Positions 1 to 64,000 of a stretch of 64,000 nucleotides of DNA are shown here, one piece after another. Source of the stretch: Candidatus Hydrogenedentota bacterium (GTDB taxonomy: Bacteria > Hydrogenedentota > Hydrogenedentia > Hydrogenedentales > JAGMZX01). Made by a program: the position numbers and the translations under genes. The notes under the pieces were generated by a model. That model did not search any database and was not told where the DNA came from. It worked only from the letters and a program-made list of their open reading frames with translations. Positions within the stretch are counted from its first letter, which is position 1, and each line of letters opens with the position of its first letter. The DNA lies in the NCBI GenBank assembly GCA_029556545.1, contig JAKQEQ010000187.1, positions 1-64,000 of the forward strand, in the 5' to 3' direction.

Positions 1-1478
1 CCGCCATAGCCGCCGTAACCGCCGCCGCCATACCCCCCCAAGCCGCCGCCGTAACCGCCGCCGACATAGCCGCCGTAACCGCCGCCGCCGAAACCGCCGC
101 CACCAAGTCGATTGCGCAGGACTATCTTGAAGAGCGTCTGCTGACCGGCGTTGCGCAATTCATAGAATCGGGTTTCAAGCGGCTCGAAGGTCTCTTTCCG
201 TATAACGCTCGATGTACTAATCCAGAGAAAACTCTTCTGGACGGCATAGTCTAGACCGAGTGGTCGCAACAAGGCGCGCAGGGCGTCCGCCAGACTGACG
301 TTGTTCAAATTGATGTAGGGCACCATGCCATCGGTGCGGAAACCCTGGTATCCCCCCGTCGCGGACTGCTGCTGCTGGGCCGCGACGCCTGCGGCCAACC
401 CTTGCTGCTGCGGCGTGGGATAGGTCGGATAGGTCGGGGCGGCCGCCGGATACGCCGTGGGCGCGGCCCCATACGGAGCGGGCGCCGCTCCGTAGGGCGC
501 CACGCCGGGCGCGCCGGGAACGGCGCCAGGCGTGCCGGGCGCCGCGGGAGCAGCGCGGCGCGGGGGCGCCACAACACGGTTATCAATGACGATGTTGATG
601 TCCCAGGTATCCGAAATGAACTCGACAATCTCGCTGATGTGGATGTTGTCGAACTCGATATTGACCGGGGATTCGAGCGCCTTTTCGATTTCCGTCTTCT
701 CGACGACTTCTTCGAACTTCTCCTCGATGAGCGGCACACGCAGCGTGTACGGTTTGATGCCGCGCGCATCGGCGCCTTCCGGCGGAAGTTTCGAGTCCTC
801 GAGGTACTCGCGGACTTTCTGCCGAAATTCCTCGACCTCGCGCTCCCGCTCGACGATGCTCTGGCGGCTCACCCCGATGGTCGCCTCGTGAAGGCCAATC
901 TTGGCTTCTTCGTTTGTAGGCTCGATGAGCAGCACTTCCTGGTAGATTTCCGCCGCTGTCGTGTACTTCTGCGCTTCGAGGTATTGCCGCCCCCACTCCA
1001 TCAGTTGCCGCACCCGGTCCCGCTTGATTTCCTCCGCAGTCGGTCGCGGTGTCGCGTCCTCTCGCGAAATCGCGTCGGGATCAAGAACGACGAATGACGA
1101 CGGCGCCTGCGGCGCGCCCGAGGCGGTCAGTTGGAGCTTCGCGTTGCACATGCCGACGTATTCGCGCGCGCGGGCGTTTTCCGGTTCGAGGGCGAGCGCC
1201 CGGTTGAATTCCGACAGGGCCTCGCTGTACAACTCGCGGCTGTAAAGGGCAACGCCGCGACGCACGAACTCTTCGGCCTGAGACACGGCGACCCCTTCGA
1301 CCACGGGCGACATCTCCGCGAAGGCGTCCGGCAGTTCCGCGGGAGACGACGGTGTTTCCGCCGCGAGAGCGGGCACGTCAACGGCTTCCGTGGTCTCCTG
1401 CCCTGCGGCCGGCCAGGCAAACAAGAGCGCCAAGGCCAGACAGCCCGCCCACATCATGGGGAACTCTTTCCTGTTCAT
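1..1478 (-). CDS. PilQ-like protein with TPR and STN-like domains (3' end off window)
   Basis: This open frame begins at ATG 1478 (MNRKEFPMMW) and continues past the left edge, so only 492 residues are visible. Residues 8-26 form a signal peptide ending at AAGQ. Residues about 65-105 and 155-190 look like TPR helices. Residues about 255-300 (VNIEFDNIHISEIVEFIS) and 385-440 (INLNNVSLADALRALLRPLG) match the secretin/TonB short N-domain fold, separated by a Pro/Ala/Gln-rich linker. The visible part ends in a Gly/Tyr-rich stretch. It is the last gene of a PilMN-PilO-PilP-like series, which is the usual place of the PilQ outer-membrane secretin. The secretin pore domain itself is not visible, so the family call rests on order and N-domains. 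Confidence 0.7.
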   Translation of the reverse strand, partial: MNRKEFPMMWAGCLALALLFAWPAAGQETTEAVDVPALAAETPSSPAELPDAFAEMSPVVEGVAVSQAEEFVRRGVALYSRELYSEALSEFNRALALEPENARAREYVGMCNAKLQLTASGAPQAPSSFVVLDPDAISREDATPRPTAEEIKRDRVRQLMEWGRQYLEAQKYTTAAEIYQEVLLIEPTNEEAKIGLHEATIGVSRQSIVEREREVEEFRQKVREYLEDSKLPPEGADARGIKPYTLRVPLIEEKFEEVVEKTEIEKALESPVNIEFDNIHISEIVEFISDTWDINIVIDNRVVAPPRRAAPAAPGTPGAVPGAPGVAPYGAAPAPYGAAPTAYPAAAPTYPTYPTPQQQGLAAGVAAQQQQSATGGYQGFRTDGMVPYINLNNVSLADALRALLRPLGLDYAVQKSFLWISTSSVIRKETFEPLETRFYELRNAGQQTLFKIVLRNRLGGGGFGGGGYGGYVGGGYGGGLGGYGGGGYGGYG

Positions 1479-1557
1479 TACGGCTTCGTCCTCCCGCTTA
1501 ATCAATAATACTATATCGAATCTCGACAGAATACTCAAGATATTATCCCCGCCCGAT

Positions 1558-2097
1558 TTAGGGCGAGATTTCCAGCACCTTGCTCTTCTTGTATTTCGAG
1601 GAATAGACGGTGCATGTGCCGGCCGCCATGTCGATGTCCTGAATCTCGTATTCCTCAAAACTGTCGCCCAGGTCAAACCACTTGGTCGCCGACAGGGTCC
1701 GGATGCGGGCACGCACCTTTCCGGGCACCGGTTCCTGCAACTGCAGTAACTGGATGTCCCACCGCTCGCCCTCTTCGCCCGGGCGGCCGCTGCCGGGCGC
1801 CGCATGGAACCAGAACGGGTTGCGATCGATTAACGACCCATAAGCGCCGGGCGGCCTGCGGGGCGGCCCCTTGCCTCCAGGTCCAACGCCCTCTGGTCGG
1901 TCCGGCGGGACAATCTGCCGCTCCTGCGCATCGTCTGGAAGGACGTTGCTGGGGAGGATCAACGGTTCTTGTGTCTCTTCGACCTTCTCGAACACCTGCC
2001 GGACCCGCATCCCGAGATAGACGAGCATTATGACAAGGATGAGCCGCTCCTTGTTGAACCAGAGCCATTTGGCGATTTTACGCACCCGGTCGTTCAT
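1558..2097 (-). CDS. PilP-like inner-membrane lipid-free connector
   Basis: A 179-aa protein starting at ATG 2097. It has a short basic cytoplasmic head, one membrane helix at about residues 17-32, a Pro/Gly-rich linker and a beta-rich C-terminal domain (about 105-178, including the KWFDLGDSFEEYEIQDID region). Helix, linker and small beta domain is the layout of PilP and GspC homology-region proteins, which couple the inner-membrane assembly platform to the secretin. It has no lipobox, unlike proteobacterial PilP. It lies between the PilO-like gene (26 nt upstream) and the TPR/STN gene, the canonical pilP position. The call is mainly from layout and order; sequence identity to PilP is not obvious by eye. 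Confidence 0.5.
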   Translation of the reverse strand: MNDRVRKIAKWLWFNKERLILVIMLVYLGMRVRQVFEKVEETQEPLILPSNVLPDDAQERQIVPPDRPEGVGPGGKGPPRRPPGAYGSLIDRNPFWFHAAPGSGRPGEEGERWDIQLLQLQEPVPGKVRARIRTLSATKWFDLGDSFEEYEIQDIDMAAGTCTVYSSKYKKSKVLEISP

Positions 2098-2123
2098 GCA
2101 TGCTTCCGGATTTTACTGAAAAA

Positions 2124-3110
2124 CTAATTCATATATAGATAGTTTCGCTTGAACCATTTCCAAGCTTTCGCGAACATCCCGGGTTCCGCCTCCTGAACTC
2201 GGCCGCGGTCGCCAAGCTGGTCGGCGAGCGTCCCGGGCGTGCCGGGCGCGCCGGGCTGGCCGGGCGGCATCGCCGCCGCCACCACGGGTGGGCGCGGCTG
2301 TTGCGGACGTCGGTCCGGCGGAATCCACAGCGCCTGGGTGAGCAACATCTCGACGTCGAGCTGCGGCTCCCACCACGAGCGCAGCCACGTGATGCGCATC
2401 GCGTCCACGGTGATGTACCGATACTCGGCACTGAAAGTCTCAAGCAGGTTCACGAGGTCCCGCAGCCGCATGGAGAAGGCGAGGCCCGAGGTTCGCAGCC
2501 GCACCCATTCTCCGAAACGCGGTTCCCTGCGGGCTTCCCAGAGACTGATATCGTCGATCCGAAGGACGTTATGGTCCAGTAACCGCTCGAAGAGCGTAAT
2601 GCCGTAGCTCAGTTTCGCAAGCGCCCGCCGCGCCACCTCCTCCGTTACGTCATCCTGTGTTTTCCAGTCTTCGAGGCGGGGCACGCCGAACAACGCGTAG
2701 ATGTCCTGCGGAAACACGAGATTGGGCTGCGTCTGGATGATCTTGACGCGCAAGTTGCTGAGCAGCCTTGTCGATTCCTCATCGTACCAGAACTTCGGGA
2801 ACTTCTCCTCGGACCGCGGTTCGAAACGGTCAAACCAGCCATCCATGTGAAAGACGGCGCCCCATTCGTCCCGCGCGTCCTTCCAGGGTTGTACGCGCGA
2901 CTCGATGGCCTCGATCAAGACCTTGGGTTTGACATCGTGGAACGTCGTGCGAAACTCTTCGAAGGTGGCGAGCAGATGGTCGGCCGTCTGCTGGTCCCGC
3001 GCATATTGTTCGAGTTTTGCCCAAAAATAGAAGTATGTAACGACCGTACACCCGAGCACCAAGGCCAGGATGACCAGTGCGAAGATAATCTGTTCTTTAC
3101 TGACACGCAT
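2124..3110 (-). CDS. PilO-like inner-membrane assembly protein
   Basis: A 328-aa protein with an N-terminal membrane helix (about residues 9-29), a coiled-coil-like stretch immediately after it, and a large extracytoplasmic domain. The C-terminus carries a Pro/Gly-rich linker (about 268-300) and a short aromatic basic tail. PilO and GspM proteins share a short cytoplasmic N-terminus, one helix, coiled coil and ferredoxin-like domains. This protein is longer than usual PilO (about 200 aa). The stop codon of the PilM-PilN gene and this ATG share a base (TGATG), which implies translational coupling. Position after PilMN is the main reason for the PilO call. Confidence 0.5.
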   Translation of the reverse strand: MRVSKEQIIFALVILALVLGCTVVTYFYFWAKLEQYARDQQTADHLLATFEEFRTTFHDVKPKVLIEAIESRVQPWKDARDEWGAVFHMDGWFDRFEPRSEEKFPKFWYDEESTRLLSNLRVKIIQTQPNLVFPQDIYALFGVPRLEDWKTQDDVTEEVARRALAKLSYGITLFERLLDHNVLRIDDISLWEARREPRFGEWVRLRTSGLAFSMRLRDLVNLLETFSAEYRYITVDAMRITWLRSWWEPQLDVEMLLTQALWIPPDRRPQQPRPPVVAAAMPPGQPGAPGTPGTLADQLGDRGRVQEAEPGMFAKAWKWFKRNYLYMN

Positions 3111-5182
3111 CAGCCGGTGCTCGGTCCCGGGGGGTGTCCCGCTTGCGCGCCGGCAGCCCGGTCCGTTACGGCGGGCTCCGGCGGCGGGGTGGGCAGGTCA
3201 CGCCCCGTTCGCAACATTACAACAACGCGGAAGGAATACAAAATCGCGTCCTTATCCGCAAAGGGACTGACTTCCCGGGCCTGGGGGTCCCATAGCACGG
3301 CGAAGGGGTACTTATCGACGTCGCGGTGGTCAAAGACGACTTCCGCCACCCAAAGGTACCAATTGGTGGGCAACTGAATGTGGGTCTTCTTCAGGTTCTC
3401 GACAAAATTTCGAATGAGGTCGGTGTTCCGCGCATAGCCCGTCACCTGAACCCCCTCCGCCAGCGGCAGCACGTATTCGCCGGTACCGCCGGGTTGGGAC
3501 GAGGCCGGCTGCGGCCCGCCGCGTGCAGGGGACGCGCCCCGCACGACGCCTGCCTGCAGTTCCACCGGCGGGGCGGTACCTTGGAAACCGACGAAGTTCG
3601 GGGCCATTGCGGGCCCGGTTGGCCCCGGGGCCCCCGCCGCGGCCGCAAGGCCGCGCGCGCCGCCCGTGCGGCCGGCGCGTCCCGCGGGTTGGCCCTGTTG
3701 ATCTCGGACCCTGGTCACCGTCTCGAAACTCGTGAACCACATATCGCCGGCCACGGGCCGCGCATCGCTGAGCAACTTCATCGCGTCGGTCCAGAACATG
3801 CAGCGCCGGTACGCGAAATTGAGCGCCGCGCACTCATCCCGCGGCTGCTGAATGGCGGCTCGGGCGCGATTGAGGTCCTGGACTTGAGGCGATTGCTGGA
3901 TGGTGCGGGTTACGTCGTCGCCGAAGAGGGGGTCGTACTGGGCCAAGGCGGCCTGGACTCTTCGGATGCGGGCCTTGATCATTTCGTTCTGGTTGGCGCT
4001 GATGGGGATGATAGAGGCGAGTATGAGGGCGAAGGTTACGAAGATCATGCCCCAATACAGAGCTTGTTCGCGACGTCGCGCCGCCTCGAGAACGCGTGGA
4101 GGAATGAGGTTGACCTCGATCGGCACCGTCTCGTTGCACCGCAGCGCAAGCCCCAATGCCACGCAGGTCTGCTCGGGGTGCTCGCCCGCGGCCTGCGCCG
4201 CCGGGGCGAGCGCGAGGCCGGCGAGCGGCTGGGCGATGCGTACATCGACGCCGAGTTGGCGCTGCATATAGGGCACGATGTTGCGCAGGCATGCGCCGCC
4301 ACCGCACAGGATGACGCGATTGACGGCGCCGCCGCCGGGCAGCGAACGGAAGTAGGCGAAGGATCGGATGATCTCGTTCACCATGCGCTGCAACACGTCG
4401 CCGATAACCTTCGCGCCCTGGCCATCGACCTTCGGGTCACCGGTGGGCGCGAATCCGCGCTGCCGCTTCAATTTCTCGGCGTCGCTGAAAGCCATGGTGA
4501 ACGCGCCCGCGATAGCCAGCGTGATGTCGTTTCCGCCGACGTTCAGGGGGCGCGTGAAACGGAACTGGTTCTCCCGCTCGATGATGATGTCGGTCGTCGC
4601 GGCCCCCATGTCGATGAGGGCGACGCAATCGCCGGCATCTCCGAATTCGCCTGTGTGCTTGAGCCAGTTATAGGCCGCGAAGGGTGTGACATCCACCACG
4701 TCGATGCGGCGCTTGACTTCGCGCAGGATTTCAAGATGCTTCTCGACCACGTCCACCTTGATCGCCGCCATCATCACCTCGTAACCGCCGCCTTCGCTGC
4801 GGTCGAGAATCTGGTAGTCCATGGCAATCTGGTCAAGCGAGAAGGGGATCTGCTGCTGGATTTCGTAGCGGACGATCTGCGTGACCTTGTATTCGGGGAC
4901 GGGGGGCAGCGTGCGGCTGCGCGTGAAAACCGACTGGCCCGGGACCGCGAAGATGGTTTTCGTTGCGCGAATCTTGGCGTCTTTGAGTACCGCCTCGACC
5001 GCCTTCATCCGCAGTTTCTTGCGTTCAAGGTCCGTAAGGCTTGGGTCTGAATTGAACTCGGCCTGATAGTACTTGGTGAGTTGATACCCGGTCTTGGTCT
5101 GTGCCAACTCACACACGCGCACGGCGCTGGCCCCTAAGTCAAGCACCAACCGCCGCTTGCGGCCTCGTTTCCATATGGCCAT
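3110..5182 (-). CDS. PilM-PilN fusion protein of type IV filament assembly platform
   Basis: A 690-aa protein that joins two normally separate proteins. Residues 1-350 are PilM: actin-like nucleotide motifs LDLGASAVRV (14-23), LIDMGAATTDIII (189-201) and ILCGGGACLRNI (291-302). Residues about 351-690 are PilN-like, opening with the typical VNLIPPRV segment (357-364), a membrane helix at about 374-395, then coiled coil and a periplasmic domain interrupted by a Gly/Ala/Pro-rich insert (about 510-590). In other bacteria cytoplasmic PilM binds the short N-terminal peptide of PilN; here they are covalent, as in GspL of the type II system. It is the first gene after a strong promoter at 5331-5359. 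Start is ATG 5182. Confidence 0.85.
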   Translation of the reverse strand: MAIWKRGRKRRLVLDLGASAVRVCELAQTKTGYQLTKYYQAEFNSDPSLTDLERKKLRMKAVEAVLKDAKIRATKTIFAVPGQSVFTRSRTLPPVPEYKVTQIVRYEIQQQIPFSLDQIAMDYQILDRSEGGGYEVMMAAIKVDVVEKHLEILREVKRRIDVVDVTPFAAYNWLKHTGEFGDAGDCVALIDMGAATTDIIIERENQFRFTRPLNVGGNDITLAIAGAFTMAFSDAEKLKRQRGFAPTGDPKVDGQGAKVIGDVLQRMVNEIIRSFAYFRSLPGGGAVNRVILCGGGACLRNIVPYMQRQLGVDVRIAQPLAGLALAPAAQAAGEHPEQTCVALGLALRCNETVPIEVNLIPPRVLEAARRREQALYWGMIFVTFALILASIIPISANQNEMIKARIRRVQAALAQYDPLFGDDVTRTIQQSPQVQDLNRARAAIQQPRDECAALNFAYRRCMFWTDAMKLLSDARPVAGDMWFTSFETVTRVRDQQGQPAGRAGRTGGARGLAAAAGAPGPTGPAMAPNFVGFQGTAPPVELQAGVVRGASPARGGPQPASSQPGGTGEYVLPLAEGVQVTGYARNTDLIRNFVENLKKTHIQLPTNWYLWVAEVVFDHRDVDKYPFAVLWDPQAREVSPFADKDAILYSFRVVVMLRTGRDLPTPPPEPAVTDRAAGAQAGHPPGPSTG

Positions 5183-5330
5183 ACGTCTGCCGCCAATTCC
5201 GGGCGTCCTCGTGAGACGCCGTTTAAGAAGCTACGCGAGTCACTCTGTCGTCATGAGGGTGCACAGGCACCCACACAGTGAATACTGCTAACTGAGCACG
5301 ACTTCGAAATGCCATAAACCATTGAGCTAT

Positions 5331-5359
5331 ATTGTAATAAAGCAAAAAATACTTGTCAA
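5331..5359 (-). promoter_or_regulatory. Sigma70-type promoter of the pilMN-O-P-Q-like operon
   Basis: On the minus strand, TTGACA (5359-5354) is followed by a 17-bp spacer and TACAAT (5336-5331), in an AT-rich gap in otherwise GC-rich DNA. The expected start is near 5324, giving a leader of about 140 nt before ATG 5182. The -35 box lies inside a dyad (5353-5378), so the site may be regulated or may overlap an upstream terminator. Confidence 0.75.
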
Positions 5360-5378
5360 GACATAATCTTCTTGACAA
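5343..5378 (-). terminator. Dyad with T-run: weak intrinsic terminator and/or operator
   Basis: Perfect 9-bp arms TTGTCAAGA and TCTTGACAA (5353-5361 and 5370-5378) with an 8-nt loop are followed on the minus strand by a run of six T within GTATTTTTTG. This is 40 nt past the stop of the lipoprotein gene, so it could end that transcript. The arms are only about half GC, so termination may be partial. The dyad also covers the -35 box of the next operon, so it could be a protein-binding site. Confidence 0.5.
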
Positions 5379-5418
5379 TAATTTTCCCTCGTCTTACCGT
5401 TGTTGCCCACGCGGCCCG

Positions 5419-6807
5419 TCAAGGCGACGTCGCCCCGTCCGGGTCGCTGGGCAGATCCATAACACACCGGAATCCGTAGTCCTTGCGTGCGGCATCCATC
5501 CGGTCAAAATGCCGCCGGGCGCAACGGGCCTCGAAGCGCTGGGTGAGGTACGACCCGCCACGCAGCACCCGATACACTTGCCCGTAATCCTTTGTAATGA
5601 GTTCATTACCCGGATAGGCCTCGTACCAGCTCGAAGTCCACTCATAGACGTTTCCCGCCATGTCCAGGCACTTGTACGGGGACGCGCCGAGCAGGTAGCG
5701 TCCACTGCGCACCGGCTTGCCCACCGAGGATTCTTCCACATTGCAGAGCTGTTTGTCGAATACGTTGCCCCAGGGGTACTCGCGTCCGTCCGTGCCTCGG
5801 GCGGCCTTCTCCCATTCCGCCTCGGTGGGCAGGCGCTTTCCGACCTTGGCGGCATAGTCCATGGCCTGGCTGAACGATATGCCGGTCACGGGAAAGTGGT
5901 CCTGGCCTTCAGGGTAGAGATGGAGCGGATAGGCCTTGCGGTATTCGATGTTCGTGATCTCCTGCCGGTCGATGTAATAGGCCTCGAGATGGACCTCGCG
6001 CTGGGGCGCTTCGTCCGGGGCGCCGCCGTTCTGCCCCATGAGGAACGGCCCGGCCGGCACGAGCACCATGCCCTCGGGCGCCTCGCCGGGGAGCATCGTG
6101 AGATCGACCTTCCGGTCATCGTTCGGGCCAAGGACGACGACTTCGTCCGCGCGGAGGTAGCCGCCCCGTTGGACGGCGACGGTGTAGGTGCCGGGCGCGA
6201 GTTTGAAACGGGCGGGCGACTTGTCGGCCTGGCGCTGTTCGTCAATCCAGATCGTGGCGCCGGTGGGGCGCGACATGACGGTTAGGGTGGCCTGTAGCGG
6301 GGACAACTGATGGGTGAATTCGTATTGGTAATTGGCCTCGACTTCGAGGGTTTTCTCGGCGGGTAGGAAGTTCTCGTGCCGCACGACGTAGGTGTGTTCG
6401 CCGATCGGGACGGCGACTCTGTGGATCGGGGTCTGGCCCAGCGGCTCATCGTCGAGGGTCACTTCGGCGCCTGGCGGGTCCGATTTCAGCGTGACGAAGC
6501 CGACGAGGGGCTTGAGCGTGACCGTCTTCGTTCCGTTTTCACCCGCGACCAAGGACCATGTCGCGTAAGTGCGTTCGTGCCGATCAAGCGTAAACATGAC
6601 CGTGGTCTTGCCCGGTTCGAGACTGGTCAATCGCAGCGGTGTCACGCCGCACTCCCGGCTCTTGATCGTTACAGCGGCTCCGCTCGGTTCGCTCTCAATC
6701 GTCACGGCCGCGTTCATGGGCGTCTTGGAGGCGCCGCATCCCGCCAACAGCACGAGCAGGAACGCGGCGGCCCAAGGCCGCTCGCATCGGCCTATGCACG
6801 AGAGCAT
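5419..6807 (-). CDS. PEGA-repeat lipoprotein with C-terminal SUMF/FGE-sulfatase domain
   Basis: A 462-aa lipoprotein: signal peptide ending in lipobox LAGC with Cys24. Three PEGA-type repeats follow at about 33-100, 100-170 and 172-240, with the typical SEPSGAAVTI, SDPPGAEVTL and SRPTGATIWI openings. A SUMF domain occupies about 244-450 (MVLVPAGPFLMG, RLPTEAEWEKAARG, YPWGN, MAGNVYEW, VLRGGSY, GFRC). The final region has one Cys (FEARCARR) but lacks the partner Cys found five residues upstream in true formylglycine-generating enzymes, so I infer a binding or structural role. Start ATG 6807 has GGAGG at a good distance. PEGA domains are known from surface and secretion-linked proteins; its place inside the filament locus suggests an envelope accessory. 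Confidence 0.85.
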   Translation of the reverse strand: MLSCIGRCERPWAAAFLLVLLAGCGASKTPMNAAVTIESEPSGAAVTIKSRECGVTPLRLTSLEPGKTTVMFTLDRHERTYATWSLVAGENGTKTVTLKPLVGFVTLKSDPPGAEVTLDDEPLGQTPIHRVAVPIGEHTYVVRHENFLPAEKTLEVEANYQYEFTHQLSPLQATLTVMSRPTGATIWIDEQRQADKSPARFKLAPGTYTVAVQRGGYLRADEVVVLGPNDDRKVDLTMLPGEAPEGMVLVPAGPFLMGQNGGAPDEAPQREVHLEAYYIDRQEITNIEYRKAYPLHLYPEGQDHFPVTGISFSQAMDYAAKVGKRLPTEAEWEKAARGTDGREYPWGNVFDKQLCNVEESSVGKPVRSGRYLLGASPYKCLDMAGNVYEWTSSWYEAYPGNELITKDYGQVYRVLRGGSYLTQRFEARCARRHFDRMDAARKDYGFRCVMDLPSDPDGATSP

Positions 6808-6919
6808 TCTCGCGATCCTCCCCTTCTACATACGCTCGCGCCTGCCCCGCCGGGCGTGGCTCGTGTCCACAACACCAGCATCTTGCCCGTATCCGACGCA
6901 TCGCGTCAACTCGGCCCGT

Positions 6920-6974
6920 GGCATGGACAGCCTGCCCATGATCCCGCATCACAGGCGGGACGCCTCCGCCACGA
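6920..6974. repeat. Two-hairpin dispersed repeat, copy a
   Basis: A CATGGAC/GCCCATG half-palindrome is followed by a GGCGGGACGCC hairpin and CCACG. It starts 5 nt after the beta-helix gene stop (in transcription direction) and is one of several copies in this window (see 18522, 20370, 29039, 44373, 49888). This copy is somewhat decayed. Confidence 0.65.
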
Positions 6975-6979
6975 CCCGT

Positions 6980-9892
6980 CTATTCCTCGCCTCGCACGAA
7001 AATCTTGAACGGCTGCTCGTCGCCTGGGTCGCCGCCCGGTCCGCCGGCTCTTCCTTCCGCGGCGCCGCCTTCGGGAATATACACGGTGAACGAAATAGTC
7101 GCGGGCGTATCATCCAGGGTCGGCGGCGGATAGCCTTCCCCGAACACCGCGACCGCGCGGAACAAATAGGTCCGCGTGTGCGCCCGCTGCGCTTCATCGC
7201 CCAAGACGATCCCCGCGTCCGCGCGCAGGCGTAAGATTACCGTCTTCTCGTTGTCCGGCACGCGGATTGCGTCGACTCCGACTTGTGCCCCATCTTCGAA
7301 CAGCTCCCAGTTGACAAACCGGGGCGCGGTGAGTGTTGGGGTTTCGACGACGATATCAAATTGGGCCTCGACGTGGAGACCACTGTTCTCCGAAGGCAAT
7401 GGAATCCGCGTACTCGTACCGAAATCGCGCATCAGATCGCCGGCGTCGTCCACATGCCAGAAGTGTGCCGTGACGATGGTATCGATCTGCGCCGCGCCGC
7501 CGCGATTCAACCAGTGTTCGTAGGCAATCCGGCGGCTCTCGGGAATGGAGAAGCCCGAGAAGCTATTGCCCGCCAGCGGCCCCGCCTGGTGCACGTTGCC
7601 CGCCTCGTCCGCGCCCATCACGGTGATCAGCATGCGCTTGTTCTTGTACTGATCGTTATTGAGGATCGTGTTCGGGATCGTGACGCTCTTGAGGCGGTCC
7701 CAAGGGGTCCACGGCCCGACCGCGGCCCATTGTGCGGATCCGGGGCCTACTCCGCCACCGACGGACCACAACCGGTAGGAGAACAGGGGATCGGATGGGC
7801 TCGCGTTGCTCGGCGCGGCGCCTTGGCGGTCGAGGTCCCAGGAGAACGATGCGGTCGAAGTCGAGGTCGAGGTCATTTTCGTGCCCGGGGCGAACGGCAT
7901 CCACCACAACTCGAGTGAATTGCCGCTCTGGGAACTCACATTGCCCGCCCGGTCCATGGCCGCGAAGCGCCACTCGATGTTCCAGTCATTTGCCTGCGCG
8001 CGATTGTCCGGAATGCCGGAGACCGTCCACATGGCGTCGAGTTCGCGCGCGCCCGGACCGGCCAGAAGGAAATCCGCCATGACGGGGTCGTCCGGTTCAA
8101 TGCCTTTTGTGTGCATGAACCGGCCGACCCAATAGGGCCGGGGGACGGTGTCCGACGGGTTAAGCAGGTCGCCGGCGGCGGCGGTGCCCGAAGCGGCCTC
8201 GGCGATGGCCCCGTCAAATCCGGCGACGACGATATTCGCGCCTTCAGGCGGCGGGTCCTCGAACCGGGCGACGACGGTAAACCCGAGCGGTCCCGGGCCG
8301 TTCAAGTACATGGCCGCGTTTCCAAGCGTGGTCGTGGCATCGACGAGGACCACGCCGTTTGTCGGGGTGAGCGATTGCGCCGGGGGCCAGTCGCCGGGGA
8401 ACGGGCTGCCCGTGTCCGACGATGCGAGGAAGACGTCGCTGCTGCCGATGATGAAGCGGTCGGCTGTGGCGTCCGCGGGGATTTGGAGGCGGGGGGGCAT
8501 CGTATCGAGGACGAGCAGGCGGCTGTTCAGCAGCGCCTGCGGCGCCACGCTCCCCGGGTCGGTATTGGCTCGAACGCCGTACACGTCGGGGCCGTTTCGG
8601 AGATAAACGGTGGCGTGACCGTCCAGGACCACGTTACCGAGGGACGTGCTCTGGAGCGTGAAGGTGGCGCGCCCGACGCGGACCGCCGTCGGGTCGGTGA
8701 CGCTTCCGGGGTCCAGGGAGAGGGGCAGATCGAGGGGGCCACCCAATAAGTTCAACGGATCAAATTGTCTGGTCTCGGGCACGAGCAGCACGGAAGCGTC
8801 CGCGCCGAGGTTTCCGATGATCACGATCTCGAACACGGCGCCTTTGCCTATGTAAAGGCGGCCATCGCCGTAACCGGCACCGGTCGGGCCCGAAAAGAGC
8901 GCGTATTGGGTGTCGACCCAGACCATGTCGGTAACGCCGCCGCCTTCATGGTCGGCCCCAACCTGCGGGTCGTCCTCGACCTGCGCGGCGAAGCGCGGCT
9001 CATACTCGAAATCATACGTTTTATACGGCTCGGCGGCACCGGGAAGCGATTCGAGCCCCGACGCCGGAATGCCCGTTGCCAAGTCACCCGGCCATCGCAT
9101 TGGCGTAGCCAGGTTGACCGTCGCTTCGATACGGCTTTCGATCAAGCCCGCGGTGTCGTTGTTGTTTTCCTCCGAGACGCAGTATCGCGCGGTGAGCACA
9201 CCGCCCGTGTTCGGGGTCAGCGCGTTTCCGGCGTTACGGTAGAAGAGGCACGCAATCGCCTGGACCTCGCCGCCGTTCACTTTGATGGCGTCCGATTCGC
9301 CGTCGATAAACGTGGACTGCACCACTACCACGTTGCCACCGGTCACGTCAAGCGCCGCATCCTTGCTCCCGGTGAACACGCTGTTCGCGATGACGCACGT
9401 CGCGCCGTTGAAACTGAGTCCGGGACCGCTGACCGAGTCTTTCACCAGACAGCGGTTCAGGACGACGTTCGCGAGGGACCCGGTAACGCTGATGCCGGCC
9501 GAGCGCCCGCCCTTGATGGTCAGACTCTCGAAAATGACCGTACCGGCCCCCATGATGGTGAAAACGGGGGTTACCAAGCCGCTGTTGGTGACCACGACAT
9601 TGTGAGGGTCCTGGAGACAACTGCCGGCAATGGTCAGCCGCTTGTTGGGCTGGAGCAGGTTGATCTGGATACCGGAGGTCTGGAGGAACGGGTCCGCCGC
9701 GTCGCAGTCATCCACTTCGAGCGTGATCTTGATTTCGGAGGACAGGCTGGCGACGGCCTGCGTCACTGCCTCCGTCAACGTCAGCGGGCCGTCCGGCGAC
9801 ACGGTGAGTTCGAGTTGCCCCAGGGCGCCGGGCGTCCAGGCAAGCAAACAAGTTACAGCGCATAAGGTTATGCGCGACAGTGCTCCACGCAT
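6980..9892 (-). CDS. Secreted right-handed beta-helix protein
   Basis: The chosen start is ATG 9892 (MRGALSRITLC), preceded by GAGGAG at 9 nt; longer frames upstream lack such a site and would bury the signal peptide. The product is 970 aa with a signal peptide ending at PGALG-Q. Residues about 25-270 contain repeated short strands with alternating hydrophobic residues and Asn/Gly turns (VVLNRCLVKDS, CVIANSVFTGS, VVVVQSTFIDG, VQAIACLFYRN), typical of parallel beta-helix (pectate-lyase-like) proteins. The remaining 700 residues are beta-rich and unassigned. No catalytic site was recognised. It lies in the filament locus between the giant K-like gene and the PEGA lipoprotein, so it may be a surface partner or substrate of that machine. 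Confidence 0.8.
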   Translation of the reverse strand: MRGALSRITLCAVTCLLAWTPGALGQLELTVSPDGPLTLTEAVTQAVASLSSEIKITLEVDDCDAADPFLQTSGIQINLLQPNKRLTIAGSCLQDPHNVVVTNSGLVTPVFTIMGAGTVIFESLTIKGGRSAGISVTGSLANVVLNRCLVKDSVSGPGLSFNGATCVIANSVFTGSKDAALDVTGGNVVVVQSTFIDGESDAIKVNGGEVQAIACLFYRNAGNALTPNTGGVLTARYCVSEENNNDTAGLIESRIEATVNLATPMRWPGDLATGIPASGLESLPGAAEPYKTYDFEYEPRFAAQVEDDPQVGADHEGGGVTDMVWVDTQYALFSGPTGAGYGDGRLYIGKGAVFEIVIIGNLGADASVLLVPETRQFDPLNLLGGPLDLPLSLDPGSVTDPTAVRVGRATFTLQSTSLGNVVLDGHATVYLRNGPDVYGVRANTDPGSVAPQALLNSRLLVLDTMPPRLQIPADATADRFIIGSSDVFLASSDTGSPFPGDWPPAQSLTPTNGVVLVDATTTLGNAAMYLNGPGPLGFTVVARFEDPPPEGANIVVAGFDGAIAEAASGTAAAGDLLNPSDTVPRPYWVGRFMHTKGIEPDDPVMADFLLAGPGARELDAMWTVSGIPDNRAQANDWNIEWRFAAMDRAGNVSSQSGNSLELWWMPFAPGTKMTSTSTSTASFSWDLDRQGAAPSNASPSDPLFSYRLWSVGGGVGPGSAQWAAVGPWTPWDRLKSVTIPNTILNNDQYKNKRMLITVMGADEAGNVHQAGPLAGNSFSGFSIPESRRIAYEHWLNRGGAAQIDTIVTAHFWHVDDAGDLMRDFGTSTRIPLPSENSGLHVEAQFDIVVETPTLTAPRFVNWELFEDGAQVGVDAIRVPDNEKTVILRLRADAGIVLGDEAQRAHTRTYLFRAVAVFGEGYPPPTLDDTPATISFTVYIPEGGAAEGRAGGPGGDPGDEQPFKIFVRGEE

Positions 9893-9932
9893 CGTCTTCT
9901 TCTCCTCTGTCCATGCGCCGAGGCTCAGTCCT

Positions 9933-9951
9933 GCACAGCCGAGGGCTGTGC
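9933..9951. other. Small perfect hairpin between two genes
   Basis: Arms GCACAGCC and GGCTGTGC (9933-9940 and 9944-9951) enclose a 3-nt loop in the 136-bp gap between the giant K-like gene and the beta-helix gene. No T-run follows. It could be an mRNA-stabilising or processing hairpin rather than a terminator. Confidence 0.5.
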
Positions 9952-10028
9952 CGCACACACCCTAATTGTGCCATGTTTTCGGCCCAATCGGGGGGCGCGC
10001 GGCCCCGAGCCTAGGGCGCCACGGGCGT

Positions 10029-13000
10029 TTACGGCGACGGGCGCGGCGATCTCCTGACGTAGACCGTCCGCACCTTCGATTCCGCCGTGACCACGAACTC
10101 GTCATCGCTTCGGTAATTGATGAAGCCGTCGCCGTCCATGTCGAGGCCGTAGCCCGACTGGGCCGTCACAATGATTTCAAATATGTCCGAGCGGGTCGTG
10201 GTCAGGTTTGCGATGCGTCGGAACCGTTCCTGAACTTGATCGAAGCGGAGTGCGGGGTCGCCCTCGTTGCTGAGCGGGAAGATACCGCGCGGGTCGAGGC
10301 GGTCGTCCGGCGGGAATACCGGATGGAGAAACGCGTTACGGTCAATCGCCATGTCGCCGGGCGACCGGTAGTAGCGCCCGTCGAAGTGCTCGGGCCGGCC
10401 CTCGAGCAAGAGCCCGGTCAACTGGAGCGACGCCCTGCGCTCAGGTGAAGATCCGGGACCGTCCTTCAACCGCACGTAATTCTCGAGCGCCGGGATGCCG
10501 GCCGTTTCCGGGGTCAGGCGGTACGGCGGTACCGACTGCTCACGAGCCATTATCGTAGGTGAAGGCCAAGCCATACCCTCCGGGACCGACATCGTCGGAG
10601 GATCAACAACATCCGTTGCGCTCACAGGCGTAACCGCGTCGACGATGCCGGGCAGTCCCATGAGCGGGCTGAACGGGTCATTTCTGTCGGTATTGCCGCG
10701 CCGTTGAAGTTGTAGTCCGGCTGTGTTCACGTTGACGCGGCCCGCGGTGCTCCGGCGCGGGGCAAGAACCACGTGGGTCAGCATGACGGGCTTCGCCGGC
10801 GGCGACAGACTGAGGACCCGCAACGCGAGGTAGTTGTCTCTGACTTTGACAACCTCCGGCTGCCAACCGTCATAGCCGTACAGAATATAGCCGCTAGTGT
10901 CGGGACACAAGAACGGCAGTTTGACTCCCCACGAAGTGGGGTCGTTTACGTCCATGGCGGCGCCAGTCTCCGCGCGACTCGTGTGGACCTCGATCTTGAA
11001 GGTCCAATCATTTGTTTCAGTGCTCGGTCGAACGCCATCCCAATAGGGGTCCGGGAGATGGCGGCCCACTTCCACCGTGCCCAGCGTTTGTCCGTTTACG
11101 TCAAATGCCTCGGTTTCGGCCAGCAGCGGCTCTCCGATCCAGGGCGGCGGCGTGACCCGCGGGTCCACCGGCAAGCTTGAGAGACTGGCGGGCACGACGG
11201 CGCGAGCCAAACCATCGGCGCGATTGAGGGCTTCGCGCAGGCCCGGAAGGAAAGTACCGATATACAGGACATACTCCCCGTTTTCCAGGCCGTCTTCGGG
11301 CCCCCACTCGAAGAGCGCCTCTGGATCGCGCGAAGTCGGATTCTTCGGATCATATGCCTCCGCTCGGTCCACCACATATGCGACGACACGTTTCTCCGCC
11401 GGCCACCGCTCGACAAAATGGCCCGGGGGATAACCCGCGCTGAACACCGGCCAGTTCGAGTTCCCTTCAGGCCAGAACAGGCCATCGCGATTGAACACCG
11501 CCGGAAATTGCGGCAATGCAAATCGGCTGCCACCCGCTGCCGCCGTATAGGTCACTGATACCAACGGCTCACCGGGAAATTCGAAGAGGTAGACCGGCGC
11601 CCAAGCGTTCGGTAGCCCTTGCGGACGCCACTGGTACATCGAGTTCAAGTCCGCCTCACTAAAATCGCGGGGATGCGGTCGGATCGGCCGAAATTCGGCC
11701 TGGCCGACGGTGAGCACGAGCGGTTGGGCCGCGAAGGCGTCCACGGCTTCGAGGAACAGCGGCTCGGTGGTTGCACCCTCGCCGGACTGGCCGAGGAGCG
11801 CCGTGCGCAGGGTTGTGTCCGCGCGCGCGTTCGTCCCGGCGCCCAAAATCTCGTTTACGGGGCTTGTGCCGGTGATCCAGCGCAGCGAAGGGTCGAACAG
11901 CGCCGGATTGAACGGGTCGAACGGGTTGAACAAGGGCAACTGGAAACTCATGCGCGGCACGTTCATCAGGTCGCCCGGCGACGCGAAATGCCCGTCGCGC
12001 ACCGCCGCCTTCTCGAAGCCCCAATCGAAGTTCGGCGTGCGCCGTTGCGCCACCGGCAGGTCGGTGCGCCACGGCAGGTCGAAATCCGGCGCCGTCACGA
12101 ATTGCCGCGTCCCGTCCGCCTGTTCCGGGTTCTCGAAGAAGCGCGCCGCGGTGTTCATGCGCAGCGGCGTCCCGGAGATAGCATGGCGGAACAGACGTTC
12201 GTTCTCCGCGAGCACGAGGTCGGCATCCCCGGACGGCAGAGCCGGGTCCAGGGCAAATCGGTAACGATAATTGTACACCGGGTTTTGTTCGCGGTCTATC
12301 GTTCGGTACGGCCAGACATTCTTGTTTACGCGCCGCTCCCAGAGCGCGGGGCTCTCGGCCCAGTCGTCGTAGTTGCCGTCCGTAGCCTCCCACCGGTTCG
12401 AGGTACCGAAACGGTCCCCGTGATACAGCGGGTGCTTCCGTTCGAGGGACTTGTAGAAGTCGAGCCCCATCTGGTTTTCCGGCCACAACGTCGGATAGGC
12501 CGGGTGCAGCAGCGCACCGTAGGGGCACGGGGCCACGTCGTCGATGGTCCGGTTCACGATGTCCTGCTCGTTGTAGGTCAACCGGTCCGCCACCCGGCCC
12601 AAGTCCTCGGGGCCCTCGTAGAGGGACACGATCACGTTGTCGCCGGGATACCAGCGCCGCTGCGCGAAGGCCTTCCACGCGGGCGGATCGAGGTCCGACC
12701 CGATGTAGGGAGCCGCGATGGAAGGTGTGCTCGCGTCAAATCCCAGTCTCGCTATCCATCCCTCTTGGAAGAACGTCCCTTCAGGTCCAGCATCCAAGCC
12801 TTGCCCGTCCAGCATGGTCATCGCGGCTTTGTAAATGTCTCCGCCGACCAGGAAAAATACCAGCGGAATCGTTCCTGGGCGATACGAGCCCGCGCGCACG
12901 TTCCGGCCCTCGTCAATGCCCTCGTCCGGTTCGTCGATGACCCCGCTCAGGTCGTTGTCCACCATGTCTCTAGCGAGGAGGCCAGGCAGGATTTCGAGTA

Positions 13001-16000
13001 CTGAATCACCCGTCGACGGGTCCTCCCGCCGCACGAGATACGGCCCATCCCCGTCGTTGTCTATGCCGTCCCACTCGGGATAATTCGGGAATATCCCGCC
13101 CTGGAGGACTAATTGCGCAATGCCCGACTCCAAGACATTTAGCGCCTCTGTCGCCACCGGGATTATACGGTCCCAAGGCTTGTCCGGATCGCCGACGGCG
13201 TCGCTTGAGCGCAGCTTCGCCTCGATAACCGATGCGGCCGTCGGATTGAGCAGGGTTCCGCGCGTTCCATCGGTGAGAAACGACGCGGGGATATCATTAA
13301 GCCCGTCGCCATCGCGGTCAATGTAGTCATACAAGGACGCCTGCCAAAGAACGCCGTTGTCTGCGGCATCCTGCGCGGTCCAAAGAGGGTTGACATACGC
13401 CGGGCGCCCGAGAGTATCCGTGACGACCAGCCGGTCGAAGACGTTGCCCGTGACATCGCGATAGGATGGCGGAGTGTCCAACCACCTATCGACAAACGGG
13501 GGTACGGTCACATTCGCCAGGAAGAATGGCTGAAGAACGCCGGGCATGTAGCCGCGCGTCAAACCTATCCCGTTGCGTTGCGTAATCGAGGCAGGACGGG
13601 GGTCGGTCCACTGGAAATAATCCCATTTGCCGAAATTTTCGTCGCCCTTCGCCACCGGCGTGAGCAGGACCATGCCTTTCGGCGCGATGACGCTCCCGTC
13701 GGGCACCGTCAGCGTGACCTTGTTTAGGTCTGGCTCGATACTGCCGGCATCCGAACCCTCGGCGTTCGGGATGCCGACGACCAGTTCCCAACCGCTGATG
13801 TCCACCGGCTCGTCGCTCACGTTGACCAGTTCGACCCATTCGTGATTCGGCTCCTGGCTGAAGTCGAAGAAGTTGACGTTCAGCGCGGGGATGTCTTCCT
13901 GGTTCGGGTCCAGGTTCAAGTCGAGCATCAACGCGACACACAAAGCCCAGCCGGGTATCTGGACAGGATTGTCGTTTTCGTCCAGAAACGCCCGCGGCGG
14001 CGGCGGCACGAGTACGGTGTGCGTCGGGCCCGCAAGCGAAGCGAAAGGCGTATCGAGCAAGAACCCCTGGTTCAACGCCTCTTCGTAATAGCCGATGAAA
14101 CCGGCAGCCGCGGCGTTGCTGCTGAGTTGTTCGCGGCTTCCATCAAGGAAGACCCAACCCGGCGGTCGGCGGTCCGCGCCCAAGCCCATTTCCGCCTGGG
14201 TAACCGGCGCGAAGAGTGAGGGCGGCGCGCCGGATCCCAGCATGTTATTTTGCCAATTCCTCCACCAGTCTCGTTGTTCGTTTGACAAAGGCGGCGGGGG
14301 CCGGGGCGCGGAGAATGCCGCTATCGATGTCACGTCAGCGAGGATAGTGGGCCCCTGCGGCTCGATGCCGCCGTCCGGAGTCAGAACCACCGGCACGTAC
14401 TTGATCGCGTAGCGCAGCTGGTTATCCGCGGTGATATCGAGTTCGGCGCCGGGCCCGCGGGTGACGTTCAGGGTCAGGTAGTAACGGCCTTCCGGCAACC
14501 CTTCCGAAGCCACAAAGAGCCATTCGACGGCGTTCGGCACGTTCACGAGGGGCTCAAAGGCGGAATTCGTCGGCAACATGCCGCCGGTGTACTGCCACGA
14601 GTCGTTCGTCAGGTACGTCGTCTCGCCCAAGACCGCACCGGCCGGCGGCGCAAGCCAGACGGGGACCCGTCCTTGCGTGCTCATGTCCCTTCGCTGCATG
14701 ATGAACTCGGGCAGTTGGCTGCTGAGCGGGGGCGCGTTCAGGGGGAAACCGTCGAGGAATTCGGTGAAGGGCGTCGGGTCGAGCAATGGGTTATAGGTTT
14801 CGCCGAAGTTCGCGAGGTCGGGCGTGGCTTCGGCCTCGACGCGGCGGACGGGTCGGACCATGATCTCGTTGATCCGAATGGCTTCGAGTCCGGAAACGGT
14901 ATACGAGATGCGGCGTTCCTCAGGTCTCACACCGTCAGTGACAAATCTCGCCCACCATTGATCCTTGATTTCAAGAGGCGGGTCCTGAACGGTCTCGCGG
15001 ATTTCCTCAACATAGTGCTGCACGCTTCCGAGATGAATGAGTTCATCGGCCGGCACCCGCCGGCGCGGGCGCTCGACATATTCAGTCCTTTCCGTAGTGA
15101 GTACGGATCGGGCGTGGTCTCGGTCGCGGTTATCGACGATATCGACGGCGGTCTGGAGCGCGGCGAGTACGTCGTCGGCGGGAACGCGATGGAAGGGCGC
15201 GAGCGTGGCGGGGACAACGGGATTGCTTGCGTCGCCCGTGGCCTCGAAGAGGAGGCCGCCGCGCCGTTGTCCGGTGACATTGTCAATCCACTCCGGGGCG
15301 AGGACATCGGTGTCGGCCTGTGCGAGCCCGGCGGCGAATCGATGTCCATCGGGGGTCCTGAATTCCTCGGTGCGGTATTGGGTCAGGGTGAAGTCGCCGA
15401 AGAGGAGGAGCGCCGCAGCGATTTGCTGGGGCGTGGCGTAGTTGTAATCGAGCTTGTTCAGGGTCTTGATGCTGTTCAGGGCGCGGACGTATTTGAGGTT
15501 GCGGTCCGCGCCGTGAACCGAGATGTGATTCCTGAGGGTATTGAACCTTCCAGCGCCGATCTGGTCATCGATCATAATCTGTTCGCGGGTGCGCAGGGCG
15601 CGGTCGCCGAGTTCGCCGAGGGGGTCGACGACGCTGTCGCCGGAGTTGTCGATGCCGTCGCGCTCGGCGAGGAGGTTGCGCAGGGGGCGGAACCGCTGGA
15701 GTTCGGCGGGTTCATCGATGCCTTCGAATGCGCCCAGTCGGAGGAAGTAAGTAGCAAAGCCCTGCGCGATTTCGTTCACGATATCCTGCTTGAATGCGCC
15801 GAGGTGATCTGTCGACTCTATCCGCCCGGTCAAGTAATCGAGGGCGAAGGTACTCAGCGGTGGGAGGCGCAGCCCTTCGTCTATGAGCGGCTTCCCAAAC
15901 TTGTCGATAGTGGCGTTGTCGTTAACGCGGTTCAGGGCGAGGATCAACGCGTTCGCGTTGTCGTCCACGCGGCCATAACCCGGAAAACTCACGTCAAAGT

Positions 16001-18266
16001 CGAACTCGTCCCGGGGTCTCTCCTCGTCCGCGGCATATGTCACTTGCAAAGGCACATTGGGCCCGGACACGCCGGTGAGGAGTCCCCACAATCGGAGGCT
16101 CAGAGCCACGCCGACATCCGGCAGCATGCGGGTCTCGTACTCGGAAGTGGTGACGCCGTCTCCGAACGCGCGTTTGAGATCGCCTTGGGTCGGGGGCGAG
16201 TCGGGGAGTATCGGGTTGTAGACATGCGCGCCAGCGACGTTGACGTTGACTTTGCTCTGTTCGTCGTTGATGAAGATGGCGGCGCGGCCGGCGATGACGC
16301 ATGCGGGCTCGCCGGTCATGGTGATGCGGAGGCGCTGGAAGGCGTTCAGGTCTGGATCGAGCCACGATCCGTCGGGGAAGGGGTTCCTCTCGTAGAGGTT
16401 GGGGAAGTAGGCCTGGGTGTTGATTTCGTTGTAGCTGAGGCCGATGGCGGCCTCGATGCTATTGAGCATGTCGCGCGCCGCGGCGCGTGCGGCGGGGTTG
16501 CCGAAGGGCAGGCCAAGCCACGCGAAGGCCTGGTCTTCGCAGGCGGCCACGCGATCGGCCTCATCCGCGGGAACGAGCGGCGCCCAGTAGTTCGTGCAGG
16601 CCTCGAGTTTCTCTTTCCAGTGGTTCAGGTGCCGCCACTGGGGCATGGGCCAGGGGGCGAGGTAGGCGTATACGGCGTTGTTGTTTACGAGGAGGTCGTA
16701 ATCGTTGTCGATGGCGTCCACGTCCACGTCGGACATCATGAGCGTGATGTACGAGTCGTCCGGGAAGCGGAGCCGTATCGGGATTTGCGGCGGCAGGATG
16801 ACGGCGGCCGGCGCGGCCCTGAACTCGCCGGGGTTGTCCGGGTCCGGGACCGGGATCATATCGCCTTCGTCGCCGACGATGCCGTTTCCGTTGAGGTCGA
16901 CGGGGATGCGCATGCCGGGCAACTGGGTGGCGAGCATGAAGCCGAGCTTGCTCTCCGGACGCGACGGCGCGACGGCGGTCCGCGGCGGGTTCAGCGGGTC
17001 GTAGACGGGGTCAAACTCGTAGGGCGGCTGGGCGGCCGGGTTGAGCGGCGAGTCGTCGCGATCGACGAGGCCGTCGCCGTCGTTATCGAGGCCGTCGTCG
17101 CCGGCGTAGTAGACGAAGAGCCCGCCCTCGATGGCCTCGTCCGGATCGAGGATGGGCTGGCCCGCGACGTCGAGAATGGGGAAGCCATCCGGGGCATGCA
17201 GATAATCGGAGAACTGGCCGTCCGGCGGATTATTGCCGTTGTCGTCGAAGGCGTTGTCCTGCCGCTCGTCGATCAGGCCGTCCAGGTCGTTGTCCACGCC
17301 GTCATTGGGGAAGTATTGGTCGATGGGGATGGGAATCCAGATCGAGTCCTTGAGGCCGTCGCCCGAGTTGTCGACGTCCGCCCAGAGGTCGACCTGTTCC
17401 TTGGCGTACGCGAGGCCGTCGCGGTATTCGGCGGGCAGCGGGGCGGCGGCGGGGTTGTTCGGGTCTTCGCGCCAGGGCGGCGGGAAATAGGGGGCGCCGT
17501 CCGGCATGGTGACGCGGCCATAGAGCCTGGGGGTGACAAAGGGGAAGTAGCGCGGGGGCATCAGATTGAGGAAATCGGCGTCTTGCTCAGCGTCCGCGTA
17601 ATAGAAGTAGCGATACGGGGAACTGGGATGGTCCAGCGGCACGGGCCTTCCGTCGGCGGTCATGAGTCCGGCGCGGGGGCGATTGATTGGATCGTAGAGG
17701 TTGTAGAGGACGGCGGTGAAGGGACGATCGTGCCCCCCGAGGTGCTCGATGCGGGGGATGAAGAGCCAGTTGCGCGTGCGGGGCCCGCGGTAGAGCGGTT
17801 CGTCGGGGATACCGTCGCCGTCCCAATCGACGTAGACGTCCTCGCGCCCGCCGCCCAAATCGACCTTGAAACTGTTGAGGTTGATCTCGGGGATACCCGG
17901 CGGTCCCGGCACGAGGGGATGCTTGCCGGCCCAAAGCGGGGCGCCCTTCCGGCGGGTCCACGGTTTGCCGACGAAGGCGGCGCCGCTGTAGATCGAGCGC
18001 CAGGGGTGGTCGGTCGAGGTGACCTCGGGGTGCTCGAGGAAGTCCCGGTTCAAGGTGGCAACGGCCATGGCGATGCCGGCGTCGGCGATGTACTCGACGC
18101 GGACCGTGTTGGTCACGTTGGTGGCGGTCTTGAGTTCGAGGCGGGTGACGGCGAAGAAGGTGAGCGCGATCGCGAGGAGGATGGTCATGATCGCGATGGC
18201 GATGATTAGGGCCGCGCCGCGGCGGGTATCCCGCCCGCCGTTATCCCCTGGAGACGTTTCATTCAA
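10029..18266 (-). CDS. Giant GspK/PilX-like minor pseudopilin with calcium loops and lamin-tail-like domain
   Basis: About 2,745 aa if translation begins at TTG 18266. The head, RRG followed by AALIIAIAIMTILLAIAL, is a class III signal anchor without Glu5, the hallmark of GspK tip pseudopilins. A VNVNTAG helix-hairpin-helix-like motif with a later LPGI (about residue 2510) is also GspK-like. In between are many Asp-rich calcium-loop motifs (DNDGDGLVDRDD, VDNDLDGLIDE, DGIDNDGDGP, YIDRDGDGLND) and a lamin-tail-like segment (EWVELVNVSDEPVDISGWEL) near residue 1475. GspK is usually 300-350 aa. It follows the J-like gene in G-H-I-J-K order. The start is uncertain: the frame is open upstream to 18689, an ATG at 18584 overlaps the J-like stop by ATGA, but that would add about 106 residues encoded by repeat DNA before the anchor. 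Confidence 0.8.
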   Translation of the reverse strand: MNETSPGDNGGRDTRRGAALIIAIAIMTILLAIALTFFAVTRLELKTATNVTNTVRVEYIADAGIAMAVATLNRDFLEHPEVTSTDHPWRSIYSGAAFVGKPWTRRKGAPLWAGKHPLVPGPPGIPEINLNSFKVDLGGGREDVYVDWDGDGIPDEPLYRGPRTRNWLFIPRIEHLGGHDRPFTAVLYNLYDPINRPRAGLMTADGRPVPLDHPSSPYRYFYYADAEQDADFLNLMPPRYFPFVTPRLYGRVTMPDGAPYFPPPWREDPNNPAAAPLPAEYRDGLAYAKEQVDLWADVDNSGDGLKDSIWIPIPIDQYFPNDGVDNDLDGLIDERQDNAFDDNGNNPPDGQFSDYLHAPDGFPILDVAGQPILDPDEAIEGGLFVYYAGDDGLDNDGDGLVDRDDSPLNPAAQPPYEFDPVYDPLNPPRTAVAPSRPESKLGFMLATQLPGMRIPVDLNGNGIVGDEGDMIPVPDPDNPGEFRAAPAAVILPPQIPIRLRFPDDSYITLMMSDVDVDAIDNDYDLLVNNNAVYAYLAPWPMPQWRHLNHWKEKLEACTNYWAPLVPADEADRVAACEDQAFAWLGLPFGNPAARAAARDMLNSIEAAIGLSYNEINTQAYFPNLYERNPFPDGSWLDPDLNAFQRLRITMTGEPACVIAGRAAIFINDEQSKVNVNVAGAHVYNPILPDSPPTQGDLKRAFGDGVTTSEYETRMLPDVGVALSLRLWGLLTGVSGPNVPLQVTYAADEERPRDEFDFDVSFPGYGRVDDNANALILALNRVNDNATIDKFGKPLIDEGLRLPPLSTFALDYLTGRIESTDHLGAFKQDIVNEIAQGFATYFLRLGAFEGIDEPAELQRFRPLRNLLAERDGIDNSGDSVVDPLGELGDRALRTREQIMIDDQIGAGRFNTLRNHISVHGADRNLKYVRALNSIKTLNKLDYNYATPQQIAAALLLFGDFTLTQYRTEEFRTPDGHRFAAGLAQADTDVLAPEWIDNVTGQRRGGLLFEATGDASNPVVPATLAPFHRVPADDVLAALQTAVDIVDNRDRDHARSVLTTERTEYVERPRRRVPADELIHLGSVQHYVEEIRETVQDPPLEIKDQWWARFVTDGVRPEERRISYTVSGLEAIRINEIMVRPVRRVEAEATPDLANFGETYNPLLDPTPFTEFLDGFPLNAPPLSSQLPEFIMQRRDMSTQGRVPVWLAPPAGAVLGETTYLTNDSWQYTGGMLPTNSAFEPLVNVPNAVEWLFVASEGLPEGRYYLTLNVTRGPGAELDITADNQLRYAIKYVPVVLTPDGGIEPQGPTILADVTSIAAFSAPRPPPPLSNEQRDWWRNWQNNMLGSGAPPSLFAPVTQAEMGLGADRRPPGWVFLDGSREQLSSNAAAAGFIGYYEEALNQGFLLDTPFASLAGPTHTVLVPPPPRAFLDENDNPVQIPGWALCVALMLDLNLDPNQEDIPALNVNFFDFSQEPNHEWVELVNVSDEPVDISGWELVVGIPNAEGSDAGSIEPDLNKVTLTVPDGSVIAPKGMVLLTPVAKGDENFGKWDYFQWTDPRPASITQRNGIGLTRGYMPGVLQPFFLANVTVPPFVDRWLDTPPSYRDVTGNVFDRLVVTDTLGRPAYVNPLWTAQDAADNGVLWQASLYDYIDRDGDGLNDIPASFLTDGTRGTLLNPTAASVIEAKLRSSDAVGDPDKPWDRIIPVATEALNVLESGIAQLVLQGGIFPNYPEWDGIDNDGDGPYLVRREDPSTGDSVLEILPGLLARDMVDNDLSGVIDEPDEGIDEGRNVRAGSYRPGTIPLVFFLVGGDIYKAAMTMLDGQGLDAGPEGTFFQEGWIARLGFDASTPSIAAPYIGSDLDPPAWKAFAQRRWYPGDNVIVSLYEGPEDLGRVADRLTYNEQDIVNRTIDDVAPCPYGALLHPAYPTLWPENQMGLDFYKSLERKHPLYHGDRFGTSNRWEATDGNYDDWAESPALWERRVNKNVWPYRTIDREQNPVYNYRYRFALDPALPSGDADLVLAENERLFRHAISGTPLRMNTAARFFENPEQADGTRQFVTAPDFDLPWRTDLPVAQRRTPNFDWGFEKAAVRDGHFASPGDLMNVPRMSFQLPLFNPFDPFNPALFDPSLRWITGTSPVNEILGAGTNARADTTLRTALLGQSGEGATTEPLFLEAVDAFAAQPLVLTVGQAEFRPIRPHPRDFSEADLNSMYQWRPQGLPNAWAPVYLFEFPGEPLVSVTYTAAAGGSRFALPQFPAVFNRDGLFWPEGNSNWPVFSAGYPPGHFVERWPAEKRVVAYVVDRAEAYDPKNPTSRDPEALFEWGPEDGLENGEYVLYIGTFLPGLREALNRADGLARAVVPASLSSLPVDPRVTPPPWIGEPLLAETEAFDVNGQTLGTVEVGRHLPDPYWDGVRPSTETNDWTFKIEVHTSRAETGAAMDVNDPTSWGVKLPFLCPDTSGYILYGYDGWQPEVVKVRDNYLALRVLSLSPPAKPVMLTHVVLAPRRSTAGRVNVNTAGLQLQRRGNTDRNDPFSPLMGLPGIVDAVTPVSATDVVDPPTMSVPEGMAWPSPTIMAREQSVPPYRLTPETAGIPALENYVRLKDGPGSSPERRASLQLTGLLLEGRPEHFDGRYYRSPGDMAIDRNAFLHPVFPPDDRLDPRGIFPLSNEGDPALRFDQVQERFRRIANLTTTRSDIFEIIVTAQSGYGLDMDGDGFINYRSDDEFVVTAESKVRTVYVRRSPRPSP

Positions 18267-18336
18267 TCCCGGTTTCCGCCGGGGTTGTCCGCGGGTGGAA
18301 AGCGCCGCCAAACCCGGTTCGCCCGTGAGGATATCG

Positions 18337-18512
18337 CCCCGAAGGGGCCGCAACATGACAGCCCGGGGCAACGCCCCGGGGACACGGGCATGCAAGGATA
18401 AGAAGCCCTGAAGGGGCGTAGCGGTCTGTTGCGCCCTTTCAGGGCTGCAATTGGAACACGCTCGCTTTCCCAGGGCGTTGCCCTGGGCTGTCATATCAAG
18501 GGCCTTCGGCCC
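18337..18512. repeat. Nested palindromic repeat element (about 176 bp)
   Basis: Outer arms at about 18337-18380 and 18469-18512 are imperfect inverted copies sharing ATGACAGCCC, GGGCAACGCCC and a CCGAAGG block. The inner dyad 18404-18446 pairs AGCCCTGAAGGGGCG with CGCCCTTTCAGGGCT (one mismatch). The whole segment could fold into a cruciform. It resembles small non-autonomous or REP-type elements. It sits immediately upstream of, and in frame with, the giant K-like gene. Confidence 0.75.
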
Positions 18513-18521
18513 GGGAACGCG

Positions 18522-18552
18522 GTCCACCACGGGCGGGAGGCCCGTGCCACGA
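18522..18552. repeat. Dispersed repeat, copy b (second hairpin only)
   Basis: CACGGGCGGGAGGCCCGTG followed by CCACG matches the second hairpin of the copy at 20370-20420 with one change. The first CATGGGC hairpin is absent. It lies 28 nt after the stop of the J-like pseudopilin gene. Confidence 0.65.
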
Positions 18553-18580
18553 GGCGACTGCAACTGCTCAACACGCGCGT

Positions 18581-19972
18581 TCATAGGCGCTCCCGGCGCG
18601 TCAACACGGACTGCATATCCCGGCCGGCGGCGGCGGGCACCTGGATTTCCATCGCGAACCAGCGCAAGAAGTCTTTCGAGTTGACCCAACGGCTCGGCGT
18701 GGCCACCCAGAACCCGGCGCCGATGAAGCCGGGCAGCCGGGGCGCGAGGGGCATGCCCTCGAACACCAGCGAGGGCGTCTGCGCGGAGAGGGCGGTCACG
18801 AGGCCATCGTCAATGCCATATAGCGACCCAACGTCAGGATTGAACACGAACGCGGTATAGCCGGGGATCAGCCGGACGTCGTTGAAATGGGGCGGCTTGG
18901 GTTCCTTGTTGACGGTGATCCAATAGGTGAACAGCGGCGGGGATCCGGACAGGTCGAATTCGGGCAGCCGCGGATCGTAGATGCCGAACAGGATGTTTTC
19001 GGCGAGGACGTAGTGCTCGGCTTTGGGGCGCGGATCGCTCGGATTACGCGGGTCGCCCCAGAAAGCGGGAAGCCCGGGCTCCCCGGCGAGCATGCGAATC
19101 CACAATTCGCGCCGCTTCGCCTGGATAATCCCGTTCACGTCATCATGCGAAAGCGCCCGAAGCGAAGCGTAGGCCTCTTGCTGCATGATCCGGCGCATGT
19201 CTTCACTGTCCCGGACGTTCTGCAGGACACCGGCCAGCGACTCGCTGTCCGCGGGCAACGCGTCAAAGGGCAGCACACGCGGGTTCACGCCATCGAGCAT
19301 TCCCAGATACAGGCGCAGGTTGTCTGAATCTCCGGAATCGTACCGGTCGAGGGCGGGCTCGATGCGGTCGAGCGTGGGCCAAGTCAGCCGCGTTCCGTTC
19401 GCGCGCTTGATCTCGAAGGTATCGAGGTCGGTGCGGCCCGGCTCGACGTAGCGCACGAGCGACTGCGTCACGACAGTAACGGAGTCAATGTCGACGATAT
19501 CGCCGCGTACGTCGCCGGCGAACACTTCCTCGAATCGACTTTGGAGCGCCGCACCGCCCTGATCCCAGGCGCGTTGGCGAAGGGTTTCGTAGGACTCGGT
19601 GTAGCTGCTCTGGTAACGGATGGAATCGACGGTGGGATGGGCGACGTAGGTGACGCGGGCGAGGCGTCCCTCGACAACGCCTACGAAGCTGAAGCCCTTC
19701 GGGCCGCCGTAGAAGGCGTAGTAGTCGCCGAATTCGCGGGCGGTGAACGCGCCGGCCAGGTCGCGTTCGAGTTGGGTCATGCTGCTGCGGGCGCGCTCGA
19801 AGGCCTCCTGGTTGACGTAGCCGGTGCGCACGGCGTCAATCGCACCGCTGAACAGGAGCGTAATGCCGGCCAGCAGGACGATGAAGATCGCCATGGCGAC
19901 CAGGATTTCGACCAGCGACATGCCGCGTTCGGCGGCACGCGCGCCGGCTATCGGCTCATTCCTTGTGTACAT
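18581..19972 (-). CDS. PilW/GspJ-like pseudopilin
   Basis: A 463-aa protein with a type IV prepilin head: basic leader to Gly17, then MSLVEILVAMAIFIVLLAG with Glu at +5, which should be cleaved by prepilin peptidase. Long mixed alpha/beta C-terminal region, longer than ordinary GspJ (about 200 aa) and closer in layout to PilW. It follows the tail-only gene with a 17-nt overlap, and its stop overlaps an in-frame ATG of the next frame (ATGA at 18584). Together with neighbours it gives the order G-H-I-x-J-K, matching the type II operon at 29-42 kb. Likely part of the minor pseudopilin tip complex. Confidence 0.85.
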   Translation of the reverse strand: MYTRNEPIAGARAAERGMSLVEILVAMAIFIVLLAGITLLFSGAIDAVRTGYVNQEAFERARSSMTQLERDLAGAFTAREFGDYYAFYGGPKGFSFVGVVEGRLARVTYVAHPTVDSIRYQSSYTESYETLRQRAWDQGGAALQSRFEEVFAGDVRGDIVDIDSVTVVTQSLVRYVEPGRTDLDTFEIKRANGTRLTWPTLDRIEPALDRYDSGDSDNLRLYLGMLDGVNPRVLPFDALPADSESLAGVLQNVRDSEDMRRIMQQEAYASLRALSHDDVNGIIQAKRRELWIRMLAGEPGLPAFWGDPRNPSDPRPKAEHYVLAENILFGIYDPRLPEFDLSGSPPLFTYWITVNKEPKPPHFNDVRLIPGYTAFVFNPDVGSLYGIDDGLVTALSAQTPSLVFEGMPLAPRLPGFIGAGFWVATPSRWVNSKDFLRWFAMEIQVPAAAGRDMQSVLTRRERL

Positions 19973-20348
19973 AAGTCAAGAACGACTCCAGGTGGCCGTC
20001 CGGCACGTAGGCCGAAAAGGTCACCTTGCACTTTAGGGGTGCGCCCGGCAGGCCCGCCTCGCGGTGAATCGAGTATTGCCAGCCGCGATACAACTCGTAG
20101 ACGCGCTCGATCTCGGCGAGGGAACGCAACGCGCTCAATTCAGCCCAGGGCCGCAGCCACGCGAAATCGGGGCCCGCGCCCTGGAGGAGCGCGTCGATTG
20201 GGGCGTCGCCCGTCGAAACGGCGGGCGCCGCCGCGCCGCCCGCGAGGAGATACACGAGCGCGCCGCCGATGATCGCGCCGGCGACCAATGCCAGCGCGAG
20301 CGCCGGCAACGGCGGTTTCGTCTTTTCCCGTTGCGCCTCGTTGGCCAC
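19956..20348 (-). CDS. Tail-only relative of the neighbouring I-type pseudopilin
   Basis: About 130 aa. GTG 20348 is preferred because AAGGAG ends 11 nt before it; GTG 20360 is the alternative but abuts that site. The N-terminus is Lys/Pro-rich followed by an ordinary membrane helix (about 18-38), with no Gly|FTLVE prepilin motif. The C-terminal 60 residues resemble the end of the gene immediately upstream: YELYRGWQYSIHRE ... KVTFSAYVPDG ... FLTYVHKE against YALYEGWRASVQRI ... RVTFSVRMFDG ... FVTYITQN. I infer duplication of the pseudopilin tail onto a different anchor. It could be a regulatory or capping partner that cannot be cleaved by prepilin peptidase. Not a recognised family. Confidence 0.65.
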   Translation of the reverse strand: MANEAQREKTKPPLPALALALVAGAIIGGALVYLLAGGAAAPAVSTGDAPIDALLQGAGPDFAWLRPWAELSALRSLAEIERVYELYRGWQYSIHREAGLPGAPLKCKVTFSAYVPDGHLESFLTYVHKE

Positions 20349-20369
20349 TGTTTCCGTCACTCCTTTTCG

Positions 20370-20420
20370 GCATGGGCAACCGGCCCATGTCTTCTCACGG
20401 GCGGGACGCCCGTGCCACGG
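20370..20420. repeat. Two-hairpin dispersed repeat, copy c (best preserved)
   Basis: CATGGGC/GCCCATG with a 5-nt loop, then CACGGGC-GGGA-GCCCGTG and CCACGG. It begins 4 nt after the stop of the I-type pseudopilin. Read on the opposite strand such elements translate to peptides of the HGRDARAT type that I recognise as a common intergenic repeat in these phyla. Confidence 0.8.
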
Positions 20421-20423
20421 TGT

Positions 20424-20828
20424 TCAGTTCTGCGTGATATAGGTCACGAATTCCTCGTCACGTCCGTCGAACATGCGCACGCTGAACGTGACGCGGTAGA
20501 GGTCGACGTCGCCGCCGATGCGCTGGACCGATGCGCGCCAGCCCTCGTAGAGGGCGTAGGCCTGCTGCGCCGTGGTCAAGGTCTTCAGGGCGTTCTCGGC
20601 GATCCAGCTTTGCAACTGCTGTCCGACGCCGCCGGCGCGCACTTTGCCCAGTTCGGTCTTGGCCAAAGACGCCACCACGGTCCGCTCGGCGGCCACGCGC
20701 GACTGCGACATGGACGCGGGGAACAACTGCATGATGGCGACTATGCCGACGGTGAGGATCGTGAGCGCCACGATGACCTCGACCAGCGTGAAGCCGGCGG
20801 CGTTGCGTTGTCGCATATGCGCTTGCAT
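20424..20828 (-). CDS. PilV/GspI-type minor pseudopilin
   Basis: 134 aa from ATG 20828, which lies 7 nt after the stop of the upstream H-type gene and has AGGA in front; a longer open frame exists but would precede the prepilin leader with unrelated sequence. The head MQAHMRQRNAAG|FTLVEVIVALTILTVG is a canonical type III signal with Glu5. The C-terminal domain ends in strands shared with the next gene. Length and position after the H-type gene fit GspI/PilV, which initiates the minor pseudopilin tip complex. Confidence 0.85.
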   Translation of the reverse strand: MQAHMRQRNAAGFTLVEVIVALTILTVGIVAIMQLFPASMSQSRVAAERTVVASLAKTELGKVRAGGVGQQLQSWIAENALKTLTTAQQAYALYEGWRASVQRIGGDVDLYRVTFSVRMFDGRDEEFVTYITQN

Positions 20829-20835
20829 GGCGGTC

Positions 20836-21672
20836 CTAAGTCCCTTGTTCGTCGAGTCGTGTGTCGCGAATGCGCGCGCGCCCCGTGCTACGGTATAACT
20901 CGAGGGGCACCGTCCGCAGTTTCGCGAGGGTGGCGGCATCATCATAGCGGTCCTCGACGGGCGCGTCCGGCCTCGGCGCCACGTGCAGGGTCACACGCTC
21001 GGGGCTGTCTGGCGCATGGAGGGCGCCCGACGGTTTGAATACGTGCGCGATGAACGGCGTGGTCGCCGTCGGATTGCGATTCTCGCCGTCCGGCCCGGTA
21101 CCTTCGAGGTAGGCGTCAATGATGCTCATGCCGAGCCTGTAGACTTGCTGCACGTCATTCGCGTCATCCGGCGGGGCGACCCGCGGCCGCTTATGCACGT
21201 AATAGGGATTGAACGGGGCCTCGGGATCGTTCAGCAGCACCACAGTGTCGCCGGGAAGCTGGCGAAACTGGCCTTCCACGCCGTCGACGGGCACGTACCT
21301 GCCGCTGTAAAGACCCGCCGACGGCGGCAATTGCCGCATAACAGCCACGTGCGTGATCACGCGCATGAACTGTCCCGTACCGCTGTCCATGATCGGCTCG
21401 GGGAGCGTCGCGTTATTTTGCGGGTCCAGGCTGATCGGGACGAAGTTGTCGAGACTGTAAACAACGGCGGTGTTGACGCGATGTGTGGCGGCATAGGCCC
21501 GCGCCCACTGCAGCGTGGTGTACAACTCGCGCGACGCGCTGCTCAGGTCCTCGCTCGGCATCATGCTCAAGAACGCGGGTACCGCGAGCACGCCGAGGAT
21601 GGCGAGGATCGCCATCACGACGAGGAGTTCCACGAGCGTGAAGCCGCGGTCTCTATCGCGAGCCATGCGCAT
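20836..21672 (-). CDS. GspH/FimT-type minor pseudopilin
   Basis: 278 aa. Leader MRMARDRDRG is followed by FTLVELLVVMAILAILGVLAVPAF, a perfect prepilin N-terminus. The next helix (SASRELYTTLQWARAYAATHR) matches the GspH/FimT pattern of an N-terminal amphipathic helix before a beta-sandwich. It is longer than typical GspH (about 170 aa), with loops rich in Pro and Asp. ATG 21672 or ATG 21666 are both possible. It is placed between the G-type and I-type genes, as in gsp operons. Confidence 0.85.
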   Translation of the reverse strand: MRMARDRDRGFTLVELLVVMAILAILGVLAVPAFLSMMPSEDLSSASRELYTTLQWARAYAATHRVNTAVVYSLDNFVPISLDPQNNATLPEPIMDSGTGQFMRVITHVAVMRQLPPSAGLYSGRYVPVDGVEGQFRQLPGDTVVLLNDPEAPFNPYYVHKRPRVAPPDDANDVQQVYRLGMSIIDAYLEGTGPDGENRNPTATTPFIAHVFKPSGALHAPDSPERVTLHVAPRPDAPVEDRYDDAATLAKLRTVPLELYRSTGRARIRDTRLDEQGT

Positions 21673-21729
21673 CAGGCTACCCGTTTCCTTGTGGACGTTG
21701 TTGTCGGCGGCGCGGTTTGCCGCGGTCGA

Positions 21730-22578
21730 TCAACTGTAGAACCGCTGCCACGTGAAGCTCGGGTCCCAATTGTTGATGTCGTCACCGCCGCCCCAGAATT
21801 CGAGGTCCTGCTCTGGGTACTGCAACAGGCCCTCCGTAACGACGTTACGGTAAATCAACTGGCCGGAAATGAGATTGGCGCCGTAGGAATAGATGAACGC
21901 CACGCCGGGATTGCGCCCCGCCGGGAACCCGATATCATCGTTGTCCTCGTTCTTCGTGACATAGGCGTCCGTCTGGTCCGCGAGCGTTGTGCCGGGCAGC
22001 ACCCTGCCTTCCGGCGCGACGCGCTGATACAGGCGGTAAATGATCGGATTGGGCATGTCCACGCTGCCGCGGCCCCAGGGCGCCGGGAAAATCTGGTAGA
22101 GATTCTGCCCCCACGGGTCGAAACCGATTTCGAGATATGAGGTCCCGAGTTGCTTGGCCACTTCATTGCGAAGAATGTCTCCATACGGGAAGCCGAAATC
22201 GGGGTCCACCGCGGTGCGCGCGTTCCGCCCGGCGCGGAGCAGGGCGTAGAACGTGTTCGTGTAGATGCTCTGGATGCGCGCGAAATGGGCGGCGCTCATG
22301 GTCGCCTTGCCCTGGTGCACCGGAAACGCGCCGACCTGAGCCACCAGGAGGGCACGCACCTTATCGGGGTCGAGCAAGTCATTGAGACTGTTCCTCCCGA
22401 CGTCGGAGAGCATCTTGGCGAGTGCGGTTTCGATGCTCTGGATTTCGGCCTGGGCGCGGGTCATGCGGGCGCGGCCGATCCAGCTGACGATGTTGGGCAC
22501 GACGATCGAGGCCAGGATCGCGATGATCGCCATCACCACGAGCAGCTCGATGAGCGTGAAGCCTTGGTTCCGTTTCAT
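21730..22578 (-). CDS. GspG/PilA-type major pseudopilin of filament locus A
   Basis: 282 aa from ATG 22578 with AGGAGG at 9 nt. The short leader MKRNQG precedes FTLIELLVVMAIIAILASIVVPNI; cleavage would follow Gly6. The FDPWGQNLYQIF segment and a later FIYSYGANL correspond to the DPWG...SYGADG signature of GspG, but the calcium loop seen in the T2SS GspG of this window is not conserved and the protein is twice as long. The strong ribosome binding site and an own 69-bp gap are consistent with the major subunit. Function as the main subunit is inferred from position and motif. Confidence 0.85.
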   Translation of the reverse strand: MKRNQGFTLIELLVVMAIIAILASIVVPNIVSWIGRARMTRAQAEIQSIETALAKMLSDVGRNSLNDLLDPDKVRALLVAQVGAFPVHQGKATMSAAHFARIQSIYTNTFYALLRAGRNARTAVDPDFGFPYGDILRNEVAKQLGTSYLEIGFDPWGQNLYQIFPAPWGRGSVDMPNPIIYRLYQRVAPEGRVLPGTTLADQTDAYVTKNEDNDDIGFPAGRNPGVAFIYSYGANLISGQLIYRNVVTEGLLQYPEQDLEFWGGGDDINNWDPSFTWQRFYS

Positions 22579-22647
22579 GTCTCACGTCCTCCTAACTTCC
22601 GTGCGCCGTAGCGCCTGGGTTGACCTTGGTTTCCTGGTCTCTAATCC

Positions 22648-23886
22648 TTAGACTCCTGATATTGCATCGCCCAACGTGAAGATGGGCAAGTACAGCGAAA
22701 TAACGATGAACCCGATAATGCCGCCGAGCACGATAATGATGACGGGTTCGAGCAGCGCGAGCATGGCGTCCACGGCGGCCTCGACCTCCGCGTCGTAGAT
22801 ATCGGCCACCTTCATGAGCATCGCGTCGAGACTGCCGGTCTCCTCGCCGACGTCGATCATGTTGACGACCATGGGAGGAAAAACCTTGGCCTCGTCAAGC
22901 GGGGCGGCGATGGTGTCGCCCTCCTTGATGCTGTCATGGACCTTGTCGACAGCGTTCTGGATAACCTCGTTGCCGATGGTGTCGCGGGTAATGCGCAACG
23001 CCTGGAGAATGGGGACGCCGGAGGTGATGAGGGTGCCGAGGGTGCGCGCGAATCGGGCCACGGCCACCTTCGTGACGAGGTCGCCGACCAGCGGGATCTT
23101 AAGGACAATGCGGTCGGTGACCCGTTTCACCGCGTGGCTCTTCAAGAGCAATTTGACCGTGATAATCGAGCAATTGACAAAGACGATCAGCTTCCACCAC
23201 GAGTACACGAGGAAATCGCCCGCGGCGATCAGGACACGCGTGGGCGCGGGGAGTTCCGCCTCGAAATCGGCGAAGATTCCCGCGAAGACGGGTACGACCT
23301 TTACGAGCAGGAACATGACGATGCAGGTCGCAATCACGATGACGGCGATCGGGTAGATGAGCGCGGCGCGGACGCGGCGCTTGAGGGCCTGGCGGCGTTC
23401 CATGTAGTCGGCGAGCCGGTTCAAGACTACTTCGAGCATACCGCCGACCTCGCCGGCGCGCACCATGTTCACGAAGAGGCGGTCGAACTGTTTCGGGTGT
23501 TTGGCGAGCGCCTCGGAGAAGGTCGAGCCGGACTGAATGTCGCTCGATATTTCGCGCAGGATGTCGCGCAGCTTCGAGGGCTTGAGCTGCGCGACGAGCA
23601 CGTTGATACATCGCAACAGCGGAAGGCCCGCGTCGATGAGCGTGGCCAATTGCCGGGTCATGACGACCAACTGCTTTGTCTTGACGCCGCCGAAGTACAG
23701 TTCGCTTAGGCCGCGCTTTTCCTTGCGCGCTCGGCGCTCGTCGCTCTTGCGCGCCTCGCGCACCATGGTTGGGTAGAGTCCGAGCGTGCGCACGTCATTG
23801 ATGGCGAGCGCCTGGCTGTCCGCCTGGACGACGCCGAAGACCTCCTGGCCTTCGTTGTTCAGTGCCTTATATGCGTATTTCGGCAT
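22648..23886 (-). CDS. pilC: PilC/GspF inner-membrane platform protein
   Basis: 412 aa, two copies of the T2SSF domain (about 70-195 and 275-400), each with its cytoplasmic helical bundle, and three membrane helices near 172-192, 220-240 and 380-400. The N-terminus (MPKYAYKALNNEGQEV) and the FSEALAKHPKQFDRLFVNMVRAGE motif are typical of the family. It anchors the assembly ATPases at the inner membrane. It sits directly after a PilB-type ATPase and before the pseudopilin genes. GspF and PilC are homologous; I use pilC because of the PilT gene next door. Confidence 0.9.
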   Translation of the reverse strand: MPKYAYKALNNEGQEVFGVVQADSQALAINDVRTLGLYPTMVREARKSDERRARKEKRGLSELYFGGVKTKQLVVMTRQLATLIDAGLPLLRCINVLVAQLKPSKLRDILREISSDIQSGSTFSEALAKHPKQFDRLFVNMVRAGEVGGMLEVVLNRLADYMERRQALKRRVRAALIYPIAVIVIATCIVMFLLVKVVPVFAGIFADFEAELPAPTRVLIAAGDFLVYSWWKLIVFVNCSIITVKLLLKSHAVKRVTDRIVLKIPLVGDLVTKVAVARFARTLGTLITSGVPILQALRITRDTIGNEVIQNAVDKVHDSIKEGDTIAAPLDEAKVFPPMVVNMIDVGEETGSLDAMLMKVADIYDAEVEAAVDAMLALLEPVIIIVLGGIIGFIVISLYLPIFTLGDAISGV

Positions 23887-23910
23887 GACGCCTCTCCCGA
23901 ATTATACCGG

Positions 23911-25653
23911 TCAATCATCGTATTGGTCCGTATGCGCGATGATTTCATCCACGCTGGTGACCCCTTGGACACACTTGATAATACCTTCCTCGCGCAACGT
24001 GCGCATGCCCTGGTGCTTGCGCGCGTACCGGCGCAATTCGTGGGACATGGCGCGGTCGAGGATCATGTCGGCGAGTTGCCCGTCGATGATCATCAGTTCG
24101 AAGAGCCCGGATCGCCCCATATAGCCCACGTAGTCGCAGGCCGGGCAGCCCTTGGGCTTGAACATCTTAAGTTTTGGGTTTTCGCGGTAGGACCGGGGCA
24201 GCCCGAGTTCGTCCTTCTCGTCTTCGGTCGGCGTGTATTTCTCGCGGCAATGGCGACAGAGGATACGCACCAGCCGCTGCGCCATGATCGCCTCGAGCGA
24301 CGCCGTGATGAGGAACGGCTCGACGTTCATGTCGAGCAGGCGCGTGATGGTTTCGGGCGCGCTGTTGGTGTGGAGGGTGCTCAGCACGAGGTGGCCGGTC
24401 AGCGACGACTCGACGGCGATCTGGGCCGTTTCGAGGTCGCGGATTTCGCCGACCATGATGATGTCGGGGTCCTGGCGCAGAATCGACCGCAGGCAGGCGG
24501 CGAAGGTGAGGCCCACCTCCTCGTGGACCTGGCATTGGATCAAGCGGTCGATCTGCAACTCGACGGGGTCCTCCGTCGTGATAATCTTGACTTCCACCTT
24601 GTTCAATTCGTTGAGGCAGGCGTAGAGGGTGGTCGTCTTGCCGGAACCGGTCGGCCCGGTGACGAGGAAGATGCCGTTCGGCTTGCTGATGACGTTCTCG
24701 ACCTTGTGCAGTGTGTCCTCGCTGAGGCCGAGGCGGGTCACGTCAATCTTGACCGCTGTCTTGTCGAGGATACGCATCACGACGTTTTCGCCGAAGAGCG
24801 TGGGCAGCGTGGAGACGCGCACGTCGATCTCGGTGTCGCCCACCTTCAAGTTGATGCGCGCGTCCTGCGGTAGCCGCCGCTCGCCGATGTCCATGTTGCA
24901 GATGACCTTGACGCGGCTCACCAGCGCGATGGCCAGTGCCTTGGGCGGGTTGACGATCTCGTGCAAGACGCCGTCGACGCGTATCCGAATCCGGAAATGC
25001 TCCTCGTAGGTCTCGAAGTGAATGTCCGACGCGCGCTTCTGCACGGCCTCGAGAAACACGAGGTTCACGATCTTGATAATTTCGGGCTGCTGCGCCAGCT
25101 CGACGAGGTTGTCGACGTCGCTGACCACCTCCTGCATCCCGAGTTCCTCGAGGGTCAACGCGCCGCTGCCCACCTTCTCCTGCAAGTCGACGAGCATGTC
25201 CTGGATGGACTCGCCCTCGAACGAATAGTTGTTCTTCCAGGCGTTGGCCACGTCCGCCTGATTGCTGACCGCGCCGCGAACCTCGCAACCGAGGATTTGG
25301 CGCAAGTCATCGAGGATACGCAGGTTCAGCGGGTCGGCCATGGCCACCACGAGCACGCCGTTCGTCTCGCGGACTGGAATGATGTTGTAGAATTTCGCGA
25401 CGTCCGCGGGCACTTTGCGGATGACGTCCTGGTTGATCTTGAGCTTGCTGATGTCGACCCGTTCCATGCCGTTTTGGACGGCGAGGGCTTCGACGACGTC
25501 CTGTTCTTCGCAGTAGCCCATGCGCACGAGCAGGCGCCCGAGCATGTCGCCGGTCAGGCGCTGCCGCTGGAGGGCTTCGTCCAGTTGCAGCGGGCTGATG
25601 ACGCCCTGCTCGACCAGGATGTCGCCCAATTGTCTATCTGTCGCAACAGCCAT
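23911..25653 (-). CDS. pilB: PilB/GspE-type assembly ATPase, copy 1 of locus A
   Basis: 580 aa. An MshEN-type N-terminal domain (about 1-145) is followed by the secretion ATPase core: Asp box TTEDPVE (359-365), Walker A GPTGSGKT (333-340), Walker B IIMVGEIRD (398-406), His box STLHTN (425-430). The zinc module is CRHC (466, 469) and CPAC (503, 506), which marks extension-type ATPases rather than PilT. It powers subunit extraction and filament assembly through PilC. It begins 9 nt after pilT. The Asp box has Thr-Thr where Thr-Val is usual, a minor change. Confidence 0.92.
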   Translation of the reverse strand: MAVATDRQLGDILVEQGVISPLQLDEALQRQRLTGDMLGRLLVRMGYCEEQDVVEALAVQNGMERVDISKLKINQDVIRKVPADVAKFYNIIPVRETNGVLVVAMADPLNLRILDDLRQILGCEVRGAVSNQADVANAWKNNYSFEGESIQDMLVDLQEKVGSGALTLEELGMQEVVSDVDNLVELAQQPEIIKIVNLVFLEAVQKRASDIHFETYEEHFRIRIRVDGVLHEIVNPPKALAIALVSRVKVICNMDIGERRLPQDARINLKVGDTEIDVRVSTLPTLFGENVVMRILDKTAVKIDVTRLGLSEDTLHKVENVISKPNGIFLVTGPTGSGKTTTLYACLNELNKVEVKIITTEDPVELQIDRLIQCQVHEEVGLTFAACLRSILRQDPDIIMVGEIRDLETAQIAVESSLTGHLVLSTLHTNSAPETITRLLDMNVEPFLITASLEAIMAQRLVRILCRHCREKYTPTEDEKDELGLPRSYRENPKLKMFKPKGCPACDYVGYMGRSGLFELMIIDGQLADMILDRAMSHELRRYARKHQGMRTLREEGIIKCVQGVTSVDEIIAHTDQYDD

Positions 25654-25662
25654 AATCAGACC

Positions 25663-26784
25663 TTACCGGGCCGCGGCCGGTTCGCCGGGGGTTTGCGATT
25701 TCGCCGGGATTCCGGGCAGGCCGAGGGCGCGCGCGTTCGCCTCGAACTCATCCGGAATCTGCGCCTTCATAAAGACTTCTTCGTACTTACAGATGCCTTT
25801 GCGGTACAGCGCGAGCAGATGTTCGTCGAGCAGGTTCATGCCGTACTTGTGCCCGGTCTGAATGGCCGAGGTGATGCGGTACGACTTGTTTTCGCGGATC
25901 AGATTCTGGATAGCGGGCGTTGTGATCATGATTTCGAAGGCGGCCACGCGCCCGAACCCGCTCTTTTTCGGAATAAGGGTTTGCGAAATCACCGCTTTCA
26001 GGTTGCCGGCCAACTGCGTGCGGATCTGTTCCTGCTGGTTGGTCGGGAAAGCGTCGACAATACGGTCGATGGTGCGCACGGCGCCGGTGGTGTGCAGCGT
26101 GGCGAAGACCAGGTGGCCCGTCTCGGCGGCGGTAATCGCCGCTTCGATGGTTTCGAGGTCGCGCATTTCGCCGACGAGGATCACGTCGGGGTCCTGCCGC
26201 AGTACGCGGCGCAGCGCCTCGGCGAAGGTGGGCACGTCCACTCCCACTTCGCGCTGCGTAACCATGCTTTGTTTGTGCGTGTGGTAATACTCGATGGGGT
26301 CTTCGACGGTAACGATGTGCAGGTCGAAGTTGATGTTGATCCAGTCGAGCATCGTCGCGAGCGAGGTCGTTTTGCCCGAACCGGTGGGGCCCGTCACGAG
26401 GATGAGTCCGCGCGGTTGATTGATCACCTTCTTCAGAGTCTCGGGCAGGCCGATTTCCTCGAAGGTCATGATCTTGCGCGGAATCAGTCGGAGCACGATG
26501 CCGACGTAGCCGCGCTGCTTGAAGATCGAGACGCGGAAGCGCGCCACGTCCTCGAACGCGAATCCGAAGTCGGCGCCGCCCACCTCCTGCAACTCCTGCT
26601 GATTGTCCACGGACGCGATGCTCTTCATCAACCGCTCGGTGTCCTCCGGCCGCAGCGGGTCGTCGCCGAAAAAGTGGAGGCGCCCATGCACCCGCCCGAC
26701 GGGCGGATTGTCCACCGCGAGATGCAAGTCGGACCCTTCGCGGTCGATGAGCATCCGCAACAAGCTGACCATTTCGTACGCCAT
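25663..26784 (-). CDS. pilT: PilT twitching retraction ATPase
   Basis: 373 aa from ATG 26784, which is preceded by AAGGAG; the open frame extends upstream into the preceding ATPase gene but without homology. Walker A GPTGSGKT is at 132-139, Walker [10 protein letters not shown] at 201-209, and the retraction-specific motif AIQNLIRE at 291-298 (family AIRNLIRE). There is no CxxC zinc module and no MshEN domain, as expected for PilT. PilT disassembles filaments back into the membrane and is absent from type II secretion systems, so locus A should make a retractable filament. It lies between two extension-type ATPases. Confidence 0.95.
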
Positions 26785-26801
26785 ACGACCCTCTCCTTCC
26801 T

Positions 26802-28658
26802 TCAAACGCCGACGAGCCGCGAGCCGGTCCGCAGGGGTTCGTCGGTGCGCGTTGCGCGATTCACTTCCTCGATGGTGGTGATGCCGTTCACCGCCTTGTA
26901 CCAAGCGTCTTCACGCATGGTAATCATCCCGGTCATCCGCGCCCGGCGCCGGATAGCCGCGGCGGACTCGCCGTTCATGATCATGGTGCGGACTTCGTCG
27001 GTGGTTTGCATCAGTTCGTAGACGCCGAGGCGGCCCTGATACCCTGTCTCGTTGCAGTTGTCGCAGCCGGCCCCGTGATACAGCTCCAAGTCGGTCAGGT
27101 CCACCTCGAGGCCGAGGCGCTGGAATTCCCGTTCCGGCGGGGTATACGTTTCCTTGCAACTCGTGCAGATGGTGCGCACGAGGCGCTGCGCCAGCACGGC
27201 TCGGATACCCGCGGCCACGAGGAATGGGCGCACCCCGATATCGACCAGGCGGATGTAGGAACTCGACGTGTCGTTCGTGTGCAAGGTCGAGAAGACCAGG
27301 TGCCCCGTCAGCGCCGCCTTGATCGCGATTTCCGCGGTTTCGAGGTCGCGGATTTCGCCCACCATCACGATATCCGGGTCCTGACGGAAGATCGAGCGCA
27401 ACGCCCGCGCGAAGTCCCAGCCGATGTCGTGATTCACCTGCACCTGGTTGATGCCCGCGATCTGATACTCGACAGGGTCCTCGACGGTGATGATCTTACT
27501 GTCGGGGGTGTTCAGGGTGTGTAGCGAGGCGTAGAGTGTGGTGGTCTTTCCGGAGCCGGTGGGCCCGGTCACCAGGACAACGCCGGTGGCGTGCTTGAGA
27601 ATGCGCTCCCATGTGCGCTGATGCTCGGGGGCGAACCCGAGTTGGCCGAGGCCGAGCATCAAACCGCTCTTGTCAAGGATACGCATCACGACGCTTTCGC
27701 CGTAATACGAGGGCAGCGCGCTTACGCGCAAGTCGATCATCTTGCCGCCCATCATCATTTTGATGCGCCCGTCCTGAGGGACGCGCCGCTCGGCAATGTC
27801 CATGCCCGACATAATCTTCACGCGCGAAATGATCGCGGCCTGGGCCCGTTTCGGCGGCATCGGCATCTGGTGCAGCACCCCGTCAATCCGGTACCGAATT
27901 TTGACGTCGGTCTTGCCCGGCTCGATATGAATATCGCTCGCGCGCAACCGGAAGGCCTCGAGGATGGATTGATGCACGTACTGGACCACCGGATTGTCCG
28001 GGTCCTCGTCATCAAGATCCGCTCCGTGCGTCTGGATAAGGGTGGACTCATCCACGTCGAGGCCATCCATGCCGATGCTGCTCATCGAGATGTCGCTTGC
28101 GGAGAAGCTGCCAAGGCTGGAGAGCGAACTATCGAGCGAACTCACGTTCGACATGGTGCTCAACGTGCTCAGGCTGCTCGCGCTGCTCACGGTGGACAAC
28201 ATGTTCTCGACGGTGGACTCCTGCAGGCCGTAATACTTGGTGAGGCTGGCGGCGATCTCTTCGGGCGTGGCCAGCACGGGCTCGATCTGCCGATCGAGCA
28301 GTCGGGAGAGATTGTCGAGGTTGTTGATGTTTGTGGGGTCGGCGGTCGCGAGGACGATTTTGTTGCCGCTCTCGGCGATGGGAATCACGCGGTATAGCGT
28401 GGCCACACTGCCGGGCACCAGGTTGCGGATACGCTCGGGAATCTCCCGGTCGGAAATCTTGATGATGGGGATACTGAGTTGGTCCGCCAGCCCTTCCGTG
28501 ATATGGCTGCGGCTCAGGTAACCCAGACGAATGAGGATTTCACCGATCTTGCGGTGCCCCATCGTCGTCTGTTGCTTGTGGATGGCCTCATCAAGCTGAT
28601 GCTGGGTGATGACCCCCCGTTCAACCAGACGTTGACCGAAGAGGGAGTAGTTTTGCAT
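26802..28658 (-). CDS. pilB: PilB/GspE-type assembly ATPase, copy 2 with Ser-rich linker
   Basis: 618 aa from ATG 28658. MshEN-type domain at about 1-145; Walker A GPTGSGKT at 365-372; Asp box TVEDPVE; Walker [11 protein letters not shown]; zinc module CTSC and CDNC near 475-530. Between domain and core, residues 153-196 form a Ser/Leu/Met linker ([20 protein letters not shown] and onward), absent from the other two ATPases here. It heads locus A, following a promoter-bearing gap, and is followed by pilT after 17 nt. Two extension ATPases in one locus might act at different stages or with different regulators such as cyclic di-GMP, which binds some MshEN domains; that binding is not shown here. 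Confidence 0.92.
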
Positions 28659-28687
28659 ACGCAGGGCCTCGCGCTACACACACTCTA

Positions 28688-28717
28688 GTTTTACCAGAAA
28701 AACGCCGGAAATGTCAA
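28688..28717 (-). promoter_or_regulatory. Probable promoter of pilB2-pilT-pilB1-pilC
   Basis: On the minus strand TTGACA (28717-28712), 18-bp spacer, TAAAAC (28693-28688). The -35 box is perfect and the -10 matches 4 of 6. It lies 30-59 nt before the ATG of the first ATPase, giving a short leader. Confidence 0.5.
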
Positions 28718-29038
28718 TGTAAAAAGTGAGAGCAATTATTGATATAATTGGGCTTACAGCGTAAGTTGTCAACAATTTACCTCCCTTCAGAACGCTTTTC
28801 GCCTCTCTCGGACGCCACCGACACACCCTGCGCCAAAGCGGCGTCCCGCTCCCTTTGAGATGCGATTCAAACAAAACCTCCCACTGGCCTCCCCTGCCCG
28901 CGCACCGAACGCGCGAGGGGAAACCTGCATTCTCACGCGCTTTCTCTTGCCGACCCCCTCATTCTTGCGCACCCGCCACGCTAAGTCAAGCCCCCAATGA
29001 CGCGCGGGCGGCGGGGGCATCCCTATCAAGAGCGCTGA

Positions 29039-29066
29039 GTACACGCGGGACGTCCATGCCACGAGA
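29039..29066. repeat. Dispersed repeat, copy d (decayed)
   Basis: ACACGCGGGACGTCCATGCC and ACGAG resemble the second hairpin of the family, with arm mismatches. Same orientation relative to transcription as the other copies, and again just after a stop codon (gspM, 29117). Confidence 0.45.
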
Positions 29067-29116
29067 AGCGTCTTGCCGATGAGTTCGTCCGCCTGCGGCG
29101 GGCATAGGCGAGCGAC

Positions 29117-29641
29117 TTACGCTTTAAGTGTAAGGAAGGAAAGGCGACAATCAATGCCGCGGTCATGCGGGCCGGGGCCGAGGAAATTCATGTTGTAGAC
29201 CACGATGAGTTTCCCGCTCGCGTAGACGGCGTGGAGGAAGTCCAGGAGTTCCGTCAAGGTCATACCCTCGAAACTGACGTTCACCAGTTCGACGTTCTCG
29301 ACGCCCCGCGGCGGGCTCTGGTTCTGCAATTGGGCGCGCCCGACCAGTCCCTTCTGCTGCACGACCTGGCTGAGGAAGGTCATCAGGTTAAAACCCACCC
29401 CGCGTTCCTGCATGGCGTTCTTGATCCATTTCTGCGCCTCGACCCGCTGCTCCTCGTCAACACGGCTCAATTGCGCAAGCAGCAGACCGCGCTGCAGGCT
29501 CTCGACTTCCTGGGTCGAGGCGCGATACCACTTCAGCGGTCCGGCGGGCATGTAGAGCACGCCGGCCAGGACCAAGGTCACGGCAAATGCGGCCATCAGC
29601 ATACCGAGTCGCTCGCGGGGGGTCAGGTTGAGGTCACGCAT
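29117..29641 (-). CDS. gspM: GspM-like type II secretion platform protein
   Basis: 174 aa from ATG 29641, which overlaps the gspL stop by 8 nt and is preceded by AAGGAGGGGG; the frame is open further upstream but that start lacks a good site. Short cytoplasmic head (MRDLNLTPRERLGML), one membrane helix at about 13-31, coiled-coil-like stretch, and a small ferredoxin-like periplasmic domain ending in beta strands (VNVSFEGMTLTELLDFLHAV). This is the layout of GspM, which binds GspL. Last gene of the gsp operon, in the canonical position. Confidence 0.8.
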   Translation of the reverse strand: MRDLNLTPRERLGMLMAAFAVTLVLAGVLYMPAGPLKWYRASTQEVESLQRGLLLAQLSRVDEEQRVEAQKWIKNAMQERGVGFNLMTFLSQVVQQKGLVGRAQLQNQSPPRGVENVELVNVSFEGMTLTELLDFLHAVYASGKLIVVYNMNFLGPGPHDRGIDCRLSFLTLKA

Positions 29642-31085
29642 TGCCGTCCCCCTCCTTGCGCTGAATGTTGAGTTCAAACGTGGCCGTACTGCCCATGCGC
29701 ACGGACGGCTCCCGCTCGATGGCCATTACGCTGGATTGCTTGAGGCGTTCGAACGCGGCGTTGAGTATCGCCACGTCGGGCGCTTCTCCGCGAATCGTGA
29801 TCCATGTCTTGCTTTGACCGGGTTGATTGATGCGGATTTCGTATATGGTTATCTCATCGCCGGGCATCTTTTCGCTCAGTTCCGCGAGCAGGTCGAGTAG
29901 GGACGGGTCGCGATAGAGCTGCATGATGTGGTCAGGCACGTTGGGCAGGCCCTGCTGCCGCAGCGCGGCCACCTCGTCGTTGACTTCGGCGGTCTGACGC
30001 CGCAATTCGTCGGCCAGTACTTCGTTCTTGGCCGTGCCTTGGTAACAGTAATAGGCCCAGCCGACGATCGCGACAAGCGCCAGGCACGCGGAGAACATGG
30101 CATGGGCCACAACTCCCCGCATGGCGACGCGCCAATCCCGCTCAAAGCGCTTGAAGTCGAAGGCGCTGCGCCCGCCGGCCGCGCCCACCGCTACGCCGAT
30201 GGCCGCCTCCCAGACGTTGTCCGCGGCGATGTAGCCTTCGTCATCCATGGCCGCCTCGTGCCCCTTGAGGCGGGCGAGCAGCACCTCGTCGCGCACCGGC
30301 ATGCGCAGGGCCTCCTCGAGGCGCTGCCGCTGATCCGGCTCGAACTCGATCCCCGTAATGTGGAGTTCCGTGATTTCGCCGCCGGCGCGCCATTCGGCGA
30401 GGAAGCCGCGCAGTGTATTCTGGACTTCGCGCACGACGCAGGTCGGTTCCTCGCGGACCTGGTCTCCGGTCTTCGCGATGTGCCGGAAGTAGACGAGGGA
30501 CTTGTTGTGGGTCACGGCGAGGATGGCGCTGTGCTCGCGCACGTGCAGCATGGCGTTGAGGCCTTTCAGCCCCCTCCGGCCCGCCTGCCAGAGGGCCGTC
30601 AACCCGGCGGCGTCCAGCCCGACGGCCTCCGCCTCGACGCCTGCCGCTTCGAGAATGGCCAGTTGCTCATCGAGCAGTTCACGCCGCGATCCGACGGCCA
30701 ACACCTCGGTTTCGCCGCCGCGCTCAGCTACGACGGTGAAGTCCACGAGCAGGTCGTCGATGGGAAAAGCGAGATAGGGTTCAAGTTCGAAGGGCACGGC
30801 GGCGGCGACGCGGCGTCGCCCCTTCAACCCGACGCGCAATGTGCGCACTACGCTGTAGGTGGTGGAGGCGCACAACACGAACGCGGCGGGATGCGAGCGC
30901 AATTGGCCGACGGCGGCGTCCACCGCGTTCACCAACGCCTCGAACCGCTGCTCCGGCGCATCATAGGCCGCTGTGGCCTCATACAATTCGAGCAGGACAG
31001 GCAGCCGGCCGCCGACCTTCACCACCACAATGCGGACGGTGTCGCCGTCGAATTCAATCGCCGCCACTTTCGTCGATAAGAACAT
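29634..31085 (-). CDS. gspL: GspL-like type II secretion protein (PilM-like plus PilN-like)
   Basis: 483 aa. Residues 1-315 form an actin-like PilM/GspL cytoplasmic domain (ends of strands AAIEFDGDTVRIVVV at 8-22 and AAAVPFELEPYLAFPIDDLL at 94-113). A membrane helix spans about 325-347, followed by coiled coil and a PilN/GspL periplasmic domain (about 385-480). It recruits GspE to the inner membrane and pairs with GspM. The same domain pairing occurs in the PilM-PilN fusion of locus A. Gap to gspK is 84 bp. Confidence 0.85.
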   Translation of the reverse strand: MFLSTKVAAIEFDGDTVRIVVVKVGGRLPVLLELYEATAAYDAPEQRFEALVNAVDAAVGQLRSHPAAFVLCASTTYSVVRTLRVGLKGRRRVAAAVPFELEPYLAFPIDDLLVDFTVVAERGGETEVLAVGSRRELLDEQLAILEAAGVEAEAVGLDAAGLTALWQAGRRGLKGLNAMLHVREHSAILAVTHNKSLVYFRHIAKTGDQVREEPTCVVREVQNTLRGFLAEWRAGGEITELHITGIEFEPDQRQRLEEALRMPVRDEVLLARLKGHEAAMDDEGYIAADNVWEAAIGVAVGAAGGRSAFDFKRFERDWRVAMRGVVAHAMFSACLALVAIVGWAYYCYQGTAKNEVLADELRRQTAEVNDEVAALRQQGLPNVPDHIMQLYRDPSLLDLLAELSEKMPGDEITIYEIRINQPGQSKTWITIRGEAPDVAILNAAFERLKQSSVMAIEREPSVRMGSTATFELNIQRKEGDGNA

Positions 31086-31169
31086 GCATTACTCCCGGGA
31101 TATCCAACATCCCTTGGTCGAGATAGCGGAACCGTGCCGCGCCCCGGCGCGCCGCGAGGCGCCTGCCAG

Positions 31170-32534
31170 TTACTGAATCACCCTCCAGGCGAGGATGCGG
31201 AATGGGTCCGTGGTGCCGCCGCCCTGTAGCGCGCTGGGGTCGAACGGCGTCCGCCATACGTAGGCCTCGATACGGACCATAGCATTATCGAGCATCCCAT
31301 CGCCATAGATGCGGAACACATTGCTGTCCACCCGAAAGACGTCCTGCGAGGGACGCCCGGTCAGACTCCCGAAGCCGCCCTGCGCCGGCACCCCCGGCTG
31401 AGCGAACCCCGGGCTCGGCTGGGCCGGGTTCGAGAAGGACGCCTGCTTCGCTTTTAGCAGCGTTCGGGGCGCCACCGTCGGCGTGGCGCTCGTGGAGCCG
31501 CGCCGTCGACGGTCCTGGGGAAATAACCGGTCCAATTCCGTCACGTTGGTGATCGGCTGCTCGTTGTACTGGTACTCGAAAATCTGTTCGGCCACCAATT
31601 CGGGCGAATAACTCGCCCCCCCTTGCGTTTCCGCATATCCGGTCAACACCGCCATGAGAACGTCGTACTCGGCCGTATTGGCGTTCACCTTCCCCTGCCA
31701 GTCGCCGTGCACGGTGAGGAACTCGCTCAAGGGCAGCGGCTTATAGGCGTCCTCGCCCTCGACGTCCATGTCCGCGGCGTAGGCGGGTCTCCCGGCCGGT
31801 GGTTCGACCTGGTTCGGATCGCCGTAATATAACTCGGGTGTGATGCCCTTGATCAAGAGCAATTCCTCGATGGAGTCCATCGGTCCGTTCTTGCAGGGAT
31901 AGGGAATCTCGAGGCCCTGATAATAGCTGTTTTCCGCCCCTTCCGGGCGTTCCTCGTCATTGTCGCCGTAGTCCAGCCAATCCAGGATCGCGTCCACGGG
32001 GTCATCTTTCAACTCGGGGTTGCGAAGCTGAAAGAAATTCCGTAGCGTCTGAATCAGCCACTCGTTTTCCTCGGCCGCCCCGCCCTCATTCATAATCAAC
32101 AAGGCGTTGAGATTGATCTTGCCGCACTCGTCCGAGATGGTCGTTCGCATGACGGCGTCGTTCATCGGCTTGATGGGCGCGCCGTCGGCCCACGGCACGC
32201 CGTCGTAGTAACTGTCGTATTCACCGGGCGGCTGCATGCCCGCCGCCAGTTGCCCCTGCTGCGGCGTCCTCGGGACGGTGGTCGTACGTCCCGACGTCGT
32301 CGCGCCTTGACTGGATCCCACGCTTTCGAGCAGGTCCGCCGCAAGGAGCGCCATGCCCTCGGCGACGGCGGACTTCGCCGCGACCCACGCCTGGAACCGG
32401 TTGTCGCCGCTCATGGCGAGCGAGGCGTCCATCTGTGCGTCGTAGGTGAATTCGACCACAAGCGCGGCAAGGACGACGATGAACACCAGCGCGAGCATGA
32501 GGGCGACGCCGCGGCGGTCTTTGTCGTGGTTCAT
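31170..32534 (-). CDS. gspK: GspK tip pseudopilin of the type II system
   Basis: 454 aa. Head MNHDKDRRG|VALMLALVFIVVLAALVVEF has Leu instead of Glu at +5, the known exception for the tip subunit GspK. The INLNALL segment, an EELLLIKGITPELYYG segment and KVNANTA match the GspK SAM-like domains. It has a Gln/Gly/Ser-rich loop near 75-95 and near 370-400. Starts with ATG overlapping the gspJ stop by four bases. Expected to cap the GspH-I-J-K pseudopilus tip. Ordinary size, in contrast with the K-like giant of locus A. Confidence 0.9.
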   Translation of the reverse strand: MNHDKDRRGVALMLALVFIVVLAALVVEFTYDAQMDASLAMSGDNRFQAWVAAKSAVAEGMALLAADLLESVGSSQGATTSGRTTTVPRTPQQGQLAAGMQPPGEYDSYYDGVPWADGAPIKPMNDAVMRTTISDECGKINLNALLIMNEGGAAEENEWLIQTLRNFFQLRNPELKDDPVDAILDWLDYGDNDEERPEGAENSYYQGLEIPYPCKNGPMDSIEELLLIKGITPELYYGDPNQVEPPAGRPAYAADMDVEGEDAYKPLPLSEFLTVHGDWQGKVNANTAEYDVLMAVLTGYAETQGGASYSPELVAEQIFEYQYNEQPITNVTELDRLFPQDRRRRGSTSATPTVAPRTLLKAKQASFSNPAQPSPGFAQPGVPAQGGFGSLTGRPSQDVFRVDSNVFRIYGDGMLDNAMVRIEAYVWRTPFDPSALQGGGTTDPFRILAWRVIQ

Positions 32535-33388
32535 GGCCGGTTTTCCTCACGCCGGAACAGGTCGCGTTCCGCCTGCGCCGTGGCGGCGGGATTCAGGTCG
32601 AGGAAGGGCTCGCGCGTTCCGGCGCCTGCGGGAAGTACATAGCTCATCTCGAAATCGGGGTCCTCTTCCGGGGTTATGCCGGCGGCGCGGTCGGCGGCCC
32701 AATCCGCCTCGGACTTGCTGAAGTTGATCCGTATCGTGATTGCCCACGGGATCAGGCCTTTGTCGAGGGAATTCCACTCGGTTATCCATTCCTCCCCGTC
32801 GAAATAGGTCACGTCGAAGGAACTGACGGGCACGCGCCAACTCGCGTATTCCTGCTCGGTCGCGTCGAATCCGCCCAGCATCTGGTCGCCCTCGGCGTTC
32901 ATGTCGACCGTGAGGGGCGACTCCCGGTACTCGAGGGCGAGCGCGCCCCGGTCGTTCCATTGGTCCGGCTCTTCCGTTTCGATGCCCGTGAGGCCCCCGC
33001 CCTCCTCCGCGCTCTCATCCATCACTTCGAAGGTAACGACCTTGAAAACGCCGGGCAGGGACTTGCCGCCCATGAGGGGAGTCGAAGAACAGAAGCGCAG
33101 TTTGTCGGCGGGTCCCATGGGGCCGGAAGCGTCTTCGCCGAGGACCTGATAGGCCTCGATCGAGACTGCGGCGTCGGCGTGCAGCGTGGGTATCACCTGG
33201 TTGAAGTGTCGCAGCAGGAACTGGTGCAGCCGGAGATTCTCCGCGACGTCGCGCGCGACCTCGGATGCCCGCGTGACGCTGCTGAAGCTGATATAGATGA
33301 TCGTGACGATGACCGTCAGAATAGATATCGCCACCATCAATTCGAGCAGCGTGAAGCCGAGGCGGTGTCTGGAAGCGCGGGCGGTCAT
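32531..33388 (-). CDS. gspJ: GspJ minor pseudopilin
   Basis: 285 aa. Leader MTARASRHRLG then FTLLELMVAISILTVIVTIIYISF with Glu5. The C-terminal domain has the long beta-rich fold with the SFDVTYFDGEEWITEW strand typical of GspJ. Four-base overlaps with gspI (upstream) and gspK (downstream). Part of the tip complex with GspI and GspK. Confidence 0.9.
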   Translation of the reverse strand: MTARASRHRLGFTLLELMVAISILTVIVTIIYISFSSVTRASEVARDVAENLRLHQFLLRHFNQVIPTLHADAAVSIEAYQVLGEDASGPMGPADKLRFCSSTPLMGGKSLPGVFKVVTFEVMDESAEEGGGLTGIETEEPDQWNDRGALALEYRESPLTVDMNAEGDQMLGGFDATEQEYASWRVPVSSFDVTYFDGEEWITEWNSLDKGLIPWAITIRINFSKSEADWAADRAAGITPEEDPDFEMSYVLPAGAGTREPFLDLNPAATAQAERDLFRREENRP

Positions 33389-33783
33389 TTGCTCATCTTC
33401 TCCTGCACCTCGGCGCTCGGGTTGTACGTGAGGAATGAGATCAATCTCTCGACGCCGTCCGGCGCGCGCACGGTCACGTTCACCTCATACAACTGGATGA
33501 GTTCGTCCTGGCCGACGAGCGACGATTCGAAGGACCAGACGTACTCGGGGTAGCGCATGCCGAAGTCGCCCTCTTCACCAAGCGTACCGGCGAGGACTTG
33601 CAGTTCCGCGTAGTTCATGGTGCGCTGGAGCAACTCGCGGATCATGGTTTCGCTGCACGCGGTATCGTAGAGCCGCAGCGCGCTGTAATGAGACTGCAAG
33701 AGAACAAAGAGGCTCATGCCAAGAATGGCGAGGGCGGCCATGATCTCGATGAGCGTGAAGCCTTGTGCATTGTGGCGCGTCAT
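33385..33783 (-). CDS. gspI: GspI minor pseudopilin
   Basis: 132 aa. Leader MTRHNAQG then FTLIEIMAALAILGMSLFVLLQSH. The size, the helix following the membrane segment and the small C-terminal beta sheet match GspI (about 125 aa). Overlaps gspH and gspJ by four bases each, so the minor pseudopilins are translationally coupled. Confidence 0.9.
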   Translation of the reverse strand: MTRHNAQGFTLIEIMAALAILGMSLFVLLQSHYSALRLYDTACSETMIRELLQRTMNYAELQVLAGTLGEEGDFGMRYPEYVWSFESSLVGQDELIQLYEVNVTVRAPDGVERLISFLTYNPSAEVQEKMSK

Positions 33784-34652
33784 GCGAAGGACCGCTTCCC
33801 TCGGTAGGCCTTGGCCCCGCCCAGCAACGGGTCCCAGACTACGGTGTAGTAATCCCGCGCGTCGTTGACGAAGTAGAACACCACCATGGACGCCAACCCG
33901 AGCGGGGATAATTCGATCTCGACCAGGCCCCGGGAATGGGAAGCGCCGTCGACTTCGATGGATTCGAGGTACACGCCCTCGGGTATCGACGCGCGCTGAA
34001 GCAGCGGGTTATCGAGATCCATCTCGACGGGTTCGTCGCTCTCGCCCAGCGTAAACTCGTATCCCTCGAATAGATCGATTTCGTCGAGGAACCCCTCTTG
34101 CTTTACGTTCTTTACACGGGCCATGGTGGCGCGGCGCACGAAGGCGTCAAAACGGTCGCGCATCTGCTTGTCCGCCAGCGCCGTGTCGAAGCCCTCGGGC
34201 GGTTCGCCGAAATCCTCGAAGGTGGACAGGTACCGCTCGAAATCGCTTGCCGACCCGGGGAGGCGGCGCGCGGAGGTGCCGCGCGCGCCGAACCGCTCGA
34301 CCGCGTCCGAGGCGCCACCGCCGCGCATGGACGCGAGCATGGCGATCATGTCCTCGGGCGCGTCCTGGCCGGGCTTCAGGAGCGGCTCGGGCTCGGGCAC
34401 TGCCCAGCGGACGGCGGTGAGTTCCTGCTCTTTGAGGTCGATGCGCACGGTGATGTCTTGTTGGAGCATCATGGCCTCGGCCATGACACCGCGCCCGTAG
34501 TTCGCCATGTGCGTCGCGGCCCGCTCGAGCTGCGTGAAGGCGATGGCGGGATAGAAGTTTGGAAAGGTAACCGCCGCCACGACGCTGATGAGCGCCACGA
34601 CGACGAGCAGCTCGATGAGCGTGAACCCCGCCTTCGACCGACTCAGGATCAT
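33780..34652 (-). CDS. gspH: GspH-like minor pseudopilin
   Basis: 290 aa from ATG 34652, which overlaps the gspG stop as ATGA; the frame continues upstream but that part is the gspG region read in another frame. Leader MILSRSKAG then FTLIELLVVVALISVVAAVTFPNF. It is longer than usual GspH (about 170-190 aa) because of a charged insert between about residues 95 and 200. Its position between G and I gives the GspH call. Confidence 0.85.
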   Translation of the reverse strand: MILSRSKAGFTLIELLVVVALISVVAAVTFPNFYPAIAFTQLERAATHMANYGRGVMAEAMMLQQDITVRIDLKEQELTAVRWAVPEPEPLLKPGQDAPEDMIAMLASMRGGGASDAVERFGARGTSARRLPGSASDFERYLSTFEDFGEPPEGFDTALADKQMRDRFDAFVRRATMARVKNVKQEGFLDEIDLFEGYEFTLGESDEPVEMDLDNPLLQRASIPEGVYLESIEVDGASHSRGLVEIELSPLGLASMVVFYFVNDARDYYTVVWDPLLGGAKAYRGKRSFA

Positions 34653-35062
34653 TTGATCGAGTCGCTCGCTATATCCGCGTTCTCGCCGTCGCCGCCAGGC
34701 GTCCCATCGGCGCCATACGAAATGATGCGGAAATTGGCGCCGTCCGCCTGGAAGACATACTTGTTCCCCCACGGGTCGGCGGGAATCTCGTTCTTGTTCA
34801 GGTAGTTGCGCTTCGGATTGTTGATCAGCGTCTCGAGGTCGGACGGGAATTTTCCGTTCTCGAGCTTGAACATGATGACGGCGTCCGCCAGCGACTTGAT
34901 CTCGGTCTTGGCGGCGGCGACGCTGCCTTGGCCGAAAGCGCCCAGGACGTTGACGCCCACGACGGCGGCCAGAATGGACAAGATGGCGATCACCACCATG
35001 AGTTCGATCAGGGTGAAGCCGGCCGCCGCGCCGCTCCCCCGATGCTGTCGGGCACTGTGCAT
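34649..35062 (-). CDS. gspG: GspG major pseudopilin
   Basis: 137 aa. Leader MHSARQHRGSGAAAG then FTLIELMVVIAILSILAAVVGVNVLG. The C-terminal domain has the family signature DPWGNKYVF followed by a calcium site of the form SYGADG-x2-GG-x-GENADI. Size and motifs are those of the main T2SS pseudopilin. Stop overlaps the start of gspH. Confidence 0.95.
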   Translation of the reverse strand: MHSARQHRGSGAAAGFTLIELMVVIAILSILAAVVGVNVLGAFGQGSVAAAKTEIKSLADAVIMFKLENGKFPSDLETLINNPKRNYLNKNEIPADPWGNKYVFQADGANFRIISYGADGTPGGDGENADIASDSIK

Positions 35063-35066
35063 GGTC

Positions 35067-36302
35067 TCAGCCTCCGATGTTGGTGCTCATGTTCAGGATG
35101 GGCAACAGAATGGCGAGCACCAGGAATCCGACAAAGATGCCCATCAGGATTATTATAACCGGTTCGAGCAATCCGACAAGGGCGTCCACGGTCAGGCGCA
35201 CGTCGTCATCGTAGGTGTCGGCCACTCGAACGAGCATGTCCTCGATCTCGCCGCTGCGCTGCCCCAAGTCGATCATGTGGATCATCATGGGCGGGAAGAT
35301 GCCCGTCTCCTTGAGAGGAACGGCCAGGTCACGGCCGCGCCTCACGCCGCTCTTCACGTCCTCCATGCGCAACTGAATATGCCGATTGTCGATAACCGTG
35401 CTGACCACCTCGAGGGCGCGCATCATGGTCAGGCCACTTTGGAGCATCGTGCCCAGGGTGCGGGCCAAGCGAGCGCACACCAGTTTGAGGTGCAGATTGC
35501 CGTACAGCGGAAAGCGCAGTTTCCAGCGGTCCCAGCGCTTGCGCCCCTCATCGCGAGCAATCCACAAGCGCCACAACATGACAACGCCAAATCCGGTCAG
35601 TACGATGACGGGTGCGTAGCGCGCGAGAAACTCGCTTGAATTGATCAGGATTTCGGTGAGGACCGGGAGTTCCTGCTCCTGCTTCTCGAAGATGACCTGG
35701 ATGCGCGGCACAATCACGAGCATCAGGAACACGATGATGGCCACCGCGAACAGGGCCATGAACGCCGGATAGGCAAGCGAGGACGCGATTTGCCCCTTGA
35801 GTTTCGCCTGCCGTTCGAGGATGTCGGCCAGGCGAAACAGGACGGACTCGAGGGTGCCGCTCATTTCGCCCGCGCGCACCATGTTCGCGTAGAGCGTCGA
35901 AAACACGCGCGGGTGCTCCTCGATAGCGTCGCCGAGGCCCGCGCCGCTATTTACCTTGTCGCGAATCTCGAAGATAATGCTTTTCAGGCGGGCCTTGCTC
36001 GTCTGTTCGAGCAACGCGCCCAGCGCCTCGATGAGCGGCATGCCGGCCTGGAGCAGCGTGGCCAGCTGCCGCGTCATAAGGGCGAGGTCGCGCGATGAGA
36101 CGCCCCCGCGCGACCGGCGCAACCGCCGCACGCTGCGTTCGGTGGGGTCCGTCTGCAGACGGGCGCTCTCGACGATTTCGGTGGGATACAGCGACAGTTC
36201 GCGCAGCTTGCCACGCGCCGCCGCGAGCGTGTCGGCATCCACGACGCCGCGGGTCTTCTTGCCGGTGCCCTTCTCGATGGCCGTGTACTCGAAGACCGGC
36301 AT
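35067..36302 (-). CDS. gspF: GspF inner-membrane platform protein
   Basis: 411 aa with two T2SSF domains (about 70-190 and 275-395) and three membrane helices. Opening MPVFEYTAIEKGTGKKTRGVV and the ALMTRQLATLLQAGMPLIEAL motif are typical. It starts 4 nt after the gspE stop. It is clearly a paralogue of the PilC in locus A. It links the GspE motor to pseudopilus assembly. Confidence 0.93.
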   Translation of the reverse strand: MPVFEYTAIEKGTGKKTRGVVDADTLAAARGKLRELSLYPTEIVESARLQTDPTERSVRRLRRSRGGVSSRDLALMTRQLATLLQAGMPLIEALGALLEQTSKARLKSIIFEIRDKVNSGAGLGDAIEEHPRVFSTLYANMVRAGEMSGTLESVLFRLADILERQAKLKGQIASSLAYPAFMALFAVAIIVFLMLVIVPRIQVIFEKQEQELPVLTEILINSSEFLARYAPVIVLTGFGVVMLWRLWIARDEGRKRWDRWKLRFPLYGNLHLKLVCARLARTLGTMLQSGLTMMRALEVVSTVIDNRHIQLRMEDVKSGVRRGRDLAVPLKETGIFPPMMIHMIDLGQRSGEIEDMLVRVADTYDDDVRLTVDALVGLLEPVIIILMGIFVGFLVLAILLPILNMSTNIGG

Positions 36303-36306
36303 GGCG

Positions 36307-38043
36307 TCAGGTCACTTCCTCGAGCAGATCGTCGCGGGTGATGCGCAGGACTTCCTCGACTGTGGTAAGCCCGCGCAGCACCTTCTGAGCGCCGTCCTCG
36401 CGCAAGGTGCGCATGCCGTCCTTGCGGGCCTCGCGCTTGATGATGTTCGAGTCAGCCCCCTCGAGGGCGAGGGTCTGGATGTGCGGGGTCATAACCAGGA
36501 GTTCGAAGATGCCCGTCCGGCCGAGGTAGCCGCGACTGGCGCAGGCGTCACACCCCTTACCCTGCCACACGGCATCGACTTCCCGGCATTTCTCCGCGGA
36601 GAACCCCAGTTCGCTGAGGCTTTCGGCGCCCGGCGGATAGGGCTCCCGGCAATGGGTGCAAATACGCCGCACGAGCCGCTGCGCCTGAATCGCAATCGTG
36701 GAGGAGGTCACCAGGAACGGCTCGATGCCCATGTTCACGAGGCGCGTGATCGCGCCCGCGCTGTCGTTCGTGTGCAGCGTCGAGAACACGAGGTGGCCGG
36801 TAAGCGAGGCCTGCACGGCCATTTCGGCGGTTTCGAGGTCGCGGATTTCGCCGACGAGGATGATATCGGGGTCTTGGCGCAGGATGCTGCGCAAACCGGC
36901 GGCGAAGGTGAGGCCGATCTTCGGGCGCACCTGAATCTGGCCGATGCCGGGTATCTGGTACTCGATGGGGTCTTCGACGGTAATGATGTTCTTGTCCGGC
37001 GAGTTCACGCGCTGGAGCGCGGCGTAGAGGGTGGTGGACTTGCCGGAGCCGGTCGGGCCGGTAACCAGAATGATCCCGTGCGAGTTCTGGATGAGCTTGT
37101 CCATGTGCTTGTGGTCGCGCTCGTCCATCCCGAGTTCTTCGAGACTGAGCAGGAAGCTGCCCTTGTCCAGGATGCGCATGACGACCCGCTCGCCGTGGGC
37201 GATTGGGATGATCGACACGCGGATGTCAATCTCCTTGCCGCTGAGCCGAATCTTGATGCGCCCGTCCTGCGGCAGCCGGTGCTCGGCGATGTTCAGGTTC
37301 GCCATGATCTTGACGCGCGAGACGACCGCGGCCAATTGTGAGCGCGGCACGTTGAATTTCTCGTAGAGCACGCCGTCGATGCGGTAGCGCACGCGGACCT
37401 CGCGCTCGAACGGCTCGATGTGGATATCCGAGGCGCGCTCCTTGATGGCGCCGGAGATCACCAGGTTGATGAGCTTGATGATCGGCGCTTCGTTCGCGAG
37501 GTCCAGCAGGTCACGCTCGCTCTCGACGGTATCCAGGGTGTGGACCGTTGTCCCCTCGCCGGCCTCGATGGTCAGGCTGTCGATCATGTCGGCGGCGTTT
37601 TCGCCGGTCTGGTCGAAATAGGCGTCGATGATCTGCTGGATTTCCTCCTTGCGGCAGAGCACGGGAATCACGGGTCCGCCGAGGAGCAGGCGCAGGTCAT
37701 CGAGCGGCAGGAGGTTGACCGGATCGTTGACGGCTACGTAGTAGGCGGCGCCGTTCTGCTTGTACGGCACCATGTGGTATTCGCGGATGAAGTTGATCGG
37801 CGCCTTTGTCGTGAGGGCGGAATCAATTTCGCCCTTGAGCGAGGGCACGTAGGGAATGTCGAATTGCTCGCTCAAGGCGAGGAGGATGGCCTCCTCATCC
37901 ACGTAGCCCAGGTCGAGCAGGATTTCGCCAATGCGCTTCGGGCGCAGTTTCTGCAGTTCGAGCGCCTCCTGCACCTGTTCGAGGTGAATCCGCCCGTCGC
38001 GGATGAGGATTTCGCATAGCTGCAGTTCCTGGCCCGTACTCAT
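36307..38043 (-). CDS. gspE: GspE type II secretion ATPase
   Basis: 578 aa. N-terminal MshEN/GspE-N domain (about 1-145); Walker A GPTGSGKS at 329-336 with Ser where the locus A enzymes have Thr; Asp box TVEDPIE; Walker B DIILVGEIRD; His box STLHTND; zinc module CTHC and CDAC. All catalytic elements are intact. It drives pseudopilus growth through GspL and GspF. It starts 3 nt after gspD, so the two are probably cotranscribed. Confidence 0.95.
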   Translation of the reverse strand: MSTGQELQLCEILIRDGRIHLEQVQEALELQKLRPKRIGEILLDLGYVDEEAILLALSEQFDIPYVPSLKGEIDSALTTKAPINFIREYHMVPYKQNGAAYYVAVNDPVNLLPLDDLRLLLGGPVIPVLCRKEEIQQIIDAYFDQTGENAADMIDSLTIEAGEGTTVHTLDTVESERDLLDLANEAPIIKLINLVISGAIKERASDIHIEPFEREVRVRYRIDGVLYEKFNVPRSQLAAVVSRVKIMANLNIAEHRLPQDGRIKIRLSGKEIDIRVSIIPIAHGERVVMRILDKGSFLLSLEELGMDERDHKHMDKLIQNSHGIILVTGPTGSGKSTTLYAALQRVNSPDKNIITVEDPIEYQIPGIGQIQVRPKIGLTFAAGLRSILRQDPDIILVGEIRDLETAEMAVQASLTGHLVFSTLHTNDSAGAITRLVNMGIEPFLVTSSTIAIQAQRLVRRICTHCREPYPPGAESLSELGFSAEKCREVDAVWQGKGCDACASRGYLGRTGIFELLVMTPHIQTLALEGADSNIIKREARKDGMRTLREDGAQKVLRGLTTVEEVLRITRDDLLEEVT

Positions 38044-38046
38044 CCC

Positions 38047-40668
38047 TTACCTCTTGATGTCGCCGCGGCCGAACCCGGTCGCCGGTCCGGTTCCGACCAG
38101 CGCTTCCGTGCGCTGGGCCGTGGGGCGGTGTTCCTCGCGCATCTCGCGCTTACGCTTGATCCGCTTGAAGAAGCCCTTCTCGAACAGTACGTCGATGTTC
38201 GCGTCCCGGTATTCGGATACCTTGTATTGCGTGACCCGATTCAGGTCTATGCCTTCTTTAACGATGTGAGGCGTCACCAGGACGACCATGTTCCGCTTAT
38301 TGCGCGTGTGCGACTTGGACTTGAAGGCCCAGCCGACGAGCGGCAAATCGCCCAGGAACGGCGCTTGCGTGACCTTGCGGCTCTTGTTGTCGCGGATAAG
38401 CCCGGCGATAACCGCCGTGCCACCGTCCTTCACCACGACCCGGTTCGCGATGAGCGACTTATTGGTCGTGGGGCCGAGGATATCGACTGTGCCGACCTGC
38501 TGCGCATCGAGGTCGGACACCTCGATTTCGAGATTCAGCGCGACGTAGTCGCCCTCGCTGATCTGGGGCGTCACCTTCAACTTGACGCCGACCTCTTCGC
38601 GCTGCACGCGCGTGAAGCCGGTCGAGATCAGGTCGCCCTCGCCGCTGGTGCGCGGACTGGAGGTGCCCACCACGAACGGCACCTCCTGGCCGACGACAAT
38701 CGACGCTTCCTCGTTGTCCACCGTCAGCAGGCTGGGCTGCGACAAAACCTCGACGTCCGTCAATTTCTCGATGGCCTGGAACAAGACCGGCACAAAGGGC
38801 ACCTTGAACTTCCTGCCGTTGAACTCGAAGGACATCTCGTCGAACACGCCCGTGGTCAGGCCGCCGCCGGCGCCGAGACCCAGTAACGCCGCGCCCGCCG
38901 CCAAGCCCGATTCCGGACCTAAGACAATCTGGTTTGCCGCAGTCGCGGTGCCGGCAAGGGCCGCGTAGATTTGCGAGATGTTCGTCGTGCTCGTGAGGCC
39001 GAAGCCGTCTTCGCCGGTAATCGATGCCATGTCCACGGTGAGGCCGTAATCGTCGGAGATCGTCACGTCCATGACCACAGCGTCCACGTGCACCTGGCGG
39101 GGCGGCACATCAAGCCGGGAAATAAAGACTTCGAGGAGCTTGTAGTCCTGTGGCGAGGCCACCACGAGCAGCGAGTTGGTCTGGTCGTAGCGGGTCACCT
39201 GAATCTTTCGTTCAAAGGGTTGTACTTCCGTGCTTTGGGCGGCTGCGGCGGCGCCCGCGGCGCCGGGCGCACCCCCGCCGCCCCCCCCGCCGCGCGGGGC
39301 GGTGCCGATCACCCCCTGAAGCGCTTGCTCCACCTGTTCGGCGTCCGCGTGCAGTAACTCATAGATGTGCAGGTTGTTCGCTTCGTAGGGCGTGGGCGTG
39401 TCGAGGCGCTTGACGAGGTCGCGCACGCGCTCCATCATGCCCTCCGAGGCCACCACGATGAGTGCGTTCAGGCGCTCGTCCGGCACCATGCGCAGGACCT
39501 CCTCGCGCGTGCCGATCACCTGCGACGGCATTGCGCCGGGCACAGTGGGCCTCACGGTGCGCGTCGGCGTGGGACGCACGGCGGTGGGCTGCTGCGGCAT
39601 GGCCAGTCCCCGCGCTGGGCCTCCCCCGGTGTCCAACAGCACCTGCTCGATTTGCTGCTGCAGCACTTCGGCGCGGGTGTACTCGATTGTGAAGATCTCC
39701 ATGACCGTTTCGAAGCCGGGGATATCCACCTCCTCGATGAAGGAGAACATGCGGCGCAGGCCGTCCGCCGTATCCGTGATAATCAGGGTCTGGGTCGGCA
39801 CGTAGACATCGATGCGGGCGTTTTTCGAGCCGAGCCGTTGCAGGACAGTGGACAAGTCGGTAGCGTCCGCGTACTTGATGGCGACGATGTGGGTGGAGAG
39901 CGTGTCAAAAGACACGGGAACTCCCTCAACGCCGCGCCTGAGCGGCGTCTTATCCGAGGGTATCGCCTCTCCCGTCGCGATGATTTTGATGAGTTTCCCG
40001 TCCAGGGTTTCGACCATCGAGAACCCGCGTGAGGCGAGAATGGATTCGAGCACCTCGAACGCCATCTCGGCGGGAATTTCGCTGTGTGTGATAACCGTAA
40101 CCGGGGTCGAGCCGATGTTCGGATCGAGGTCGAAGTTCCGGCCTGTGGCCGCCGCAATCGCGGCGATGACCTGTGAGAGTTCCGCGTTTTCGAAGTCGAA
40201 CGAAACCGGGCCGCCGATGGTCTTGCCGTCCTTCTTCCCGTTTTCGGCGGGGCCTACCTTCGGTTCGGCATTTGGCTCGGCCTTCGGCTCGGCCTGTGCC
40301 GGCCGGGGCGCGGGCGGCGTCACGCGCTGCGGACGGGCGGCGGGCGTGGGGCGCGTCGGTCGTGGGCGCGGCGTAGGCGCGGGCGCGGGCTGTACGCCGA
40401 TGCCCCCGGCGCCGCCCGGGGGCGCGACAGGCGGCACGTCCTCGGGCTCGATCACAAGGGGCTGCTGTCCCTCCTGCATACCCGGCTGAAGCATTTGCTG
40501 CGGCGGGACATATTCCCCCTCGACCACCTCAAGATGCTGCACGCCGGGATCGACATACACCATCTCGCCGGTCGTCTCGTCGTACATCACCTCTTGCTGC
40601 TGCGCGCGCGCGGGCGTCCCCACCGACCCGGCCATCGCGAGCGCCACAACCCAGCGCGCCCAATTCAT
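38047..40668 (-). CDS. gspD: GspD outer-membrane secretin
   Basis: 873 aa from ATG 40668 (MNWARWVVALAMAG, cleavage near ARA-QQQ); a longer open frame to 40800 is unsupported. After a Pro-rich linker (about 60-140) come N0 (FDFENAELSQVIAAIAAATG, about 160-230) and N1-N3 domains (about 250-510), then the secretin pore domain with VLSQPSLLTVDN and VGQEVPFV (about 635-665) and PFLGDLPLVGWAF near the C-terminus. A Gly/Ala-rich loop (about 460-485) lies between N domains. The product forms the outer-membrane channel; the C-terminal S domain is short and no pilotin gene was seen. Confidence 0.95.
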   Translation of the reverse strand: MNWARWVVALAMAGSVGTPARAQQQEVMYDETTGEMVYVDPGVQHLEVVEGEYVPPQQMLQPGMQEGQQPLVIEPEDVPPVAPPGGAGGIGVQPAPAPTPRPRPTRPTPAARPQRVTPPAPRPAQAEPKAEPNAEPKVGPAENGKKDGKTIGGPVSFDFENAELSQVIAAIAAATGRNFDLDPNIGSTPVTVITHSEIPAEMAFEVLESILASRGFSMVETLDGKLIKIIATGEAIPSDKTPLRRGVEGVPVSFDTLSTHIVAIKYADATDLSTVLQRLGSKNARIDVYVPTQTLIITDTADGLRRMFSFIEEVDIPGFETVMEIFTIEYTRAEVLQQQIEQVLLDTGGGPARGLAMPQQPTAVRPTPTRTVRPTVPGAMPSQVIGTREEVLRMVPDERLNALIVVASEGMMERVRDLVKRLDTPTPYEANNLHIYELLHADAEQVEQALQGVIGTAPRGGGGGGGAPGAAGAAAAAQSTEVQPFERKIQVTRYDQTNSLLVVASPQDYKLLEVFISRLDVPPRQVHVDAVVMDVTISDDYGLTVDMASITGEDGFGLTSTTNISQIYAALAGTATAANQIVLGPESGLAAGAALLGLGAGGGLTTGVFDEMSFEFNGRKFKVPFVPVLFQAIEKLTDVEVLSQPSLLTVDNEEASIVVGQEVPFVVGTSSPRTSGEGDLISTGFTRVQREEVGVKLKVTPQISEGDYVALNLEIEVSDLDAQQVGTVDILGPTTNKSLIANRVVVKDGGTAVIAGLIRDNKSRKVTQAPFLGDLPLVGWAFKSKSHTRNKRNMVVLVTPHIVKEGIDLNRVTQYKVSEYRDANIDVLFEKGFFKRIKRKREMREEHRPTAQRTEALVGTGPATGFGRGDIKR

Positions 40669-40817
40669 TCTCCGCACTGTTCTTCCTTCCTGATGATACT
40701 GTGTGACCAACCGCGCCCGTAAGCGAACCCTCGACGCCTCCGGGGATTCCGTCCCCGGCGCTTCTAGTGTATACGGGATTACCCGCTTCGCGCCATTCAA
40801 GCGGCTTCCCCGTCCCG

Positions 40818-41741
40818 CTACTCGAGTCTGTAGGTGATAACCTGCGGCCTGCCGTTGCGGAGGATGCCGATGCGGAAGGCCGAGGCGTTCCGGTAACGCT
40901 GGAACAGTTCCATGACCTTCTGTTCGCTGTCGATCTGCTCGTTGTTGATGCTTTGCAGCACGTCGCCGTCCTGAAGCCCCAGCTTCTGCGCCAGCGGCAC
41001 TTGCGATATCTGCTGCGCGGTGAGGCCGACCACGTTGCCCGCCGCGTCCCGATAATACTCCGGACGGATGATGGTCACCAGATCGGCGTAGTTCTGATAG
41101 AGTTCCTGAACGAATTCGTCGCGATTGATTGTGATCCGATTGGAGCTTCCGTCCGCGGCGGCGGCGGTCTGTACGGGCAGGGCCGGGGCCGGCGCCCCCG
41201 GCTGCGCGTCGTCCATCGAGAGCCGTTCCCGGGTGGGGGGATCTTCCTGAGCGTTCAGCAGGATCACGGAGCGGGGATACACTTCGATGAGCGTGACGTT
41301 GCCTCGCGCCTCGTCCTGAATAACCGCCTCGTTCAGCAGGTACGTCTTGCTCGCACCACGCTCGTCCATGTTCAAGATGATCGCCGACGCCAACCGGTCG
41401 GTCGGCGAAGAGGCGGTGGTGCCCACCAATCGCAAATTGAAACTCGTAGCCACCACTTCGGCTTCCGGCTCGGGCTCGGGGACAGCCGCCGCGGCGGGGT
41501 CAAATTGGCCCGCCGCCCCGAAGAGTCCTCGCTCGATGATCGTGTCGTACCGTGTACGGTCTCCGACCTGGAACGGCGAGGCATCATTGGCCGCAGTCGC
41601 GGCGGAGGGCGCCGGCATGGCCATGACTGGTGGCGCCTCGAACAATTTCATGCCGACGGCGAGCGCCGTGGCCACCACCACGGCGGCCAAGGCGAGGTCT
41701 ATGAGCACGAATATCTGTCTTATGAACAATCCGCGGATCAT
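40818..41741 (-). CDS. gspC: GspC type II secretion protein with PDZ domain
   Basis: 307 aa: short cytoplasmic head, membrane helix about 10-31, a beta-rich homology region (about 95-165, FNLRLVGTTASSPTDRLASA), and a C-terminal PDZ domain (about 225-305, LAQKLGLQDGDVLQSINNEQID). GspC connects the platform to the GspD N0 domain and takes part in substrate choice. First gene of the gsp operon; gap of 149 bp to gspD. Confidence 0.9.
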   Translation of the reverse strand: MIRGLFIRQIFVLIDLALAAVVVATALAVGMKLFEAPPVMAMPAPSAATAANDASPFQVGDRTRYDTIIERGLFGAAGQFDPAAAAVPEPEPEAEVVATSFNLRLVGTTASSPTDRLASAIILNMDERGASKTYLLNEAVIQDEARGNVTLIEVYPRSVILLNAQEDPPTRERLSMDDAQPGAPAPALPVQTAAAADGSSNRITINRDEFVQELYQNYADLVTIIRPEYYRDAAGNVVGLTAQQISQVPLAQKLGLQDGDVLQSINNEQIDSEQKVMELFQRYRNASAFRIGILRNGRPQVITYRLE

Positions 41742-41962
41742 GGAACCGGCATACTCCGTAAGCGGTCACCCGCGCTCTCGGCGTCCGGGGCGGCCGTACC
41801 CTGTCGCCGCGCCGCCGGGTAAGACGCCTCCATCACGCAGAAGCCGTGGAACCGCAATGATTTTCAGGCCATTGATGGAAACGGCGCCTCAAGGTCCAGA
41901 GTTGACATCCCGCGCGGCCGGGCAATCGGCCCTTGCCGAACGTCGCGACCTCGAGCCGCCCT

Positions 41963-41992
41963 AGTGTAGCCGAACCCTCCGCACAAGCGCAA
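41963..41992 (-). promoter_or_regulatory. Candidate promoter for the gsp operon
   Basis: On the minus strand TTGCGC (41992-41987), 18-bp spacer, TACACT (41968-41963), within the 299-bp gap before gspC. Each box matches 4 of 6. The leader would be about 215 nt. No better candidate was seen in the gap, and no terminator after the metalloprotease gene. Confidence 0.35.
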
Positions 41993-42040
41993 TGATGATT
42001 ACGCTTCGCGGCCCAGTCGCGCGCCGGCCGACTTGCGGCG

Positions 42041-44353
42041 TTATTTCCGCGCCGCCTCGGCCTCCTGCGCCCAGGCCACGCCCCGGAGATAGTCCAGGTA
42101 AGCATCCAGCGGGATGCGCGGCGAGGCGTCCTGCTGCTTGCCGCGGTTTAACGCCTCGGCGTCGCGCTTGAGATTGACCGCCTGCAGGTCTGAGGCGGCA
42201 TAAACATACTTCTCGCCCGTTTTCTCTTCCGTGCCGATAGGCGTCTTGCCGCGCGAGCCGCCGACTACGACGTAGCCAAGGCTTGGGGCCTCGGCAAGAT
42301 ACAGGAGCACCTCCTCACCTACGGCGAACTTGGCCAAGCCGCTGGCGTAGGTAACCACCACGCCGATCTGGCCGCCGGGTACGGTGAAAGATAACGTCGC
42401 GCCTTTGTTCAGGCGCCCCTTGGCCGTGTCGGCGACTTCGACAGCAATGTCGGTGACAATGCGTTTACCTCGGGCCGACTGCACCCAGCGGCTCTCGACG
42501 CTGCTTACGTGTCCCACGACAATCGCGTCCGCGTAGGAGACAAGGTCCTCGGTAGTTGCAGGAATACCGACCGAGGCTTGCGCCGGCACCGCCCCAAATG
42601 CGAACAGGATCAGGAGCAGTCCCGCCGCAACGGCGGCACGCGCCCGGCGCGTGCGCCAGACGCGACGCAGGAGGAGATAGAGCGGCGGCGCCAACAGCAA
42701 TAGATATAAGCGAAGTTGCACCGCCGCCTGGCCAAGTTGCCAGAGGCCCGCAGCCCAACGCAGCCAGCCGTCATTGTCCGCCAGCACCCCGCCGAGACGC
42801 GGGGAAAGGCTGTAGTAAAGGTCCACGCAGGCCGCGCCGACCGCGGACTCCAGCAGCGTGTTGTCGCGGAGGGAACGCAACGTTTTCGTCAACGCGCCCG
42901 TGTCCGCGACGCCGCCGACGATAACGTTGAACGGGCAGGTGCGGTTGGGGTCGCCGAACATCGGCTGGCCGCGATTCGGCAACATTTCCGCCAAAGTGCG
43001 GTTCGTGTCGGCGCTGACGATCGCCCGGCGGCCGCTGTCCCACTTCAAGGGGGTTCCGACATCATGATTCGAGAGGTCGATGATATTGCCGAACTCGTTG
43101 AACGTCTCCGACAAGAACAAGGGTTCGGTGGGCGGCGCCGACCCGACGATGGACTGGAAATCGGCGGGCAGATAGGGCGGCGGCGCCATGCGCTCGAAGC
43201 CGATGGCGCTGAGGGGGCTCAGGGTGAGCGTGTAGGTGGCCTCGACCTGTCCCACCGTGCCCTCGACCTCGATGCGCTTGAGCAAACCAAAGAGGTCAAA
43301 GTTACCCGCCCGCGTCACTTTGCTCGCCGGCTGATACAGCCCGGTCATGGTGGACATGATCGGCTGGCGGGCCGTGGTCGGGTCGTTGTCGTGATCAATC
43401 CACGCGGTGATAACGGCCCCGGACAAGGGGAAGGACGGAATGTCCACGCGACTCTGGCTGCGCGCTTGATGTTGGATACGGAAGAAATCGCCCAGCGTGC
43501 CGCGCGGGTAAAGGAACGAGATGCCGGCGATGTCATCCGGCGCCAAGTCCGCCGCGCCCGCGCGGGCCGGCAACCCGCCGACGCGCTCGCGGGTGGTGAA
43601 GTATATCGGGAACATGGTCGGCGTAAGGCCGACGAAGACTTCCTGGCCTGTCGCGTCGCGTGTCTTGAAACTAGCGGTCTCGATCAGGTTGATGTCTTCA
43701 AGGCTGACGGTGCTGTTCGGGGTGTGGTCCAGGCCGAAGAAATGGCCGAGTTCGTGCACGAGCACATCCTTGAGCGAAAAGGGCGGTTGGCCGCCCGGCG
43801 TAAGCGGCCGGTGGAGAATCCCGTCGATTACGATGTCAGCGTCGAGAATCGTACCCGCGCTGACTTGGGTGGTGATGCCGTTCATTGTAACGGTCGTATC
43901 TTCGGTGACGTAATCGATGAAGGTTACGCCGAGGATGGCGGGGTCGCTGATAACCCCGACCTGGATTTCCGAGGGGTCCAACGGCACCTCCATCTGGATG
44001 GAGTTGATGCCGTCCGGCACCCCGGCCAGAATCAAGTCCTGATACTCCCCGACGATCCTAATCCCCGCATAGGAGGTCGCCACGTCCCGCCATACGTCGA
44101 TGGCCTCCTTGACGATCTCGATTTCCTCGGGCGTGAAACCGCGCAAACCGGCCTCGATCAACACCTCGACGCCCTCGTCCGGCCCGATATCCCCGTCGTT
44201 GTTCGAGTCCATCGCCCCGAAACGCCACGTTGCGTGACGCAACACCTCGAAGGTGTCGAACTGGCCGATGGGAAAGAACGCCCAAGCTCCCGGGCAGGCC
44301 AGGAGCGCCACGCCGGCGGCAAGGACCACGCTTCTTCGCATGACTGCGTTCAC
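42041..44353 (-). CDS. Matrixin-type zinc metalloprotease fused to a second secreted domain
   Basis: 770 aa from GTG 44353, which has AAGGAG at 10 nt (an ATG four codons later is the alternative). Signal peptide ends near CPGAWA. An EF-hand-like loop (DSNNDGDIGPDE) lies at about 49-60 and the full zinc motif HELGHFFGLDH at 200-210, so a metzincin of the matrixin group is likely. Residues about 545-593 hold two hydrophobic segments separated by RRVWRTRR; the second reads like a fresh signal peptide ending AQA. Residues 594-770 form an extra domain (LVSYADAIVVGHVSSVESRW, VTDIAVEVADTAKG) known to me as a separate secreted protein type. I infer a fusion or read-through of two genes. It follows the 1,821-aa gene by 47 nt. 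Confidence 0.8.
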   Translation of the reverse strand: MNAVMRRSVVLAAGVALLACPGAWAFFPIGQFDTFEVLRHATWRFGAMDSNNDGDIGPDEGVEVLIEAGLRGFTPEEIEIVKEAIDVWRDVATSYAGIRIVGEYQDLILAGVPDGINSIQMEVPLDPSEIQVGVISDPAILGVTFIDYVTEDTTVTMNGITTQVSAGTILDADIVIDGILHRPLTPGGQPPFSLKDVLVHELGHFFGLDHTPNSTVSLEDINLIETASFKTRDATGQEVFVGLTPTMFPIYFTTRERVGGLPARAGAADLAPDDIAGISFLYPRGTLGDFFRIQHQARSQSRVDIPSFPLSGAVITAWIDHDNDPTTARQPIMSTMTGLYQPASKVTRAGNFDLFGLLKRIEVEGTVGQVEATYTLTLSPLSAIGFERMAPPPYLPADFQSIVGSAPPTEPLFLSETFNEFGNIIDLSNHDVGTPLKWDSGRRAIVSADTNRTLAEMLPNRGQPMFGDPNRTCPFNVIVGGVADTGALTKTLRSLRDNTLLESAVGAACVDLYYSLSPRLGGVLADNDGWLRWAAGLWQLGQAAVQLRLYLLLLAPPLYLLLRRVWRTRRARAAVAAGLLLILFAFGAVPAQASVGIPATTEDLVSYADAIVVGHVSSVESRWVQSARGKRIVTDIAVEVADTAKGRLNKGATLSFTVPGGQIGVVVTYASGLAKFAVGEEVLLYLAEAPSLGYVVVGGSRGKTPIGTEEKTGEKYVYAASDLQAVNLKRDAEALNRGKQQDASPRIPLDAYLDYLRGVAWAQEAEAARK

Positions 44354-44372
44354 GAGACTGATTCTCCTTCTC

Positions 44373-44425
44373 GCATGGGCGTTCCGCCCATGTTTTTCCA
44401 TCACGGGCGAGACGCACGCGCCACG
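44373..44425. repeat. Two-hairpin dispersed repeat, copy e, overlapping a stop codon
   Basis: CATGGGC/GCCCATG hairpin followed by CACGGGCGAGACGCACGCGCCACG. The second half supplies the last codons and the TGA of the 1,821-aa gene at 44401. The first half fills the gap before the metalloprotease start. Confidence 0.75.
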
Positions 44426-47400
44426 GCGCGTTGCCGCGACCATCCCCGGGCAAGCCACAGCGCGCCCGCCACCAAGAGTAACACCAGCGCGTCCGCGGCG
44501 CGCGAGGCGCCCGGGCCGCCCGTGTTGTCCGGACCGCAGAACAGCACCTTCGTGGGCCGCCATGCGGGGTTTACAAACTCGAAGGCGTCCACCGCCACGT
44601 CTTCCTGTCCCGTGGCCGTGTTGCGCACCGAAACATCCAGCTTGCCAATCTTGGCGATTCCGCCAGTCGGGAATCCCACCTGGATGCGCGTGGCGGTCAG
44701 CGACTGCACGGGCATTCGCGTGGTCCCGAAGCGGACCTCGACGCCGCCCTGCGCGTCAAAATTCTGGCCGCTGATGATCACGGGGAATTGATCGCGCGTT
44801 GCCCTGCTCGGTGATACGGCGGCAATCAGGGGTCGCGGATCCATCGTGCCGGGCACGAGCTTGAAGAGGTCGGTGCGGCTGGCCTCGTTGCCCGTGGCGG
44901 CGTTGCGCACGAGCAACGCGATAGGCTCCGTAGGCACGCTTTCCGGTTTCACCGTGATGGTAACGGATATTTTATCGTCTTGCGCGCTCGTGACGTTCAC
45001 GTCGTACCCGCTCAGCATTACTTGCGGCGCGGTCCCGAAGCCCTGGCCGTAGATGGTGAAACCGACGGTCTGGCCCGGCAGGATTTGACTGGGCAACTCG
45101 GTGAAGCCCTGACTGTTAACCGGCGAGGTCGAGTCGATAACCACCGTAAGCGGGCCGACCGGCTGGCTTCCCGCCGTGAACACACCGCTGCGCACTTTCC
45201 TCGCGGTCACGGACCGGATGAAGTTGATGCCGCTGGCGTCCGTATCCGCGCGCGCCACGGGACCGTCCATTCGGTACATCACCATGGGGTCCTTAAGAAT
45301 GGTGATAAATCCCAGCGCGTGCTCCGCCCATGGGAAATCAAGAAACTTCACGAACTCGTGCCGCTGTTCCGCCGGCAACCCGAGCGAGCCTGGCGGCAAC
45401 CAGGTGGTCGTCCACACGTCCGGGTCGGGCGCGCTTGGCGTATTCGGGCCCCACGAAACAAGGCCGAGGCGGAACGCGTCATACTCGCTCAAGTTGCGCG
45501 AGGGACGCAGGACGACGAAGAAATCGGGGCCTGTATCGGGATGTGAGGTTGTTCCGTCGCCGAAGGTGTCCTGTATCCATTGCCGGTTCCGCGGCTGATT
45601 CGCCCGCGGGATCGGGAAGTTGTCCGTGCCCGGCGTCGAGAAGACAAACCGCACCTGCGTCGGCTCGCCCGCCTGGCCGATGAAATCCGGTTCCGCGTCG
45701 AGCATCAGGGGGATGTCGACGCCCGGGTCAAAATAGCCGTTGCGGTTGGCGGGGTGCATGTCATTATCGCGGTAAAGCGCCACACCGCTGATTTCCTGGT
45801 CGCGGTCCAACGGCAGCAGGTCGTCCTCCGCGTTAAAGCCGCTTGCGCTGCCTGTGATCAGGTCCACCTCCGGATACAGCTCGATGACCACCTGTTCGAG
45901 GAAGGACGGATTGCGCACAATGCGCCAGCGTCCGTTGCGGGGTTTGCCGCCCAGCAATGCGAGCGCCGTCGCGGTATTGCTCACAATATCGTAAGACTCA
46001 TAACCCACGTCGATCAGAAGGTCGCCGGCGAAGGCGTTCGGCGTCCAACCGGCGTTCGCCACGAGAAACGCCCCGTCGGCCCCGACCCCGCCCGTACCGC
46101 TGGCGACCGTGTTCTCGGGCTGGTTCGTGGCAATATCGAGCCCGAAGACCGCCTTGGCGGGCCCGCCGGGAACCAGGGTGTCAAATTGGTTGCCGTAGGT
46201 TACGATCTTGACCGGCACGTTCACTTCGATCGTGTCATGGCCGTAATAGTCCTGCACCGGGTCTTCTTCCGGATTCACCTTCACGAAGGCGTCCGGCGTC
46301 GTCTTGACCTCGGGAAAGAACTGGATGCCCGCGCGCCGCGCCGTGCCGGAGCGCTCGGGCAGCGTCGCCGGAATCATGGCCCGAAGCTTCTGGAAACGAC
46401 GGGCCTTGTCCGAGAACCGCACGGAGACGAAGAGGTCGTCGCCCGGATTGTCCGCCAGCGGGTCCAATGCCTTGGCCTCGTCTTCCGCGGCCTCCTCGGG
46501 CACAATGAGCCGCCCCCGCTTCCGCGCGCCGGATGTTTCCCCGCTCTTTTCGCCCAGGATCTCCTCGATATCAAACTCGAAGGCGTTGCCGTCTAAATCC
46601 GGGAGTTCCCAAAGTTGCTGCGGCACCAGTCTCACGACCCAGGCGCGATCGCGCGAGTCGACCACGCCGTCGCCGTTCATGTCATCCGGTACGCCGTCGC
46701 CGTCCAGGTCTATCAATTCCGGGCCGGACGGCCAGGCCAGATTGCGCAGCGGCACAAGTTCCTCCACCGTCAAGAAGGAAGGCAGGATGTCCCGCAGGGG
46801 GGTTCCGAGGAACACGCCGTTGGCGTCGGTGTCTTCCCAGAGCAGGAGGCCGGCATCCAGGTCCATGCCTCGTGCGTCAAGCGGCGCGAGGTCTTCCGGC
46901 TTGAAGTCAGGTCCCCACAGCGCGACGGTGACCTGGTTTAACTTCACCCGGTCCTCGTTCACGCTGGGGTCGCTGACGCCCACGAGGTTGATCCCGAGTA
47001 GCGCGACGTGCTCGCTCATGATATCGGTCTTCTGGTAGAGATAACGGGTCTGCCGATCCGCGGGGTCCCAGTCCGAGATGCCGGGATACTTGTTCGGCGC
47101 CGTAACTCCGGACCAAGTTTCATAATCCGGCAGGGTCGGCTGGGGCGGCGGGTTCGGGTACAGGTTAGAACGCGGGCCCGCCGCCGTCAGGTCGTCGTCG
47201 GAGAAGAACGGGGCAATCTCGAAGGGGAAACACCCGACCGACGCGTTGTCACTGAGCAGGAATGGAAAGCCTTGGTAAGCCACGGAAAGGTTGGTGTACC
47301 AGCGCGTAATGTCCATAGTGTACTGGTAATAGAATTTGGCCTGCTCGAGGCCGAAGGGGTCAATCCATTTGTCAAAGCTGGACAAGGCCGCCTCGAAGAA

Positions 47401-49866
47401 GGGAATACTATATCCAAAGAGTGTGGAAATGCCGTCCACCTCCGAGAACGCCCCGCCGTGGAGGAAATCCGTGACATAGCTATACGGCGACTGGGACTCA
47501 TACAGAAGCGCGAGGTCGTGTACTTCAACGCCGGCACGCAGCGGCTTTGCGACGCTTGCGTTCATGGTGCGCTGATTCCACCACGGTTCATCCACGTACC
47601 AGCGCGTATCATCCTGCCATGGCGTATCGAGTGTGATCGAGCCGTCTCGCCAGCCAATGCCGGGAATCATACTATTGATGTAAATGCCGCCATCCTCCGT
47701 ACCGGTGACGGGGTTGTAGCGACGGGGTTCGACGAAGACCCGGAAATCCGCGCCCATGGGCATGCCCACGCCGTCGCCCACGATGGTCGAGGTGTCCCGC
47801 AGGCCGCTGTCCACGCGTATGGTAACGAAGTAATCCGGCGTGAACTGGCTGTACTTCTCGCCGTCGGGGACTGCTTCGACGTAGCCGGCGATGTTGTCCT
47901 CCTCGCTTGCTTCGCTGCAGGGCCGGCGGTGCCCTTCGAGAAACCGCAGCTTGATTTTCCACCACGGATCGCCGCCGCCCGGCGGATACGGCACGTATTC
48001 CCACGCCCCGTTCGGGTAATCGCTGGAGTAACGGCTCATTGGGAACAACGGGAAGTCGCCGTTGAAAGTTACCCCGTTGCCGGTGGAAGTTGGCGGGTCA
48101 AACTGCCCGTTGTTGTTCGTGTCATGCCAGACCCACACACCGTTGTAGGTGACATCGCTGCCGACGGCGTTCTCCGCGGCGACACAGTTCATCGCATCGA
48201 TGATAACGTCGAATCCGTCGCGCGGGTCCACGCCGCCACTGCCCGCGACCGCCGGGTCGCCGCCTATGTCAGTTACGACAATGTTGACTTCCTGTAGCTG
48301 CGCCGCCGCCTTGTCCAGTCCGTCCCTTCTCAGCACCCGTGGCTGGCCCGGAAACTGTGTAAGGAATTCATAGGCGTCAAAATGCAACGCCTTGGTCGAA
48401 TGGAGGTTGATGCCCAGCACCGGTTCCCATGTCTCGAACGGTGTAAGGCTGCGCATGTCGATCAACATGGCCCCGATGGTGCGGAAGGTGGAGAGGGGCG
48501 TGTTCCAAACGGGCCGCACCCACTCCGCAGTCGGCGTATAGCCGAAGCGGGGCCGGTTCCAGGTGTCGTAGAATATGGGCCGCCACTCGCCGGCTGGGGC
48601 GCTCGTCGTGTCCATGACGGTGAAGCTCGAACTGTATGCGATCTCGGAATTGAGCGGGAACTCGGGCAGGGAATCGATAGGCTCGCCGTCATCGTCGCGC
48701 GGCACCTGGCCGGTCTGCACGTCCACTAACACGCAGTCTCTGACATCGCACGCCAAGGTTACGCCGCTCTGCCAGACGGCCGAGGTGCGCACAGCAAGAA
48801 TGTAGGAATTGCCGGGGATACCCGCGCCATCAATGTTCGGTCCCGCTTGGACCGGGTTTGTCGGGTTCAAGGGCTGGCCCAGCGCGTTCAAGAATAAGAC
48901 GCTGTAGGACAGAGGTGAGAAGAGATCGCCGTTGGGAATCGGGGTGCCGGTCACCGTCGCCTGGACACGACCGAAACGGTCGTTGCCGGAGGAATCCCAC
49001 GTGATGATGGGCTCATCATAACGTTCGTCCAGAACCAGGTTCTCTTCCGCGCCGTCGCCTGCGTCCCGCTCTTTGAACAGGCCGAACTCGAGAATGTCCG
49101 CCCGCGCGGGTCCCGCAATGTTGCGGTAGCCCAGATCGTCCAAGCCGCGGCTGTCCGCGCGAATCGTGTAATCAAGACGTTGCACGTAACGCAGGGCCGG
49201 TCCTTGTTCCTCGTCGAGGTCGTAGCCCACCGTGAATTGCCACAACGGCACCCAGTCGCACAGGGGCACCAACGCCTCCTTGTCGCGGGTGAGTTCCGTG
49301 AAATCCAGGGACGCCGTCGGCGGCTGCTCGGCCTGGCCAGGCTCGGTCACCACGACAAAACCCGGCTTGAGAAACGGCGGCGCGGGCGTCCCGTCATTGA
49401 AGAACCGCGGCGGACACCACTGGCCGTTGACGCGGATGCGCATGCCGACGTCATAGGCGCCGGGCTCCTCGTAGGTGTATTGCAGATTCGCCGTCGGCGG
49501 CAACGAGATGCTGCCTCCGTCCGCTCCGGTCGGAAACCACTCGACCACTTCCACGGTACCGACCTGCGGCGGAACCGTGCTGGTATTGGTGAATGTGACC
49601 GTCAGAGGCGCCTCGCCGATCGCCGGGTCGGGGTTCGAAGTGAAATCGAGGTAAATGACGTCACATACAGATTGATTGATGAGGGCGCTGCGCGCCAGGA
49701 GGTTGACCAGCGTGGCGGAAGTACTCGCCACCTGGAACGGCTGGGGCGCCCGCGCGTCCCTTTCGCCAAGGAGCGCCGCGGCGTCGTCGCGGAGCGCTCC
49801 AATCATGCCGAGCTGGAGCCATAGCGCCATGCCCAGACCCAGGACCGCGCAACGTTTCCCGTTCAC
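44401..49866 (-). CDS. Giant secreted protein with PKD-like and TIG/IPT domains and C-terminal membrane tail
   Basis: 1,821 aa starting at GTG 49866 with GGAGGT at 8 nt. N-terminal signal peptide (about 1-30). Residues about 68-135 (DPAIGEAPLTVTFTNTSTVP ... YEEPGAYDVGMRI) are a PKD-like fold. A long beta-rich middle carries several calcium-type Asp loops (DLDGDGVPDDMNGDGVVDS). Two TIG/IPT-like repeats lie at about 1590-1680 and 1685-1775 (SPSRATRDQFPVIISGQNFD). The tail GGPGASRAADALVLLLVAGALWLARGWSRQR is a glycine-rich linker, one helix and basic residues, the layout of C-terminal sorting or anchoring tails. It is the first gene after a strong promoter and may be a surface or exported substrate of the nearby secretion system. 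No enzyme motif was seen. Confidence 0.75.
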   Translation of the reverse strand: MNGKRCAVLGLGMALWLQLGMIGALRDDAAALLGERDARAPQPFQVASTSATLVNLLARSALINQSVCDVIYLDFTSNPDPAIGEAPLTVTFTNTSTVPPQVGTVEVVEWFPTGADGGSISLPPTANLQYTYEEPGAYDVGMRIRVNGQWCPPRFFNDGTPAPPFLKPGFVVVTEPGQAEQPPTASLDFTELTRDKEALVPLCDWVPLWQFTVGYDLDEEQGPALRYVQRLDYTIRADSRGLDDLGYRNIAGPARADILEFGLFKERDAGDGAEENLVLDERYDEPIITWDSSGNDRFGRVQATVTGTPIPNGDLFSPLSYSVLFLNALGQPLNPTNPVQAGPNIDGAGIPGNSYILAVRTSAVWQSGVTLACDVRDCVLVDVQTGQVPRDDDGEPIDSLPEFPLNSEIAYSSSFTVMDTTSAPAGEWRPIFYDTWNRPRFGYTPTAEWVRPVWNTPLSTFRTIGAMLIDMRSLTPFETWEPVLGINLHSTKALHFDAYEFLTQFPGQPRVLRRDGLDKAAAQLQEVNIVVTDIGGDPAVAGSGGVDPRDGFDVIIDAMNCVAAENAVGSDVTYNGVWVWHDTNNNGQFDPPTSTGNGVTFNGDFPLFPMSRYSSDYPNGAWEYVPYPPGGGDPWWKIKLRFLEGHRRPCSEASEEDNIAGYVEAVPDGEKYSQFTPDYFVTIRVDSGLRDTSTIVGDGVGMPMGADFRVFVEPRRYNPVTGTEDGGIYINSMIPGIGWRDGSITLDTPWQDDTRWYVDEPWWNQRTMNASVAKPLRAGVEVHDLALLYESQSPYSYVTDFLHGGAFSEVDGISTLFGYSIPFFEAALSSFDKWIDPFGLEQAKFYYQYTMDITRWYTNLSVAYQGFPFLLSDNASVGCFPFEIAPFFSDDDLTAAGPRSNLYPNPPPQPTLPDYETWSGVTAPNKYPGISDWDPADRQTRYLYQKTDIMSEHVALLGINLVGVSDPSVNEDRVKLNQVTVALWGPDFKPEDLAPLDARGMDLDAGLLLWEDTDANGVFLGTPLRDILPSFLTVEELVPLRNLAWPSGPELIDLDGDGVPDDMNGDGVVDSRDRAWVVRLVPQQLWELPDLDGNAFEFDIEEILGEKSGETSGARKRGRLIVPEEAAEDEAKALDPLADNPGDDLFVSVRFSDKARRFQKLRAMIPATLPERSGTARRAGIQFFPEVKTTPDAFVKVNPEEDPVQDYYGHDTIEVNVPVKIVTYGNQFDTLVPGGPAKAVFGLDIATNQPENTVASGTGGVGADGAFLVANAGWTPNAFAGDLLIDVGYESYDIVSNTATALALLGGKPRNGRWRIVRNPSFLEQVVIELYPEVDLITGSASGFNAEDDLLPLDRDQEISGVALYRDNDMHPANRNGYFDPGVDIPLMLDAEPDFIGQAGEPTQVRFVFSTPGTDNFPIPRANQPRNRQWIQDTFGDGTTSHPDTGPDFFVVLRPSRNLSEYDAFRLGLVSWGPNTPSAPDPDVWTTTWLPPGSLGLPAEQRHEFVKFLDFPWAEHALGFITILKDPMVMYRMDGPVARADTDASGINFIRSVTARKVRSGVFTAGSQPVGPLTVVIDSTSPVNSQGFTELPSQILPGQTVGFTIYGQGFGTAPQVMLSGYDVNVTSAQDDKISVTITVKPESVPTEPIALLVRNAATGNEASRTDLFKLVPGTMDPRPLIAAVSPSRATRDQFPVIISGQNFDAQGGVEVRFGTTRMPVQSLTATRIQVGFPTGGIAKIGKLDVSVRNTATGQEDVAVDAFEFVNPAWRPTKVLFCGPDNTGGPGASRAADALVLLLVAGALWLARGWSRQRAVARASRP

Positions 49867-49887
49867 CGTGTCATACCTCCACTCTCG

Positions 49888-49950
49888 CGTTCAGGCATTC
49901 CCGCGACGCGGCGCGACGCCGCGCGGGATCCCTCCGCCACGGCGGCCACA
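49888..49950. repeat. Dispersed repeat, copy f (decayed)
   Basis: TTCCCGCGACGCGGCGCGAC followed by GCCGCGCGGGA and CTCCGCCACGG keeps the GGCATTCCC/CGCGGGA pairing and the CCGCCACGG end of the family, but the hairpin arms have diverged. It lies in the 5' leader of the 1,821-aa gene. Confidence 0.35.
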
Positions 49951-50094
49951 CTACAACAATAAACGACACCCGCCCCGGCGTTACGCGCGACGCGACAGGT
50001 CATCTTCATTGTACAGTGCTGCATTCCCGAGGTCTAGAGGCTGCATTCTCCCTTCAGGGACCCGCCGGTGCGCATCCCTGTTTGTTCGTTCTGC

Positions 50095-50123
50095 TTTATA
50101 TCACAGGGCGTCTGTAGTGTCAA
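50095..50123 (-). promoter_or_regulatory. Strong sigma70-type promoter for the 1,821-aa protein and metalloprotease
   Basis: On the minus strand TTGACA (50123-50118), exactly 17 bp, TATAAA (50100-50095). Both boxes are near consensus. Start of transcription would be close to 50088. Confidence 0.75.
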
Positions 50124-50242
50124 CAAAGAAAGGCTATGCAATTCCCCGGAACGCTTGAAGTTAAGGGGGCTGCGTCGCGCGCCCGGCCGCGTGTATTCGC
50201 GGTATTTGTCAAGAATTTACCGGCGCGCAGAACGGCGTGATG

Positions 50243-50278
50243 GGACTGATCGGACGGATCCGACAGATCGAACTGATC
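50243..50278. repeat. Degenerate 9-mer tandem repeat (GGACGGATC type)
   Basis: Four adjacent units GGACTGATC, GGACGGATC, CGACAGATC and GAACTGATC share the form NRACNGATC. A second array with three units is at 57438-57464. Confidence 0.7.
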
Positions 50279-50299
50279 TGACCGGGCGGACTTGGCGGG

Positions 50300-52186
50300 T
50301 CAACGCGGCGCGGGGCGCACGCCGCGCAACGCCTCGCGCACCCGGTCCAGCACGTCCTGCCCGATCAGGTAAATCCCGTCGCGACCCGAGAGCATCGCGT
50401 AGCGGGTTCTCGGCTGCTCATGCGCGGGCGCGCCCACGAACAACGGACCCAGCGCGGCGACGTATCCGGGTTGTTCCGGCAGAATCACTTCCACAGTGAC
50501 GGTCAGCACGGGCCGGTCAAGACCGTAGACGGCGAGGTCTTCCGGCACGACGAGGTCGGCCTCGGCCTTCAGCGGCGAGAGGGCATCGAGCAACAGACGG
50601 GCATCGCTCTGGTTCTGCAGCACGTGGTCGGCGGGGAGCGCGACCTGCCATACGCCGGCGCGGTTCTCGATCACGACCTGACGGGCCTCGATCGCGATGG
50701 CGAGTTTCACCGCGTGCTCCTTCGAGAAGCGCATCAACTCGAAAGATTCGAGGTCGTCGCTCGAGCGCCGGATTGCCGCCAGCGCCTCCTCGGGCAAGAG
50801 CACCACCGCGCCGGTATCCTGCGTGGCGAAACAGGCGTCCCGTCCCTCGGGACCGCCCACGAAACCTATTTGCACCATGTCGCTCTCGCCCTCGAAGCCG
50901 AGCCAGAGCGCAACGTCGGGGTCGTTGAGGCCAAAGTCCTCGGGCGCGCCCACGGGAAAGTCGAGGGCGGTCATGCGCACCAATTCGCCGATCAGCGTCG
51001 AGACCGCGACCTGGTCCGTCTGATCTGCGGGTGGCGACACCAGCCGCCAGCCGAGGTCGGGGTCTTTTTGCAGAATGAACTCGTCTTCCCGCGAGACGTA
51101 TCGCAGCGCGTTCAGCCCGCGGACGGGGCGCGTGATGAGGCGCGCATCGCGGAAGTGCGTGCGCGTCAGGGGCAGGAAATTCACGAAGTACGGGTCAAGC
51201 AAGCAGACGGATTCCTGGTCCGCCCGCTTCGCGAACAGCCCGCCGTCGCCCGCGAGGTCCGCTGCGCCGAGGTAGAGGGTTTCCGCGGCATCGCCGTCGC
51301 CCGCGAGGGTGAGGCGCGCCCAACCGGGATTCAAACCGTAGTCGCTCAGGTCCTCCGGCTGATCCACGTAATGGTCGCCGGTCAGGTTGGGGAGTTCCTG
51401 AAGCAGGGCCGCGACGCGATCCTGGTCCGCAGGCGCTTCCACCGGTTCGACGACTTGCCAGGGACCCTCCGCCGTGTTGCGCACTACGGCCACGCGGCCC
51501 AGTTCCGTGCCTAGAGGCGGGGTTTCGCCCGGCGCCTCGTTTGCTGGATTCCCGCTTTCGCGGGAATGACGGAAAGCGGCGGGAGCCTCGCCTCGCCCGT
51601 CCCAGAGACGCGCGAACTCGATGCGGCGCACGGCGTCGGGCGCGAACGAGAATATGCGCCGGTCGCGCAAGTCCCTCAAAGACCGGTTCAACCGCAGAAA
51701 CGAGCGATCCGAGATGAGCACTACCGCTCCGTCATTGACGCGCGCGTAGCGGTTCACCTGTATAGGCTCCATCTTGCCGAAGGCGACGCTCAGACGCGCG
51801 GCGTCCGCCGTTTCCGCGCCGACGATCAGCGTCGGCGCATCGAGACCGAAGCGGGCCAGGTCGGCGGGGGCTTCGTCGATGATGCGCGCGCTCAGCAGCG
51901 CGGCCATGTTCGCGGCGAGGCCGTTCCATCGCGCCTGATCGGCGGGAATGCCGCCCAACGGTTCGGTTATGCGCCATGCGCCCGCGGCGTCCCGTTCCGC
52001 CGCGACGGTCGGCCCGTCCGCCGGGCGCACGGTGATTCTGCACACGTTTTCCGCCGTGAAATCCGCCAGCCGCCTTGCCTCGATGGTGCGGCGGACGGTC
52101 TCGATTTCGCGGCGGGTCAGCGCCCAGTAGGCCGCGCATAGGATCGCGAGCAATAGGGCCAGCACAATGGTCGCGCGGATGCTCAT
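50300..52186 (-). CDS. DUF4340 membrane-anchored protein of the Gld-type ABC operon
   Basis: 628 aa from ATG 52186, overlapping the GldG-like stop by four bases. One N-terminal membrane helix (about 7-24, ATIVLALLLAILCAAYWAL) and a long extracytoplasmic part with repeated beta-rich units (RRIEFAR..., ALRYVSREDEFILQKDPDLGWRLV, VKLAIAIEARQVVIENRAGVWQV) as in DUF4340 proteins, which are commonly encoded after gldG-type genes. A palindromic repeat that translates to RHSRESGNP interrupts residues about 205-213. Molecular role unknown; presumably a periplasmic partner of the ABC system. Confidence 0.85.
   Translation of the reverse strand: MSIRATIVLALLLAILCAAYWALTRREIETVRRTIEARRLADFTAENVCRITVRPADGPTVAAERDAAGAWRITEPLGGIPADQARWNGLAANMAALLSARIIDEAPADLARFGLDAPTLIVGAETADAARLSVAFGKMEPIQVNRYARVNDGAVVLISDRSFLRLNRSLRDLRDRRIFSFAPDAVRRIEFARLWDGRGEAPAAFRHSRESGNPANEAPGETPPLGTELGRVAVVRNTAEGPWQVVEPVEAPADQDRVAALLQELPNLTGDHYVDQPEDLSDYGLNPGWARLTLAGDGDAAETLYLGAADLAGDGGLFAKRADQESVCLLDPYFVNFLPLTRTHFRDARLITRPVRGLNALRYVSREDEFILQKDPDLGWRLVSPPADQTDQVAVSTLIGELVRMTALDFPVGAPEDFGLNDPDVALWLGFEGESDMVQIGFVGGPEGRDACFATQDTGAVVLLPEEALAAIRRSSDDLESFELMRFSKEHAVKLAIAIEARQVVIENRAGVWQVALPADHVLQNQSDARLLLDALSPLKAEADLVVPEDLAVYGLDRPVLTVTVEVILPEQPGYVAALGPLFVGAPAHEQPRTRYAMLSGRDGIYLIGQDVLDRVREALRGVRPAPR
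51548..51567. repeat. Palindromic repeat inside the DUF4340 gene
   Basis: ATTCCCGC-TTTC-GCGGGAAT, a perfect 8-bp-arm palindrome followed by GACGG. It resembles the intergenic palindromes that translate to RHSRESGNP in many bacterial genomes and, in arm sequence, the neisserial dRS3 repeat. Here it is in frame and keeps the gene open. Confidence 0.75.
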
Positions 52187-53877
52187 CGGTTTCTCCCGCG
52201 GACCAGGTAGATGATGCCGCCCGGCAGAAGGAGCAACTGTAACGCAAGCAGAATCGCAATCCACGTCACCGCGCGCTCCTGGGTGGGCGTCAACACGAGG
52301 GCGACGGCCGTCTTTCCCGAGGGCCGGATGGCGATCAGGTCTTCGCTCTGCGTGAGCCACGCCACGGCGTTCAGCAGGAAGTTCAGATTGCCGCCGGCCA
52401 CGGCGATTTGCGCGTTCGAGGCGAAGCCCTCATTCGCGACCACGACCAGCCGCGCCTCGCGCATTCGCTGCGTATCGCCCAGGGGCGTCTCGGTGGTCTT
52501 GCTCACCGCCACGGCGACGGGGAGCGGTCCGGCCCGTTCGCCTTTGTCGCGCTTCGCCTCGCCGGTCTTGGTGAACCCGGCGATGTCCTCCTCGGCCCAG
52601 TAGTTCGGGGTCGTGCGCAGCATGTCGGTCACGGCGACGCCGCGGGGCGCGGACTTGGCCTTGCCCGCGGTTCCCGCAGCATGGAGCAGCATCAATTGGT
52701 CGAAACTGCGCGTCAGGGCGTGTTGCGCGTTGTAGCATCCGTGGTAGACCCCGGGCGTCTCCTCTTCGAGCCCCTGGAACGGCCCCTGGTCCGCCGTCAA
52801 CTGGACGCGCACGCGATTCTGCGGCTCCTGCGTCACCTGGCGATCCTCGGGCACGGCCAGGATCAGGTCCGCACCCAGCGCGACGCCGTAGCGATCGGCA
52901 AGCCACGTGCGCAGCCGCTCGCCGCCCGAGGGCAGCCGCGCGAGCGCCCACGGCTCGACAAGCAGCAAGAGCCGCCCGCCGTGGTCGAGGTAAGCGTCTA
53001 TGGCCCCAAGTTCCTCGGGGTACAACTCGGCGGCGAGACCGTTAATGACCAGGAGGTCGCAGTCTTCGGGCACTTCCGGGTCCGACATCTTGATGGCGAC
53101 GGCCTCGGGCCGGTAAGACTCGCTTTTCAGAAACTGGTGCAGCAGCGACGCGCCATGGACCGGGTCTTCGTCGTTGATACCGCGCTCGCCGTGACCGGTC
53201 AGGAAGCACACCTTCGGCTCGGCGTCGCGCAACACGTTGATCAACGCGTTTGTGAAATCGCGCTCTTCGAGTCGCGGGCTGCCGCCCGTGAACCAGATTA
53301 CCTTCTGCCGCGCGCCGGACTTTACGACGACCGTCCCTTGCGGCGACAGGTGCGTGATGCCCATTTCGGTCAACGAGGCCTGGTCGATGTGGGGGTCAAG
53401 CATTTTCACCGTCAGGAGGTCGGTGTACTTGCGGCACGTATCCAGGAAGCGGAGCGTTTTTTTCTTGGATATTTGGGCGAGCTTGTCGTCGATGTCGGGA
53501 AAGAAGCAGATCGCCTCGACCTCGCGTGTCATGTTTTCGAGCACCTGCACCGTCTGTTCGGCCAACTCGCGGCGGCCTTCTTCGGTGAGGTCCCATGCGG
53601 CGTCCGGGTAGCGCGCGAACACGTAGGCCATGACGCACACGCCGAGGAAGATAGCGGACGCCACTACCGCGTTCACGGCGCCGACCGCGCGGCCCTCGAG
53701 CGCGGCGCGCCCGCCCGCGCCGATGAACGCGGCGGCAAGCCAGCCGACGGCGAGGATCAGGGCGAGGCCGAGGGTGACGTAGAGCCAGACCAGCGTACGC
53801 TCCCAGATCAGCACATTCGCGGCGACCAGGAACAGGAGCAGCGTCGCGCCGCCGAGTATGGTTTTCGCGCGCCGCAC
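52183..53877 (-). CDS. gldG: GldG-like ABC-associated membrane protein
   Basis: 564 aa from GTG 53877, which has GGAGG at 8 nt and lies just after the permease stop; the open frame extends 270 codons upstream but that is the permease gene in another frame. Three N-terminal membrane helices (about 6-24, 31-52, 65-88), a large extracytoplasmic domain of the GldG/ABC_transp_aux type (DLTEEGRRELAEQTVQVLEN, VCFLTGHGER, DLLVINGL, LLLLVEPWA), and a C-terminal helix (about 538-558). With GldA and GldF homologues it forms an ABC complex of uncertain substrate, needed for gliding in Flavobacterium; distant homologues occur in many non-gliding bacteria. Confidence 0.85.
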   Translation of the reverse strand: MRRAKTILGGATLLLFLVAANVLIWERTLVWLYVTLGLALILAVGWLAAAFIGAGGRAALEGRAVGAVNAVVASAIFLGVCVMAYVFARYPDAAWDLTEEGRRELAEQTVQVLENMTREVEAICFFPDIDDKLAQISKKKTLRFLDTCRKYTDLLTVKMLDPHIDQASLTEMGITHLSPQGTVVVKSGARQKVIWFTGGSPRLEERDFTNALINVLRDAEPKVCFLTGHGERGINDEDPVHGASLLHQFLKSESYRPEAVAIKMSDPEVPEDCDLLVINGLAAELYPEELGAIDAYLDHGGRLLLLVEPWALARLPSGGERLRTWLADRYGVALGADLILAVPEDRQVTQEPQNRVRVQLTADQGPFQGLEEETPGVYHGCYNAQHALTRSFDQLMLLHAAGTAGKAKSAPRGVAVTDMLRTTPNYWAEEDIAGFTKTGEAKRDKGERAGPLPVAVAVSKTTETPLGDTQRMREARLVVVANEGFASNAQIAVAGGNLNFLLNAVAWLTQSEDLIAIRPSGKTAVALVLTPTQERAVTWIAILLALQLLLLPGGIIYLVRGRNR

Positions 53878-53879
53878 GG

Positions 53880-54710
53880 TTACGCCCTCCAATTCCGGCT
53901 TTCGAGCGCGCGAAACGTCAGGAACAGAAAGAACGCGGCGAACAGGACGTGATAGACAACATCTTGCGGCCGCACCACGCCAAGGGTGAGTTCCTCGAGG
54001 TGCGCATCGGCGGCCAACTGCTGCAAGAGCGTGCGAATCACGCGGTAGCCCCCGATAAGTATCGGCTGCAACGGGCCGACGCCCTCGACGGCGATCTCCT
54101 GGGCTTCGGGCAGGTTCTCGGCCATGTTCCCCGCGAAGAAAAGGGCCATGATCAGGCCGAAGGTCACTGTTGCCGCCGTGATCTGCGTTCGTGTCAGGCA
54201 CGAGACGAAGAACCCGAGGCTCAGGAACGCCGCGCCCATGAGGAAGACGCCGACGAGGCCGCAGACTAGCGCCACGGGCTCGATATCCACGAAATAGGCC
54301 ACGATGGCCAGGTGAACGCCGACCACGAGCATCATGACCGCCAGCATCGCGAGGGCGGCGAGATACTTGCCGAATACGATTTCGCGGTCGCGCAGCGGGA
54401 GCGTGAAAAGTTGCTCGGCGGTGCCGCGATGCGTTTCCTCCGCCATGAGCCGCATCGTGATCAGCGGCGAGAGAAACACCACGATCATTCCGGCGAAAAC
54501 GAGGTAGGGATGCAGGAAGAACTCCCCGAAATCGGGTACGGTCGTGAAGCCGTAATCCGTGGGCGCCTGGGACATGCGCGCGTATTCGAGCAACAGCGCG
54601 CGGAAGCCCAGACCGGCGATCAGCGCGAAGATGCCGCACACGACGTAACCGATGGGCGTGAGGAAATACGCGGCGAATTCGCGCTTGCAGATAGCCCACG
54701 TGTTGATCAT
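53880..54710 (-). CDS. gldF: GldF-like ABC-2 permease
   Basis: 276 aa from ATG 54710 (MINTWAICKREFAAYFLTPIGYVV), overlapping the ATPase stop by four bases. Six predicted membrane helices; the segment RLMAEETHRGTAEQLFTLPLRDREIVFGKYLAAL is typical of ABC-2/GldF permeases, written here with positions about 86-118. Partner of the ATPase and the GldG-like protein. Confidence 0.9.
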   Translation of the reverse strand: MINTWAICKREFAAYFLTPIGYVVCGIFALIAGLGFRALLLEYARMSQAPTDYGFTTVPDFGEFFLHPYLVFAGMIVVFLSPLITMRLMAEETHRGTAEQLFTLPLRDREIVFGKYLAALAMLAVMMLVVGVHLAIVAYFVDIEPVALVCGLVGVFLMGAAFLSLGFFVSCLTRTQITAATVTFGLIMALFFAGNMAENLPEAQEIAVEGVGPLQPILIGGYRVIRTLLQQLAADAHLEELTLGVVRPQDVVYHVLFAAFFLFLTFRALESRNWRA

Positions 54711-55417
54711 GCCGCGGCGTCCCCGCTCACCGCGCGCAGGAACAGGTCTTCGAGGGATGGGCCCGCCGCGTCGACGCGGTGTTCCGCCGCGATACGCCCC
54801 TGATGAATAATGATCACGCGCTCGCAAATCATCGCGACCTCGGGCAGGATGTGCGTGCTGAGCAGCACCGTATGCTCGGGCGCCAGCGCCTTGATCAGCT
54901 TGCGTACTTCGATGATCTGCCGGGGATCGAGGCCGACCGTCGGTTCGTCGAGGATAAGGACGGGCGGATTGGCCACGAGCGCCTGCGCCAGACCGACGCG
55001 CTGCCGGTAACCCTTCGATAAGTTGCGGATCAGCCGCCCCGCCATCTCGTCCACGCCGCAGCGCGCCATGACGCGCGCGACTTCCGCCCGCCGGATGCCG
55101 CGCCCAACGCCCTTCACCTCAGCCACGTAGCGGAGAAATGCCGCCACGGTCATTTCCTCGTAGAGCGGCACGCGCTCGGGCAAATATCCGACGCGGCGCT
55201 TCACTTCAAGCGGTCGCGCGTGGACTTCGTAGCCCGCGACCGTCGCGCGGCCCCGCGTCGCGGGCGCGAAGCCGGTGAGGATGCGCATGGTCGTGGTCTT
55301 GCCCGCGCCGTTCGGCCCGAGAAACCCCACGATCTCGCCGGGCGCCATGCGGAACGTCACGTCCTCGATGGCCGCCACCGCGCCGTAATGTTTGGTCAAC
55401 CCTTCGACTTCGATCAC
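54707..55417 (-). CDS. gldA: GldA-like ABC transporter ATPase
   Basis: 236 aa from GTG 55417 (reading MIEVEGLTKHYGAVAAIEDV) with GGAG at 9 nt; a TTG 36 nt upstream is less likely. Walker A GPNGAGKT at 34-41, Q-loop region VGYLPERVPLY, signature LSKGYRQR at about 132-139, Walker B VLILDEPT at about 152-159, and switch His in LLSTH. All catalytic motifs are intact. The YLPE-x-PLYEEMTV segment is typical of GldA/ABC-2 ATPases. First gene of the operon; no clear promoter was found in the 165 bp before it. Confidence 0.93.
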   Translation of the reverse strand: MIEVEGLTKHYGAVAAIEDVTFRMAPGEIVGFLGPNGAGKTTTMRILTGFAPATRGRATVAGYEVHARPLEVKRRVGYLPERVPLYEEMTVAAFLRYVAEVKGVGRGIRRAEVARVMARCGVDEMAGRLIRNLSKGYRQRVGLAQALVANPPVLILDEPTVGLDPRQIIEVRKLIKALAPEHTVLLSTHILPEVAMICERVIIIHQGRIAAEHRVDAAGPSLEDLFLRAVSGDAAA

Positions 55418-55582
55418 CCCGTCGTTTCTCCTGTATCGCGGCACTGGAGACAACGCCCACCCTTCAGCAACCGATGACGCCGTTCCGCCGCGATGCCGCA
55501 GTCTACCAGTGAGTAACGGGGATGCGCCACCTGCATGCCGTGACTTGCGGCTTAGGGGGCGAGTACGAGGGCGGGGGCGAGT

Positions 55583-57301
55583 CTAGGGGAGCGAGGCGCG
55601 TTCCCAGGCGTAAGCGGTGCTCGATCGCAAGTAGTTGGCGGGAACGAACCAGACCAGGACGCGCCGACCTTCGAGGTACGCTACGCCTTGCTCGGCCAGT
55701 TTCTTCGGAATACCGGGGCCGGGTTCTTCCACAGGCAGGACGGAGACGGGGAACCGCAGTTCCTTCGAGAGGTGCGCGGTGAGCGAGGCGGCGTCTTCTT
55801 CAAACAGGCGCGCCACGTCGCCGGCGAGCAGGATGGGCGAATCAGGCGGCGGCGTGAAGGGCTGTCCCGTCGCGTCCCTCACGGCGACGACGGCCTCCAC
55901 CTCGTCCACGAAATCCGCCTGCTGCTCCGTGTCCAGTCCGCCAAGGAGCGCGCCACGCCAGGACACGTTCCTGCCGACGGTCTGGTATTCGGGGCGCGGC
56001 GCGGCGGGGTCCCGTAAGAAGGCGTATCGTTCGAGACGGGGCGCCAGCGCGCGCGCCATATGCCGGACCGCCGCGTTCGAACAGCGCGTCTCGGTGCGAA
56101 AGTAGATGGTGTCGTCCTGTTCGCGTTGCTCGCGGAAGACACCTCCCAAGTCGAGCACCTCGACGTCCATTTCGGACAGGGTTTGCATCAGCTTGGCAAG
56201 CTGGGGCGTCACGTCGAGGTCCGGCGCCGTACCGGGTACGAGCTTGTCGGGGTACATCTCGCCGCGCGCGGGGACGGCAACAAGAATCAGGTCGATGCCC
56301 CGATTGCTTAGTACGCGATCAAGATCGACGATCCCCGCGCAGGCGTCGAAGTACGTCCCCTCTTTCTGATACACCAATTCGCGTTCAAGGAGATACAGCG
56401 TATCGAATCGGGAGAAGAGATACCCATCCTCGCCCAGCATGATGTCGCTGCCCGCATCCTTCAGAAGGTCCAGGGTTTCTTGCAGTCCTTGCCGGAACGG
56501 CACGACCTGCTCCCGCCATGCCGCGTACCCCTGCCGCGCATTGACCAGGTCTTTGATCCGGCGCAATTGGCCGTCCACCTGTAGCCGCCGGACGTCACGA
56601 TCGGCCAGTGTCGCGCGGACGGCCGGCGCGCGGTCCTCGGGCACTTCGAGCAGACGCCATTCATGCCAGGTTATGGACGCGGGCAGACGTGACGCCACCA
56701 CGAGCAGGGACGCGATCACGGCGGTCCCGCCCCGTTGCGTCACGAAATGGCCGATGTATCGCGCGAGCCCGACGCCGCCCGCGACAAACACGGCGCACGG
56801 CGCGATCTCGATAGCATTGCCCGCCTCGTCCGCCTCGAAGACGCCCAGCCCCGCCAGCACGCCGGCATCGCCGTTCGCCAGGGCCTCGATGCGGTAGAGC
56901 GTTTCCGGCTTCAGCCCGTGCGCTTCCGTGCGGAAACGAACTTCGAGCCCCGCCGTCACATCCGGTTTCTCCCACGTCTGCAGCGCCGCGAAATCCGACC
57001 CGCCCGCCGCCGGCGCGCCGGGCGTGCGACGCACCTCGGAAAAACCGCCCGCGGGGACGTGAAAGCCGGACGGCGCGGTCGCGCCGGCCCAGAACTCGCG
57101 AAAGTCGCCATTTTCGATAAGGGGCGCTTCCACCGGCGCAGCGACCGCCGGAGCGACGCTGACCACACGCATCGTCCCCGGCGTCACGTCGTCCGGCGTC
57201 GGCGCGGGCGACTTGCCGCAGCCCACGAGCAGGCACGCCCCAAGACCGAGGCACCACGCCGCCGACGACGCATGACGACGCCATCGGGTCCGCAGACACA
57301 T
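55583..57301 (-). CDS. Lipoprotein with degenerate AlgX/AlgJ-type SGNH domain
   Basis: 572 aa from ATG 57301 (GGAG at 11 nt). Lipobox LVGC with Cys28. Residues about 45-215 may be a carbohydrate-binding-like beta domain (LIENGDFREFW). From about 275 the protein follows the AlgX/AlgJ SGNH layout, with GEDGYLF, VLSNRGIDLILVAVPARGEMYPDKL and a terminal region AEHL/PVDV-like. But the expected nucleophile motif GDS reads GDV (ILLAGDVARLF), and the Asp-x-His-Trp segment reads ETRC (YFRTETRCSNAA). I infer a pseudoenzyme that may still bind polysaccharide or scaffold an acetylation complex. No MBOAT acetyltransferase gene is nearby. Confidence 0.7.
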   Translation of the reverse strand: MCLRTRWRRHASSAAWCLGLGACLLVGCGKSPAPTPDDVTPGTMRVVSVAPAVAAPVEAPLIENGDFREFWAGATAPSGFHVPAGGFSEVRRTPGAPAAGGSDFAALQTWEKPDVTAGLEVRFRTEAHGLKPETLYRIEALANGDAGVLAGLGVFEADEAGNAIEIAPCAVFVAGGVGLARYIGHFVTQRGGTAVIASLLVVASRLPASITWHEWRLLEVPEDRAPAVRATLADRDVRRLQVDGQLRRIKDLVNARQGYAAWREQVVPFRQGLQETLDLLKDAGSDIMLGEDGYLFSRFDTLYLLERELVYQKEGTYFDACAGIVDLDRVLSNRGIDLILVAVPARGEMYPDKLVPGTAPDLDVTPQLAKLMQTLSEMDVEVLDLGGVFREQREQDDTIYFRTETRCSNAAVRHMARALAPRLERYAFLRDPAAPRPEYQTVGRNVSWRGALLGGLDTEQQADFVDEVEAVVAVRDATGQPFTPPPDSPILLAGDVARLFEEDAASLTAHLSKELRFPVSVLPVEEPGPGIPKKLAEQGVAYLEGRRVLVWFVPANYLRSSTAYAWERASLP

Positions 57302-57437
57302 TGTCTGTTCTCCGTCCACGTTCGGCACGACGCCGCGCTCGGGGGCAGCCCGGACAGCGTCGCCGTACCCGCCTCAGAATAACAAAGCGGGTCGGAGTGA
57401 GGGAAACCGCACCGGCGGCCCCGACGTCGGATGAATC

Positions 57438-57464
57438 GGACGGATCAGACGGATCGGACGGATC
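57438..57464. repeat. 9-mer tandem repeat (GGACGGATC), three units
   Basis: GGACGGATC, AGACGGATC, GGACGGATC in series; same motif as at 50243-50278. Confidence 0.75.
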
Positions 57465-57555
57465 GGCGGCGTGTCCGGGTCCCGGTGGACGCGACTGATC
57501 ATGTGCTCGGGTTTCGATTCGGTTCCCTTGTCTTCTTCAGTCCTCCCCCCTCGAT

Positions 57556-57581
57556 GGAACCTCCAGCCGCATCTGGTGTTA
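57556..57581 (+). promoter_or_regulatory. Possible ECF-type promoter for the stress operon
   Basis: GGAACC (57556-57561) is followed after about 15 bp by GTGTTA. GGAAC is the usual -35 of ECF sigma factors, which often activate their own operon. The -10 is not distinctive, and the site is 165 nt before the sigma start, so this is only a candidate. Confidence 0.25.
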
Positions 57582-57746
57582 CACAAGACGAACATGCGCA
57601 AGGCGGCAGGGATCATGACGGATACATGGTTCAGAAAGGCCGGAGACGGGTTCGCCGGAGCGGGCCGCGCTGGGCTACACTCCGAGGCGGCCCCACTGGA
57701 GCGCGCCTTCGCCTCCGGAAACCCGGACCACGGAGCAACAACGCCG

Positions 57747-58313
57747 ATGCCGCCTTCGAGCGACTGGGACCTCGTCGCCCGCGCGCAGCGCGGGGAACTC
57801 GAGGCCTTCGCGGAGATCGTGCGCCGCTACGAAAGGCCCGTGGTCCACTTCTGCCTGCGCATGGTGGGGTCCGAACAGGACGCGGAGGACCTCGCGCAGG
57901 AAAGTTTCATCCGATTGCACCGGTACCTTGCGCGGCTCACGCCGCGCGCCAGCTTCTCGACCGCGCTCTTCGGCATCGCGCGCAACCTGACGCTGAATCA
58001 TCTCCGGGACGCGCGCCGGCGCGGTCAAGACCGGGCGCAGCCGCTCGATCAGGCGCCGCTGGCCGACCCGGCGCAGCCGCCGCCGGACGCGCACGCGCGC
58101 TTGCGGGAAACGGAGTTGCTGGTCACGCGGGCGATCGAGGCGCTGGCCCCGGACCACCGGGAAGTGCTGCTCCTGCGCGAACTCCAGGGACTGGACTACG
58201 CGAGTATCGCAAAGATTGTGAGGTGCCGCCGGGGCACCGTGAAAAGCCGCATCGCCCGGGCGCGCGAGCAGTTGCGCCTGCGCCTGGCGGAGGCTGGAGT
58301 CGAGTGGCCATGA
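57747..58313 (+). CDS. ECF-family RNA polymerase sigma factor
   Basis: 188 aa from ATG 57747 (MPPSSDWDLVARAQRGELEA) with GGAG 12 nt before. Region 2 is at about 6-85 (FAEIVRRYERPVVHFCLRMV, DAEDLAQESFIRLHRYL) and region 4 at about 125-180 (ALAPDHREVLLLRELQGLDY, VKSRIARAREQLR). There is no region 1 or 3. Its stop overlaps the next start as ATGA, which is the usual arrangement with an anti-sigma factor. It probably controls an envelope response that includes the downstream CpxP-like protein. The open frame continues upstream to 57471, but that part has no sigma similarity. Confidence 0.93.
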   Translation: MPPSSDWDLVARAQRGELEAFAEIVRRYERPVVHFCLRMVGSEQDAEDLAQESFIRLHRYLARLTPRASFSTALFGIARNLTLNHLRDARRRGQDRAQPLDQAPLADPAQPPPDAHARLRETELLVTRAIEALAPDHREVLLLRELQGLDYASIAKIVRCRRGTVKSRIARAREQLRLRLAEAGVEWP

Positions 58314-58969
58314 GAAACGAACAACGAGCATTCGAGGAGTTGTCCGCATATCTGGACGGCGAGGCGCGCCGGCCGGAGCGCGTGGCGGAACGTCTCGCCC
58401 ACGATCCCGCCTATGCGCGCGAGGCCGCGGCGCTGCGGCGCCTGTCCGAGCAGGTGCGCGCGTTGCCCGCGCCCGCGCCGCGCCCCGATTTCGTCGCGCG
58501 GGTCTTGTCGGGCGCGCAAGCGACGCTGGCGCGACCGGCGCGCATCATGGTGTTCTGGAAACCAGCGCTGGCGTTGGCCGCGACGGTGATTATCGTGCTC
58601 GGCGCGGTGCTTTATGCCCGCGTGCCCGACACTGCGGCGCCCGTCGAGCAGCCCGCGGCGGCGGCCCCGGTAGTCCTGGCACGCTGGGAAAACGACGAAG
58701 AGATTGTGGACGCACTCGCGCAATTGGCGGAAGCCGGCGCGGACCTCTCGTTCTTCGAGCCGGTCCCCTTTGCGCCGGAGCCGCCGGACGAATCGCTCGC
58801 CGCGACGATTCTCGAATCGGTAGTCGCCGCGGCGTGGGACATAGACGCCGTATCGCCTTACGCAGACGCGCGCGACACCGAAGCATTGATCGAGTCGCTG
58901 GACGCGACCGATACGAATACGTTGCGGGAGTTGATGGGCAACTCCGCAAATGGAGGACGCAGGTCATGA
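58310..58969 (+). CDS. Membrane anti-sigma factor
   Basis: 219 aa. Residues 1-55 form an anti-sigma N-terminal helical domain (FEELSAYLDGEARRPERVAE) without a HxxxCxxC zinc motif. A membrane helix spans about 83-103 (WKPALALAATVIIVLGAVLY). Residues about 104-219 are acidic and extracytoplasmic. Overlaps both neighbours by four bases. It should hold the sigma factor at the membrane until an envelope signal releases it. Confidence 0.85.
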   Translation: MRNEQRAFEELSAYLDGEARRPERVAERLAHDPAYAREAAALRRLSEQVRALPAPAPRPDFVARVLSGAQATLARPARIMVFWKPALALAATVIIVLGAVLYARVPDTAAPVEQPAAAAPVVLARWENDEEIVDALAQLAEAGADLSFFEPVPFAPEPPDESLAATILESVVAAAWDIDAVSPYADARDTEALIESLDATDTNTLRELMGNSANGGRRS

Positions 58970-59769
58970 GGCACAAGACGGTTCTACTTGTCATTGCGGT
59001 GCTTGTCGCCGCGCCGGCCGGTGCTCAAGGCCCGGGCGGACTCGGGCCGGGACCCGGCGGGCCGCCGGAACGCATGGGAGCGGGGCCGGGCGGGCCGCCG
59101 GAAGGCGCCGGTCTGCGGCGGGGATGGCAGGATGAGGCCGGGCCGTTGGGGCCGGAGGTCCGGGAACTGCTCGAGCAGGTGTTCGTGGCGCGGCTCTCGC
59201 GGCGGCTCAAGCTCGACGACGGCCAAACGGTCCTGATGGTGCGCCACTACATGGATCATCGGGAGAAAATCCAGGCGCTGCGCGAGGAACGGATGCGGCT
59301 CATCGAGCCCCTCCAAAGGCTCGCCGAGGAAAACGTCAATGAAGCGGAAACGATGACGCTGCTTGAAAAGATCGTTGCGGTTGACCGCGAGTTGGCCTTG
59401 GCGCGGTTCGCCGTCTTCGAGGAAATGAGCAAGAGTCTCACGCCCGCGCAGAAGGCGGGGCTCTACTTGTTCGTCAGCGATTTCGAGAACGAGTTGCGCC
59501 GCTGGATGACCCAGGTGCATCGCCGGCGTTTCGAGGAGGGTCATCCACCGTTGTCGGAACCGGGCTCCCTTCTTGACCCGGAGATGCCGCCGCCCGCAGG
59601 CGGCCCCGCCTTCGACCCGGAATTCCAGCCCCCGCCGCCGCCGGACGGCCCCCGGATGCGCGATGGCGAATTACCTCGCCGCCCAGGGCCGCGCGGACAG
59701 GGCCGCGGCCCCATGCAGCAGCGACCAGTGCCGGAGACCGGCGAGCCCGCGCCGCCGCCGCCTCAATAG
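58966..59769 (+). CDS. CpxP/Spy-like periplasmic protein
   Basis: 267 aa from ATG 58966, overlapping the anti-sigma stop (ATGA) with GGAGG at 9 nt. Signal peptide ends near APAGA-QG. A Gly/Pro-rich stretch (21-50) precedes a helical region (about 65-190) with LSRRLKLDDGQ and LTPAQ at 158-162, the repeating motif of CpxP/Spy family proteins. The C-terminus is Pro-rich. In this family such proteins sense or chaperone misfolded envelope proteins; coupling to an ECF sigma and anti-sigma gene supports a role in stress sensing. Confidence 0.75.
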   Translation: MRHKTVLLVIAVLVAAPAGAQGPGGLGPGPGGPPERMGAGPGGPPEGAGLRRGWQDEAGPLGPEVRELLEQVFVARLSRRLKLDDGQTVLMVRHYMDHREKIQALREERMRLIEPLQRLAEENVNEAETMTLLEKIVAVDRELALARFAVFEEMSKSLTPAQKAGLYLFVSDFENELRRWMTQVHRRRFEEGHPPLSEPGSLLDPEMPPPAGGPAFDPEFQPPPPPDGPRMRDGELPRRPGPRGQGRGPMQQRPVPETGEPAPPPPQ

Positions 59770-59834
59770 GCGAAAGTCTCGGTACGGCTGGTCCCGCCGC
59801 AGCCGTGAGTCAGGCGCGAATAGAATTTCGGCGT

Positions 59835-59867
59835 CCGGGCTTGATATCCTAACGATATCCAGCCCGG
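59835..59867. terminator. Strong hairpin after the sigma operon
   Basis: 14-bp arms CCGGGCTTGATATC and GATATCCAGCCCGG with one mismatch and a 5-nt loop. It lies 66 nt after the CpxP-like stop. No T-run follows, so it may be a Rho-independent-like barrier, an mRNA end or a regulatory structure. The remaining gap to thrS (59868-60041) shows no T-box signature; TATGAT at 59900 is a possible -10 without a matching -35. Confidence 0.5.
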
Positions 59868-60041
59868 TCGTCGCGCTCGCGTGTCGTGCCTTGCGCCGGT
59901 ATGATCATCACCCGCCCCTGACCTCGACACCGATGGTCAAGGGGGTCCGCTTCCGGGCGGATTCACGGTATGGCGGCGGCGCGCGGCGGTTTGCTTCCCG
60001 CGAATACGCATAGCGCGGGATCAAGGTAAGGAAGCAGTATC

Positions 60042-61859
60042 ATGGACGTGGCGGCGGCAGAGAAGGACGAATTCTTATACCGGTTGCGGCACTCGCTGGC
60101 GCACATCATGGCGCAGGCGGTGCTCGAGGTGCGCCCGGACGCGAAGCTGGCGTTCGGCCCGCCGGTCGAAAACGGTTTCTACTACGATTTCGATTTTGGG
60201 GAAACCCCGATCGGCGAGGCGGACCTCGAAGATATCGAGAACCGCATGCGCCGGATTATCAAGCAGAAGCAGCCGTTCGCCCGCGAGGTCAAGTCACTCG
60301 AAACGGCCGAGCGGGAGCTGCGCGACCGCGGCGAGCTCTATAAAGTCGAGTACGCGCGCGAACTGGTCGAGACCGGCAAGGCGGAAAACGGACATCTGTC
60401 GTTCTATCGCAACGGCGGCTTCGAGGACATGTGCGAGGGGCCGCATCTCGAACACACGGGCGAAGCGCCCAAGGGCTGCTTCAAGCTGGACCGGATTTCC
60501 GGCAGCTACTGGCGGGGCGACGAATCGCGCCCGATGTTGACGCGCATCTACGGGCTGGCCTTCGCATCGAAAGAAGAACTCGACGACTTCCTCGCGCGTC
60601 GCAAGCTCGCGATGGAACGGGACCACCGGAAACTGGGCGAGGAACTCGACCTCTTCTTCCTCGACCGCGAAGTGGGCGTCGGGTTGCCGCTGTGGATGCC
60701 CCACGGCGCGGTAATCCGCGACGAACTCGAACAGTGGGCGCGGGAGGAGGAGTTCCGCGCGGGGTTTCAGCGCGTGGCGACGCCGTGCATCACCCGCGGC
60801 GACTTGTACCACCGGTCGGGCCACCTGCCGTACTACGCCGAGAGCATGTACCCGCCCATGACGCTTGACGAGCATGACGAGTACTACCTGCGCCCGATGA
60901 ACTGTCCGCACCATCACAAGATTTACGACGCCCGCAAACGCAGCTACCGCGAACTCCCGCTGCGGCTGGCGGAATACGGCGACGTCTTCCGCTACGAGAA
61001 GCACGGATCGCTCGCGGGCCTGCTGCGCGTGCGCGCCATGTGCATGAACGACGCGCACATTTATTGCACCTACGAGCAGGTCGAGCAGGAATTCGTCAGC
61101 GTCCTCGAAATGTACCACCGCTACTACCAACACCTGCGCTTGGGCAACTTCCGCGTGCGGCTCTCGCTCCATGACGGCGACAAGGGTAAATTCGTCGCGA
61201 ACGAGGACCTTTGGATCAAGAGCGAAGACATGGTCCGCGCCGTACTGCGCAACCTCGGCATCGGTTTCGAGGAGGAAGTCGGCGAGGCGGCGTTTTACGG
61301 GCCGAAGGTGGACATCCAGATGAAGAACCTGCTCGGGCGCGAGGAGACCGTCTCGACCTGCCAGCTCGACTTCATGATGGCCGAGCGGTTCGACTTGACC
61401 TATGTTGACCGCGACGGGTCCGAGAAGCGCCCGTACATCATCCATCGCGCCCCGCTGAGCACGCATGAGCGCATGATCAGCTATCTCATCGAGTTCTACG
61501 GCGGCGCGTTCCCGACCTGGATGGCCCCGGTGCAGGTGCGCATGGTTCCCGTGAAGGAGAGCGTGCTCGAGTATGCGCACGAACTCGCGGAAGCGCTTCG
61601 CGGCAACCTGTTTCGCGCGGAGATCGATTTCACGGACGAGAGTTTCAACAAGAAGATTCGCAACGCCGTCACGCGGAAGATTCCCAATATCTGGATTCTC
61701 GGCGAAAAGGAAATGGAGCAGCGCAATGTGACTTGGCGCCGCTACGCCGTGAAGGAACAGATAAGCGTGCCTTTCGACAAGGCCTTGGACACGCTGAAGA
61801 CCTTGCGCGCGGGCCGTGTCATGGACAACTTCCACGACGTGCCGCTGCCGACGCCGTAG
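60042..61859 (+). CDS. thrS: Threonyl-tRNA synthetase lacking the TGS domain
   Basis: 605 aa from ATG 60042 with AAGGAAG upstream. Residues 17-21 HSLAH and MCEGPHLEHTG (about 129-139) are the editing-domain zinc-like motifs. Class II core zinc ligands are Cys288 (MNCPHHHKIY), His339 (NDAHIYCT) and His468 (IIHRAPLSTHERM). Motif 2 is YEKHGSLAGLLRVRAM and the anticodon-binding domain covers about 495-600. The protein starts where the editing domain begins, without the roughly 60-residue TGS domain of E. coli ThrS. MNCPHH replaces the E. coli MNCPGH. All catalytic residues I can place are present, so it should charge tRNA-Thr. Confidence 0.95.
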   Translation: MDVAAAEKDEFLYRLRHSLAHIMAQAVLEVRPDAKLAFGPPVENGFYYDFDFGETPIGEADLEDIENRMRRIIKQKQPFAREVKSLETAERELRDRGELYKVEYARELVETGKAENGHLSFYRNGGFEDMCEGPHLEHTGEAPKGCFKLDRISGSYWRGDESRPMLTRIYGLAFASKEELDDFLARRKLAMERDHRKLGEELDLFFLDREVGVGLPLWMPHGAVIRDELEQWAREEEFRAGFQRVATPCITRGDLYHRSGHLPYYAESMYPPMTLDEHDEYYLRPMNCPHHHKIYDARKRSYRELPLRLAEYGDVFRYEKHGSLAGLLRVRAMCMNDAHIYCTYEQVEQEFVSVLEMYHRYYQHLRLGNFRVRLSLHDGDKGKFVANEDLWIKSEDMVRAVLRNLGIGFEEEVGEAAFYGPKVDIQMKNLLGREETVSTCQLDFMMAERFDLTYVDRDGSEKRPYIIHRAPLSTHERMISYLIEFYGGAFPTWMAPVQVRMVPVKESVLEYAHELAEALRGNLFRAEIDFTDESFNKKIRNAVTRKIPNIWILGEKEMEQRNVTWRRYAVKEQISVPFDKALDTLKTLRAGRVMDNFHDVPLPTP

Positions 61860-61930
61860 GCGCCGCGTCAGGCCACCCCACGCCGCAGACCGATGTCACA
61901 CGGGGAAGCCGTTGACTTGCGGAGATAGCC

Positions 61931-62347
61931 ATGAAACGTTCCGGTCTCCTTCTTATCGGCATGACGCTGTGGTGGGTTCTTCCATTCTTCATCGGTCATC
62001 TGTTCACCTACCCGTTTCGCGACCATTTCTCCTCCCACCTCCTCTACCTCGTCGTGATCACCGTCGCGCTCCTGGCCGGCCTTCTCCTCAGCGCGCTCGA
62101 CGCGCGAACGCGCCTGTGGACCAGACTCGGGTACTGGGGAAAGTACGCGCTTCTCTGCGGCGCGTATGCCGCGGAGACCATCGTCGTCCTTGTTCTGCTG
62201 ATTGCCCTTGACGCCCGGCGCGTGTTGACCTACTTCGGCGGCGATGCGGAAGGAAGCGTTGGCATGCTCTTGATCCCGTCCATCCTGTTCCACGTCTTGG
62301 CGGGAACGATTCTTGGGGTTTTCCTGGCACTACATCGCCGAAAATAG
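61931..62347 (+). CDS. Small four-helix membrane protein
   Basis: 138 aa from ATG 61931 with GGAG at 6 nt. Four hydrophobic segments at about 5-25, 36-57, 70-93 and 109-132, with basic residues between them (DARTRLWTR, HRRK at the end). No family was recognised. It follows thrS by 71 bp on the same strand. Confidence 0.7.
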   Translation: MKRSGLLLIGMTLWWVLPFFIGHLFTYPFRDHFSSHLLYLVVITVALLAGLLLSALDARTRLWTRLGYWGKYALLCGAYAAETIVVLVLLIALDARRVLTYFGGDAEGSVGMLLIPSILFHVLAGTILGVFLALHRRK

Positions 62348-62478
62348 ACCTACGCCTTCCAGACGCCGCCCCCGCCTCCGCGTCGCTGCGTTGCAGCACC
62401 TTTTGCCCACGCACACCCCGCGCGCCCCTCCGCATTCCACATTCATGCCCATGCCGCCCTATCTCAAGCAACGACCAC

Positions 62479-62509
62479 CCCCGGCGCGACTGCCGCAGCC
62501 GCGCCGGGG
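62479..62509. terminator. GC-rich hairpin between convergent genes
   Basis: Perfect 10-bp arms CCCCGGCGCG and CGCGCCGGGG with an 11-nt loop in the 189-bp gap between two convergent genes. No T-run on either side, but the position suggests a bidirectional transcription barrier. Confidence 0.55.
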
Positions 62510-62536
62510 TACTCGAACCTTACTTGTCGGCCCCCG

Positions 62537-64000
62537 TCACGCCGGACCGGGGCAGAAGCCGTCCTCCGTCCCGTCGTCCGGGCAGTAGTGATAGCCGCCC
62601 GAGTTGTAGAACTGGATCGCGCGCAGCAGCTCGGTCAACTTGATCTGCCAGTCCGGACCCGAAGGCGCGTAGTCGCTGTCGTGGGGACAGCAACTCGTGT
62701 TCGCGCCCGGTCCCGGGGCGTAGCCGTCTTCCGTGCTGCCGGGGTCGTCCGCGCAGCGGAAGCCGCCCGAGTTGTAGAACTGGATCACCCGGAGCAGTTC
62801 CGTCAACTCGATCAGACCGCTGTGATTCTGGTCCGCGGTATGCCACTCGCTGAAGCACGGGTCACCCTCGCCCTCGCCCTCGCCCTCGCCTTCACCCTCG
62901 CCCTCGCCTTCACCCTCACCCTCGCCTTCGCCTTCGCCTTCCCCTTCACCCTCACCTTCGCCTTCACCTTCGCCTTCACCCTCGCCTTCCCCTTCCCCTT
63001 CCCCTTCCCCTTCACCCTCACCTTCACCTTCGCCCTCGCCTTCACCCTCGCCTTCGCCCTCGCCCTCGCCTTCGCCTTCGCCTTCACCCTCGCCCTCGCC
63101 GCCGGGCAGGAAAGACATCATGCATTCGGTCACCCACCAACCCGTGCCCGGAGGCGTGGTGCCACAGATACCACCTTCATGGCCGCAGTCGATGCCGTCC
63201 CACTGGACCAGCCACTGTGGATAGCCGGAGTCATAACAGACTACCGTGCCGGTCGTGCCCGCCATAATGCAGGGACTGCCGTCCGGATTATCGATAATCG
63301 ACACGACCCGGTCGCCCGAATCGAACATGCCGGGCCCGTGATCGATGCACGGCTCGCAGATCACTTCAATCTGCGACTCGGCGACGTACCAGCCGGTTCC
63401 CGCCTGCACTGTGCCGCAGCCGCCGCCAGCGTAGTTGCCGTCGTGACCGCAATCGATACCGTCCCAGCGGACCAGCCAATCGTAGCCGAATTCGCCCAAG
63501 TAGCAAATGATGGTGCCTTTCGTTCCGGTGACGATGCACGAACTGCCGTCCGGGTTATCCACGGTACAGGCGACGCGCGCGCCCGGGGCGAAATTCTGCG
63601 GGCACGCATATCCATATACGGACATCACGAACTGCATGTTCGGGAAACCGATAGCCGCCATGATCGTTGGTTCCGTGATACCGCAATCCGCCGCGACCAG
63701 GTAGCTTGGCTCGATTTCCCCGGCGGCGTTCGAGCCAAGGAGGAACCAATGCCCTCCGCTCATAGCGTCGGGCGTGTAGATTTCGACCACCAAGTCATCC
63801 GCCGTCGGGTCCGCGACCGTGCCGCTCACGTTGCGATGCGCAAGGGTGAGGTCCATGTTCGGGAATGCGGGGTCCGTAACCGTGCCAATCAAGGTGAGGT
63901 TCGCAAGGGTAAACGGGGCCGCCTTGGGAATCGTATGGAGATTGATCGTTATGGGCTGCGGACCGTTCGACGCCATTTCGACGCCGAATTCAACGCAGGT
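62537..64000 (-). CDS. Secreted protein with SH3-like repeats, (Gly-Glu)39 linker and doubled calcium-loop domain (5' end off window)
   Basis: The frame is open through the right edge, so the N-terminus is missing; 488 residues are visible. Two similar domains of about 60-70 aa (DNPDGSSCIVTGTKGTIICY ... WLVRWDGIDCGHDG ... GTGWYV and DNPDGSPCIMAGTTGTVVCY ... WLVQWDGIDCGHEG ... GTGWWV) resemble small SH3-like barrels. A linker of 39 Gly-Glu pairs is encoded at 62864-63100. The C-terminus has two copies of ELTELLRxIQFYNSGG joined by a Cys- and Asp-rich piece ending EDGxxPGP, similar in layout to dockerin-type calcium loops and frequent in Hydrogenedentota proteins. Likely surface or exported; the C-terminal domain may serve sorting. 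No enzyme motif is visible. Confidence 0.75.
   Translation of the reverse strand, partial: TCVEFGVEMASNGPQPITINLHTIPKAAPFTLANLTLIGTVTDPAFPNMDLTLAHRNVSGTVADPTADDLVVEIYTPDAMSGGHWFLLGSNAAGEIEPSYLVAADCGITEPTIMAAIGFPNMQFVMSVYGYACPQNFAPGARVACTVDNPDGSSCIVTGTKGTIICYLGEFGYDWLVRWDGIDCGHDGNYAGGGCGTVQAGTGWYVAESQIEVICEPCIDHGPGMFDSGDRVVSIIDNPDGSPCIMAGTTGTVVCYDSGYPQWLVQWDGIDCGHEGGICGTTPPGTGWWVTECMMSFLPGGEGEGEGEGEGEGEGEGEGEGEGEGEGEGEGEGEGEGEGEGEGEGEGEGEGEGEGEGEGEGEGEGEGEGEGEGEGEGEGDPCFSEWHTADQNHSGLIELTELLRVIQFYNSGGFRCADDPGSTEDGYAPGPGANTSCCPHDSDYAPSGPDWQIKLTELLRAIQFYNSGGYHYCPDDGTEDGFCPGPA
62864..63100. repeat. Hexanucleotide minisatellite encoding (Gly-Glu)39
   Basis: 237 bp made of 6-bp units that vary only at synonymous positions (GGC/GGT/GGG/GGA with GAG/GAA). 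Such repeats can change in length by slippage while keeping the frame. Confidence 0.9.

Follow-up and report, generated by a model that had tools for sequence, protein, structure and literature searches.

Genes of the locus

The window, by which we mean the whole stretch of 64,000 nucleotides analysed, comes from a MAG of Hydrogenedentota, a phylum barely cultivated and known almost only from DNA. Its minus strand carries an operon that reads, in order, PilB-type ATPase, PilT, PilB-type ATPase, GspF/PilC, G-type pilin, H-, I- and J-like pilins, a giant GspK-like prepilin, an exported beta-helix protein, a PEGA/FGE protein, PilM, a PilN/O-like protein, a small protein and a secretin. Nearly all pilin-type subunits are small; each must be extracted from the membrane, incorporated into a filament and passed through a secretin. 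The giant has a predicted mass of ~304 kDa and a pI of 4.5.

31170..32534 (-), ordinary GspK of the neighbouring canonical T2SS, 454 aa, our yardstick (PF21687 E 1.2e-16)
26802..28658 (-), second PilB-type ATPase with MshEN domain (TIGR02538 E 7.9e-190; PF05157)
25663..26904 (-), PilT-family ATPase (TIGR01420 463 bits, cut-off 319.1)
23911..25653 (-), PilB-type ATPase with MshEN domain (TIGR02538 E 2.7e-182; PF05157)
22648..23886 (-), platform protein GspF/PilC (TIGR02120 439.5 bits, over cut-off)
21730..22578 (-), major pilin-like protein, GspG/PilA type (TIGR01710 E 5.8e-13)
20836..21672 (-), H-like minor pilin, Verru_Chthon D-like (TIGR02596 E 4e-9)
20424..20945 (-), I-like minor pilin, Verru_Chthon B/PilV-like (TIGR02523 E 7.4e-9, TIGR02598 E 4e-6)
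19956..20360 (-), 134-aa membrane protein (C-terminal half resembles the I-like pilin, 34.8% identity, E 3e-10)
18581..19972 (-), J-like minor pilin, Verru_Chthon C-like, 463 aa, Glu5 present (N_methyl E 3.1e-5)
10029..18266 (-), giant GspK-like prepilin, 2,745 aa, TTG start (open frame and 19 full-length orthologs)
6980..9958 (-), exported right-handed beta-helix protein directly downstream of the giant (PF13229 E 6e-7)
5419..6807 (-), PEGA and FGE-sulfatase protein (conserved position)
3110..5182 (-), PilM, Amuc_1101-type (TIGR01175 over cut-off; NF045709 E 3.2e-73)
2124..3110 (-), PilN/PilO-like inner-membrane protein (by conserved position; no family match)
1558..2097 (-), small membrane protein between the PilN/O-like gene and the secretin (conserved position)
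3..1490 (-), secretin of the giant's operon, cut by the window and contig end (NF042912 Amuc_1098 E 1.1e-6)

The operon order is kept across relatives, in which the giant gene consistently closes the pilin cassette. Glu5 is present in the G, H, I and J pilins; the giant is the one pilin of the locus without it. The 134-aa membrane protein, whose gene adjoins that of the I-like pilin, has a non-prepilin N-terminus and no separate gene in the relatives examined. Downstream of the giant, relatives keep a large exported protein in the same place, ranging from 992 to about 1,970 aa; a lipobox-like signal occurs in two of these orthologs (L035, L039) and CHRD domains in another (L024). At the secretin position, relatives have longer frames with secretin-like C-termini. 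Elsewhere in the window, a second very large frame (44401-49866, 1,821 aa) carries a C-terminal IPT/TIG domain.

Type of machine

The adjoining canonical T2SS (locus B) contains GspC, a secretin with N0, the 454-aa GspK and a GspL just under cut-off; the GspC and GspL models found no match in the giant's operon (locus A), where PilT and PilM are present. At 23911-28658 the PilT gene sits between the two genes for PilB-type ATPases bearing MshEN, a known c-di-GMP-binding module. PilM and the secretin are closest to the Akkermansia Amuc_1098-1102 type (PMC10688800), being of Amuc_1101 and Amuc_1098 type, respectively, with two genes between them as in Akkermansia; this likeness covers PilM and the secretin, and none of the comparisons made ties a giant pilin to the Akkermansia cluster. 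Because the operon combines a PilT-family ATPase, two PilB-type ATPases with MshEN, PilM and an Amuc_1098-type secretin, and a real T2SS adjoins it, we conclude from the gene families that it probably encodes a type IV pilus-like machine. The T2SS-type pseudopilus proposed in a sequence-only reading of this DNA was not borne out: the operon families are of type IV pilus type, and the T2SS with its normal GspK is the neighbouring locus. A prepilin peptidase is encoded elsewhere in the genome. The genome is rich in such ATPases: the PilT family model matched 17 times in it, some matches being PilB/GspE cross-matches.

The machine might instead act as a secretion piston, with the giant as a tip receptor whose exodomain stays in the periplasm and collects substrates, perhaps the adjoining beta-helix protein. 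The T2SS HIJK tip complex binds secreted proteins (PMC10191384), and the downstream exported protein is conserved in place and variable in length. We nevertheless consider a secretory role unlikely, since a PilT-family ATPase is foreign to an ordinary T2SS and a full canonical T2SS lies next door.

Anchor and GspK landmarks

Four landmarks link the giant to GspK, and a further signature near the N-terminus is particular to its own family.

18033..18266 (-), leader, cleavage Gly17 and pilin alpha-1 helix, residues 1-78, no Glu5 (NF037980, TIGR02600, HHalign, model)
17958..18020 (-), family signature TSxDHxW..(F/Y)xG..xGKxW, residues 83-103 (kept in nearly all orthologs)
16239..16265 (-), GspK-type motif DEQSKVNVN, residues 668-676 (aligned to canonical GspK TISDEYGKINLN, HHalign E 2.3e-4, reversed control 0.36)
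10719..10739 (-), GspK-type motif RVNVNTA, residues 2510-2516 (aligned to GspK GKVNANTA, HHalign E 2.0e-4, reversed control 0.59)
10047..10208 (-), C-terminal strands TRSDIFEIIV...RTVYVRR, residues 2687-2740 (HHalign to the GspK C-terminus E 0.007, weak; reversed control 0.09)

The leader comprises residues 1-17, ending in TRRG with Gly last, and is followed after the cleavage site by AALIIAIAIMTILLAIALTFF. In all 19 aligned sequences, I, V, L or M and never Glu occupies the fifth position past the cleavage Gly, which confirms the class III anchor without Glu5 that had been read from the sequence. The pseudopilin helix that the same reading called for was predicted, as one long N-terminal helix of 67 residues (12-78). 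NF037980 matched the giant over the anchor stretch only (E 8.2e-8, 32.1 bits against a cut-off of 130, which the locus-B GspK with its PF21687 domain also misses, at 84 bits), and the TIGR02600 match was likewise limited to the anchor (E 5.3e-6, 24.6 bits against a cut-off of 332.3). We aligned the giant by HHalign to a profile built on 23 ordinary GspK sequences of the same order, using reversed sequences as controls, and the anchor matched with a probability of 96.7% and E 3.9e-10 (reversed control 0.006).

The anchor, DEQSKVNVN, RVNVNTA and the C-terminus stand in the same order as in GspK, and the C-terminal strands possibly close the pilin sheet. The VNVNTA/LPGI motif reported earlier is present, as VNVNTA at about residue 2511 and an LPG nearby, and is joined by the second motif at about 668. 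PF03934 had no match in the giant, and the PF21687 alpha-domain was never found in it, yet occurs in ordinary GspK proteins of 36 of the 40 same-order genomes. Since the anchor and the ordered landmarks match, PF21687 never does and the curated models reach the anchor only, we conclude that the giant probably works like a GspK without being filed as a GspK member. Of the GspK-like tip subunit originally suggested, what stands is a giant, order-wide, Glu5-less GspK-like pilin that ends a cassette of G-H-I-J-K type; by sequence, its homology to GspK is firm for the anchor only, the other three links being short and weak.

The weak homology past the anchor, and the absence of pilin features from most of the length, would also suit a membrane-tethered exoprotein whose prepilin leader serves display only, with no place at a filament tip, and which may be cut off and released. 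This is quite improbable given that the GspK landmarks continue in order up to the C-terminus and that the gene is fixed last in the pilin cassette.

Orthologs and integrity of the gene

Homologs of the giant were found in 36 of 40 same-order genomes, and open frames of at least 2,000 residues, some cut by contig ends, in 25 genomes including that of the window. The 19 full-length orthologs (2,006-3,072 aa) can be aligned with the window protein over its residues 17-2736, with identities of 36-46%. The best-conserved part is the following block, which matched no known family in Pfam.

12312..12716 (-), signature block WKxFxxRRxxPGDxV...SLERKHPxYxGDRFGTxNRWxATDGxYDDW, residues 1851-1985 (31 invariant columns in 21 sequences; no Pfam family)

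A genome_contigs scan of 84,980 species genomes found relatives of this block at 36 loci, only in this lineage; all are labelled Hydrogenedentota or lack a phylum name, with the sole exception of L078, labelled Rhodothermaeota. We attribute that label to naming rather than to occurrence in a second phylum, because the 662-aa frame of L078 corresponds to a 662-aa frame of a same-order genome (G028). As for shorter intermediates, three GspK-anchored proteins of relatives (762-804 aa) showed no blastp similarity to the giant, and a fourth mid-size candidate (768 aa) proved to be an N-terminal fragment ended by a contig edge.

The giant gene is a single, intact frame, open through 2,745 codons from 18266 to 10029. 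Although the frame is still open upstream of the TTG codon as far as 18689, we favour the TTG at 18266 as the start, because the upstream extension runs into the end of the J-like gene and contains a dispersed repeat. The repeat, in the spacer between the two genes (18285-18580), matches 87 places in the same genome on both strands and resembles a dispersed REP- or MITE-like element. GC3 lies between 0.69 and 0.91 in every 200-codon slice of the giant gene, high and even as in neighbouring genes. Despite split frames in some relatives (L059; G016), several genes joined by assembly, the outcome that the sequence-only reading had held against itself, or a spurious open frame in high-GC DNA can be dismissed with near certainty, because 20 single-frame sequences, all from independent assemblies, can be aligned over their whole length, GC3 is even along the gene and invariant columns span residues 17 to 2736. 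The single frame of about 2,745 residues is real.

Composition of the putative exodomain

Within the region between the landmarks we recognized one stretch of Asp-rich loops and a partial match to one known domain.

16347..17939 (-), Insert 1, residues 110-640, Asp-rich loops at about 147, 297, 325, 394, 457 and 517 (motif count, shuffles, conserved Asp columns)
13653..13856 (-), partial lamin-tail domain, residues 1471-1538 (Pfam PF00932 E 1.6e-5; orthologs)

Six DxDxDG loops were observed in the whole giant against 0.14 expected from shuffles, and many of the loop Asp residues are conserved across orthologs. Blocks 110-640, 640-1100 and 1560-1850 contain short stretches similar among one another, which we take to be Asp loops. 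The loop sequences suggest calcium binding. Where many calcium loops had been claimed, the loops are there and conserved, and their number by pattern is about seven to eleven. The lamin-tail-like domain held up in part: PF00932 matches the window protein over profile positions 17-70 of 109 only and below the Pfam cut-off (25.7 bits against a gathering score of 34.3), and 18 of 26 members in an alignment of C-terminal parts match at E up to 0.01 (best 1.5e-12). The signature block at 1851-1985 looked plausible by eye as the missing end of this domain and was set aside when Pfam gave no support. For the TSP3 and SAM-like domains also named earlier, no family model recognized either, and these words go back to motif resemblance.

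NCBIfam gave no match to the C-terminal part, PDB sequence profiles gave none to either part of the giant, and no ligand-binding domain was identified. The two AlphaFold models, predicted as single chains of up to 1,200 aa, were poor (mean pLDDT 49.3 and 55.1). The model of an ortholog's C-terminal part has two long strands, partly at pLDDT about 78, and we give both models little weight beyond the N-terminal helix and these strands. Foldseek returned no match at E <0.001 for either model; beta-sandwich and carbohydrate-binding-module matches of the C-terminal part were weak (best E 0.03) and were not used as evidence.

Comparison with known systems

The giant resembles GspK (XcpX) in its Glu5-less prepilin anchor, its last place in a G-H-I-J-K order, its DExxKxNxN and NxNTA motifs, its Asp-rich loops and its extra mass, which is apparently inserted inside the pilin fold. 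GspK has calcium sites (PMC6211770), and its alpha-domain is inserted in its pilin sheet (PMC8179133). The giant differs in its length (2,745 against about 300-460 aa), in not matching the alpha-domain model, in belonging to a PilT-bearing machine and in having an ordinary GspK in the same genome. Verru_Chthon cassette protein A (TIGR02600, a 1,296-position model) is likewise large and anchored, and its gene accompanies those of three small pilin-like proteins. The anchor of this model matched 17 of 19 family members (best E 1.1e-11), and the giant's neighbours gave matches to all three of the Verru_Chthon B, C and D models, below cut-off and over the N-terminal part only. The window protein, however, covers only the first 57 model positions and is twice as long, and the curated TIGR02600 cut-off (332.3 bits) was reached in none of the 40 relatives.

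Modular type IV pilins, such as PilB and PilC of Streptococcus sanguinis, CofB and ComZ, also carry a large module grafted on a pilin and displayed on a filament, and the giant has the pilin N-terminus and non-pilin domain (anchor and LTD) that define them; unlike in those proteins, its extra mass appears to be inserted within a GspK-like fold, between the first and last parts. Modular pilins commonly bind ligands, and the most extreme case named in a survey that counted extra domains and used another anchor motif has 860 residues (PMC8179133). With PilY1/PilC1 the giant shares only its proposed role, that of a large protein at the tip of a pilus that can retract; PilY1 itself does not belong to the pilins, and the giant has no PilY1 domain (PF05567). 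The comparison, an analogy only, is reasonable because PF05567 was found in none of the 40 relatives, in a genome search without a positive control.

Proposed role of the giant pilin

In known systems the tip complex is capped by a pilin without Glu5 (PMC10191384). Because known caps lack Glu5 and GspK already has an inserted domain, the giant is most simply read as a capping pilin that has larger insertions and sits at the tip of a retractable filament. We consider it probable, with moderate confidence, that the giant is a Glu5-less GspK-type tip subunit with a giant inserted exodomain, acting as the tip adhesin of a dedicated type IV pilus-like machine conserved through Hydrogenedentota. Insertions in a GspK-like sheet would have expanded to about 2,500 residues, made up of Asp-rich loops, a lamin-tail domain that is partial or interrupted, and further modules that are probably rich in beta strands. 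Prepilin peptidase would cleave the giant, which would then start the filament with the H-, I- and J-like pilins and be pushed out with it via the dedicated secretin. The exodomain, exposed at the surface, would serve at the tip as an adhesin that binds some ligand, one pilin thereby doing the job of the minor pilins and PilY1, and PilT would permit retraction of the bound tip. The data directly establish the gene and its conservation, the operon, the homology of the anchor and the missing Glu5, whereas tip position, exposure at the surface, and the binding of calcium and ligands are inferred, as is the adhesin or effector role suggested in the sequence-only reading.

We counted in favour of a tip adhesin the intact frame with 19 orthologs, the GspK anchor, the ordered landmarks, the position as sole Glu5-less pilin, the kept operon, the type IV pilus-type machine and the prepilin peptidase in the genome. 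Counted against it were the consistent absence of PF21687 from the giant, the short and weak links beyond the anchor, the poor models with no significant Foldseek match, the lack of a ligand-binding domain and the roughly 300-kDa tip that would have to pass the secretin. More tentatively, and at somewhat less than even chances, we propose for a phylum-wide type IV filament that the capping pilin is itself the adhesin, with ~2,500 inserted residues replacing PilY1, that it is the largest pilin-type subunit described, and that its machine is distinct from the T2SS of the same cells.

Implications

We found no paper in the open-access literature on pili of Hydrogenedentota, lamin-tail pilins or a giant pilin. 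What is new is a conserved tip-type pilin of 2,000-3,000 residues, compared with the 860-residue extreme of the survey and the 1,296 positions of the Verru_Chthon A model. The giant looks like a pilus tip subunit enlarged six- to eightfold, and this enlargement probably lets the pilus grip something with its own tip protein. If this is true, a tip subunit of ~300 kDa would test the upper size of tip cargo for the pilin pathway and would show that a tip adhesin can also arise by another route, independent of PilY1. It would also offer a first handle on how Hydrogenedentota touch their surroundings.
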